Part shown: in pieces, positions 1 through 33,149 of the stretch
How positions within the stretch are numbered: position 1 is the first letter of the stretch
Layout: the number at the start of each line of letters is the position of its first letter
The notes under the pieces: model-generated
Database searches by the model: none
The model's input: the letters and a program-made list of their open reading frames with translations, nothing else
Told to the model about the DNA's origin: nothing
Position numbers and translations under genes: made by a program
Assembly: GCA_018333655.1 (NCBI GenBank)
Contig: JAGXTJ010000015.1
Span: 1 to 33,149 of the forward strand
DNA length: 33,149 bases
Source of the DNA: Bacillota bacterium
GTDB taxonomy: Bacteria; Bacillota; UBA994
Reading direction: 5' to 3'

Positions 1-578
1 CCTAGTGATACAATAGAACCGACTCCAAGATCGCAAAAAAGCGGGGAACTCGAGGATTGAATCCCCACAGCATCCGCCGCGACTTCGTTCTTCTGGGCAA
101 TCGAAAATTTTGCGGAGTTATATGCAAGGCCTAGTTTCGTCTAAATAACGGAATTTAGGCCTTTTTGCCGCAAAACTTCCGATTGGACCCTTTTAGGACC
201 GTCCCCGTGCCCCCCAGTTTGCTAAATGGGGCTAGCTCGTTCCCCGCGAACTCTGCTTGAGTAAATCCCTCTTCTTTGCGTGCTTTGCGAATTTTAGTAC
301 AGCCTGTGCGTACCACCCACCATTGTGTCATCCCGCCGCGGGATTTTGTGCGGTCTACATCGGCGGGTGCCGTGTGGTTAACTGGTATACCAGGAGGGGA
401 TAAGTATGGGTAAGGCATCTGCTGACTAGCTAGCTGCTGACAGTGGTCCTGCTCGGCTCAATTTTGGTGAGTGATACAGTCGCTCGAATTCCAACAGTGG
501 GGGACGTGAAATTTTGTTTTGTGGGATGATACAGAAAGGTCGTCCCCGTGTTCCCCACAGAAAGCAAGCGGATTACTA
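1..578. other. Region without a convincing gene; repeat-like debris
   Basis: I see no supported gene here. An 87-codon frame on the minus strand (155-418) has no recognisable domain and its sequence looks like translated repeat DNA. An inverted repeat, AAGGCCTA (126-133) with TAGGCCTT (156-163) followed by a T-run, looks like a weak terminator on the plus strand. The word TGATACA occurs near 5, 472 and 525, and GTCCCCGTG near 191 and 543, which suggests remnants of a dispersed repeat. The last part is the 3' side of the regulator gene that follows on the minus strand. Confidence 0.5.
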
Positions 579-1520
579 CTAAAGGGTGATCACTAAATTA
601 TACTTATCTTTAATAATTTGCACCATGTGCTGATAATGCGTGTGATCGCCTGAAATTTTTAAAGTATACAGGCACTTTTTGAAAGATTCTAAGTGCAGTT
701 CATTGCCAAGATGATACTGAGCAGCAGCTTCTCTAAGAAATAGGAAGTGCAACATGTCTAAATGGCCCTTCCTTAACGACAATTCTATCCCTAATTGTGC
801 GTATTGAAGCGCATCGTGATGCATATCTAAGCGATGGTAATTATAGGATATATTCGCATAAGATTTAATGGCATATAAATCTTCAATTTTGTCACTGTAT
901 AAGTTGCTTTCTACAACGGTTAAGACGTGTTTGGAGATGCGTATACTGAGCTCGCAGTTTCTGAGATCACCTAAGCATGCGGCGACCACAACTAACCCTC
1001 TGATTTCGAGGGCACTGTAACGATATCGGTCAAAATTTTCGATTTGGAAATCATGAATTGACAGCCTAAGGGCGCAAATAATGTTCGTGTAAGCGGATTG
1101 AAGATCGCCTTTGTACCTCAAGCTAATAGCTAATATGAGATGATTGATTTGTTTCAATGTCCTACAATCTACCAGCTTAAGTGCATCGGCCTCACTCAAC
1201 GATACCCTAAAAGATTCATGCAGGCCTTCTATTTCGGTGAATCTGCCAAAGGCCATTAGATGATCTAGTGACTTTAAAAAATCGAAAAGCAAGCCAGATC
1301 TTTGATAGGACGCCAGAATTCTGCCAAGATCCACTTTAAACAATGAACTAAGGTGTACCAGCGTGTCATAGCGTGGTATCGAGTGGCCGTTTTCAATTTT
1401 GCGCAGTGTATCAATATTGACTCCGGTCTCTCTCGACACAATCAACTGAGAATATCCGAGTGCCACCCTTAGTCTCTTTAATTTTTTGCCAAAATTTCTG
1501 AGGTCATATGTCTCAAGCAA
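579..1520 (-). CDS. HTH (XRE) + TPR-like regulator, RRNPP/Rgg-like
   Basis: The protein has an N-terminal XRE helix-turn-helix at about residues 8-65 (GKKLKRLRVALGYSQ, then TLRKIENG) and an all-helical C-terminal part of about 240 residues in TPR-like helix pairs. That is the layout of the RRNPP regulators (Rgg, PlcR, NprR, PrgX), which bind imported peptide pheromones. I chose the TTG at 1520 because GAGGAGG lies 9 bases upstream; this gives about 313 residues, near PlcR length, while the longer frame to 1655 runs across the ribosome site and a palindrome. It is divergent from a small secreted-peptide gene and a radical SAM/ABC operon, so it probably controls them. Peptide control is inferred from architecture. 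A TPR-bearing XRE regulator without a peptide ligand remains possible. Confidence 0.8.
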   Translation of the reverse strand: MLETYDLRNFGKKLKRLRVALGYSQLIVSRETGVNIDTLRKIENGHSIPRYDTLVHLSSLFKVDLGRILASYQRSGLLFDFLKSLDHLMAFGRFTEIEGLHESFRVSLSEADALKLVDCRTLKQINHLILAISLRYKGDLQSAYTNIICALRLSIHDFQIENFDRYRYSALEIRGLVVVAACLGDLRNCELSIRISKHVLTVVESNLYSDKIEDLYAIKSYANISYNYHRLDMHHDALQYAQLGIELSLRKGHLDMLHFLFLREAAAQYHLGNELHLESFKKCLYTLKISGDHTHYQHMVQIIKDKYNLVITL

Positions 1521-1535
1521 AAAACTGCACCTCCT

Positions 1536-1557
1536 CACCCCGATTTTAATCGGGGTG
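1536..1557. promoter_or_regulatory. Perfect palindrome in the divergent intergenic region, likely operator
   Basis: Two 10-base arms, CACCCCGATT (1536-1545) and AATCGGGGTG (1548-1557), are separated by TT. The palindrome starts just upstream of the regulator's ribosome site and lies 79 bases before the GTG of the secreted peptide. Position and symmetry fit the operator of a dimeric HTH regulator acting on both divergent transcripts. As RNA it would be a short hairpin in the regulator's 5' leader. Binding is inferred. Confidence 0.5.
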
Positions 1558-1635
1558 TTTGTGAGATGGAAATAGTATATCATGTCAATAAATAAAGGGA
1601 TAAGCCATGAATTATTAATTTTTGGAGGTGAAGAG

Positions 1636-1821
1636 GTGAAAAAGATATGCTTCATGAAAAGGATAGCAAAGTTGGTGTTAACCCTAATTTTGGGCTTTAT
1701 TTTTTTAACTGGTTTTGCTGATCTTACATGTGCAGCGGATGATGATTATGTAATCCCTTGTTTGGTGGCTGTTACAAGGGGTGGATCTCCTCATCATGGT
1801 GTTGTATGCCGCTGCAAGTAA
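1636..1821 (+). CDS. Small secreted Cys-containing peptide (61 aa); pheromone or RiPP precursor candidate
   Basis: GGAGG (1624-1628) precedes GTG at 1636. A longer frame starts at the ATG at 1582 but has no ribosome site. The product has a basic N-terminus (MKKICFMKRIAK), a hydrophobic stretch at about residues 12-28 and an AxA-like signal peptidase site near residue 34 (TCA/AD). The mature part would be about 28 residues, with acidic DDD, a GGSPHH turn, and Cys at 42, 58 and 60. The gene faces the RRNPP-like regulator, as pheromone genes often do. Alternatives are the substrate of the radical SAM enzyme downstream, or an unrelated small secreted peptide. I do not recognise a family. Confidence 0.65.
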   Translation: MKKICFMKRIAKLVLTLILGFIFLTGFADLTCAADDDYVIPCLVAVTRGGSPHHGVVCRCK

Positions 1822-2050
1822 GAACCGCCTCGGTCACTACTAAGCTTGCGGCTAAGCACGGACACACGGAGCAGCAATTGTCCCTCAGGTTGATCCCCAT
1901 CCTCATACGGCCATTTTGGGGGAGCTAAAACAGTTGGCCAACGCATAGCCCCAGTAATTTGCGTGACAGGCAGGGGGGATTGCTTAGTGAATGCTTAGTT
2001 GCCGAAATAAACTGGGCTTTACACGCTTGAAGCAGAAAGGAGGTGATTTG
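1822..2050. other. Leader region between the two peptide genes, with a phased direct repeat
   Basis: No gene with a ribosome site is visible. The octamer TGCTTAGT occurs at 1981-1988 and 1992-1999, exactly 11 bp (about one helical turn) apart and 52 bp before the 32-residue peptide gene. That suits a protein-binding site on one DNA face. The region may hold the promoter of the peptide-maturase-transporter operon, but I could not place convincing -35 and -10 boxes. One frame near 1859-1945 reads protein-like for about 28 codons without a start and may be decayed coding DNA. Confidence 0.4.
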
Positions 2051-2149
2051 ATGCGTATTCGTAAGGGTAGGTTTTCTTTAACCAAAAACGAGATCGATGT
2101 CTGTGATGGTTGCCCAGGCCGAATGGTATGTGGCGGCAAAAGTCGGTAA
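2051..2149 (+). CDS. Cys-rich 32-residue peptide, probable RiPP precursor
   Basis: A strong ribosome site (AAGGAGGTG) lies 5 bases before ATG 2051. The peptide has a basic and polar front half, MRIRKGRFSLTKNEID, and a tail VCDGCPGRMVCGGKSR with Cys at 18, 21 and 27 and several Gly. Its length, its place directly upstream of a radical SAM/SPASM gene, and the perfect hairpin between the two genes are typical of precursor peptides of thioether-forming maturases (sactipeptide/ranthipeptide types). The front half would be the leader and the Cys/Gly tail the core. It matches no precursor family I know, and the modification type is not deducible from sequence. It could instead be a small regulatory peptide. 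Confidence 0.65.
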   Translation: MRIRKGRFSLTKNEIDVCDGCPGRMVCGGKSR

Positions 2150-2151
2150 AA

Positions 2152-2187
2152 CAACCGAGTGGCCAGAATCATCTGGCCACTCGGTTG
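2152..2187 (+). terminator. Perfect 15-bp hairpin between precursor and maturase; attenuator or processing site
   Basis: Arms CAACCGAGTGGCCAG (2152-2166) and CTGGCCACTCGGTTG (2173-2187) are perfectly complementary around a 6-base loop. The stem begins 2 bases after the peptide stop codon. No U-run follows, so it is more likely a partial terminator, an mRNA 3' stabiliser or a processing site than a full terminator. Such hairpins commonly keep precursor mRNA in excess over enzyme mRNA. Confidence 0.7.
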
Positions 2188-2212
2188 CACTTGAGATATT
2201 GGAGGCGCGATC

Positions 2213-3583
2213 ATGAAGCTATCAAAATTTTGTGTTATTATGGAAGCCCCCTCGAATCTTTATCCTCAAGCGCACAATATGCTGCTTATCTACAACACCC
2301 TGACCAAGGCGGCTCATCTACTCTCGAGGCCGCAGTTTGAAGGGCTATGCAACTATCTGGATGGGATTGAGGCTCAAGATGCGGGCCTAAATATCTCTGA
2401 CTTAAAAGAAGATATGATTGTTGTTGACAATAATACTGATGAGGATCTTGTTTTTGAGCACCTATACAACCAAAAGAAATTCAGGGCAGATGATCTAAAA
2501 CTTATTGTAGCCCCTACTACCAATTGCAACCTCCGTTGCTTGTACTGTTTCGAAGAGAACATAGCCAAGACAAACATGGAGGCCAATGTGGAGAAACAAA
2601 TCCCCGTATTTCTAAAAGAGAATTATTTAGAGGGTATAAGACATGCTACCGTCACTTTGCATGGAGGCGAACCCTTATTGTTCCCATCCCTGACATTCAG
2701 AATTATGGATAGCTTGAACTCCTTATTTATGGATAGGCATGTGAAATATCGGTATAATATGGTAACTAACGGCACTACCTTAAGCCGGGATAACGCGAAC
2801 AAGCTCGTAAAAAGAGGCTTGGAGTTTGTGCAAATTACCATAGACGGCTGCAAAGAGTATCATGATTTGAGGCGAATTGACGTAAATGGCAGAGGGACTT
2901 TTGATAAGATAGTTAAGAACATACAAGAAACAATAGATGTAATCCCCAACATAGCGATAAGGATTAGCGTGGACAAACATAACCACAATTTAGATCAAAT
3001 GAAAAACCTGATCGACTATTTGAGTTGCACGGGCATAAAGGACAAGTTGTCAGAAATCTATTTTTCTCCCATTGTTGAAACTACAGATTGTAACAAGCAT
3101 AGTTCGCAATATGCTTTTGGCTTTGAACATGCCAGCGAAACCCTAAATATGCTATCTGATTGGCTGGCACAACAAGGCATACGCCCGCTAGATGAATCAA
3201 ATTACTCTCCATGTTGGGCACACTCCAATAATTCAATAATAATTAATGCTGACGGGGCGTTGTACAAATGCATATCTCTAATTGGGCGAAAAAATTATTC
3301 TGTGGGGGATGTCTTCAGTGGGTTAAACATGAATTACGTGCACTTTGTCAACGTGAATAGATGGAAAGCGTGCCTAAAAGAGGGGTGCCCCTATGTTCCC
3401 ATTTGTGCCGGGTCGTGTCATTTTGATTCAGTTGTTCAATTTGACAGCATAATGCGTAGATCGTGCCGCAAGACACTCATTGAGGGACATTGGATGCATA
3501 TTTTAAAAAAGGGCATTATGGAAACATATCGCACAAAGGGGATGTCTGGTGCGGGGAATATAAATTCAGCAAAAACTCTTTAG
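2213..3583 (+). CDS. Radical SAM/SPASM peptide maturase (456 aa)
   Basis: The radical SAM cluster motif CxxxCxxC is at residues 105-112 (CNLRCLYC), followed by a GGEP motif at about 151-154. The C-terminal SPASM region has Cys at 334, 353, 387, 392, 398, 402 and 418, enough for two auxiliary [4Fe-4S] clusters. The first ~95 residues include YNTLTKAAHLL, resembling the YNTLTG segment near the N-terminus of many RiPP-modifying SPASM enzymes, where the leader is bound. Members reductively cleave SAM and form thioether or C-C crosslinks, or act as anaerobic sulfatase-type maturases. The adjacent Cys peptide and ABC exporter favour RiPP crosslinking. GGAGG (2201-2205) supports the start. The exact chemistry is unknown. 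Confidence 0.88.
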   Translation: MKLSKFCVIMEAPSNLYPQAHNMLLIYNTLTKAAHLLSRPQFEGLCNYLDGIEAQDAGLNISDLKEDMIVVDNNTDEDLVFEHLYNQKKFRADDLKLIVAPTTNCNLRCLYCFEENIAKTNMEANVEKQIPVFLKENYLEGIRHATVTLHGGEPLLFPSLTFRIMDSLNSLFMDRHVKYRYNMVTNGTTLSRDNANKLVKRGLEFVQITIDGCKEYHDLRRIDVNGRGTFDKIVKNIQETIDVIPNIAIRISVDKHNHNLDQMKNLIDYLSCTGIKDKLSEIYFSPIVETTDCNKHSSQYAFGFEHASETLNMLSDWLAQQGIRPLDESNYSPCWAHSNNSIIINADGALYKCISLIGRKNYSVGDVFSGLNMNYVHFVNVNRWKACLKEGCPYVPICAGSCHFDSVVQFDSIMRRSCRKTLIEGHWMHILKKGIMETYRTKGMSGAGNINSAKTL

Positions 3584-3596
3584 GGAGGAACCGGTC

Positions 3597-4532
3597 TTGA
3601 TATTGCTCAGAAGTGTTGCGAAGGCTTTTCGAAATCGGTCTGACATAGTTCAAGCGATCGACCACATCGACCTCAATATTGAGCCCAAGCAAATCTTTTC
3701 TCTTTTAGGCCCAAATGGAGCCGGTAAGACCACGCTGATAAAATTGCTGTGCGGTCTTATCACGCCCGACTCGGGCCAGATAATGATTAACGGGGTAGAC
3801 ATAGGGAGACAACCTCATATCGCTAAGCAACTTATAGGGGTCGTACTTGAAAGCGCAAAAAATGTGTATCAGTACCTTACGGTTAGGGAGACATTAGAAT
3901 ATTTTGGGCTGCTTAATGGCCTAGCCGGGGCCAAACTAAGCAAAAGGATATGCTACCTTACGGAGATGTTCAGTCTGCAGGAAAAAATCAGCCATAAAGT
4001 AGGGACGCTTTCAAGGGGCATGCAGCAAAAATTGGCGATAATGATTGCGATGGTGAAGGACCCTGAAATCCTTATTCTGGACGAACCGACCTTAGGCCTA
4101 GACGTAATAAGCAGCCTTAAGATTAGGGATGTCATCAAGGATTTGGCACGGGGGAAAACTATCATCTTGACTACGCACGCCTTGGAACTCGCTGCGGAGC
4201 TTTCTGATAGGATAGCTATCATTAATAAGGGGCGGATTGTGCATCATTCAACTATGCCAGAACTTGTAGCGAGTTATCAGGTGAATGAGGATTCTTACCG
4301 CATTGTGTTCAGAGCAACCAGTGCGGAAATCGAGAGCCTAAACCGCAGGGATCCCAAAGTAGAGGTTACAGAGTTGCAGGATTCTCTCTATCAAGTAAAA
4401 GCTGGTCCTGAAGCGGCGAGCTTTTTAATGCGAAACTTCAATATTATTGAGCTGGAGAAAGAAAATGCGGATTTAGAGTCGATCTTTATTGATCTGCTGC
4501 ATAAAAGTACAGCCCAAAGGAGGGATGCATAG
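3597..4532 (+). CDS. ABC transporter ATP-binding protein, peptide export candidate
   Basis: This is the ATPase subunit of an ABC-2 type exporter (CcmA/DrrA-like). Walker A is GPNGAGKTT at residues 38-46, the signature LSRGMQQ at 138-144, Walker B with catalytic Glu LILDEP near 159-164, and the switch His TTH near 194. An extra C-terminal domain of about 90 residues follows, as in antibiotic and bacteriocin exporters. The start is TTG with AGGGAGG 8 bases upstream. It begins 13 bases after the radical SAM gene and its last base overlaps the GTG of the permease (TAGTG), so the two are translationally coupled. It probably exports the modified peptide and may give self-immunity; this is inferred from context. 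Confidence 0.9.
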   Translation: MILLRSVAKAFRNRSDIVQAIDHIDLNIEPKQIFSLLGPNGAGKTTLIKLLCGLITPDSGQIMINGVDIGRQPHIAKQLIGVVLESAKNVYQYLTVRETLEYFGLLNGLAGAKLSKRICYLTEMFSLQEKISHKVGTLSRGMQQKLAIMIAMVKDPEILILDEPTLGLDVISSLKIRDVIKDLARGKTIILTTHALELAAELSDRIAIINKGRIVHHSTMPELVASYQVNEDSYRIVFRATSAEIESLNRRDPKVEVTELQDSLYQVKAGPEAASFLMRNFNIIELEKENADLESIFIDLLHKSTAQRRDA

Positions 4533-5347
4533 TGTTTGTCTCGATACTGCGCGCTGAATTTAAAAAGTTAACCGCTGACTATCGAAATTACTTCCTAAAC
4601 TACATAGTTGGCCACGCTACCCTCTTTCTTTTGGCTGTAGGGCTGTTTTCTGCGTTCGCGCACACTACCTCTCAGGCGCCTTCATCAACCCTAGCGTTCT
4701 TCTTTGCTCTGTTGTTCTGGTATTACAGCGGTGATGCCATTGGTATCACCGGGCAAATTGTTTCCGAGGAACTTATGCTGGGCACTTTCGAACAGCTTTT
4801 GCTTACCAAGGGGAGTATCAAACGTATTTTCCTAGCTCGTCTGATTGTGCAATTCATCTTTCAGTCCATGTTTGCTCTAGTGTTTTTTTCAGTCCTTGTA
4901 TCCATATTTGGTATGTGGGGCGTCTTTTTTGGGCTAGGTAATAGAGTGCTAGCCCTTTGCATAGTCTTTATTCTCACTGTACTTGGGCTGTATGGGATGG
5001 GGTTTGTCGTGGCAGGCTTATCGCTGGTCTTTAAGCAAGCGGGGGCGGTATCAAGCGTGCTAACGTATACCGTTCTGTTTTTCACGGGGAGCATAGTGAA
5101 TGTCGACAGGATCCCAGCCGTAGTAAGGCCGCTTGTTTACCTAATACCTGCTACTGCGGGGAATAGTCTTTTAAGGGCTGACATCTTGCCGGCGGAAGGC
5201 CTAGCCGCTGTAGAATTAGCAACAAACCCCATGTTTTTGTATCTTGTCGTCTTAGTTGGGTTGTGGTTATTCTTCGGTAACGGCATTTTCAATTTCTGCT
5301 TAAAAAGTGCTATGAGAAAAGGTAACTTGCATAGTTACTATTTTTAG
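4532..5347 (+). CDS. ABC-2 type permease of the peptide exporter
   Basis: The 271-residue protein is very hydrophobic, with about six membrane segments (roughly 25-45, 55-75, 105-130, 138-165, 170-195 and 225-250). This is the usual shape of ABC-2 permeases paired with DrrA/CcmA-like ATPases. A ribosome site (AAAGGAGGG) lies in the end of the ATPase gene, and the GTG start overlaps the ATPase stop. It completes the presumed exporter of the peptide operon. No separate immunity gene or leader peptidase is visible in the island. If the leader is removed, the protease must be encoded elsewhere or act outside the cell. Confidence 0.88.
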   Translation: MFVSILRAEFKKLTADYRNYFLNYIVGHATLFLLAVGLFSAFAHTTSQAPSSTLAFFFALLFWYYSGDAIGITGQIVSEELMLGTFEQLLLTKGSIKRIFLARLIVQFIFQSMFALVFFSVLVSIFGMWGVFFGLGNRVLALCIVFILTVLGLYGMGFVVAGLSLVFKQAGAVSSVLTYTVLFFTGSIVNVDRIPAVVRPLVYLIPATAGNSLLRADILPAEGLAAVELATNPMFLYLVVLVGLWLFFGNGIFNFCLKSAMRKGNLHSYYF

Positions 5348-5354
5348 CTAAACT

Positions 5355-5392
5355 CCGAGAAGGCGCGGCTCAATTGGTTGCGCCTTGCTCGG
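5355..5392. terminator. Hairpin after the exporter operon
   Basis: CCGAG-AAGGCGC (5355-5366) pairs with GCGCCTT-G-CTCGG (5380-5392), leaving one bulged base and a 13-base loop. It sits between convergent genes, 8 bases after the permease stop. There is no clean U-run on either side, so termination is likely but not certain. Confidence 0.55.
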
Positions 5393-5421
5393 GGTCTTCG
5401 TCCATAGCTTGTCTGCGACGT

Positions 5422-6342
5422 TTAAGTTAGAGTTTCATGCCGCGCGGCGAAGCGATTTGCCCCCCACACGCCGGCAATGATCATGGCGACGCCGAGTGCG
5501 CTGTACCAGTGAAAGGGTTCGCAGCGCACGAGCACTCCTGCCCAAACAGCTACAAGCGTACCGACATTAGCGAAGATAGCAGCTTGTGTGGCCGGGAGAT
5601 GGGACAGTGTATAGTTAACCAGAAAGAAGGCTACCACCGAAGATAGGATGCCCAGGTACACAACGGCCCCAATCAGCTGCCAAGATGCCAACACGGCTGA
5701 AAAACCGCCAGCGAACGCTTGCACTCCTTGACCGAAGAGCAAAGGCAGTGAAAAACTCACGGCACCGACCCACATCATGACAAAGGTAGTCTCAAAGGGT
5801 GTAAACTTACCCGAAACGCGCCGCGACATGATGTTAAAGATTGCGGCTGAGCAGACTGCCAGAAAAAGGAGCGCTAATCCCAAGGCATTCGCCGGACCGG
5901 CCCTCGCCACGTCTTTAATAACAATGAGCAATACCCCAGACACCGACATCAGTATGCTCGCACCCTGCAGCACAGAGATCCGCTCGCCCAGCCATGCCCT
6001 GCTCATAATCGCTACTACGATTGGGATTAGGGCAATCATCATGCCGGCCTGCGATGTGTGAGTGAACTGCAGGCCGTTTATTTCAAACAGAAAGTATGCT
6101 ACGGGTTGAAAAACTGCTAACAGCAAAAGAGGAGCGATATTCTTACCCCGCAACGCTAGCGGGAATAGCCCTAGCAGGTGAAGCACAGTTACCACCCCTG
6201 CCGCCAACAAAAAGCGCATGGCCAGTAACGTTAGTGGGGCAACGGTCGCAATCGCATCTTTGGCGAACAAGAACGAGAGACCAAAGATTGTGGCAAAGCC
6301 TAGCCCCGCCAAAAACGGCAGGGGAGACATCTTTTGGGGCAA
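5422..6342 (-). CDS. EamA/DMT-family transporter
   Basis: A ten-helix membrane protein built as two repeats of five helices, as in EamA (drug/metabolite transporter) proteins. The early FATIFGLSFLFAKDA and the LGERISVLQGAS at the end of the first half are typical. The substrate cannot be told from sequence; members export amino acids, metabolites or drugs. I chose TTG at 6342, with AGGAG 8 bases upstream, giving about 306 residues; an in-frame ATG lies at 6330. It is downstream of an M20 amidohydrolase on the same strand with a short gap, so the two may be co-transcribed and the transporter may handle a product of that enzyme. That link is speculative. Confidence 0.88.
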   Translation of the reverse strand: MPQKMSPLPFLAGLGFATIFGLSFLFAKDAIATVAPLTLLAMRFLLAAGVVTVLHLLGLFPLALRGKNIAPLLLLAVFQPVAYFLFEINGLQFTHTSQAGMMIALIPIVVAIMSRAWLGERISVLQGASILMSVSGVLLIVIKDVARAGPANALGLALLFLAVCSAAIFNIMSRRVSGKFTPFETTFVMMWVGAVSFSLPLLFGQGVQAFAGGFSAVLASWQLIGAVVYLGILSSVVAFFLVNYTLSHLPATQAAIFANVGTLVAVWAGVLVRCEPFHWYSALGVAMIIAGVWGANRFAARHETLT

Positions 6343-6384
6343 TATGAGCACTCCTAATCTCTTGCTGTAGGTCACCTTACGGGC

Positions 6385-7563
6385 TTACCGGATATTTAGT
6401 GTGTGCGTGAAGCACTCCTTAATTTCACCTTGCAGGGCGGCACTGTTTAGAATGTCAAAGGCAGTCATGGCGAGACCCTTAGCGGCTTTAATAACTACCT
6501 CATCTGCGCGCTGAGAGGCAGAGAAGGCGGTAAAATCAGCGTGGTGAGTGTTAACTTCTGTGGGCGCAATCCAGAGATAGTCGTGAATGACGGGGAGCTT
6601 TAGAGAAATGTTGCCGATATCAGAGGACCCGTACATGCCTACCGGTGACGCCCACTCCATCTCTTCCCCGAGCTGTGCCATGTTTGCCTTAAAGACGCTC
6701 GACATTACCTGATTGGGATAGCGCTCGGCATACAACAGCCCGACCTTAACCTCCGCTACAGCCCCAGTCAGCTTGGCTGCGGCGTCAATGGCCAGCTGCA
6801 CTTTTTCTACGAGTTGCTTTAGCTCAGCGAGTGTGGACGCGCGCAAACTAAACTCACAGGCCGCCTCGCCAGGGATGACATTAGAGGCTGTGCCGCCGTT
6901 AGTGATGATGCCGTTGACATTGTCTTGCAAGCTAAACGTCGGGCGGAGCATATCGATATGTTGGAATGTGCTGAGGACGGCATTGAGAGCGTTAATGCCG
7001 CGGCTAGGCGCAGAGCTGTGCGCTGCCTTGCCCCCAAAATGCACCTTAACCCCAGTCGCAGCCCGTCCGCCGCGAGCGAGTAGCGATTTGCCCGACGAAG
7101 GGTGGATCATCAATGCGAAATCTACGTCGTCAAAGACTCCGGCCTCTAGCATTACTATCTTGCCCCCATCAGCCTCTTCGCCGGGAGTCCCGAAGAGAGA
7201 AACAGCCCCATTAAGGTGCGGCATAACTTGGCAGAGACCGAGATATGCGCCGACAGAAGCTGCCGCAATCACGTTATGCCCGCAGGCATGACCTATGTCG
7301 GGCAAGGCGTCGTACTCCGCTAGGAAAGCTACGTGCGGGCGCGGGGCTTGGCCTCTGACAGTGGAAACAAACGCTGTGTCAAGGCCGGCTACGCCACTTT
7401 GGACTTGTCGACCTGCGTTTGTTAACAACTCGGCAATGTACTTAGTTGCTTGGTGCTCCTTAAGAGAAGTCTCGGGTGTACTGTGTATAGCGTGCGAGAG
7501 TGCGATTAGCTGCGTTTCCATATTGTCGATAGCCGCGATAACAGTTTGTTTTAACGGATGCAT
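6385..7563 (-). CDS. M20-family amidohydrolase (AbgB/M20D-like)
   Basis: A zinc-type M20 peptidase of 392 residues. Metal-binding motifs visible are AEYDALPDIGHACGH (about 82-96), GTPGEEADGG (about 125-134, with the catalytic and metal Glu pair), and a late His-rich segment (EVNTHHADF). The lid domain carries HSSAPSRGINALNA. The AEYDALP form and general layout resemble p-aminobenzoyl-glutamate hydrolase subunit AbgB and related aminoacyl amidohydrolases, so it likely removes an acyl or aryl group from an amino acid in the cytoplasm. AAAGGAGG stands before the ATG. The exact substrate is unknown. Confidence 0.9.
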   Translation of the reverse strand: MHPLKQTVIAAIDNMETQLIALSHAIHSTPETSLKEHQATKYIAELLTNAGRQVQSGVAGLDTAFVSTVRGQAPRPHVAFLAEYDALPDIGHACGHNVIAAASVGAYLGLCQVMPHLNGAVSLFGTPGEEADGGKIVMLEAGVFDDVDFALMIHPSSGKSLLARGGRAATGVKVHFGGKAAHSSAPSRGINALNAVLSTFQHIDMLRPTFSLQDNVNGIITNGGTASNVIPGEAACEFSLRASTLAELKQLVEKVQLAIDAAAKLTGAVAEVKVGLLYAERYPNQVMSSVFKANMAQLGEEMEWASPVGMYGSSDIGNISLKLPVIHDYLWIAPTEVNTHHADFTAFSASQRADEVVIKAAKGLAMTAFDILNSAALQGEIKECFTHTLNIR

Positions 7564-7581
7564 TGGGAAACCTCCTTTGTG

Positions 7582-7639
7582 TGTCTCTTGGGGACGGAGG
7601 AGTGCGACATGTGTCGCACTCCTCCGTCCCCAAGAGACA
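7582..7639. repeat. 58-bp perfect palindrome (28-bp arms, 2-bp centre)
   Basis: The arms 7582-7609 and 7612-7639 are exact reverse complements around TG. The left arm begins TGTCTCTTGGGGACGGAGG. It lies between the dismutase stop and the amidohydrolase start, both on the minus strand. As RNA it would be a very stable hairpin that could end dismutase mRNA or insulate the next gene, but it has no U-run. The GGGGACGG ends resemble REP-type palindromes linked to RAYT transposases. Confidence 0.85.
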
Positions 7640-7648
7640 TCCTCCCTC

Positions 7649-8239
7649 CTAACAGCAGCAAATCCTTCTGGCTACGTCGTCCCAGTTGACTATGTTCCAC
7701 CAAGCGGCAATCCACTCGGCACGGCGGTTTTGGTACTTAAGGTAATAGGCGTGCTCCCACACATCTACCGTAAGCAGGGGGATAGCTCCGATTAACGAAA
7801 TGTCTTGGTGCTTCTCAATCGTGAGGATGCGGAGGCCTTCAAATTCGGCCGATTGCACGAGCAAGGCCCATCCGGAACCTTCGACGGCAGCGGCGGCAGC
7901 GCTAAACTGCTTCTTGAATGCATCTATGCTGCCGAAGCTTTCGTTGATAAGCTCAAGCAACTTGCCTTGGGGTTCGCCCTGGCCGTTTGGAGTCATGTTG
8001 GCCCAAAAGAGGCTGTGCAGCAGATGTCCGCTGCCGTGGAATGCCAGCTCGCGTTCCCAGTGCTTGATTAAGGCGAAGTCTCCGCTGACGCGAGCTTCCT
8101 GCAGTTTGTCTTCGGCTTTGTTTAGGCCGTCGACATACGCTTGGTGATGTTTGCCGTGGTGGAGCTTGAGGGTAGCCTCGTCATAGTGCGGCTCTAGGGC
8201 ATTATAGGCGTAGGGGAGGGCAGGCAAAGTGTGTTTCAC
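7649..8239 (-). CDS. sodA: Superoxide dismutase, Mn/Fe type
   Basis: Converts superoxide to peroxide and oxygen in the cytoplasm. Numbering from GTG 8239, metal ligands are His27 (LHHGKHHQAYV), His75 (HSLFWANM), Asp159 and His163 (DVWEHAYYL). The Gln in KHQD near residue 145 occupies the position typical of Mn enzymes, though cambialistic use is possible. Length (about 196 residues) and the NRRAEWIAAWWNIVNWD ending are normal; the extreme tail ICCC is unusual. AAGGAAGG lies 6 bases before GTG 8239. A TTG at 8245 touches the ribosome site and is less likely. A dismutase in a presumably anaerobic spore-former fits oxygen tolerance. Confidence 0.95.
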   Translation of the reverse strand: MKHTLPALPYAYNALEPHYDEATLKLHHGKHHQAYVDGLNKAEDKLQEARVSGDFALIKHWERELAFHGSGHLLHSLFWANMTPNGQGEPQGKLLELINESFGSIDAFKKQFSAAAAAVEGSGWALLVQSAEFEGLRILTIEKHQDISLIGAIPLLTVDVWEHAYYLKYQNRRAEWIAAWWNIVNWDDVARRICCC

Positions 8240-8336
8240 AAACAACCTTCCTTTCGATTTTAGTGTTGACTAAGGGAGAAGCCTCAGTCTCACTGCAAGT
8301 AATTCTTCGCAGCAAGTGAGGTTTCCTTCAAGTAAC

Positions 8337-8870
8337 CTACTCCCGTCGCAGACGCTGCCTAACGATAGCAATGCGCGGCAGGAGCAAGCGCTCGGTAACG
8401 ACAAAGCCGGCAGTTCCTAGTAGCTGAGTAAACAGCATCAGTGGCAATAGGCCACTCCAAGTGACGCCGAGCAGTGGCACGCCCAGTACAAAGTGTGCCA
8501 CAATTGCCGTCACAGCAACGCATAGGGTAGGGAACGTAGAGGATAGCCAACGCACGGCCTTGCGCGAGTAGGGCGGAGGGCATAATAGCAGTGCGAAGGC
8601 CTCTTCGAGCAAGCCTGTCAAAACAATAGCTGCGCCCATAAGGAGGCTCACGAGGCTCATTACGGCGGCAAGCACTACTGCCGTCAGGAGCAATACACCG
8701 CGTTCGCGGATAAGCGACAGCGGGATACCTACCATCATGGCCAAGAGCGGCGCCAGTAGGGCGAATTTCATGCCTGGCAGGGGCAGGGCAGTAAGGAGCA
8801 GGTAACCTAGAGCGGCCGCGCAGGCCACTACCATGGCGATTGTAGTCATCTGGCGTGCTGTGAGGCGCAT
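8337..8870 (-). CDS. Small polytopic membrane protein of unknown function
   Basis: A 177-residue, strongly hydrophobic protein with about five or six membrane segments, starting near residue 10 and ending near 160, and an Arg-rich tail (RQRLRRE). I do not recognise a family. Its size and helix packing would fit an energy-coupling-factor type substrate subunit or another small integral protein, but no diagnostic motif is visible. It lies upstream of the dismutase on the same strand with a gap of about 100 bases. A purine-rich stretch (GGAAAGGAG) precedes the ATG at a rather long distance. Confidence 0.6.
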   Translation of the reverse strand: MRLTARQMTTIAMVVACAAALGYLLLTALPLPGMKFALLAPLLAMMVGIPLSLIRERGVLLLTAVVLAAVMSLVSLLMGAAIVLTGLLEEAFALLLCPPPYSRKAVRWLSSTFPTLCVAVTAIVAHFVLGVPLLGVTWSGLLPLMLFTQLLGTAGFVVTERLLLPRIAIVRQRLRRE

Positions 8871-9188
8871 GAGTAGGAGATGCTCCTTTCCTTGTCGCTT
8901 GGAGGCGAGCCGCCAGCCCCCAGCCGCCGGCCGCCGGGACAGCTTTGAGCTGTGAGCTGTGAGCGGTGACGGGGTGAAAAGGTGGAAAGGTCAAAGGGGA
9001 ACTAGAGGCGCTACCCCCTTCCACGAAGTGCAAAGTGCAAAGTACAAAGTGCAACCCTCCGTCCTCCACAATATACCTTTCGCCTAAGCGGTCTGTATTC
9101 CTGCTCGTGTTTCCTGTACAATAAGTAACGAAAAGTGAATTTCCGCACTTAAGGGAGTTCACTAAACTTCCGAGGAGGCGAACCCACC
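8871..9188. repeat. Intergenic region with several heptamer-phased tandem repeats
   Basis: A divergent intergenic region of about 320 bases holds short arrays with a 7-base period: GAGCTGT twice plus GAGCGGT at 8947-8967, an AAAGG-based purine run at about 8976-8998, and AAGTGCA/AAGTACA four times at 9026-9053. Before them is a GCC/CCGG-rich stretch (about 8907-8938) with similar spacing. No gene is supported; a long minus-strand frame across it is an artefact. The promoter of the cyclophilin gene should lie in the last 100 bases. Confidence 0.7.
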
Positions 9189-9797
9189 ATGCAGAAGAAG
9201 ATTTTGCTGCCCGTTCTAGTCCTTTTGCTGCTAAGCCTGGTGTTGACTGCGTGCCAAGCTGAGCGGCCAAAGCCCGTAGTGACGATTGAAATGGCGGCAG
9301 GCGGAACAATTAAGATTGAGCTTGACCCAGACGCCGCACCTAATACAGTTAATAACTTCATCAAGCTTGTACAGGATGGGTTTTATAACGGTCTTGTGTT
9401 TCACAGGATCATGCCGGGCTTTATGATTCAGGGCGGCTGCCCCGACGGCAACGGAACCGGCGGCCCGGGCTACGCTATTATGGGCGAGTTCTCGGCTAAC
9501 GGCGTGCGCAATCCGCTTAGGCACGAGCGCGGCGTTATTTCTATGGCCCGCAGTCAGCTCTTTGACTCCGCAGGCTCGCAGTTCTTTATTATGCATGCTG
9601 AATCGCGACACTTAGACGGTCAATACGCTGCTTTTGGCCGCGTTATCTCCGGCATGGAAGTAGTAGACCGCATCGTGAATGGCCCGAGCGACCAAGCTCA
9701 AAATGGCTTAGCACTTGAGCCACGCGAGGTAATGAAAAGAGTGACGGTAGATACCTTTGGCGTACAATACGAAGCGCCCGTCAAAGTCCGCCGCTAA
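9189..9797 (+). CDS. Cyclophilin-type peptidyl-prolyl isomerase, lipoprotein
   Basis: A secreted, lipid-anchored cyclophilin. Residues 1-22 are a lipoprotein signal with lipobox LTAC (Cys22). The isomerase domain follows at about 30-195, with FHRIMPGFMIQGG (catalytic Arg in FHR), GTGGPGY, AGSQFFI and LDGQYAAFGRV in the normal order. It catalyses cis-trans isomerisation of X-Pro bonds and would help fold exported proteins on the outer face of the membrane. GAGGAGG precedes the ATG. The next gene, guaB, starts about 100 bases later on the same strand, probably with its own promoter. Confidence 0.95.
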   Translation: MQKKILLPVLVLLLLSLVLTACQAERPKPVVTIEMAAGGTIKIELDPDAAPNTVNNFIKLVQDGFYNGLVFHRIMPGFMIQGGCPDGNGTGGPGYAIMGEFSANGVRNPLRHERGVISMARSQLFDSAGSQFFIMHAESRHLDGQYAAFGRVISGMEVVDRIVNGPSDQAQNGLALEPREVMKRVTVDTFGVQYEAPVKVRR

Positions 9798-9888
9798 TTA
9801 ACGCTAGCTCCGTGGCTTGTCACCCTCGCGTGCACATGGTAAGATAAGTAACCAAGCCGCTGCTGACTTTTTAGACTGCTATTACTGA

Positions 9889-11364
<1,476 letters not shown>

Positions 11365-11414
11365 GGTGCGTGGGCTTTGTGCCTCACGCTCCCGTACATA
11401 AGGAGGAATAGTGC

Positions 11415-11996
11415 TTGAAGCAATTCGCCACAGAAGAACTACGTAACGTCTGTCTTGTCGGGCATGGTGGGTCTGGGAAAACCTCATTTTTAGAGGCAGC
11501 CCTCTACAGCAGCCAAGCTATCGACCGCATGGGGCGCGTAGACGAAGGTAACACCGTGTCCGACCACGACCCGGAGGAGGTTAAGCGCTCAATCTCTATC
11601 GCCACTTCTCTGGGGCCGTGCGTGTGGCAAGGGCACAAGGTAAATTTTGTCGACACGCCTGGCTACTTTGACTTTGTTGGCGAAGTCAAAGGCGCACTGC
11701 GCGCCACCGACGTCGCGCTTGTCTTTGCCTGCGCGGTTTCGGGTGTTGAAGTGGGAACCGAGAAGGTATGGGACTACGCGGGGGAAAGGAACATGGCTCG
11801 CGCATTTCTCATTAACAAGATGGACCGCGAAAACGCAAACTTTGACCGCGTTGTAGAAGAGATTCGCCAGACGTTTGGCACTTCGGCTGCTCCGCTGCAG
11901 ATTCCTATCGGGCAAGAAGCGAAGTTTGCCGGCGTGGTCGATTTGCTTAAGCAAAAGGCTTTATGCAGAACATACTTGACAGAGCTAAAGCCTTAG
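11415..11996 (+). pseudogene. EF-G-like GTPase, truncated to its G domain
   Basis: The first ~183 residues match an EF-G paralogue: P-loop GHGGSGKTS (16-24), switch/G3 DTPGY (80-84) and G4 NKMD (134-137). AGGAGG precedes the TTG start at 11415. EF-G proteins are about 680 residues with five domains; here homology stops inside the G domain after VVDLLKQKA and the frame ends at 11996. The last ~34 bases overlap the start of an M20 amidohydrolase. A deletion or rearrangement has therefore joined the front of this gene to another locus. A working translocase is impossible; a residual GTPase fragment might still be made. Confidence 0.85.
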
Positions 11997-13144
11997 CGCC
12001 GGAGATCATATTAATACGAAGAGACTTGCACAGAAACCCAGAATTAGGCTTTAAGGAGCACCGCACATCAGGCGTAGTCAGTACTTACTTAAAGAATCTC
12101 GGGCTTGTCCCACATACTCTGGCCGGCACCGGAGTTGTCGCCACTATTCGCGGTAACCGACCCGGAAAAACAGTGGCCTTGCGCGCCGATATGGATGCGC
12201 TGCCGATTGCCGAGCAGGCCGGGCACGACTATGCATCAGAGGCGCCTGGACTCATGCATGCCTGCGGCCACGATGGCCATACCGCCATGCTCCTCGGGGC
12301 GGCCAAACTTCTCGCTCTAAACAACGACTTCCCCGGTAATGTCAAACTCATTTTCCAGCCTGCCGAGGAAGGGCCAGGGGGTGCTCTGCCTCTCATTAAC
12401 GCCGGGGTTTTGGAGAACCCCACCGTGGATGCGGCCTTCGGCCTACATCTGGGCACATTTGTCGTGCGCGCTGGCCAGATCGCCCTCAGGGAGGGCCCGG
12501 TGTGCGCAGCCCCAGACACCATTACCATTGTCGTCCGCGGCAAAGGGGGCCATGGCGCACACCCTCATCTCTCCGTCGATGCCGTGGTCGCGGCAAGTCA
12601 TGTAGTGGTCGCCTTGCAAACCATTGTAAGCAGAGAGATTGACCCACTCTCAGCCGTAGTTTTGAGTCTTGGCACCATTAAAGGGGGATACCGCGAAAAT
12701 GTCATCGCCGACGAAGTGGAGATTACGGGGACCGTGCGCACCTTGTCACCCGAAATCCGCGCTGCGATGCCCGAGCGCATAGAACGCATTATCAAGGGGG
12801 TTTGCGACAGTATGCGCTGCGACTTTACCCTTACCTACGAAGAGGGCTACCCCGTCTTAGTGAACGACAGCACATTGACCACCCTAGTGGAAAGAGTCGG
12901 CCAAAGAGTGCTTGGCGCAAGCAATGTAATGCGCGCCCCCGTCCCTTCGATGGGGGGCGAAGACTTTAGCTACTTTGCGCAAAAGGTGCCCTCATGCTTC
13001 TTCTACCTCGGCGCCCTGAACCCCGAAAAAGATTGTCACTACCCCATCCACCACCCCAAGTTTAACTTCGACGAAGACGCCCTACCATATGGCTCCGCGA
13101 TGCTCGCCGAAGCTTGTCTCGAGTATCTATCCTCAGCGCAGTAG
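11963..13144 (+). CDS. M20D amidohydrolase (hippurate/N-acyl amino acid hydrolase type)
   Basis: A 393-residue metal-dependent amidohydrolase with RADMDALP (about 74-81), HACGHDGH (99-106), QPAEEGPGG (132-140), the lid motif GGHGAHPH, MGGEDFSYF and the late HHPKFNFDEDAL. These are the hallmarks of the HipO/AmaA/IAA-amino acid hydrolase group, which free an amino acid from an N-acyl group. The ATG at 11963 lies inside the truncated EF-G frame and has only a weak ribosome site (AAAAGG, 4 bases before). N-terminal homology starts right at this Met, so the protein seems complete. It may be translated by coupling to the EF-G fragment. Its 3' end overlaps bofA by 12 bases, convergently. Confidence 0.92.
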   Translation: MQNILDRAKALAPEIILIRRDLHRNPELGFKEHRTSGVVSTYLKNLGLVPHTLAGTGVVATIRGNRPGKTVALRADMDALPIAEQAGHDYASEAPGLMHACGHDGHTAMLLGAAKLLALNNDFPGNVKLIFQPAEEGPGGALPLINAGVLENPTVDAAFGLHLGTFVVRAGQIALREGPVCAAPDTITIVVRGKGGHGAHPHLSVDAVVAASHVVVALQTIVSREIDPLSAVVLSLGTIKGGYRENVIADEVEITGTVRTLSPEIRAAMPERIERIIKGVCDSMRCDFTLTYEEGYPVLVNDSTLTTLVERVGQRVLGASNVMRAPVPSMGGEDFSYFAQKVPSCFFYLGALNPEKDCHYPIHHPKFNFDEDALPYGSAMLAEACLEYLSSAQ

Positions 13145-13417
13145 ATGTGGCAGGCCTACTAGAATTAGCGACCAGGGCAAGCCCAGATACCCAGCGAGCA
13201 GCACAGTAAAAGGGTTGAACGGTATGGCTACAAAAAAGTACTGCCCCGCGAAATTCATTACGAGCACCAACACTACGCCCCATACCGACATAGCAAGCAA
13301 CTTCAGTAGGTACTTCACCGGAACCAAGAGGGCTCTACCCACAATGTAGGCTAAAACCACGAGAAACAGAATCGCGATAACGGTGTTGATATTGAAAAAA
13401 GCATCCCATTCGCCCAT
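13133..13417 (-). CDS. bofA: BofA-family pro-sigmaK processing inhibitor
   Basis: A 94-residue protein with two or three membrane segments (about 10-30, 37-60, 68-92) and the BofA-like ending LLAGYLGLPWSLILVGL. In Bacillus, BofA sits in the outer forespore membrane with SpoIVFA and holds back the SpoIVFB protease until the forespore signals, timing sigma-K activation. The gene position (dnaX-ybaB-recR-yaaL-bofA) is the same as in Bacillus, which strengthens the call. A GGGGGG-AGAG ribosome site lies before the ATG. It supports a sporulating host. Confidence 0.9.
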   Translation of the reverse strand: MGEWDAFFNINTVIAILFLVVLAYIVGRALLVPVKYLLKLLAMSVWGVVLVLVMNFAGQYFFVAIPFNPFTVLLAGYLGLPWSLILVGLPHLLR

Positions 13418-13470
13418 ATGCTCTCCCCCCCTCTAAAAAGTATTCATCAGGAGGGCAGGGCATGCCAGAG

Positions 13471-13512
13471 AAACAAGCACAGACCGCGGCCGACCGCGTT
13501 CTGTGCTTGTTT
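13471..13512 (-). terminator. Hairpin at the end of the dnaX-recR-yaaL operon
   Basis: AAACAAGCACAG (13471-13482) pairs perfectly with CTGTGCTTGTTT (13501-13512). The inner CGCGG/CCGCG arms extend the stem with one mismatch around a short loop. It overlaps the yaaL stop codon and separates it from bofA. No long U-run follows, so it may be a partial terminator. Confidence 0.65.
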
Positions 13513-13795
13513 ATAGTTCTCGCGCTATACCAGGATAGTTTATGCCTTGACTGCGAGCCTGCTTGAGCAGGTACATGTAGCGTTTTTCTGCAGCTTGATT
13601 GACGTACACCGCGTGATCAATCAGATCGGGGTCCGACACATGGTCAAAATACTGCCGGGCGGCCACCCATTCTTGATGCGCACTACTGAGCAGAGTCAAC
13701 ATCTCGGAAGACGCCCTGTCCACGATTTCGCTCTTGGCAATACCCAAGCTACTACCTAGCGAGCTTATCACACTGGCCAAAAAATTACTTTCCAT
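13511..13795 (-). CDS. yaaL: YaaL-like protein (DUF2508)
   Basis: A 94-residue soluble helical protein with the DUF2508 pattern: an EW-containing helix (SSAHQEWVAARQYFDHV), DPDLIDHAVY, and AAEKRYMYLLKQAR. The gene occupies exactly the yaaL position between recR and bofA. Function is unknown in the family. It is a little longer at the N-terminus than Bacillus YaaL (about 74 residues). A purine-rich AAGGGAGG lies upstream of the ATG. Probably co-transcribed with dnaX, ybaB and recR. Confidence 0.85.
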   Translation of the reverse strand: MESNFLASVISSLGSSLGIAKSEIVDRASSEMLTLLSSAHQEWVAARQYFDHVSDPDLIDHAVYVNQAAEKRYMYLLKQARSQGINYPGIAREL

Positions 13796-13851
13796 GCAGG
13801 CACCTCCCTTCTTTTGCTAGAAGGAGTTTGCCCATTTTGACAGCAGTTATG

Positions 13852-14451
13852 CTATACTTCTCGGCGATTTTCAAGCGCGCGAGCTAGAGTCATTTCGTCA
13901 GCATATTCAAGGTCGCCGCCGACAGGCAAACCATGGGCCAAACGGGTTACCTTAATGGCAAAAGGCTTGATCAAGCGAGCCAAGTACAGCGCCGTAGCTT
14001 CGCCTTCAATGTTAGGATTGGTCGCCAAAATAATTTCTTTAACGTCGCCATCTTGTAGACGAGACATTAACTCCCTTATTTTAAGCTGTTCTGGCCCGAT
14101 ACCGTCCATAGGCGAAATAGCCCCGTGCAAAACATGGTACTGCCCGCGGTAATCATGCGTTCTTTCAATGGCCGCCACGTCGCGAGGATCTTGGACCACA
14201 CACAAGAGCTCTGTCCTGCGCCCGGACTGTGTGCATAGCGCGCACTTACCGCCCTCTGCTAGGTTAAAACAGGTAGGGCAGTATGTTACTTTATCCTTGG
14301 CTTCGGTTATCGCCTTCGCTAGTTCCATTACCTGCAGCTTGTCACGCGACAACAGGTAAAAAGCTAGGCGCTGTGCTGTTTTGGGCCCGATGCCTGGCAA
14401 GCGCGCCAGTTCGGAGATAAGCTTGAGTATAGGCTGCGGATACGTCAGCAC
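13852..14451 (-). CDS. recR: Recombination mediator RecR
   Basis: Forms rings with RecO/RecF partners and loads RecA at gaps. The order of parts is standard: a helix-hairpin-helix at about 10-35 (LARLPGIGPKTAQRLAF), a four-Cys zinc site (Cys58, 61, 70, 73), and a Toprim domain from about 80 (CVVQDPRDVAAIE, then YHVLHGAISPMDGIGP). The C-terminal Walker-like part includes RLAHGLPVGGDLEYAD. 199 residues is normal. It starts 6 bases after ybaB ends. Confidence 0.97.
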   Translation of the reverse strand: MLTYPQPILKLISELARLPGIGPKTAQRLAFYLLSRDKLQVMELAKAITEAKDKVTYCPTCFNLAEGGKCALCTQSGRRTELLCVVQDPRDVAAIERTHDYRGQYHVLHGAISPMDGIGPEQLKIRELMSRLQDGDVKEIILATNPNIEGEATALYLARLIKPFAIKVTRLAHGLPVGGDLEYADEMTLARALENRREV

Positions 14452-14457
14452 GTTTAG

Positions 14458-14772
14458 CTAAAAGAGACCAGGCGGCAATTTGAGCCCTGAGGTAACCTTG
14501 CCCATCTCCGCATTGACCATCTCTTCCGATTTGCGCAGGGCTTCGTTTACCGCAATAATGATTAGGTCCTGCAACATCTCGATGTCGTTTAAATCCACTG
14601 CCTCGGGGTGGATTGTAATTTCTTTAAGCATTTTCCCACCCGTTACGACTGCCTTTACCATGCCACCCCCTGCGCTAGCATCAATGGTACGCATGTTTAG
14701 CTCTTCCTGCATTTTTTGCATGCGGTCCTGCATTTTTTGCGCGGCCTTCATCATATCTTTCATATTGTTCAT
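14458..14772 (-). CDS. ybaB: YbaB/EbfC-family nucleoid-associated protein
   Basis: A 104-residue DNA-binding dimer protein with the family pattern: N-terminal Met-rich helix (MMKAAQKMQDRMQKMQEEL), the GGGMVKAVVTGG strand, IHPEAVDLNDIEMLQDLIIIAVNEAL, and a C-terminal MGKVTSGLKLPPGLF. The dnaX-ybaB-recR order is one of the most conserved in bacteria. AGGAGGG lies before the ATG, and the gap from dnaX is 15 bases. Confidence 0.97.
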   Translation of the reverse strand: MNNMKDMMKAAQKMQDRMQKMQEELNMRTIDASAGGGMVKAVVTGGKMLKEITIHPEAVDLNDIEMLQDLIIIAVNEALRKSEEMVNAEMGKVTSGLKLPPGLF

Positions 14773-14787
14773 GATAGCCCTCCTTAG

Positions 14788-16422
14788 TTAATGATTTTCG
14801 TCGATCAAGGTGCCCTGAAAAATCTCCAGCACCTGTTTAACTTGCTCTTCGCGCGGCAAAGGTGACTCTCCTGCCTCGCTGCTAGGCAACTTAATCTGTA
14901 CTTCCACCGCCATGTCCATCACCTTAGCAAAGGCCTCTTTTATCTGCCCTAATTCAACAATGCCGCTTAACCTTTTATAGGTGTGCACATTATTGTCTTT
15001 CATTTGCAGAGTCACTAAATTGCCTTCCATACGGATGGGAGCCACTGCTCCTAAAGTCGCCCCGGTCAGTGGGGCTCTTTGTTTAATTATTTTTAGTACC
15101 TCTGGCCAAACTTTGAGCAGCATAGCCACACTTCCAACAACTGGCGCGCTCGCGGGCGATGATTCCGGTTTCTGCGCCTCCGGTTCAGGTGATTGCGGTT
15201 TCGGGTGTTCTACCTCTACCTGGGTGATCTTTACCTGCTCGGCGGGTCTCGCCGCTACCTTCCCCCCGCGCGAGGAATTTACACGCGTGGCCTCTACTAC
15301 GTCCTGTGCCACTACGGCGGCGCCCCGCCCGGCGATTATGGCATGCTGCTTAAGGAGCATCACTTCTAGAGCCAGCTGTTGGTGACCGCCATACCGCAGT
15401 TCACCTTCTGTCTGCAGGGCCACTTCAATTACCGGCGCTATAGAGCTCTCTAGGCCTCTTGCTACTTCTTTGAGTACTTCGACTTGCGCTGGCTCGTGCC
15501 CAAATTCAACCAACATCGCTGGGGAATGTGCGACCAGAAGTAGCAGACGCAGGGTGGCTATATATGAAGACAACAATTGGCCCGCCTCGCGACCATGTAT
15601 GACTTCGTCATTCAGCTCGGATAAGACTGAAGCCATATCGCCTTGCGTCAAGGCACGCAGTAGGCGCAAGTACACTTCTATAGGTACGGAGCCGCTCACA
15701 CTTTCCACGTGCTCCACTTCGATAAGACCATCTGCCCCGGCATGCGCGACACACTGTTCGAACAATCCTAAAGCATCGCGCAGGGCCCCGCCAGCTTGTA
15801 GAGCTATCATGCGCAGAGCAGGTTGAGAAATTTTTACGTTAGTAGCTGTGGCAATTTGCTCTAGGCGCGATGCAATGGTATCTGCGCGTAGACGACGAAA
15901 ATCAAAACGTTGGCAGCGAGAGATAATCGTCGCCGGCAATTTGTAGGCTTCGGTTGTCGCCAGCACAAACAGAACATGGCTAGGCGGTTCTTCGAGAGTC
16001 TTTAACAAAGCGTTAAAGGCCTCGTTGGTCAACATATGTACTTCGTCTATGATGTAAACCTTGTAACGCGACTTGCTAGGGGCGTACTTCACATTTTCGC
16101 GCAGCTCACGAATTTCGTCGATACCGCGGTTTGAAGCGGCATCAATCTCCAGCACGTCTAGGCTAGTATTCTGCCCGATGCTCACACATGATGCGCACAC
16201 CAAGCAAGGTTCGGCCGTGACCCCTAGTTCACAGTTAACAGCGCGCGCGACAATTTTAGCGACACTCGTCTTGCCAGTGCCACGCGGCCCTGTCAAAAGC
16301 AGTGCATGGGGAACCCGCCCCGCCTTGAGCATGTTAGCTAGCGTCCGCTTTACATGCTCCTGCCCAGACACTTCAGCTAGGGTTGCGGGGCGCCACTCGC
16401 GATACAGTGTTTGGTAGCCCAA
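14788..16422 (-). CDS. dnaX: DNA polymerase III subunits gamma/tau
   Basis: Clamp-loader ATPase of the replisome. Residues run from GYQTLYREWRPATLAEVSGQ through Walker A GPRGTGKTS, a zinc site (Cys in NCELGV then CLVCASC), Walker B YIIDEVHML and sensor ISRCQRF. After about 360 comes a Pro/Glu/Ser-rich linker (PKPQSPEPEAQKPESSP), then a C-terminal tau domain. I take TTG at 16422 as the start because GGAGGAG is just upstream and homologues begin M-x-YQ; a longer frame to 16449 crosses the ribosome site. Length is about 544 residues. No clear frameshift slippery site for a short gamma form was noticed. Confidence 0.96.
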   Translation of the reverse strand: MGYQTLYREWRPATLAEVSGQEHVKRTLANMLKAGRVPHALLLTGPRGTGKTSVAKIVARAVNCELGVTAEPCLVCASCVSIGQNTSLDVLEIDAASNRGIDEIRELRENVKYAPSKSRYKVYIIDEVHMLTNEAFNALLKTLEEPPSHVLFVLATTEAYKLPATIISRCQRFDFRRLRADTIASRLEQIATATNVKISQPALRMIALQAGGALRDALGLFEQCVAHAGADGLIEVEHVESVSGSVPIEVYLRLLRALTQGDMASVLSELNDEVIHGREAGQLLSSYIATLRLLLLVAHSPAMLVEFGHEPAQVEVLKEVARGLESSIAPVIEVALQTEGELRYGGHQQLALEVMLLKQHAIIAGRGAAVVAQDVVEATRVNSSRGGKVAARPAEQVKITQVEVEHPKPQSPEPEAQKPESSPASAPVVGSVAMLLKVWPEVLKIIKQRAPLTGATLGAVAPIRMEGNLVTLQMKDNNVHTYKRLSGIVELGQIKEAFAKVMDMAVEVQIKLPSSEAGESPLPREEQVKQVLEIFQGTLIDENH

Positions 16423-16500
16423 GACCTCTCCTCCTCCCCACGACATCACTAAGCATACATTCTATATTACCCACAGACAGCGACTTTCCCTGCCGAAGTA

Positions 16501-16528
16501 CGAAAAAGCCGGGACTAAATGTCCCGGC
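16501..16528 (-). terminator. Rho-independent terminator of the SRP RNA
   Basis: GCCGGGAC (complement of 16521-16528) pairs with GTCCCGGC (complement of 16508-16515) around a 5-base loop, followed by five U residues (16503-16507). It is 11 bases past the presumed 3' end of the SRP RNA and well before dnaX. Confidence 0.9.
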
Positions 16529-16538
16529 CAACATAGAT

Positions 16539-16805
16539 GGCCGCGCCCTGCCTTCGACAGTCACTTCCGGTTGTAACCACGGCAGTTAGCTCGAAGCAGG
16601 CTCCCCGGCGGCACACAAAAGGGTCCACTTACCGCTGCTTCCTTCCGGACCTGACGGGGTTCATGAATTTTTGTTGCGTCGGACCCACTTGTCAACACCA
16701 CTTACTGAGGGCAAGCACCACAAATGAAAGCCTCAAAACAGGCTTCTGCCCTGCTACAGCGGATTGCAGGTTCAGGGCACCGCTACCTCCCCGCATAGCG
16801 CGACC
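16539..16805 (-). ncRNA. ffs: Signal recognition particle RNA, large (Bacillus-type, with Alu domain)
   Basis: The minus strand carries the domain IV core GTCAGGTCCGGAAGGAAGCA (within 16634-16655), where the Ffh M domain binds. The 5' part GCGGGGAGGTAGCGGTGCCC and the segment TGCAATCCGCT match the Alu domain of the Bacillus scRNA. The ends close a stem, GGTCGCGC with GCGCGGCC, which sets the limits to about 267 nt. The RNA guides nascent membrane and secreted proteins to the Sec translocon. Its place directly upstream of dnaX is the same as in Bacillus. Confidence 0.95.
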
Positions 16806-16920
16806 AAAGCAAATTACTCGCTATGCCTACTATTTTGACCGCTTTAGAGCACGAAGTCAAGTCTTCTGTACGCCCACATTTTAACTATCGCAGGCCGCAA
16901 CTGCAAAAAATAGGTTTGGG

Positions 16921-17748
16921 CTAGTTGCCTGCTTTCTCCTTGGGGAAGAACAGGGGTTCGCCATGCTTGTCTATGCCAAACTTAGCAATTTCGCTCTGCG
17001 CCGCATCTGACAGCATGAACCTGACAAAACGTTCTGCGCCGCGCGCATTGATACGAGGAAAACGCGCCGGATTAACCTGCATAACATGGTACAGATTTTT
17101 GAGTAGCGGATCGCCCGCGACGAGGATTTCAAGCGTTAGATTTGCTTTGTGTGCGAGAAAAGTCCCTCTATCTGTCAGCACATAGGCTTGTCGTTCATCG
17201 GCGATGCGCAAGGTCTGGTCCATGCCAGTACCTGATTCTATGTACCAGTTGCCCGATGGCGTCACCGCTAGAGCGGCCCAAATTTCTTGCTCCTTCTTGT
17301 GGGTACCAGAGTCATCGCCCCGGCTTACAAAGAGAGCTTGCGCGTCCTGCACTTGGCGTAGCGCTAGAGCGACGTCTTTCCCGTCGCGTATACCGGCGGG
17401 GTCAGTTTTAGGGCCGACAATGACAAAGTCATTATGCATAACATACTGGCGATTTATAGCTGCGCCACTGTCCACAAGTACTTGCTCTGCGGCAGGAGAA
17501 TGCACCAGCAGCACGTCCGCCTCGCCCCGCTCGCCCATGGCCAAGGCCTTGCCAGTACCGACTGAAACAGTCTGCACGGTAATGCCGCTTTGTTGTTCAA
17601 ACATGGGTATGAGCACTTCTAGCAAGCCTGAATCGACTGTGCTTGTGGTGGTGGCTAAGATGAGGGGCTGCTTAGGCGCGCAAGCCGTAAGAATGGATGC
17701 CATGAGGAATGTAACGACAGAGATGGTCGCGATTTTCTTTAGCAACAT
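16921..17748 (-). CDS. tupA: Tungstate/anion ABC transporter substrate-binding lipoprotein, orphan
   Basis: An extracellular binding protein anchored by lipid. Counting from ATG 17748, the lipobox LTAC places Cys at about 23. The mature protein begins with LILATTTSTVDSGLLEVLIP, the hallmark of TupA-type tungstate binders, and has SRGDDSGTHKKEQEIW and SGTGMDQTLRIAD as in the PBP-like family. GGGGAGG stands before this ATG; an upstream ATG at 17766 is less well placed. The permease and ATPase (tupB, tupC) that usually follow are absent: the next element downstream is the SRP RNA. The partner transporter must be encoded elsewhere or lost. Molybdate or another oxyanion is an alternative ligand. 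Confidence 0.88.
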   Translation of the reverse strand: MLLKKIATISVVTFLMASILTACAPKQPLILATTTSTVDSGLLEVLIPMFEQQSGITVQTVSVGTGKALAMGERGEADVLLVHSPAAEQVLVDSGAAINRQYVMHNDFVIVGPKTDPAGIRDGKDVALALRQVQDAQALFVSRGDDSGTHKKEQEIWAALAVTPSGNWYIESGTGMDQTLRIADERQAYVLTDRGTFLAHKANLTLEILVAGDPLLKNLYHVMQVNPARFPRINARGAERFVRFMLSDAAQSEIAKFGIDKHGEPLFFPKEKAGN

Positions 17749-17879
17749 TAAACACTTCCTCCCCATAATCCCTTTTTTAGGCCTTGCAAAAAGCCCTGCG
17801 CCTTAATTCGACATGCGCACTCTCTGTTCCTTCCGTGAATATGTTAATGCAAATAGATAATACAAAGGAGCGAATGTCC

Positions 17880-18458
17880 GTGGACTACTCCCTCATTGGC
17901 GCCGTAGTGTACCCGCAGGTAGCCGCAGTCCCCCATAACAGGAGCCGCGTACGCATGAATGCCTTGCTTAGACGCAAAGTTAGGGCTTTGCTTCGCCAAC
18001 AAGGCTACCAACAGAAAGATGTCTTTGTTTGGGGCACCAATAGTACGGAGCTAAACTCAAATGGAATTCTCAGCATTGTTATGGATATCTACGCCTATCG
18101 CCGTCATGCCGCCCACGGCTTGACTTTGCGCGACAGCGCCACCATGAATGTGCTCACTGGGCACAACTATCCCCTTTCGGAGCTGTTTTGTGCAGGGTGC
18201 AACTACATAACACCCCTTAGCGAGGAGATTAAACGGCAAATTAAGGAGCGCGATATCCCCCTTATCGCCGAGTTTTCGCAAATTAAACCCAATCAGTCTT
18301 ACTTCCTGCGCGATGACTACTTAGTTATCTATTTTGCCACCTATGAGTACACCCCCTACTACGTGGGTATTCCCGAGTTCCCGATTCCCATAGCTTCCTT
18401 ACGCCCCCTGATTGACGAAAAGAGCCCCCTCTACCGCTTCTTGCCCCCACCCGAATAG
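17880..18458 (+). CDS. DUF3298 (RsiV C-terminal-like) protein, no signal peptide
   Basis: About 192 residues. The second half matches the DUF3298 domain also seen at the C-terminus of the anti-sigma factor RsiV: YPLSELF, NYITPLSEEIKRQI, NQSYFLRDDYLVIYFATYEY and VGIPEFPIP. In RsiV this domain binds lysozyme outside the cell, but here no signal or membrane segment precedes it, so its location and role are unclear. AAAGGAG lies 9 bases before GTG 17880 and only 3 before ATG 17874, so I favour the GTG. A lipoprotein gene follows 81 bases later on the same strand. Confidence 0.75.
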   Translation: MDYSLIGAVVYPQVAAVPHNRSRVRMNALLRRKVRALLRQQGYQQKDVFVWGTNSTELNSNGILSIVMDIYAYRRHAAHGLTLRDSATMNVLTGHNYPLSELFCAGCNYITPLSEEIKRQIKERDIPLIAEFSQIKPNQSYFLRDDYLVIYFATYEYTPYYVGIPEFPIPIASLRPLIDEKSPLYRFLPPPE

Positions 18459-18539
18459 AGGACCATACTGACTGGTAATGGGCGGCAAGCGGTGCCGCCC
18501 ATGTTATACTACTTGCAGGTGCTTAGAGGAGGTAATTCT

Positions 18540-20063
18540 GTGCGCAAACTATCGCTCATGCTGCTAATGCTGGTCTCTCTCGTTTTTTCTGGTTGCACCG
18601 CGCAAGAACGACGTTCAGCCAACGAATCTCCCCCGCCTCTCACGCGGCCCTCATCTGACTCTTACCGTGTTCTCACCAATGACCATGCTGGTTTCACGCT
18701 CAAATACCCCACCGAAATGCAGGTTGATTTAAGTCTCGCCGCAGTGCGCACTTTGCTGCATAGTGAGGCAGCCGAAGTGGAAATTTTCGTTGAGAGAGCG
18801 ACCCCGTCACAAACATACATCAGCTATAGCAACGCCCCCATTCTCAGTGGTAGAGACAAAGTGCAAATTATACGCCACACTAAGGGTATCCGGCACGGCC
18901 GCGAGGTGCACGAATTGTGGTGGCGACGACCGACTCTCAGCAAGGTCGCTCAGGACATGCCCATGTATGCCTCCGTAGATATCGTCGTTCAACCAAGGCT
19001 CACCTATACCTTACTTTTTAGGGCCAAAACTCTCGCCGAGCTAGAGCGCATAGTACCCGCCATGGTCCACTACTTTGTGCCGATCCCTGCCCAAGGGGCG
19101 GCCCCTGCCGTTATCTTGCCGCGTGCGGCTAATCGCGCTGCACCCCTCACAAGCGCAGCAGAGGCTCTGCAGAAAGAGCTCTCTAACGCGTCGCGACAGA
19201 CTTGGGGGCTTTTTGAGCCGAGCTTTCCGCTTTATGCCGACCCCCTGCACCGGTTAGAAAATCGCCTAGACTACTTTTTTAAGTACATTTTACTCTATAG
19301 CGACTTCACTTCTGGCATGCCCGGAAGACGATTAGCCCTCACCGCAGCAGAAGGCCGCATACCCGTGCTGACACTGCAGACCTTTTCACCGCAGCTTGGC
19401 GTAACCTACTCTTTAACTTACGACTTGCTTTCGGGCAAGCACGACGAGTGGCTGCGGCAGTACGCTCGCGACGTGGCCAAGTTTGGCCAGCCGCTTCTGT
19501 TTCGCTTCAACAATGAGATGAATGGCGACTGGTGTGCCTACTCGGCCTACTGGAGCAGCAAGGACGCCAGCCTTTATGTTGACAGCTACCGCTACTTATA
19601 CCATCTCTTTGCGGAGGAGGGTGCCCATAATGTGCTGTGGGTGTGGAACCCACACGACGGCTCATATCCGCCCTTTGCCTGGAACGACAAACTTCTCTAC
19701 TACCCAGGTGATGCCTATGTCGATGTCATCGGGCTAACCGGCTACAATGCCGGCACCTACTATCCCGGCGAGAAGTGGCGGGGTTTCCGCGAGATTTACG
19801 ACCCGCTCTATGCTAGCTACGATGCTCTGTTCCCGCACAAGCCCTTTATGATTACCGAATTTGCCTCTAACTCCGTGGGTGGCGACAAAGTAGCATGGAT
19901 AAGGGATGCCATGCGCTACTTGCCGCGCTACCCGCGCATTAGCGTCGCCATCTGGTGGAACCATGCCGATTTCCACGGCACCATCCCGGCTCGCCGCTAC
20001 TGGCTAGATGAAACCCCCGAAACACTGGCCGCCTTCAAAGAGGGCCTGGCTAATTTCCGCTAA
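18540..20063 (+). CDS. GH26-like glycoside hydrolase lipoprotein with an N-terminal extra domain
   Basis: About 507 residues from GTG 18540, which has AGAGGAGG upstream. The lipobox FSGC puts the lipid Cys at 19. Residues ~40-180 form a separate beta-rich domain I do not recognise. The C-terminal half resembles family GH26 (beta-mannanase clan A): FRFNNEMNGDW with presumed acid/base Glu326, VWNPHDG, DVIGLTGYN, and ITEFAS with presumed nucleophile Glu440. It likely cuts a beta-mannan or related polysaccharide at the cell surface. A terminator follows. Substrate is unknown and a non-catalytic role is possible. Confidence 0.82.
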   Translation: MRKLSLMLLMLVSLVFSGCTAQERRSANESPPPLTRPSSDSYRVLTNDHAGFTLKYPTEMQVDLSLAAVRTLLHSEAAEVEIFVERATPSQTYISYSNAPILSGRDKVQIIRHTKGIRHGREVHELWWRRPTLSKVAQDMPMYASVDIVVQPRLTYTLLFRAKTLAELERIVPAMVHYFVPIPAQGAAPAVILPRAANRAAPLTSAAEALQKELSNASRQTWGLFEPSFPLYADPLHRLENRLDYFFKYILLYSDFTSGMPGRRLALTAAEGRIPVLTLQTFSPQLGVTYSLTYDLLSGKHDEWLRQYARDVAKFGQPLLFRFNNEMNGDWCAYSAYWSSKDASLYVDSYRYLYHLFAEEGAHNVLWVWNPHDGSYPPFAWNDKLLYYPGDAYVDVIGLTGYNAGTYYPGEKWRGFREIYDPLYASYDALFPHKPFMITEFASNSVGGDKVAWIRDAMRYLPRYPRISVAIWWNHADFHGTIPARRYWLDETPETLAAFKEGLANFR

Positions 20064-20099
20064 GGCGCGCGAAGCTACCCCGGTTCGTCTACAAGGCAC

Positions 20100-20134
20100 C
20101 AAAAAGCCCTAGCCAACATACGCTAGGGCTTTTG
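20100..20134. terminator. Bidirectional terminator between convergent genes
   Basis: AGCCCTAGC (20105-20113) pairs with GCTAGGGCT (20122-20130) around an 8-base loop. T-runs flank it on both strands (A-run 20101-20105, T-run 20130-20133). It serves the GH26-like gene on the plus strand and the histidyl-tRNA synthetase on the minus strand. Confidence 0.9.
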
Positions 20135-20165
20135 CTTGCTTGGCTTCTTACCGCGGGCACATTCT

Positions 20166-21407
20166 CTAGGGGAACAAAATTAACTCGCCCTTAACACAGC
20201 TGTAGTAGCCGCTGTAACCCTCCGCCTCTAGTTGCGCTAGCTGTTTACCGAGCTTGTGGCGAGCCGGCAGCGTACTGACCTTGTGTCCCGCTTCGCGGAG
20301 CGCTTCCGCCGCCGCGAGAATACTGTAGAGACTGTCGTGCTCCTGACTAAAGAGCAAGGCGATGCGGGCGCAAGAACTAGGCGGTACAAAGCCACGCTCC
20401 TGCAAGAGCAGAATAATGCGCTCAAAACCGATGGAGAAACCAACGGCAGGCACCATCGTACCTAGCCACTTGCCAATCATAGCATCATAGCGTCCGCCGC
20501 CCGCCACTGCTAGCCCCAGGCCTTCCGTGGCAATTTCAAAAACCATGCCCGTGTAGTAGCCCATGCCCCGCACTAAGGTCGGCGAAAAGATAACTTGGTA
20601 CTTTCCATCGGCTAACTTTGCCACTGTGTCAATGACTTCCTTGAGAGAATCATAGATGCTCGCGGGTACGCCGTACGACAGCACTGTCTCTAAAGACAGC
20701 CCGCGCACTGCAGATACAAACTGTTCTACCTGCTCCGCCTCAAGTCCCCCCTCACAAAGCTCCTGCAGGACTTTATCCCAGCCGATTTTGTCGCTCTTGT
20801 CGAGTGCTAGACAAATAGAAGGTACCGCTTCCGGAGCAAAGCCAAAGCTGGCAATAACCGCTGCCAAAAGGCGCCTATCGCTTATCTTAACGACGAAGTC
20901 TTGCAGGTGTACGGACTGCAGTGCCTTAGCCGTCGCATGTATCAGCTCGCATTCCGCTAAGGGCGAGGCATCACCAATTATGTCGATATCGCACTGAGTA
21001 AAGGCGCGATACCGACCCTTCTGCGGGCGCTCGGCGCGGTAGACGGTGCCGATCTGCATCGCCTTAAAGGGAGTTGGCAACTTATCTTTGTTACAGGCGT
21101 AAAAACGGGAGAGAGGCAGCGTCAGGTCATACCGCAAGCCGCAATCCACTATCGACTCCTCACTGAGATCTGCCCGCCCAAGTTGAAGCTGCTCGCCCCG
21201 CTTAAGTATCTTAAAGATCAGCTGTAAATTGTCGCCACCCTCGCTATTCGTCAAAAGCTCAATGTTTTCTACCGCTGGCGTTTCGATAAGCGAAAAGCCC
21301 TGCTGCTCATAGGTCTCTGTAATTTTACTTTTCACATATTCGCGCAGCCTGACCTCCGCGGGCAGAAAATCGCGCATACCCTTGACTGGATTCACGTTAA
21401 TCTTCAT
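20166..21407 (-). CDS. hisS: Histidyl-tRNA synthetase
   Basis: A class II synthetase of 413 residues. Motif 1 region follows PVKGMRDFLP. Motif 2 is TVYRAERPQKGRYRAFTQCD, the HisA loops are LVRGMGYYTG and AGGGRYD, and motif 3 is AVGFSIGFERI. The RAERPQKGRYR form with the TPFKAMQIG lead-in belongs to the HisRS branch common outside the classical Bacillus type. The C-terminal anticodon-binding domain ends early (GYYSCVKGELILFP), about 10-15 residues shorter than typical. The full active site argues for true HisRS and against the HisZ regulatory subunit. No T-box leader was seen in the short upstream region. Confidence 0.93.
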   Translation of the reverse strand: MKINVNPVKGMRDFLPAEVRLREYVKSKITETYEQQGFSLIETPAVENIELLTNSEGGDNLQLIFKILKRGEQLQLGRADLSEESIVDCGLRYDLTLPLSRFYACNKDKLPTPFKAMQIGTVYRAERPQKGRYRAFTQCDIDIIGDASPLAECELIHATAKALQSVHLQDFVVKISDRRLLAAVIASFGFAPEAVPSICLALDKSDKIGWDKVLQELCEGGLEAEQVEQFVSAVRGLSLETVLSYGVPASIYDSLKEVIDTVAKLADGKYQVIFSPTLVRGMGYYTGMVFEIATEGLGLAVAGGGRYDAMIGKWLGTMVPAVGFSIGFERIILLLQERGFVPPSSCARIALLFSQEHDSLYSILAAAEALREAGHKVSTLPARHKLGKQLAQLEAEGYSGYYSCVKGELILFP

Positions 21408-21524
21408 AAATACAACCCCCCGACCAACAACTCACTTGTGGTTCATTGTATCAATGATGACTCCCTGCGGCAATGTCTCCAAACATATGGGACGGACGAC
21501 TGCGTGAAAAGGCCCTAGTTAGAA

Positions 21525-21580
21525 GCAAGATGCAAGATGCAAGATGCAAGATGCAAGATGCAAGATGCAAGATGCAAGAA
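21525..21580. repeat. Tandem heptamer array GCAAGAT
   Basis: Seven exact copies of GCAAGAT (21525-21573) are followed by one variant GCAAGAA (21574-21580). The array sits upstream of hisS, between it and a RAYT relic. Seven bases per unit means copy-number change would not keep frame, but no gene covers it. Confidence 0.95.
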
Positions 21581-21599
21581 GCAGGAGAGAAGAAGGAAC

Positions 21600-21842
21600 G
21601 TTTAGCGCCCCTCCCACTCTCTCGCAGATTAGACGTCTTGCAGCGCCTGATACACCTTACTCTGAAAGACAAACTCCTTGTTGATTCCGCGAATCATAAC
21701 GTGGTAGTAACCGGCGCTACTCGCCTGACGTCCTGTTCTTGGCCTATCCTCACCTCAGGTCAATGTTCCCGCACGCTCAGCAAAAAGCCAAGAGGAACAG
21801 TCCCTTTTGGTTCCTCTTGCTTCCCGCTTTTTCGTGAACCAT
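21600..21842 (-). mobile_element. RAYT transposase relic (5' fragment) with REP-like end
   Basis: On the minus strand a frame without ATG reads PRTGRQASSAGYYHVMIRGI and then NKEFVFQSKVYQALQDV before a stop. This is the N-terminus of a REP-associated tyrosine transposase (Y1/IS200-like, HUH family) and lacks everything after the first His-rich segment. Upstream of it (21802-21824) an imperfect hairpin, CCAAGAGGAACA paired with GTCCCTTTTGG, looks like the REP end. The other end has the family signature CCTCCCACTCTCTCGCA. It is a dead or non-autonomous, MITE-like copy. Confidence 0.75.
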
Positions 21843-21870
21843 AACTGATGAAGGGCGCGTCGTTAGCAGC

Positions 21871-21894
21871 AAAAAGCCCGGGAACCACCCGGGC
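21871..21894 (-). terminator. Terminator of the alanine/sodium symporter gene
   Basis: GCCCGGG pairs with CCCGGGC (21876-21882 and 21888-21894) with a 5-base loop. On the minus strand it is followed by five U (21871-21875), 26 bases after the symporter stop. Confidence 0.9.
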
Positions 21895-21919
21895 TCGAGC
21901 ACAATAGATTATCGCCGCG

Positions 21920-23317
21920 TTATTTCTGTTTGTAATAGGTTGGGTTTTCGGCATATGGTACGTAGGGCTCGCCCTTGAAGTAAGACCCCGCAATCGTAGA
22001 GAAGGTGCCGGTCAACGCTATAAGTGCGATGATGTTGGGAATAGCCATAAACGCATTGAGAATGTCAGCAACGGCCCAGACCGGAACAATGTTGAGTGCG
22101 CCCACATACAGCACCGGCAGGTAGATAAGACGGTATACTAAATTGGATCCCGACCCAACAAGATACTCGAGGCACTTTTCACCGTACACCGACCAACCCA
22201 GCATGGTGGTATAGGCAAAAACGAGTATCCCGATGGCGGCGATGGCATTCCCTATCACGGGACCAATGAAGGACGACGAAAAGGCGTACATAAACGTAAC
22301 CATAGCGGTCTGCCCCTGTGTCCAAGCTCCGCTGGTGAGAACTGCAAGTGCTACGAATGTGCAGACAATGTGGGTATCAAGCACAACCTCGATAGCCCCC
22401 CAGAAGCCTTGCCTAACAGGATGATTGGTCTGTGCGGTGGCGTGGGCAATAGGTGCGGAGCCGAGGCCCGCTTCGTTTGAAAAGATGCCCCGCATAAGAC
22501 CGTACCGTATTGCCGAGGCGATAGCGGCCCCCGCAAAGCCGCCAACGGCGCCCTGAGTAGTAAACGCTCCGGCGAAGATTCGGGCGAAAGCATCCGGGAC
22601 CAAGGCGATGTTTTCAATTACAACCAATGTGCAACCTACTATCATCATAAGGGCCATAAAGGGAACGGCCTTCTCCGCAACCTGACCGACACGCTTAATG
22701 CCGCCAATAATGACGAGACCGACAAACACTATCAGAGCAATGCCCGACACGGGACGGGAAATGTCAAAAGCCCTCTCTAGGGCTCCTGCGACATTGTTAG
22801 CCTGCACCAGATTCCCTATACCAAATGCCGCCAGTGAACCGGCTATGGCGAAGATCACCGCAAGCCACTTCCAGCCCAGGCCCTTTTCTATGTACTTCAT
22901 CGGTCCACCGATCATCATGCCTTTAATATTGACTTCACGGTAGTGAACAGCCAACACGATCTCAGCAAACTTGGTGGTGATGCCAAAGAAACCTACCACC
23001 CACATCCAGAAAACTGCGCCCGGCCCGCCGAAGAGAATAGCGGTTGTGGTGCCCACTAGGTTGCCGACGCCAATCGTGGCCGCCGCGGCTGTGGTAAATG
23101 CCTGAAAAGGCGTGATATCGCCTTGGCCTATTTTTTGTTGTTTCTGAAATATTTTCCCCGCAGTTTCCCCATAGTAGATCTTAAACCTGCTGACCTGGAA
23201 CCAGCCTGTCTTGAGTGATAGGTACACCCCGCATAGCCCTAACAGTGCCCAAGTGGGCGGGCCCCAAACTATGCGGCCGATTTGTTGCAGAGTTGCAGTA
23301 ATTTCTGCGTAGTTCAT
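21920..23317 (-). CDS. Sodium:alanine symporter (AGCS family)
   Basis: A 465-residue membrane protein with about ten or eleven helices that imports alanine or glycine with Na+. Family marks are GPPTWALLGLCGVYLSLKTGWFQ near the start, FQAFTTAAAATIGVGNLVGT, PGAVFWMWVVGFFGITTKFAE, and IFSNEAGLGSAPIAHATA. The ATG at 23317 has GGGGAGG upstream; a longer frame reaching 23389 is not needed. A good sigma-A promoter lies upstream and a terminator follows. The gene is flanked by two direct RAYT-relic copies. Confidence 0.95.
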   Translation of the reverse strand: MNYAEITATLQQIGRIVWGPPTWALLGLCGVYLSLKTGWFQVSRFKIYYGETAGKIFQKQQKIGQGDITPFQAFTTAAAATIGVGNLVGTTTAILFGGPGAVFWMWVVGFFGITTKFAEIVLAVHYREVNIKGMMIGGPMKYIEKGLGWKWLAVIFAIAGSLAAFGIGNLVQANNVAGALERAFDISRPVSGIALIVFVGLVIIGGIKRVGQVAEKAVPFMALMMIVGCTLVVIENIALVPDAFARIFAGAFTTQGAVGGFAGAAIASAIRYGLMRGIFSNEAGLGSAPIAHATAQTNHPVRQGFWGAIEVVLDTHIVCTFVALAVLTSGAWTQGQTAMVTFMYAFSSSFIGPVIGNAIAAIGILVFAYTTMLGWSVYGEKCLEYLVGSGSNLVYRLIYLPVLYVGALNIVPVWAVADILNAFMAIPNIIALIALTGTFSTIAGSYFKGEPYVPYAENPTYYKQK

Positions 23318-23413
23318 ATGTGCCTCCCCTTCCTGTTTATGGTTGAAAGTCGCCTTCTTAGGCGTTTCCGCTAACCCGCCCCCCCTCACATATAGATGCG
23401 CTAATGCAGATTC

Positions 23414-23469
23414 TTAAGACTACTATCATGATGACGTCTTAATAATACTTCAAATCAGATTTTTGTCAA
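23414..23469 (-). promoter_or_regulatory. Sigma-A promoter and overlapping inverted repeat for the symporter gene
   Basis: On the minus strand TTGACA (complement of 23464-23469) and TATTAT (complement of 23442-23447) are 16 bases apart. Just downstream, TTAAGAC and GTCTTAA (23414-23420 and 23436-23442) form a 7-base inverted repeat covering the -10 edge and the likely transcription start. That position suits a repressor operator. Confidence 0.7.
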
Positions 23470-23499
23470 CAGTGTTCCTCTCTCCCTAAAACGCCATCC

Positions 23500-23663
23500 T
23501 ATCTGAAAGACGAACTCCTTGTTGATTCCGCGAATCATAACGTGGTAGTAACCGGCGCTGCTCGCCTGACGTCCTGTTCTTGGCCTATCCTCACCTCAGG
23601 TCAATGTTCCCGCACGCTCGTCAAAAAACCAAGAGGAACAGTCCCTTTTGGTTACCACTTGTT
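23500..23663 (-). mobile_element. RAYT transposase relic, second copy
   Basis: Nearly the same ~155 bases as the relic near 21661-21828, in the same orientation, with only a few substitutions. It encodes the same N-terminal transposase fragment on the minus strand (PRTGRQASSAGYYHVMIRGI then NKEF), and has the REP-like hairpin near 23627-23650 (CCAAGAGGAACA with GTCCCTTTTGG). It is truncated just after the NKEFVFQ codons. Confidence 0.75.
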
Positions 23664-23667
23664 TTAG

Positions 23668-23967
23668 TTATTCAACTGCTTTTACCTCAAGCAGACTCAT
23701 CATATGTGCGATTATAAACGAGCCAAGATGAAAAACAGCAGAGACGATTAGGAAAAAGAGCAGCAACAGTAACCCCACGTAACCGCCTGGGCTGTACATG
23801 ACGCCTGTTTGTGCATACACCACTATGAGGACGAACACCATTAGGGCAGCCGCAACAGTCATGAGCGTCCCGAGTAGTCCCCTCGGCTGCTTTGCGCATG
23901 GCGTGGCTACCGGCACAACGGTAGTTGCAGGCTCTGTGGCGTCCGCTCTGGGTTCCTTCACCGTCAA
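23668..23967 (-). CDS. Small two-helix membrane protein, last gene of a coupled operon
   Basis: 99 residues: a polar Pro/Thr/Ala-rich N-terminus of about 28 residues, then two membrane helices (about 32-52 and 60-85), and a short tail. The likely TTG start overlaps the stop of the preceding gene as TTGA, so it is translationally coupled to the membrane protein upstream. I do not recognise a family. Its 3' end abuts a RAYT relic, and its final codons may have been changed by that insertion. Confidence 0.6.
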   Translation of the reverse strand: MTVKEPRADATEPATTVVPVATPCAKQPRGLLGTLMTVAAALMVFVLIVVYAQTGVMYSPGGYVGLLLLLFFLIVSAVFHLGSFIIAHMMSLLEVKAVE

Positions 23968-24521
23968 CGTTTCAGTGCGTAAAATACGCAGACAGAAACG
24001 AGCGCCCCCACAAAGGCAGCGACCGTAACCGCGCCAAGGAGCAAAGTCGCAGGTAGGGCAAATGGTCCCAAAGGCAGCAAGTACCAGTGGAGCCGCTCGC
24101 CATAGATAATTACACAGAGAGCCGGCACAGCCAAAAGCGCGGAACCGATTAAGGCCGCCCGCCTAGTCAGCACATAGCCACGTCGCGAAAGCCTTGCTCT
24201 CAGCAGAAAAACGAGACAAAAAGCCGTCAGCGGCGAGACAAGCCCAAAATGCCTAATCCAGCCCTCTAAGCTAAGGGCGCAGACCAATCCGCGCATACTG
24301 AAAGGGTAGTTCACTAAACCAGCCGCACCCAAGAAAACCGCCGTCGCAGCTACGTAGCTGACTCCGGCTAAAGCGCCTTGGCTCCCCTGAACATCAGTTT
24401 GACTTGTTACGTCCGGCATTACCGCGCAAGGCAGAGCAAAGCCAACCGTGGCCGGGATAAACTCCCAGTCGAACCTCTGCCCGTACCGCTGCAACTGCTC
24501 TAATGTAGTTTCGAGCCGCAA
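23964..24521 (-). pseudogene. C-terminal membrane half of an interrupted propeller/membrane protein
   Basis: The listed start is a TTG, but the reading frame is open upstream all the way to the TAA that ends the preceding gene (24582-24584), and no ATG or GTG with a ribosome site lies in between. The stretch before the TTG reads FLQHGRAASLYRWDLAANTT, which continues the beta-propeller pattern of the preceding product. I read both as one gene of about 678 codons split by a nonsense codon. This part has a short beta-rich start, then about five membrane helices. Family unknown. It could be made by re-initiation at the TTG. Confidence 0.65.
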
Positions 24522-24581
24522 CGTTGTGTTTGCCGCTAAGTCCCAGCGATAGAGCGACGCAGCTCTACCGTGCTGCAGAAA

Positions 24582-26000
24582 TTAGAGGTAAACCTGACTG
24601 GAAGAACGATTGGGGTCGTGTGCAAACCGCACCGCTTCGACTTTCTGGTAGTCGTCGGGGAGTAGTGCGTTTACATCTAGGCGATGATATTCCCCTTGCC
24701 TACGGTCATAAACAACGATTTGCGTCTGCGAGGCGTAGGCAATAAAGCGGTGCTGCAGGAAAAACTGCGTTGGCAAAAAGACAAAAGGTTGGTCCTGAGG
24801 CAGCAACGAAACCCACAACGGGCCTATATTGCTCTCGTTTCGGCTAAGGCTTCCCCTGCTCCAGCCTTGGCTGGTTTTTTGCCACACAGGTGAAACATGC
24901 CCCGGAAGTGGCGAAACAAAATTCGGAATAACCCCTCTACCCGGCGCAGGTTCTTGCGTCTCGGGTTTCATTGGTTCTAGATATGGCGCAACCATTACTT
25001 CTCCGGCAACCAGATCGTAGACATAGCTATGGTTTTCTCTTTGCCAAAAAGTTTCCGGCATGTTGAAGCTCAGGGTAAAGTAGATTTGTTCCCCGTCCGG
25101 TGAAGCCGCCATCTCCAAGCCCTCGGTAATGGCTAGGTCTCGCGACGGAAAGAGAGTAGTCAAATCCAGGCGATGCACTTTGCCGGAGTAACCGTCTGCG
25201 ATTAGTAGTTCTGTCGCAGTTGCCCCGCTAATAAAACGTGGCACTACTGGCGACCAGCTAGGTCTGGCAATGTAGTAGGGCAAGGGCGGAAGTTCAAACA
25301 AGGTAGAGCCAGTTAAATTGAGGACACGATAGGTGAGCACCCCTGCTCGCCAGACAGGGACAAGGTGCATGCCTTCCGTGCTCCACATTCCCAAAGGCCC
25401 AAGGTTCACTTCAAGACGGCTGAATTCGTTAAATTCTTGGCTCTCTTTTACCTGCCGTAGTACCTCATCGCCCTCCGCAACGACTAGCGGGGTGTGGTCG
25501 GATAAGCGCGGCAGGAGCAAAACTAGAGCCAGTAGGTCGCTATAACCGAGCCGCCCAGTACTTGTCTCAATGACATAGCCCGGGCCTAAGTTAGTCGTGC
25601 CCACCAAGCCCTCGCCTGCAGGGTTTAGACTTGCCTTAGACACAGCCGGCGTGCGAACCAGGGCAGTATTAGCAGAACTCGCGTGCTCTGTCGCCTTAAT
25701 CACCAAGATGGCCCGGCTCCCGCCTGCCGCACGCTGCCCAACAAAGTCTTGAAACACTCTCTCGATAGCATGTAAGTCCTGTTCTAAGCGGTCCTTTATG
25801 GCTGGTATGTCCTCGCTGCCCGGCGCATAACTAACCAGTGCATAGACTGTTCGTCCCTGGCTAGCGATAACCGAAGATGTAAGTGGTTGAGACCTAATTG
25901 GCGACGCGGCTTCGAGTAACACTGCGAGCAAGAGCATAGTAGTCAAAAAGATGGAGAGCGCCGCGGCCAGGACGGATGAGCGCGACATAGCGTTCATCAT
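24582..26000 (-). CDS. Anchored beta-propeller-like protein, N-terminal part of a gene cut by TAA
   Basis: 472 residues: one membrane helix at about 10-30, an alpha/beta segment to about 190, then repeated beta-strand patterns such as ELLIADGYSGKVHRLDL, PDGEQIYFTLS, SYVYDLVAGEV and QIVVYDRRQGEYHRLDV, as in propeller proteins. The last strand, SSSQVYL, runs into the stop, and the same frame goes on with matching propeller sequence. The ATG overlaps the stop of a small HExxH protein gene (ATGA), so the operon is coupled. The product probably sits outside the membrane and reads or binds something, but the function is unknown. Confidence 0.7.
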   Translation of the reverse strand: MMNAMSRSSVLAAALSIFLTTMLLLAVLLEAASPIRSQPLTSSVIASQGRTVYALVSYAPGSEDIPAIKDRLEQDLHAIERVFQDFVGQRAAGGSRAILVIKATEHASSANTALVRTPAVSKASLNPAGEGLVGTTNLGPGYVIETSTGRLGYSDLLALVLLLPRLSDHTPLVVAEGDEVLRQVKESQEFNEFSRLEVNLGPLGMWSTEGMHLVPVWRAGVLTYRVLNLTGSTLFELPPLPYYIARPSWSPVVPRFISGATATELLIADGYSGKVHRLDLTTLFPSRDLAITEGLEMAASPDGEQIYFTLSFNMPETFWQRENHSYVYDLVAGEVMVAPYLEPMKPETQEPAPGRGVIPNFVSPLPGHVSPVWQKTSQGWSRGSLSRNESNIGPLWVSLLPQDQPFVFLPTQFFLQHRFIAYASQTQIVVYDRRQGEYHRLDVNALLPDDYQKVEAVRFAHDPNRSSSQVYL

Positions 26001-26221
26001 TCGCCACCTGCAATCACTATGCGCATCGGTATTCCCAAAATCGTCAGGGAGAATAGCTGCTGCCCGTACACCATCGTGACGAGATATTGCCCCTTATTAT
26101 CTACGAGTTTCGCTGTCGCTACATGAGGTAATTCATGGATTATGAGCGCTATGTAAAGAAGAGCCCCCACCACCATTCCATTAAAGACGAGAAAGAGGAC
26201 CGGCCAAACGACACTACTCAT
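25997..26221 (-). CDS. Small membrane protein with HExxH motif, M50-like fragment
   Basis: About 74 residues from ATG 26221, which has GGGGGGCG upstream. One membrane helix leads into IHELPHVATAKL, an HExxH zinc motif placed as in site-2-protease (M50) metallopeptidases, followed by YGQQLFSLTILGIPMRIVIAGG, which resembles the stretch after HELGH in those enzymes. Full M50 proteins are much longer and have a second motif (LDG-like) that is missing here. It is either a very short relative or a truncated one. Its stop overlaps the start of the propeller gene (ATGA). Confidence 0.6.
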   Translation of the reverse strand: MSSVVWPVLFLVFNGMVVGALLYIALIIHELPHVATAKLVDNKGQYLVTMVYGQQLFSLTILGIPMRIVIAGGE

Positions 26222-26356
26222 ATCGACGCCCCCCAATACTAGACTCCCTCTGAAATGGTCGTCATGCGCACCGCGCTAACTGTTTAATATGAAAATCATA
26301 CCATATCTGGGCAGACTCATGTGACAAATCAAATTGCAATGTTTGTACAATTATCT

Positions 26357-26470
26357 CTAGCCCGTAAACAAAAAGGACGGTTCCATTTGGAAACCGCCCC
26401 TACCATTATCTCGTAAGTTAGTCTTCTTGCAGCGCTTGCTAGACCTTGGCAGAGGAAATCCGCTAGCTTG
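26357..26470 (-). mobile_element. Degenerate RAYT-family end relic
   Basis: On the plus strand it carries the recurrent end motif GGACGGTTCCATTTGGAAACC, shifted slightly from other copies, followed by CGTAAGTTAGTCTTCTTGCA and GCGCTTG, matching the ends of the copies near 21600 and 28970. It is one end only, with no transposase codons left. It lies between the operon promoter region and the deacetylase stop. Confidence 0.55.
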
Positions 26471-26483
26471 GAGCATCAACATC

Positions 26484-27398
26484 TTACGGATTGCTGCTAT
26501 CGACAAAATCTTGCAGTGACCTAAACTCGTACCCCAAAGCCCGAAGTTCTGCAATGATTGCGGGCAGGGCTTCCGTATTGCTCTGGGAGACGGCGTGCAG
26601 AAGAATAACGGCACCGGGATGGACATTTGCTGTTACATGCTCTAGAGCGTATTTCGCCCCGGGTTGTTCGTCGATCACCCAGTCCTTGTAGGCCATACTC
26701 CAAAACACCGTCCGATAGCCTAGTGCCTGTGTCACCGCCAGAGTGTATTCGGAGTAGTTCCCCATCGGGGGGCGAAAAAAGTGTGTGCGCTGGCCTGTCA
26801 AGTCCGCCAGCATATTGTCAAGTAGAGTGAGCTCTGCCTTTATTTCCTCGAGAGTTAAGGAGGGCAGTGAGGGGTGATTGACTGTGTGGTTGGCCACTAC
26901 ATGTCCGTCTTTGACAAGGCGCTTGACTAAGTCAGGTCGCGTGCGTATTGTCAGTCCTGTTACGAAGAACGCGGCGGGCACGTTATTCTCGTGAAGGACG
27001 TCGAGAATCCTCGACGTAAATCCCTGTTCATAACCAAGGTCGAACGTGAGATAGACATATTTCTTCTCTGGGCGGCCAAGGACAATGACCTCGTACTTCT
27101 CAATTAAGCTCTTGCTCAAGCCGGGTGTAGGCTGAGCATGGGTGTTGTTGCGCCCAAACCAATAGCCGCGCGGAACGGTGTCAAGGCCGGCGGGCAGTTC
27201 AGCTAGGCGTTCCTCCGCCGTCTTTTCGGGGACGTCCGGCTTATCTTGTGGGCGCTCCACAGGCTCAGGCTCAGGTTGGGGAGTCTGCGGGATGGGGTTC
27301 TGTGCCACAGGAGGTTCAGGCTGCGGATTAAGCGCTTGCTCGCGTGGGCTGCAGCCTATTAGGAGGAGAAAAACAAGCATAATGGCGACGACGCGCAT
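26484..27398 (-). CDS. pdaA: Polysaccharide deacetylase, PdaA-like, lipoprotein
   Basis: About 304 residues from ATG 27398 with AGAAGGGGG upstream. The lipobox LIGC gives a lipid Cys at 16, then a Pro/Glu-rich linker to about 60. The NodB/CE4 domain has the PdaA form: YLTFDLGYEQG (Asp120), zinc ligands NHTVNH (His171, His175), FRPPMGNYSEYTL, and LLHAVSQSN (His268). PdaA proteins remove N-acetyl from muramic acid so that cortex muramic lactam can form in spores. The GYWFGRNNTHAQP region also fits that group. The long linker and lipid anchor are less usual. Confidence 0.9.
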   Translation of the reverse strand: MRVVAIMLVFLLLIGCSPREQALNPQPEPPVAQNPIPQTPQPEPEPVERPQDKPDVPEKTAEERLAELPAGLDTVPRGYWFGRNNTHAQPTPGLSKSLIEKYEVIVLGRPEKKYVYLTFDLGYEQGFTSRILDVLHENNVPAAFFVTGLTIRTRPDLVKRLVKDGHVVANHTVNHPSLPSLTLEEIKAELTLLDNMLADLTGQRTHFFRPPMGNYSEYTLAVTQALGYRTVFWSMAYKDWVIDEQPGAKYALEHVTANVHPGAVILLHAVSQSNTEALPAIIAELRALGYEFRSLQDFVDSSNP

Positions 27399-27529
27399 AA
27401 TAATGCCCCCTTCTACCCTAATTATAGCAGGTTGCAACGCGCCAGGTTACATAACATGGCCCGGTATTTTGCACCAATCGACCAGCCCCGCAGCCAAACG
27501 CAAGAAGTTTTTTACCCACGAAACACGAA

Positions 27530-27712
27530 ACAAATGTGATGGTTTTTCATGGGAGTCACCATCCCATCTACTCATAAATTAGTCCCCTTGTGGCGCTTTA
27601 CTGATGCTGCTCGCCTGACTTCATGCTCTTGGAACATCCTCACCTCACGTCAATGCTACCTCACGCTTAGCAAAAAACAGCAAGACCTTTCCCTTTTGGT
27701 TCCTTTTGGTTC
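27530..27712 (-). mobile_element. Internally deleted RAYT-family relic
   Basis: The left end (ACTCATAAATTAGTCCCCTT) joins directly to GCTGCTCGCCTGAC and then the transposase 5' flank CCTCACCTCACGTCAATG. Compared with the copy near 21600, the middle with the GYYHVMIRGIN codons has been lost. The REP-like end is present as CCCTTTTGGTTCC. The 3' end of the MFS pseudogene follows directly. Confidence 0.65.
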
Positions 27713-27715
27713 ACA

Positions 27716-29001
27716 TTAATACTTTTCAGTACCCATCCCGTCTGGCAACTCCTTCATACGAGGATTGAGCGCCCATGCCGCGATCGTAATGACAATTAGT
27801 AGAAGGCCAGAGAAAGTGTAGAGCGCTGACACCCCATACTCGTCTGCCACAACCCCTGCCCCGACTTGAGCAATTGGCGATAGTACTAGAGATATACTAT
27901 TGAATAGGGCATTTGTTCGTCCACGCGAGCTGTCGTTAATGGTCAGAGAGTACTTCGTATAAGCAGGCAAGAAGCAGGCAAGAAGAAGCCTTCGGAGAAC
28001 CCATACGCTACGAGAAGAATGACCATTGTAAAATTATTCGTCAATGGCACAAAGATAACAGCGACTGCACTACATGCGAGACCCAATATGGTCAAGCGGT
28101 ATGGACACTTCTTAGCGAAAAATGCTCCTGAGAGAAGATAACTACTGATTACACCTAGGCTAAGTGCTAGTTCCATTAGACCGTACCCTTGAGCCCCCAT
28201 CTCAAAACGGGATGAAGCCAATGGGATTAACATAGCATTTATTGCTTTATGAGGAATATTGGATAGTCCAACTACTGCGACAAACCAAACAAGAAATCTG
28301 TTGTGAAGTATCTCGCTAAATGACGCAGACTGTGTCTTTCGGGACGGCCACCTTACCCTAACTTGCTTCCTATCTGCATCACAATCGGGCACTAGGCCAG
28401 CAAATAACGTAGCGAATAGTGCGAACACTATGGCGCAGAACATAACCCAAGAGGCGCCCACGATCGAGATCAGTAGAGCAACCCCTCCCCCAAGGAATGC
28501 TGTCCCTTCGCTTGTGGTTCTGAGTATGGAGCTAACCTGCAACAGTGTGGTTGCATCAGGGAAGAGTTTTGGTAGCAGCGACGAATGCGCACGGTGAAAT
28601 AGCATACTAAACACTGGCAAGAGCCAAATGACTAAAACGGTAAGCACACCCCTGTGCATAAAGCCCGTTACACTGACCACGGATAATGCTATAGAGACAA
28701 ACAAAGTACCTAAGCACCCAATTATCATTAGGCTTCTGCGGTTTGAGATATCTACACTTTCACCTATAAAGGTCTCCAGAATGAGTTTAGGCAGCGAAAG
28801 TGCCGCTATCACTAGCCCGACACTAATCGCAGACCCGCTAGCTTCCCAAGTGTTCCAGGTGATTGTAACAGCTAATGCAGTCTCAGCAATGATAATGAAT
28901 AACCCCGCTAACCAAACAGGCAGGAAACCTCTTTCCGAGAACAATAGCGCTCGACTTCTGAAACAAAAGTGATGGTTCTTTATGAAAATCGCCCCTCCCA
29001 C
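27716..29001 (-). pseudogene. MFS transporter disrupted by an 11-bp tandem duplication
   Basis: Two overlapping frames (29001-27943 and 27970-27716) together make one 12-helix MFS transporter. The break is at 27963-27984, where the 11-mer GCAGGCAAGAA is present twice. Removing one copy joins GFFLPA directly to YTKYSLTINDSSRGR and gives 425 codons including the stop, a normal MFS length. The family match includes RGRTNALFNSISLVLSPIAQVGAG in the late helices, near the usual permease pattern. A RAYT-family end abuts the N-terminus (MGGAIFIKN), so the original start may also be altered. Substrate unknown. Confidence 0.85.
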
Positions 29002-29040
29002 TCTCTCGCAAATTAGACGTCCTGCGTAAACTGCCCCCGT
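28960..29040 (-). mobile_element. RAYT-family end relic at the MFS N-terminus
   Basis: CGCCCCTCCCACTCTCTCGC, then AAATTAGACGTCCTGC, nearly equals the end of the relic at about 21610-21640. It lies where the MFS gene should start, so the first codons and the promoter of that gene probably come from the relic. No transposase codons remain. Confidence 0.65.
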
Positions 29041-29054
29041 CTGTATGCCTGGTG

Positions 29055-29915
29055 CTAGCGAAGGTCTGCAAGTGTGGCCCGAGCGAATTCTACGGTTTCG
29101 AAGCGCTCAAAACCGAGTGAGTCATAAAGCCTCCGAGCGTTGACGTTGATATCTACTACGCTGAGATAGACGGTGTCCACACCTCTTTGTCGCAGCAGGT
29201 TAACCGACAACTGGGTAAGTTGCCGCCCAAGGCCGCGGCCTTGATACGCTTGGTCTATGACAATGGTATCTATGAAGTCTGAGCCCAGTAGAGTGTAGCC
29301 AACAGCTTTGCCCTCTTCATATAGCAAGAAGATGTTGCCACTATCATCAATGAGCTGTTTTCGAGTTTCTGCCTGGTCACTGCCTGCAGGGTAGGTGTCG
29401 ATCGGCTCTATATCGCACTGGCTTCTGAGCCGGCGGAACCCATCGTTGGTGAGGCGCACATAGTCCTCAAACATTTGACCAGTGTAGGGAAACAGCTTAA
29501 TCTCTACTTCTGTAAAGGGCGGACCGGTATAGCGCATGGCATGAGCTGAGTACCAGGGCGTGAAGCCGTGTTTGGTGAAGAACTGGCGGTTGGCCCCGGC
29601 GTCGGTTCGATAAGTTGTGTAAAGCCTTACCACATTAAGATCCTCGAGGTGCCCTTTCACCGTCTGCCATAGCTTCTCCCCTATACCCTGCCGCCTGTGA
29701 GTGGGCGCAGTATATAGCCAGAGCCATGCTTCCGGGCCATGTTGGGACTCGCTTACCTCCCCTAATGCGGCACAGCCAAGTAAGTCTTCGTCTTCAAAGA
29801 CCCAGGCAGTACTGCTTTTAACGCGCTCCCCAATTTCCGTGGGTTTCATTTGTCTGTTCTGAAGCACCATTTCTATAATTGCTGGCAGATCATTGTCCAT
29901 AAATGGGCGAATCAT
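29055..29915 (-). CDS. Tandem GNAT acetyltransferase
   Basis: 286 residues with two GNAT folds. The first (about 1-150) has the acetyl-CoA loop TAPTHRRQGIGEKLW; the second (about 155-286) has IVIDQAYQGRGLGRQLTQL followed by NVNARRLYDSLGFERF. Both loops keep the Q/R-x-x-G-x-G/A pattern, so both could bind acetyl-CoA. Such proteins acetylate small amines, antibiotics or protein N-termini; the substrate here is unknown. The ATG has only a weak purine stretch upstream. It is followed by the MFS pseudogene on the same strand. Confidence 0.88.
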   Translation of the reverse strand: MIRPFMDNDLPAIIEMVLQNRQMKPTEIGERVKSSTAWVFEDEDLLGCAALGEVSESQHGPEAWLWLYTAPTHRRQGIGEKLWQTVKGHLEDLNVVRLYTTYRTDAGANRQFFTKHGFTPWYSAHAMRYTGPPFTEVEIKLFPYTGQMFEDYVRLTNDGFRRLRSQCDIEPIDTYPAGSDQAETRKQLIDDSGNIFLLYEEGKAVGYTLLGSDFIDTIVIDQAYQGRGLGRQLTQLSVNLLRQRGVDTVYLSVVDINVNARRLYDSLGFERFETVEFARATLADLR

Positions 29916-30038
29916 CGCGACACCACTTTCATCTTATTGGGGGCAATACAAGAGTTTGTGAGTGCAAAAAACAAAGAGGCAACAAGCAGCTCTAAATCAA
30001 CCGCAATAAGACCCCTCACACCTTAACTCACTATTTAA

Positions 30039-30156
30039 TCATTTCTTCTCTAGAGAATCTGCAATTCCTTCATTCTCATCGGAGATGGAGCGGCTCTCCT
30101 CCTGCGCGAGGCTGAACATGACCGTAATCAGCAGCTCCCCTTTGCCGTCAAATTTC
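30039..30156 (-). pseudogene. Fragment of a serine site-specific recombinase
   Basis: The minus strand reads KFDGKGELLITVMFSLAQEE followed by SRSISDENEGIADSLEKK and a stop. This is the conserved (D/G)xxGELLLTI..SLAQEESRSISEN segment near the end of the catalytic domain of resolvase/invertase and large serine recombinases. Everything before it is lost at a RAYT-type end motif and the sequence after ISDEN has diverged. It marks a past integrative element. Confidence 0.75.
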
Positions 30157-30177
30157 CTTTTGGTTCAGATCGACACA

Positions 30178-30210
30178 CAAAAAGCCCTCGAGTTTAGTCC
30201 TCAAGGGCTT
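30178..30210 (-). terminator. Terminator-like hairpin
   Basis: AAGCCCTCGAG (30182-30192) pairs with CTCAAGGGCTT (30200-30210) with one mismatch and a 7-base loop. On the minus strand it is followed by a U-run (30178-30182). It would stop transcription entering the recombinase fragment and GNAT region. Confidence 0.7.
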
Positions 30211-30656
30211 GATCATTGAGATATAAATGGCTAAGCTAGTACAAAATTATACGCTGGACACTCATTCTCTAAAGTTAAACGATTCACGGAAGGGGTGTGC
30301 ATTCAGGTATCCAGCGTCCTTAAAAGCTCAGTCGCTGCAGCTTCGGCGCGCATATATAGCCTGGGTCCGAACGTGGACATATTGTCGCATAGCCCGTCGT
30401 TCATTTCACGGTCCCCTCGCTGTTGCAGCACATAAATCCGCTCCCTAGACATGATTCGACAAAGGAATTGGAGCACACATGGGGAAGTGAGCATAGAGTT
30501 ACCTATCAGGAAAACAACCACTTTGGTAGCCTTCCCCCAGGCAAAAGAGTCAGAGTATGGGTGCGCGGCGGAAAAATGGAGTGCCAAGGTTTATCGGTGC
30601 AGGCGACAATGGGCATTAACCGATTAGGCAGGAATGGAAGGGGTTGGGGAAGCAAT

Positions 30657-32048
30657 ATGAAAGTCAAAAGATACGCGGTTAGTGTCTTGGTGCTTTTAGT
30701 GTCCAGCGCTATGCTTGTAGGATGTGCAGTAGGTGTAACTGGCGTCAGCCTTGATAGTGAAACCCTGTCGCTTACCGTTAACGATACCAGACAGTTGGTA
30801 GCAACGATTACACCAGCCAACGCCGCTAACAAAAGTGTGCAATGGAGCTCAAGCGACACCACGGTTGCCACAGTAAGCGATACCGGCCTAGTCACCGCCC
30901 GAGCTGCAGGAACTGCAATCATTGCCGTAACCACGGTATATGGGGGAAGGCAGGCAAGCTGTAGGGTGACAGTGGCCGTCGCTACGACCGAAGTCCCCCC
31001 CGCCATCTCTTCCGGATATTGGCACACTGTCGCCTTAAGATCAGACGGAACCGTATGGACATGGGGGTCCAATTTATACGGCCAGATGGGCGACGACTCC
31101 CGGGAGCGCCACACCCCTACTCAGGTAAATGGTCTAAATGGAGTAACCGCCATCGCCGCCGGTGAGCAGAACACCGTCGCCTTAAAATCCGACGGAACAG
31201 TGTGGGCGTGGGGAAATAACGATTGGGGCCAGTTAGGCGATGGCACCACCTCGTTTCGACGCACCCTCGTCCAGGTAAGCGGCCTGACTGAAACAACCGC
31301 TATTTCTGTCGGCACTGGGCATGCTGTCGCTTTAAAATCAGATGGTACCGTCTGGGCCTGGGGGCGGAATGACACCGGCCAACTTGGCGACGGCACCACC
31401 ACGACTCGCCTAACCCCTATCCAGGTAAGTGGCCTGATCGGAGTAACCGCCATTTCCGCTGGCGCCCTTCACACCGTCGCCTTAAAGGCAGACGGGACTG
31501 TATGGGTGTGGGGGTGGAATAGCCACGGCATACTGGGCGAAGGCACCACCATGAATCGCCACGCCCCAGTTCAGGTTAGTGATCTGGCGGCAGTAACTGC
31601 TATTTCCGCCGGGCAAACTCACACAGTCGCATTAAAGTCAGACGGAACTGTATGGACATGGGGAGGGAACTTTAGTGGCCAGCTGGGCGATGGCACCATG
31701 ACTCTGCGCACCGTTCCAACCCCGGTAAGCGGCCTCACCGGAGTAAGTGCAATCTCCGCCGGGTGGCAGCATACAGTCGCCTTAAGGTCAGACGGCACCG
31801 TTTTAGCATGGGGGGATAATCATTGGGGCCAGCTAGGCGATGACACTACCACAGCTCATCTCACTCCCGTCCGTGTAAGCGGCCTGACCGGAGTAACTGC
31901 TATTTCCGCCGGCGGGTGGTATTTCACCGTCGCCTTAAGGCATGACGGAACGGTGTGGGCATGGGGGAATAATGTATTCGGTCTACTAGGCGATGGCACC
32001 ACTACGAACCGCCTCACCCCACACGACATAGGATTCAAGTTGAGGTAA
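30657..32048 (+). CDS. Secreted lipoprotein: BIG2 domain + seven RCC1 repeats
   Basis: 463 residues from ATG 30657. The lipobox LVGC puts the lipid Cys at 23. Next is a bacterial Ig-like BIG2 domain (about 25-110; VSLDSETLSLTVNDTRQLVA, VQWSSSDTTVATVS, GLVTARAAGTAII). From about 120 to the end are seven RCC1-type units of about 51 residues, each of the form HTVAL+SDGTVWAWG then GQLGDGTTT and VSGL.GVTAISAG. Seven units suggest a closed seven-bladed propeller. Such proteins are surface-exposed and usually bind other proteins or carbohydrate. The role is unknown. The repeats are similar at DNA level, so copy number may change by recombination. A terminator follows. Confidence 0.9.
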   Translation: MKVKRYAVSVLVLLVSSAMLVGCAVGVTGVSLDSETLSLTVNDTRQLVATITPANAANKSVQWSSSDTTVATVSDTGLVTARAAGTAIIAVTTVYGGRQASCRVTVAVATTEVPPAISSGYWHTVALRSDGTVWTWGSNLYGQMGDDSRERHTPTQVNGLNGVTAIAAGEQNTVALKSDGTVWAWGNNDWGQLGDGTTSFRRTLVQVSGLTETTAISVGTGHAVALKSDGTVWAWGRNDTGQLGDGTTTTRLTPIQVSGLIGVTAISAGALHTVALKADGTVWVWGWNSHGILGEGTTMNRHAPVQVSDLAAVTAISAGQTHTVALKSDGTVWTWGGNFSGQLGDGTMTLRTVPTPVSGLTGVSAISAGWQHTVALRSDGTVLAWGDNHWGQLGDDTTTAHLTPVRVSGLTGVTAISAGGWYFTVALRHDGTVWAWGNNVFGLLGDGTTTNRLTPHDIGFKLR

Positions 32049-32077
32049 GAACTAGGAGCCTGGCCCTAGCCCCAAGA

Positions 32078-32116
32078 AACAGGACCTGGCCGACAAAGAA
32101 CAGGCCCTGTTTTCTT
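32078..32116 (+). terminator. Terminator after the RCC1 lipoprotein
   Basis: AACAGGACCTG (32078-32088) pairs with CAGGCCCTGTT (32101-32111) with one mismatch, followed by TTTTCTT. It ends 68 bases after the stop codon. Confidence 0.85.
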
Positions 32117-32339
32117 GTTGCCGTGAAGTTTGGTGGAGCTGAGCTTGTCTCATTGGGCGCACATACCTTGATAACATTGTTTCAGTTTCACCCGTGTTTA
32201 TTCAATCTTCTGATCGTCATTTTCTTCACCCTTTGCTCCTTCAAACACTTCGCCTAGTAGTCTTGAGAAGTAAACCGCGTTTTTTCCGCAAACACAGGTT
32301 TGCCAGTTCGCTTCTCAATGTCTACCCTGGCGTTTCCCG

Positions 32340-32440
32340 CAACTTCACCAGAACAAAAGGGACTGTTCTTGTTGGAAATGAGCCCTCCCGTCCATTCGTA
32401 AATTAGTCCTCTTGCAACGCCTGATACGCCTTCGGGAATT
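32340..32440 (-). mobile_element. RAYT-family end relic
   Basis: ACAAAAGGGACTGTTCTTGT followed by CGTAAATTAGTCCTCTTGCA and ACGCCTGATACGCCTT matches the 3'-type end of the copies near 21600 and 28970. It probably is the distal end of the same broken element whose 5' part lies at 32744-33000. Confidence 0.6.
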
Positions 32441-32962
32441 TCAGTGTTTAATGAAATTCCCGTGGTATGCGAGGTCTCAAGTGTTTCGGCGGCCTTGCGC
32501 AACGTGAGGCCAACATCCTGAGTCAACTGCCGACAGATGGCCGAGAAGATTGCGGGGTCGCGCCTGTACTGCGCGGCCCTTTCTATGCGGTGCAGGGCAC
32601 AAACTGCTCTAGGACCTTATTGGCGCAAGCTAACCTGTAGGTTTCGCGGTCTTCACCGGTCTCGAGGTACACAGCAAGATCGCTTTCTGTGCTTCACTGA
32701 TGTGAGCTATTTCCATCGTGCACTCCCTGTAGCTGCTCCACTGTTATTCAGCCGAGCCTGATACTAATCGCGCCTGTACGGGATTCATGTGAATGTAACG
32801 TAGTGCACCGAGAAAGTAGGCGTCGTCCTCGATAACTTCGCTGCGGTAACGGTCGCCAAAAACCGGGCCAACTCGCCGATGCAGGCGATGGATTCCACGA
32901 ATCATAACGTGGGTAGTAACCCGTGCTGCTCGCCTGACGTCCTGTTCTTGGCATTTCTTCAC
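32441..32962 (-). pseudogene. Decayed, internally deleted RAYT transposase
   Basis: On the minus strand an ATG at 32954 starts MPRTGRQASSTGYY, after which a one-base insertion (about 32909) shifts frame; the other frame goes on with HVMIRGIHR. That joins directly to RRVGPVFGDRYRSEVIEDDA then YFLGALRYIHMNPVQARLV, the late catalytic region of Y1-type RAYT proteins. About 70-80 residues between are missing, including the HxH nuclease segment (MxNHxH). A stop at 32744 is followed by QWSSYREC and further protein-like stretches in shifting frames (EIAHISEAQKAILL; RIERAAQYRRDPAIFSAICR). The gene cannot yield an active transposase. Confidence 0.8.
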
Positions 32963-33022
32963 CTCACGTCAATGTTGCCTCACGCTTAACAAAAAACAAG
33001 AAGAACCGGCAGACTGTGCGAT

Positions 33023-33080
33023 AATGCGTATTTTAGTAGCCTTCACTACTCTTAGAATGCGTGTTTTAGGACCCCTCACT
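33023..33080. repeat. Imperfect 25-bp direct repeat, 33-bp period
   Basis: The units at 33023-33047 and 33056-33080 both begin AATGCGT and end TCACT and agree at 21 of 25 positions. Only two copies are seen before the window ends, with no gene around them. This is too short and uneven to call a CRISPR array. Confidence 0.5.
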
Positions 33081-33149
33081 GGCCAACAGGTGCAATCTGG
33101 CAACAGTTTTCTCCTTGCCAAAATAGAGACAAAGAAGAAGAGTAGCAAG

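Follow-up and report, generated by a model that had tools for sequence, protein, structure and literature searches.

A predicted pheromone-controlled RiPP operon in a Bacillota genome and the RRNPP-type receptor family of its regulator

The locus described here lies in a 33,149-nucleotide stretch of DNA (the window), which is a whole contig of the draft genome of an uncultured Bacillota bacterium (2.2 Mb, 97% complete). From left to right it consists of an HTH regulator gene on the minus strand, a gene for a 61-aa secreted peptide, a gene for a 32-aa Cys-containing peptide, and the genes for a radical SAM/SPASM enzyme, an ABC ATPase and an ABC-2 permease (Table 1). A first-pass annotation, made from the letters of the DNA, had described a regulator divergent from a small secreted peptide, a Cys-rich 32-mer, a radical SAM/SPASM enzyme and a coupled ABC exporter; each of these is present, the exporter being an ABC-2 pair. 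Its description of the surroundings also holds. The DNA is richer in A+T than its neighbourhood (42-45% GC over 1-5 kb, against ~52-58% in the 8 kb beyond). Ahead of the locus, at 81-206, lies a 126-bp stretch that recurs twice in the genome with 99% identity, and a strong hairpin follows the permease gene. This hairpin is a possible transcript end, and the terminator scan called no intrinsic terminator there. The composition, together with a sparse and patchy distribution, makes horizontal gain of the locus plausible.

Table 1. Features of the locus, with positions in the window and the basis of each assignment
Feature	Position	Strand	Basis
RRNPP-type receptor/regulator (predicted), HTH + TPR-like helices	579..1520	-	Pfam HTH_19, HTH_3; AF2/Foldseek; alignment of relatives
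Predicted operator CACCCCGATTTTAATCGGGGTG, 22-bp palindrome common to the regulator family	1536..1557	.	leave-one-out PWM, rank 1
Candidate -10 (TATCAT) of the pheromone/RiPP promoter	1578..1583	+	20 nt after the operator
Secreted propeptide, 61 aa, probable pheromone precursor	1636..1821	+	GTG start, GGAGGTG upstream, signal-type N-terminus
RiPP precursor, 32 aa, MRIRKGRFSLTKNEIDVCDGCPGRMVCGGKSR, three Cys, core ...CDGCPGRMVCGGKSR	2051..2149	+	orthologous operon in genome G107
16-bp hairpin between precursor and enzyme genes, no U-run	2152..2187	+	perfect inverted repeat, -33 kcal/mol
Radical SAM/SPASM RiPP maturase, 456 aa	2213..3583	+	TIGR04463, 224 bits; orthologue in G107
ABC ATPase, exporter or self-protection pump	3597..4532	+	PF00005; 49% identical in G107
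ABC-2 permease	4532..5347	+	PF01061; 47% identical in G107
Hairpin after the operon, possible transcript end	5352..5395	+	fold, -31 kcal/mol

The start given for the regulator in the list of open reading frames, an ATG at 1655, was rejected because a frame of that length would traverse the operator and extend into the propeptide gene. The conserved part of the protein begins at about 1520, at a TTG with AGGAGG 9 nt upstream, and the aligned relatives begin at the same point; the start is probably this TTG rather than the distant ATG. The N-terminal part is an Xre-type HTH domain (PF12844, 38.5 bits with a cut-off of 30.2; PF01381, 34 bits with a cut-off of 23), and TPR repeats are matched weakly by sequence alone. 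AlphaFold2, applied to 13 members of the family, predicted an all-helical structure with confidence (pLDDT 86), for which the best solved matches in Foldseek were PlcR, ComR, Rgg2 and PrgX (TM 0.4-0.65), headed by PlcR-PapR (3u3w; E 1.2e-7, TM 0.58/0.65). Sequence identity to the solved Rgg, ComR, PlcR and PrgX proteins is 12-15% (~14% to Rgg2, 15% to PlcR), and sequence places the regulator in no characterised RRNPP subfamily. By its predicted fold and the receptor-peptide gene pairing of its relatives, described below, we predict that the regulator is an RRNPP-type receptor, in line with the earlier suggestion that the HTH and TPR regulator senses a peptide pheromone.

Profile searches of genomes and genome contigs retrieved about 30 relatives of the regulator, among them proteins from Alkaliphilus, Fusibacter and Youngiibacter; a 14-row alignment was too diverse for the collection scan and a five-row alignment worked. 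On plasmids, no relative of either the regulator or the permease turned up. In a fixed test at the same loci, a divergent gene for a Sec-type peptide was found beside 21 of 31 family regulators and beside 18 of 139 control genes (4 of 139 when a ribosome-binding site was also present), so that the pairing exceeds what chance would give. In most relatives this gene lies ~90-120 nt away (112-115 nt from the regulator start in the window) and encodes a Sec-type signal followed by one of two motifs, either an acidic-IP motif (D-D-IP, as in AASEDIPRIYS, GENDIPRVYA and the GKNDDIPRING repeats) or an EW motif (E-W, as in DDEDIEWH and EYEYEWNG). The receptor tree of the ~30 relatives contains two clades (support 100/100); all IP-type peptides go with one of them and all EW-type peptides with the other. 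Tandem pheromone-like repeats are present in the propeptides of five loci (L079, L077, L076, L085 and L081), and in G023, the first full-length relative found, the divergent secreted peptide contains GEEDIPRIFGIPVTPD six times in tandem.

The window receptor belongs to the IP clade, on a long branch (1.34), and the peptide encoded beside it fits the DD-IP motif loosely, with DDDYVIP and not DDIP. In this propeptide the candidate pheromone signal lies in ADDDYVIPCLVAV; the mature pheromone is probably a short hydrophobic peptide within DDDYVIPCLVAV. Sequence searches gave it no convincing homologue, its relatives being found solely by position beside the regulator, and unlike most of their peptides its mature part contains Cys (IPCLV...VVCRCK). 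The streptococcal Rgg/SHP systems to which the first-pass annotation had compared the locus would lead one to expect an SHP-type pheromone, with a short hydrophobic propeptide that lacks a Sec signal and is exported by PptAB; the peptide departs from this in its Sec-type N-terminus with a long tail, as the receptor does in its distance from Rgg2.

In nearly every family member the gap between the regulator and pheromone genes contains a palindrome with the 22-bp consensus CAACCCGATTTAAATCGGGTTG. When the window was excluded from training, the leave-one-out PWM ranked the window's site first in the 33 kb, at 27.6 bits against 9.8 for the next site, and the locus's own site came first at 15 of 18 loci. 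No second copy within 3 mismatches is present in the whole genome, where 0 are expected by chance. Since -10-like hexamers follow the site at 18-20 nt in most relatives, the centre of the palindrome would lie near -42, the position of an activator. These comparisons support the palindrome as a predicted operator shared by the receptor family.

The radical SAM enzyme has the CxxxCxYC motif at residues 105-112 (PF04055, 55 bits) and SPASM cysteines at 334, 353, 387, 392, 398, 402 and 418, and these 3 + 7 Cys are invariant in 18 aligned enzymes. It matches several models of RiPP maturases over nearly its whole length (TIGR04463 at 224 bits with a cut-off of 525; TIGR04280, 217 with 400; NF038107, 177 with 600; TIGR04334, 139 with 600) and passes none of these curated cut-offs; the nearest solved enzymes match only part of it by sequence. 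Assignment as an anaerobic sulfatase maturase or a quinohemoprotein maturase, either of which the first-pass annotation had named as grounds for abandoning its reading, was ruled out by scores of 72 bits each (of 349 and 453, respectively), against the 224 bits to TIGR04463. Among 398 genomes of its phylum the enzyme has exactly one close relative, in genome G107 (765 bits; next 178). Single-sequence enzyme scans of the genome and viral contig collections returned nothing usable, a two-enzyme alignment scan of the viral contigs gave matches of 22% only, and phages and plasmids held enzymes of ~30% identity or less.

The neighbourhood comparison proposed in the first-pass annotation yields a single orthologous operon, that of G107 (locus L090, minus strand), in which the order precursor, hairpin, enzyme, ATPase and permease is preserved. 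The enzyme is 45% identical over 353 aa, with the G107 gene frameshifted, and the pheromone gene of that genome seemingly starts at ATT. The G107 precursor, MTRLKEGTKLSSLAIRSHALSPCGGRVICGGKSR, occupies the same position as the window's, and both end at the stop codon with C-x-G-R-x-x-C-G-G-K-S-R, 9 of the last 12 residues being identical. The only close homologue of the enzyme therefore has a Cys peptide beside it; its absence from such loci would likewise have counted against the earlier reading. The precursor family thus defined has two members. A 16-bp stem follows the precursor gene in both genomes, with a 4-nt loop in each and unrelated sequence, and is likely an mRNA 3'-end or processing element. 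The operon yielded neither a leader peptidase nor a separate RRE gene, and the ABC ATPase scores best against DrrA-type efflux families.

G107 also shows that the control region and the RiPP genes can be combined in more than one way. Its palindrome has diverged (GATACTTTAAAGTAT), and a 97-nt promoter block that includes it is duplicated, with a copy in front of each of two genes, those for the pheromone and the RiPP precursor. The same RiPP operon stands with an IP-clade receptor in the window and an EW-clade receptor in G107; control module and chemistry have therefore recombined. Most family members elsewhere have no orthologous RiPP operon adjoining. Several do lie beside RiPP genes of other kinds, namely a CXXX-repeat maturase (L081; TIGR04115, 474 bits with a cut-off of 350), Clo7bot/TIGR04463-like radical SAM enzymes with Cys-rich peptides (L089 and L103), a PapB-like radical SAM enzyme with an ABC transporter (L093; compare L091) and a SagB/SagD TOMM (thiazole/oxazole) cluster with a Cys-rich precursor (L092). 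G023-type loci adjoin an agr-like cassette without a radical SAM enzyme.

Comparison thus shows the predicted receptor fold, the pairing of receptor and peptide, the common operator and the conserved RiPP operon with its precursor core, and the pheromone-controlled RiPP locus proposed in the first-pass annotation gains support from all four. We interpret the locus as a self-contained operon that combines sensing, switching, modification and export, and give this reading a probability of roughly 0.83. The 61-aa propeptide would leave the cell via Sec, and trimming would yield a short hydrophobic pheromone, which may be re-imported by an oligopeptide permease (the genome encodes nine SBP_bac_5 oligopeptide-binding proteins) and bind the TPR domain of the regulator. 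The loaded regulator would then bind the palindrome, centred at about -42 from the promoter that points towards the pheromone gene, and presumably activate it. The resulting transcript would span the pheromone gene, providing positive feedback, together with those for the precursor, the enzyme and the exporter. Co-transcription is proposed because neither a second operator, a clear second promoter nor a plus-strand terminator was found between the pheromone and RiPP genes; given the 230 nt that separate pheromone and precursor, the single transcript is an assumption. The hairpin behind the precursor gene probably tilts the mRNA toward precursor over enzyme. The enzyme, with its Fe-S clusters, would most likely form a thioether or another radical crosslink within the core C-x-G-R-x-x-C-G-G-K-S-R; the ABC pair may then export the product or protect the cell.

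The 230-nt gap also leaves room for a different arrangement, in which regulator and peptide are a true pheromone pair that controls only itself or distant genes, and the adjacent RiPP operon has a promoter of its own within 1822-2050. The many family members without an orthologous RiPP operon, including those of the G023 type beside an agr-like cassette, would agree with such an independence. However, the genome has no second copy of the operator, and no plus-strand promoter- or terminator-like site was called in the gap, in a consensus scan that performed no better than on shuffles. Furthermore, the pheromone and RiPP genes lie apart in G107, yet a duplicate of the promoter with its operator stands in front of the RiPP genes there, and the regulator family recurs beside several kinds of RiPP enzyme. 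We therefore regard separate control of the RiPP genes as quite unlikely. A cofactor-like or intracellular peptide as the product of the radical SAM system, with the ABC pair serving just as an immunity or drug-efflux pump, is unlikely as well. The short core with few cysteines and the DrrA-type affinity of the ATPase would be compatible with it, but the exporter genes follow directly and overlap, they are conserved in G107 alongside the precursor and enzyme genes, and the relatives of the enzyme are RiPP maturases of Cys peptides.

It is very improbable that the 61-aa peptide is the antimicrobial product itself, or else serves as a second RiPP substrate, beside an ordinary HTH regulator that senses no peptide. 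Although the Cys near the C-terminus of its mature part, which most related peptides lack, could be read in this way, the relatives retain a divergent secreted peptide even where no radical SAM enzyme is nearby, the peptide motif tracks the receptor clade, the tandem motif repeats fit a pheromone, and the receptor has an RRNPP fold. The self-contained pheromone-controlled operon remains the reading preferred here.

Among characterised systems, PlcR/PapR of the Bacillus cereus group resembles the present one in offering the best receptor fold match, in its exported propeptide and in its palindromic operator. PlcR binds a palindrome known as the PlcR box, and its known targets are virulence factors and not a RiPP operon. 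Bacillales systems have the pheromone gene directly downstream of that for the receptor, unlike the divergent arrangement here, and propeptides with pheromone repeats have been described for Rap, NprR, PlcR and AimR (PMC9765709). The general RRNPP systems and the clostridial QssR/QssP share an HTH-TPR receptor beside a Sec propeptide; QssR and QssP, however, are encoded in one operon (PMC7206700, PMC7376267), whereas the genes of the present pair diverge. On the side of the chemistry, the enzymes of TIGR04463 (rSAM_vs_C_rich), TIGR04280 (geopeptide), NF038107 (CefB) and TIGR04334 (Clo7bot) belong to the same superfamily and have a small Cys peptide nearby, whereas the window enzyme falls below all four cut-offs and its precursor core is new.

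The closest parallel in function is found in streptococci, where Rgg/SHP control of RaS-RiPPs is established (tryglysin/PdrA-wgk, streptide and streptosactin; PMC8092268, PMC13361665). There too the receptor is divergent from the pheromone gene, and precursor, radical SAM and transporter genes adjoin. The duplicated promoter block of G107 resembles the motif near -35 that is common to the shp and wgkA promoters of the tryglysin system (PMC8092268). In contrast, the present family has a Sec-type propeptide, with tandem repeats in several relatives, in place of an SHP, a new 22-bp operator, a receptor of 12-15% identity, other precursor and enzyme families and non-streptococcal hosts. The full-text literature found on RRNPP, radical SAM and RiPP together consists, besides passing mentions, of streptococcal work only. 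A survey with RRNPP_detector reported 196 BGCs next to RRNPP systems, nine of them in Clostridiaceae, Peptoniphilaceae and Tissierellaceae together, and its main text gives these BGCs as classes only (PMC10075063). In view of the streptococcal systems and that listing, the principle is already known. As far as could be checked, with the survey represented by its main text, the receptor branch, operator, pheromones and precursor are undescribed, and some of the receptors may have been listed before. The first-pass idea of the locus is well supported, the RRNPP branch and the precursor family being new within a known type, the pheromone-controlled RaS-RiPP.

Altogether, we consider it likely that these receptors form a new RRNPP signalling branch across anaerobic Bacillota, with one operator, two pheromone classes that track the receptor tree and repeated capture of chemically different RiPP operons (several radical SAM types and a TOMM), the same operon being found with either an IP- or an EW-type receptor. 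In the literature found, experimentally documented pheromone-switched radical SAM peptides come from streptococci only; the locus and its relatives would provide a second set, in other Bacillota. Because the operator and the candidate pheromones can be read from the DNA, silent RiPP clusters of uncultured bacteria may become addressable, with both the inducer and the responding promoter predictable from sequence. The locus family also offers a chance to examine how a single signalling module may be re-used for different chemistries.

Further loci pairing rSAM enzymes with Cys peptides lie in the genome of the window itself. On contig C8, a second HTH-TPR regulator, of a different family from the window regulator, adjoins Cys peptides (MYYGGNNNCRHCPRR... 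and MKILREAVRMEQIEQPSEWDCAWFGLCCADGFCCKGITP) in a locus that also holds an ABC exporter and an rSAM that is broken; on contig C36, a 48-aa peptide with CCSSSLC precedes two rSAMs in series, which are stop-broken or truncated. Within the window, left of the operon locus, is a 126-bp repeat element, present in two further copies in this genome (contigs C53 and C1, 99% identity). In G107, the one other genome found to have an orthologous RiPP operon, the divergent pheromone gene apparently starts at an ATT 3' of AGGAGGAGG, giving the product (M)KTKIGLLSIALALLTF...EDKEYEYEWNGTGDQSF, and the nearby rSAM carries a frameshift.

Features in the window and at other loci
Locus	Position	Feature
Window	81-206	Repeat element
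L023 (contig C8)	1-4348	Regulator, Cys peptides, rSAM, exporter
L022 (contig C36)	6297-8459	Tandem rSAMs
L073 (G107)	1200-1504	Pheromone gene
L024 (G008)	7337-15107	Three-rSAM/SPASM cluster
L092 (G069)	3929-10520	TOMM cluster
L049 (G023)	8180-8557, 8653-12001	Propeptide, receptor, agr-like set
L084 (Fusibacter ferrireducens)	8907-9832	Operator copy, secreted protein

In genome G008, each of the three rSAM/SPASM enzymes is preceded by a distinct Cys mini-peptide (31, 31 and 43 aa). In G069, a family receptor adjoins a Cys-rich precursor that is accompanied by TOMM enzymes of the SagD/SagB type and by an ABC exporter. Two systems for peptide signalling are neighbours in G023, where a pheromone-like propeptide with six tandem repeats and its receptor are directly followed by an agr-like set (AgrB-like protein, histidine kinase and AgrD-like 39-mer). 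Finally, F. ferrireducens has another strong copy of the operator (position 8907, 21 bits), ~140-160 nt 5' of the gene for a secreted 255-aa protein without a Pfam match, which is probably a second target of the pheromone receptor.

Follow-up and report, generated by a model that had tools for sequence, protein, structure and literature searches.

A probable Sec-exported pheromone propeptide and its divergent PlcR-like regulator beside a radical-SAM RiPP operon in a Bacillota bacterium

Genes and features at the locus

The window analyzed here, which is the whole stretch of 33,149 nucleotides from a Bacillota bacterium of the UBA994 lineage (assembly GCA_018333655.1, contig JAGXTJ010000015.1), contains a small open reading frame (ORF) separated by 115 bp from a divergently oriented regulator gene and followed by a putative RiPP operon. 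The following features were identified.

579 to 1520, minus strand: RRNPP-type, PlcR-like regulator of 313 aa with an N-terminal HTH and a TPR superhelix; TTG start with its own ribosome-binding site
1536 to 1557, no strand assigned: perfect palindrome CACCCCGATT-TT-AATCGGGGTG in the divergent gap, candidate operator, its core shared with other lineages
1573 to 1578, plus strand: TAGTAT, located 18 nt beyond the core of the operator, a weak candidate for the -10 element of the promoter that serves the propeptide
1636 to 1821 (stop included), plus strand: predicted pheromone propeptide of 61 aa; GTG start, Sec-like signal at about residues 1-33
1735 to 1776, plus strand: predicted pheromone-bearing segment ADDDYVIPCLVAVT (residues 34-47), which corresponds in position and pattern to the homologous (G/A)xxDIPRxF in the relatives
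1777 to 1818, plus strand: window-specific Cys-bearing tail RGGSPHHGVVCRCK (residues 48-61), with no counterpart in the relatives
2051 to 2149, plus strand: candidate RiPP precursor MRIRKGRFSLTKNEIDVCDGCPGRMVCGGKSR of 32 aa, the core CxGRxxCGGKSR being conserved in genome G107
2213 to 3583, plus strand: radical SAM/SPASM peptide maturase; best NCBIfam models TIGR04463 and TIGR04280, both below cut-offs
3597 to 4532, plus strand: ABC transporter ATPase (domain match)
4532 to 5347, plus strand: ABC-2 permease (domain match)

The GTG start at 1636 is preceded, 8 nt upstream, by a GGAGG ribosome-binding site and opens a frame of 61 codons with the translation VKKICFMKRIAKLVLTLILGFIFLTGFADLTCAADDDYVIPCLVAVTRGGSPHHGVVCRCK. 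According to a hydropathy rule for the n- and h-regions (not SignalP), the N-terminus is Sec-like: basic residues come first, followed by a hydrophobic core of 15 residues and then by a plausible signal-peptidase I site between TCA and A, and no lipobox is present in the signal. The mature part has 28-29 residues and includes Cys42, Cys58, and Cys60. An earlier note on this DNA had proposed this ORF, a Sec-type signal, and a mature tail of about 28 residues, in agreement with the present reading; the three cysteines had also been placed correctly, but the CxxxxCRCK-like spacing given for them is actually C-x15-C-x-C-K. The peptide lacks close relatives in sequence and has no match in Pfam or NCBIfam. 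Weak matches in four genomes (G029, G053, G090, and G092) were rejected as chance, as they lie in or over unrelated genes (translations judged by eye).

In the divergent regulator, only the HTH was matched by Pfam models above their cut-offs (HTH_19 with 38 bits and E 1.5e-9; HTH_3 with 34.3 bits). A TPR superhelix was found in the AlphaFold (AF2) model, which had a mean pLDDT of 86.8 based on an alignment of 19 homologues, and the protein combines the length (250-500 aa) and TPR domain of RRNPP(A) receptors with the N-terminal HTH of their DNA-binding subfamilies. The PlcR-PapR7-DNA complex was ranked first by Foldseek, followed by ComR, Rgg2, PrgX, and Rap. Alignments of the model with PlcR by VIA-align 2 gave Z 22.1 (rmsd 5.9, 270 residues) and Z 21.6 (rmsd 4.9, 278 residues), compared with Z values of 15-18 for unrelated TPR proteins. 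Moreover, PlcR was the only PDB sequence that the family profile of the regulator matched over its full length; this match, which was also the best one, covers positions 8-299 (E 8.5e-10) at an identity of approximately 15%. Asn224, which is invariant in the regulator family, aligns with PlcR Asn201. Judging by spacing, both should correspond to Asn205 of PlcRa, which has been reported to hold the peptide backbone (PMC3519770).

Downstream of the propeptide gene, the two candidate substrates of the maturase have to be distinguished. Among 398 genomes of the phylum, a close homologue of the radical-SAM gene was detected in G107 only (45% identity), where a small peptide ending in CGGRVICGGKSR, compared with CPGRMVCGGKSR for the ORF at 2051-2149 of the window, is also followed by ABC genes. 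No counterpart of the 61-aa peptide was found in the G107 cluster in this one comparison, which implies that the 32-aa peptide is the likelier substrate of the maturase and that the 61-aa peptide is not needed for the chemistry; in the same G107 comparison, the 61-aa peptide lacks the core conserved along with the maturase that marks radical-SAM RiPP precursors. Radical-SAM genes also follow the propeptide in five other loci (L060, L061, L049, L024, and L040), and in L060 and L061 the gene comes directly after the propeptide with no other, better precursor in sight. These two loci, together with the cysteines of the window peptide, could point to the 61-aa peptide as a second radical-SAM substrate and to a modified peptide as the signal. 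However, the precursor in the nearest radical-SAM cluster (G107) is of the 32-aa type, most regulator-propeptide pairs have no radical-SAM gene in the stretch read (flanks of often only 1.5 kb), and a Sec signal fits cytosolic modification poorly, which makes this reading highly improbable. The radical-SAM gene of G107 (L008 / L148 8590-9860) is itself interrupted, either by stops or by a frame break, although it still adjoins precursor and ABC genes, and a second radical-SAM/SPASM maturase (G000:C9:336-1607; L013; 26% identity) lies in the same genome as the window cluster.

The cluster has a GC content of 42-45%, compared with 51-58% in the following genes that were read. Its nearest regulators in a quick tree come from a different order than the relatives of the window's organism, and the cluster was not found in genomes of the same genus or the same family. 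Taken together, these features suggest that acquisition by transfer is likely. At positions 155-418 (minus strand) of the window, an ORF with an HTH-like stretch (KIRKARKEEGFTQAEFA) has the appearance of a degraded regulator, and the phrase GTCCCCGTG is found at about 202 and again at about 541.

Regulator-propeptide pairs and the shared motif

A comparative survey was carried out on regulators gathered from three sources, namely the phylum of the window, named genomes, and one additional order, which gave 89 full-length proteins after near-copies had been removed. A divergent ORF with a ribosome-binding site and a Sec-like start, defined by the hydropathy rule that the window peptide passes, was present within 520 bp of 67 of the 89 regulators, compared with 4 of 89 for the downstream control under the same rule. 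The divergent arrangement that the earlier note had pointed out is thus conserved beyond chance. In other loci, the neighbors include ABC or MFS transporters or other exported proteins. For example, a 92-residue secreted protein, near-identical in two genomes, adjoins the propeptide in L029 (570-848) and L023 (754-1032, minus strand). Up to ten paralogous regulators occur within one genome (ten in G406, L084-L098; seven in G069, L017, L020, L022, L024, L026, L028, and L029), most of them with different propeptides, and these may possibly represent separate signal channels.

An acidic residue followed by [ILVFM]P occurs directly after the signal in 39 of 89 cases and in none of the controls. 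Many relatives carry [D/E]D[I/V/L]P just past the signal, as in GEEDIPRIF, GENDIPRMF, AGADIPRIY, ASEDIPRIY, and APDDIPDIL, either as a single copy or in up to eight tandem copies, whereas a second branch of propeptides has DDDDYEW or DDEDIEW in place of the acidic-Pro motif. Tandem units were found in L055, L056, L058, L060, and L069, with eight copies in L056. In L056 (upstream of 6001), L058, L060, and L069, approximately 3-8 GEEDIPRIF- or PDIPNIL-like units are arranged in tandem, some of the copies being variant. Such repetition of the acidic-Pro unit is the best internal sign that this unit is what is released as the signal, rather than the tail.

The mature part of the window peptide begins with ADDDYVIPCLVAV. 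In the quick tree, the window regulator groups with L099 and L100, and the neighboring branch consists of L103, L124, L105, and L132, whose propeptides have AGEDDLYSPRIVIM, AADDDLPVPRIIIM, AGDDDVNYPKIHIN, and AHEDDLPFPIFQL, respectively. The pattern [DE]DDxxxP is found in all five propeptides of the window branch and this sister clade, compared with 1 of the 61 other propeptides (Fisher 6e-7, or 7e-6 without the window), values that are optimistic because the pattern had been noticed before it was tested. The window motif is an outlier of the family: when the mature part of the window peptide was shuffled, 3.4% of the shuffles scored at least as high with the HMM, and 0.7% satisfied a looser positional pattern. 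As the MAFFT/HMM test on the mature part is weak (p 0.034), the case does not rest on it. On sequence grounds, conservation falls on the beginning of the mature peptide (residues 34-46) and not on the Cys tail specific to the window. Conservation is therefore not confined to the signal segment, which the earlier note had named as an outcome that would count against its proposal; the last 8-10 residues, whose conservation it had proposed to check, are not the conserved ones, since the tails vary.

The same comparison bears on whether the 61-aa peptide is instead a secreted Cys-bearing antimicrobial, such as a disulfide bacteriocin, that is merely controlled by the regulator. The Sec-like signal, the 28-residue Cys tail, and the nearby ABC exporter and maturase would fit such a product. 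However, dozens of homologous regulators have propeptides, with one or several copies, that share its position and motif, the Cys tail is conserved nowhere, and the 32-aa precursor is a better partner for the ABC and radical-SAM genes; an antimicrobial role alone is thus very unlikely. Cysteines past the hydrophobic core occur in 19 of 58 propeptides, so that a Cys is not unusual in this set, although the tail RGGSPHHGVVCRCK is; many relatives have Cys-free propeptides of just 38-50 residues. Also very unlikely is a functional Cys in the signal, with DYVIPCLV..., with or without the CRCK tail, being disulfide-linked, radical-SAM-modified, or processed to give a thiol-dependent signal or a dual signal-antimicrobial. 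If true, such a Cys-dependent signal would differ from the simple linear peptides used in other RRNPP systems.

No Sec propeptide adjoins the two regulators nearest to that of the window, L099 (51% identity) and L100, which retain the operator described below; in L099, an ABC operon comes directly after it. Regulator homologues that occur without the peptide had been considered decisive against the pairing in the earlier note, and these two are of that kind, whereas 67 of 89 homologues have a propeptide. Because several subfamilies commonly contain RRNPPA receptors that have no propeptide beside them (PMC9765709), L099 and L100 weaken the pairing and do not refute it. The same two loci and the frequency of orphan receptors are consistent with a regulator that eavesdrops or senses some other ligand, the secreted peptide being a small non-signaling protein. 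The clade-specific [DE]DDxxxP match between the window and the sister clade and the conserved divergent synteny argue against this, and such an arrangement appears very unlikely.

Operator, transcript, and proposed circuit

Exact copies of the 16-bp core of the palindrome, CCCGATTNNAATCGGG, are present in L020, L100, and L113, equally far from the regulator, and variants were found in many more loci, mostly 12-22 nt from the regulator start. Scores of at least 16 were obtained upstream of 30 of the 89 regulators, downstream of 1 of 89, and in 0 of 890 shuffles. The consensus was derived partly from the loci that were scored, and the shuffle and downstream controls therefore outweigh the raw count. 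A genome-wide scan yielded no second exact copy, and near-matches were outnumbered by the counts of the reversed control. The PlcR box, TATGNANNNNTNCATA, has no match in the window at up to one mismatch.

In most relatives, TA...T hexamers lie 15-23 nt beyond the operator core. A sigma-70 scan called no promoter for the propeptide, TAGTAT included. No intrinsic terminator was found on the plus strand before 2051 and no RNA fold of note between 1821 and 2060, and there is accordingly no sign of a break in transcription ahead of the RiPP genes; a single transcript covering the propeptide and the RiPP operon would be the simplest reading.

The earlier note had left a choice between a pheromone and an antimicrobial product. 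The synteny, shared motif, operator, and PlcR-like fold favor the former, and the candidate substrate of the radical-SAM maturase is the 32-aa ORF, which speaks against the latter. The 61-aa peptide is thus very probably the Sec-exported pheromone propeptide of an RRNPP-type pair, with the divergent regulator as its PlcR-like intracellular receptor. In the proposed circuit, signal peptidase would remove approximately residues 1-33, and extracellular proteases would then cut the beginning of the mature part down, leaving a short peptide within ADDDYVIPCLVAV. Re-import by an oligopeptide permease is possible, given that nine SBP_bac_5 oligopeptide-binding proteins are encoded in the genome. The peptide would then bind the TPR groove of the regulator, which would activate, and not repress, the propeptide promoter from the palindrome at 1536-1557, and transcription would continue into the genes for the 32-aa precursor, maturase, and ABC exporter, resulting in density-dependent RiPP production.

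Such a circuit would tie an uncharacterized radical-SAM RiPP operon to a predicted inducing peptide, which could serve as a direct switch for a silent cluster. The relatives, which come from Clostridia and other Bacillota, form a large PlcR-like set in which a single genome can have as many as ten paralogues. The set has a shared operator, a readable pheromone code (xD[IVL]PRxF and its variants), and propeptides with tandem units, and a comparison of these natural variants could reveal the basis of receptor-peptide specificity.

Comparison with known peptide-sensing systems

The window pair (61 aa, 115-bp gap) lies within the size, gap, and domain limits of RRNPP_detector, which accepts propeptides of 10-100 aa and gaps of -60 to 400 bp (PMC10075063). 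Exact strings of the family motif led to no paper naming this pheromone code within the library searched, and the code may be undescribed for the subfamily; the 21 novel unnamed clusters of RRNPP_detector may include it.

Streptococcal Rgg/SHP systems, which control RaS-RiPP operons (tryglysin and streptide) by density (PMC8092268, PMC13361665), resemble the window in having a peptide-responsive HTH-TPR regulator beside a radical-SAM RiPP operon. However, SHPs are short and hydrophobic, lack a Sec signal, and are exported by PptAB, whereas the window has a Sec-like signal and a PlcR-like receptor. Tandem propeptides are also known for Phr, in the Rap-Phr systems of phi3T and phi105 (PMC11343458), and resemble those of the window relatives L056, L058, L060, and L069, although Rap has no HTH and a different pheromone code and the window propeptide is single-copy.

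The PlcR-PapR and PlcRa-PapRa systems of the Bacillus cereus group have receptors of similar length with the HTH and TPR fold also seen in the model of the window regulator, and a propeptide that is Sec-exported, as predicted for that of the window. Their heptapeptides ADLPFEF and CSIPYEY and the xDIPRxF of the window family follow a common x-[DS]-[IL]-P-x-x-[FY] pattern. PapRa7 CSIPYEY bears a Cys and is internal in its propeptide (PMC3519770), an exception to the earlier note's premise that RRNPP pheromones are usually Cys-free. On the other hand, the window pair differs from the PlcR systems in receptor sequence, operator, and its divergent gene order, and its propeptide has a long Cys-bearing tail that those of the PlcR systems lack. 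Moreover, the pheromone of PapR occupies the extreme C-terminus, whereas the motif of the window family opens the mature region, often in tandem.

Follow-up and report, generated by a model that had tools for sequence, protein, structure and literature searches.

Is the 32-residue, Cys-rich peptide encoded ahead of a radical-SAM gene in a Bacillota genome the substrate of that enzyme? The window, meaning the whole stretch of 33,149 nucleotides that we analyzed, corresponds to contig C15 in an assembly of 2.2 Mb and 57 contigs, and it contains the following features around this short open reading frame (ORF):

579 to 1520, minus strand: HTH and TPR regulator, RRNPP-like (Pfam HTH_19; likely TTG start at 1520, frame open to 1655)
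1636 to 1821, plus strand: secreted small ORF of 61 residues, signal-peptide-like in sequence and divergent from the regulator, a candidate pheromone precursor
2036 to 2047, plus strand: Shine-Dalgarno AAAGGAGGTGAT, ahead of the ATG start codon at 2051 and unique in the window
2051 to 2149, plus strand: probable precursor peptide gene, 32 residues (translation; conserved counterpart in genome G107)
2111 to 2146, plus strand: probable core, CPGRMV-CGGKSR, a tandem of two C[GP]G[RK]xx units with 9 of its 12 residues the same in G107
2152 to 2187, plus strand: hairpin of 16 pairs with a 4-nt loop, between the precursor and maturase genes (-32.7 kcal/mol; none of 200 shuffles as stable)
2213 to 3583, plus strand: predicted radical-SAM/SPASM maturase, 456 residues, with a putative RRE-like N terminus (Pfam Radical_SAM; Cys ligands; CteB-like model)
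3597 to 4532, plus strand: ABC transporter ATPase (Pfam ABC_tran; 49% identical to its G107 counterpart)
4532 to 5347, plus strand: ABC-2 type permease, predicted to be the likely exporter (Pfam ABC2_membrane; 47% identical to its G107 counterpart)

We put at roughly 80% the probability that the 32-residue ORF encodes the precursor of a small radical-SAM RiPP under pheromone control. An earlier sequence-only reading had claimed this peptide as the maturase substrate, and that claim is well supported by synteny, by conservation of the frame, and by the fold of the maturase. Because the tail of the peptide is kept in one distant bacterium with the same gene set, the peptide is very probably the raw material of a modified peptide.

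The ORF is real and of the length first claimed: translation of positions 2051 to 2149 gives MRIRKGRFSLTKNEIDVCDGCPGRMVCGGKSR and a stop, that is, 32 residues with Cys at positions 18, 21, and 27. The strong ribosome site described ahead of it is also borne out, as the core AAAGGAGGTGAT, a near-ideal Shine-Dalgarno in its match to the 3' end of the 16S rRNA, is found once in the 33-kb window (2036 to 2047) and in none of 100 shuffles. By itself, however, the combination of an ORF, a Shine-Dalgarno, and three Cys is within chance for the window and not exceptional: there are eight GGAGG-led ORFs of 20 to 60 residues (the in-frame TTG and ATG starts at 2048/2051 being taken as one), and five of the eight contain at least three Cys. 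Since such combinations are common in the window, the case rests on position and conservation. Short, Shine-Dalgarno-led ORFs containing Cys are also present at 19 of the 22 radical-SAM loci examined, a count that we do not use as evidence because it is uncontrolled and some of these ORFs fall within other reading frames. Searches of Pfam and NCBIfam returned no family for the 32-residue precursor. Other radical-SAM precursors, such as PqqA, mycofactocin, and streptide, are about as short, so its small size is not new in itself.

A search with the radical-SAM protein across 149 related genomes gave a single clearly closer match, in G107 (45% identity over residues 78 to 436), and we located the G107 peptide by reading upstream from this best nonself relative, with no motif search used. 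At the same place upstream of its radical-SAM gene, G107 has a 34-residue ORF, MTRLKEGTKLSSLAIRSHALSPCGGRVICGGKSR, with its own Shine-Dalgarno; it ends in CGGRVICGGKSR, compared with CPGRMVCGGKSR in the window. The last 12 codons show 12 base differences in 36, with 5, 1, and 6 of them at the first, second, and third codon positions, and 3 of 12 residues change. Random substitution retains as many tail residues in only 40 of 100,000 trials, and the tail region of G107 has stops in both of its other plus frames. Conservation of the frame in a relative that keeps the radical-SAM gene was the test that the sequence-only reading had set for itself; the frame is conserved in G107, with changes that are mostly synonymous or conservative. 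Both tails can be read as two units, CPGRMV-CGGKSR in the window and CGGRVI-CGGKSR in G107, or C[G/P]G[R/K]xx twice, a reading made after seeing the sequences, with shuffle counts (63 and 7 of 200,000) that are post hoc.

The comparison narrows what had been claimed for the rest of the peptide. Of the three Cys, C21 and C27 are conserved and C18 is missing from G107, and we reject a three-Cys reading of the core. Among the proposed crosslink acceptors, Gly alone is conserved in G107, with Met25, Asp17, and Asp19 unshared; the conserved positions at which crosslinks might form comprise C21 and C27, the glycines, Ser31, Arg32, and the Arg or Lys of each unit. The basic, leader-like half is not significantly similar to that of the G107 peptide (three identities beyond Met, equaled by 15,813 of 100,000 shuffles), and leader homology between the two peptides is rejected. 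The same comparison bears on the proposal that the ORF encodes the precursor of a Cys-to-Asp/Asn ranthipeptide of the PapB or NxxcB type, with Asp17 and Asp19 as acceptors. PapB (NF047865) is among the NCBIfam matches of the maturase, at 125 bits, and the available text of PMC9413430 describes PapB as accepting varied Cys-Xn-Asp spacing; we nevertheless consider this proposal unlikely, given a G107 tail containing no Asp, Asn, or Glu and a PapB cut-off of 340 bits, well above the score obtained.

The window and G107 share a gene order of peptide ORF, hairpin, radical-SAM gene, ABC ATPase, and ABC-2 permease, with an HTH/TPR regulator nearby. In G107, a 16-pair stem with a 4-nt loop, unrelated in sequence, directly follows the peptide stop and exceeds all 200 shuffles in stability. 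The hairpin is without a T-run in both genomes, which sets it apart from an ordinary terminator, and a terminator role is rejected; the hairpin is absent at both other loci tested in the genome of the window (contigs C9 and C36). The position of the 32-residue ORF, immediately 5' of the radical-SAM gene and with a strong hairpin behind it in both genomes, would also suit a regulatory leader peptide, in which ribosome position and the hairpin control expression of the enzyme. We find this quite unlikely, as the hairpin lacks a T-run, the conserved tail contains no run of a single amino acid, and the neighboring gene encodes a CteB-like maturase, which needs a peptide substrate. If the ORF is instead the precursor gene, the strong ribosome site would allow the peptide to be made in excess, and the hairpin behind its stop may serve to uncouple the maturase. 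Further along the window, at 11415 to 11996, a short ORF with an elongation-factor-like GTPase domain (about 193 residues) runs into an M20 peptidase ORF and looks like a truncated EF-G-type gene.

The CX3CX2C and SPASM ligands of the maturase (C105, C109, C112, C334, C353, C387, C392, C398, C402, and C418) are invariant in 14 aligned sequences. The window and G107 enzymes share a SPASM CX4C (C387/C392), in place of the CX2C seen in the remaining 12. CteB is the closest structure to the AlphaFold model of the maturase (mean pLDDT 82.5), with a Foldseek E of 8e-20 and a VIA Z of 27.8 over 384 aligned residues (rmsd 3.7 Å, residues 4 to 437). anSME and ChlB score almost as high, at most about 1 Z unit from CteB, but their alignments start only at about residue 88; TigE has a Z of 24.0. 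The N-terminal region was aligned within the whole maturase model only, from residue 4 with CteB and from residue 1 with TigE. As the N-terminal domain of CteB binds the leader of its precursor (PMC8326336), an RRE-like, peptide-binding role for residues 1 to 90 is a fair inference from the model, and this region would bind the N-terminal half of the precursor.

The likeness to CteB/CteA, a SCIFF ranthipeptide system (PDB 5wgg and 5why), extends over the full-length fold including the N-terminal region, and both precursors contain Cys (for the bound leader of CteA, see PMC8326336). The window precursor has three Cys, two of them conserved, and not six, and the window maturase is 20% identical to CteB and has the SPASM CX4C. 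Its score against the SCIFF model TIGR03974 is 73.4 bits, compared with a cut-off of 425. The best-scoring curated families match near full length and far below their cut-offs: TIGR04463 (radical SAM, Cys-rich peptide; 223.7 of 525 bits), TIGR04280 (geopeptide maturase; 217.5 of 400), NF038107 (CefB; 176.6 of 600), and TIGR04334 (Clo7bot; 138.7 of 600). Our literature search found nothing on CGGKSR, TIGR04463, Clo7bot, or geopeptide with radical SAM.

For the regulator, whose model is weaker (mean pLDDT 69.8), each of the 13 Foldseek matches with E ≤ 0.001 is PlcR, ComR, or Rgg2. The window and G107 regulators share 29% identity when aligned and 26% over the BLASTP segment. In G107 the regulator gene is found on the far side of the permease gene, pointing toward it, and a secreted 92-residue ORF is divergent from the regulator. 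The RRNPP-like model and the divergent secreted ORF suggest peptide-pheromone control of the operon, which the regulator, probably sensing a secreted peptide, would switch on. An inverted repeat, CACCCCGATT-TT-AATCGGGGTG, at 1536 to 1557, just upstream of the ribosome site of the regulator, is a possible autoregulatory operator. The 61-residue secreted protein could itself be the maturase substrate, making the 32-residue ORF incidental: it is encoded upstream in the same orientation and has several Cys after the signal-like stretch. It matched only itself, however, in 398 phylum genomes, the draw that contains the G107 cassette; the secreted ORF of G107 adjoins the regulator, away from the maturase; and a protein with a signal peptide would probably leave the cytosol before it could be modified, all of which makes it very unlikely as the substrate.

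For the 32-residue precursor, the streptococcal RaS-RiPPs provide a parallel. Rgg-linked RaS-RiPPs are established in streptococci, and the available text of PMC13361665 describes subfamilies (KxxxW streptide, GGG, QMP, KGR, NxxC, CGG, and CGx) that likewise combine a precursor, a radical-SAM enzyme, and an RRNPP regulator, with CGG and CGx uncharacterized in that text. The names CGG and CGx echo the window tail, a likeness in name, from another lineage.

The degenerate pattern C-x-G-[RS]-x-x-C-G-G-K, which was built from the two peptides that it finds, matches two genomes among 398 of the phylum and only at the window and G107 sites, with none of the 398 matching the reversed-pattern control; the identical two genomes are recovered with the radical-SAM protein at E ≤ 1e-50 (up to four first-look candidates scored per genome). 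No second close copy was found in the family of G107 (5 genomes) or in the classes of G107 (13), G122 (3), and G082 (20). The class of G097 (37 genomes) includes three genomes, outside the 398 draw, with radical-SAM relatives at 31 to 32% identity, all without the tail, and the conserved tail is absent from the more distant relatives examined (22 to 32% identity). The loci L046 and L047 have no Cys-rich ORF directly upstream under the same filter. Scanning genome contigs with the whole radical-SAM protein gave no relative, and with a C-terminal profile only two, at 28 to 30%; no relative turned up in viral contigs, whether with the profile or with the motif, and the best plasmid relatives among the matches listed are 26 to 29% identical. 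The evidence is strong but narrow, because known members number two, the window and G107, and the G107 radical-SAM gene carries a frameshift, either real or from sequencing. The product is very probably a small modified peptide whose general type is already known and whose sequence had not been listed before.

In the proposed pathway, the radical-SAM/SPASM core would act on the tail and form one Cys-derived crosslink each at C21 and C27, so that each Cys would close a single ring; a thioether is the likeliest linkage, as judged from the nearest structural relative of the enzyme. Precedents for short repeated units that are modified in every repeat are CX3D/E in PapA (PMC9413430) and TVGG in TvgA (PMC9062424). 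The dedicated ABC-2 transporter would export the product, and, as the cassette contains no protease gene, leader trimming, if any, would fall to a housekeeping peptidase. A more tentative possibility is that one enzyme, via its enlarged SPASM CX4C loop, forms two identical small rings of an undescribed kind on the C[G/P]G[R/K]xx repeat, for example from Cys to a neighboring Gly alpha-carbon or to the Arg/Lys side chain.

Other radical-SAM loci also have small ORFs. On contig C9 of the same genome (L043; 155 to 232, 297 to 1616, and 1613 to 5663), a second radical-SAM gene has an upstream ORF of 25 residues, MVKIVKRARPLCQAMGCGCFCGKSA, and is accompanied by a GNAT protein and two ABC exporters; the tail of this candidate, CGKSA, faintly resembles CGGKSR, and no other copy of this radical-SAM protein was found at E ≤ 1e-60 in the 398 phylum genomes. 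On contig C36 (L044, 3500 to 5459, with L003, 1247 to 1393), a 48-residue Cys-containing ORF is followed by radical-SAM frames that an in-frame TAG interrupts and by a second, partial radical-SAM gene; the whole looks like a decaying RiPP locus. In two other genomes, several tandem Cys-rich, precursor-like ORFs lie ahead of radical-SAM relatives (L008, 220 to 1405; L009, 706 to 1340 on the strand of its radical-SAM gene).

If the rings are of the undescribed kind, the peptide would represent a new precursor family, with substrates among the shortest of any maturase that bears an RRE. A concrete two-Cys core is now available for co-expression testing. More generally, an orphan radical-SAM maturase can have its substrate encoded in fewer than 100 bases, by an ORF that profile libraries miss, and the 25-residue candidate on contig C9 suggests that precursors this small may be escaping notice more widely.
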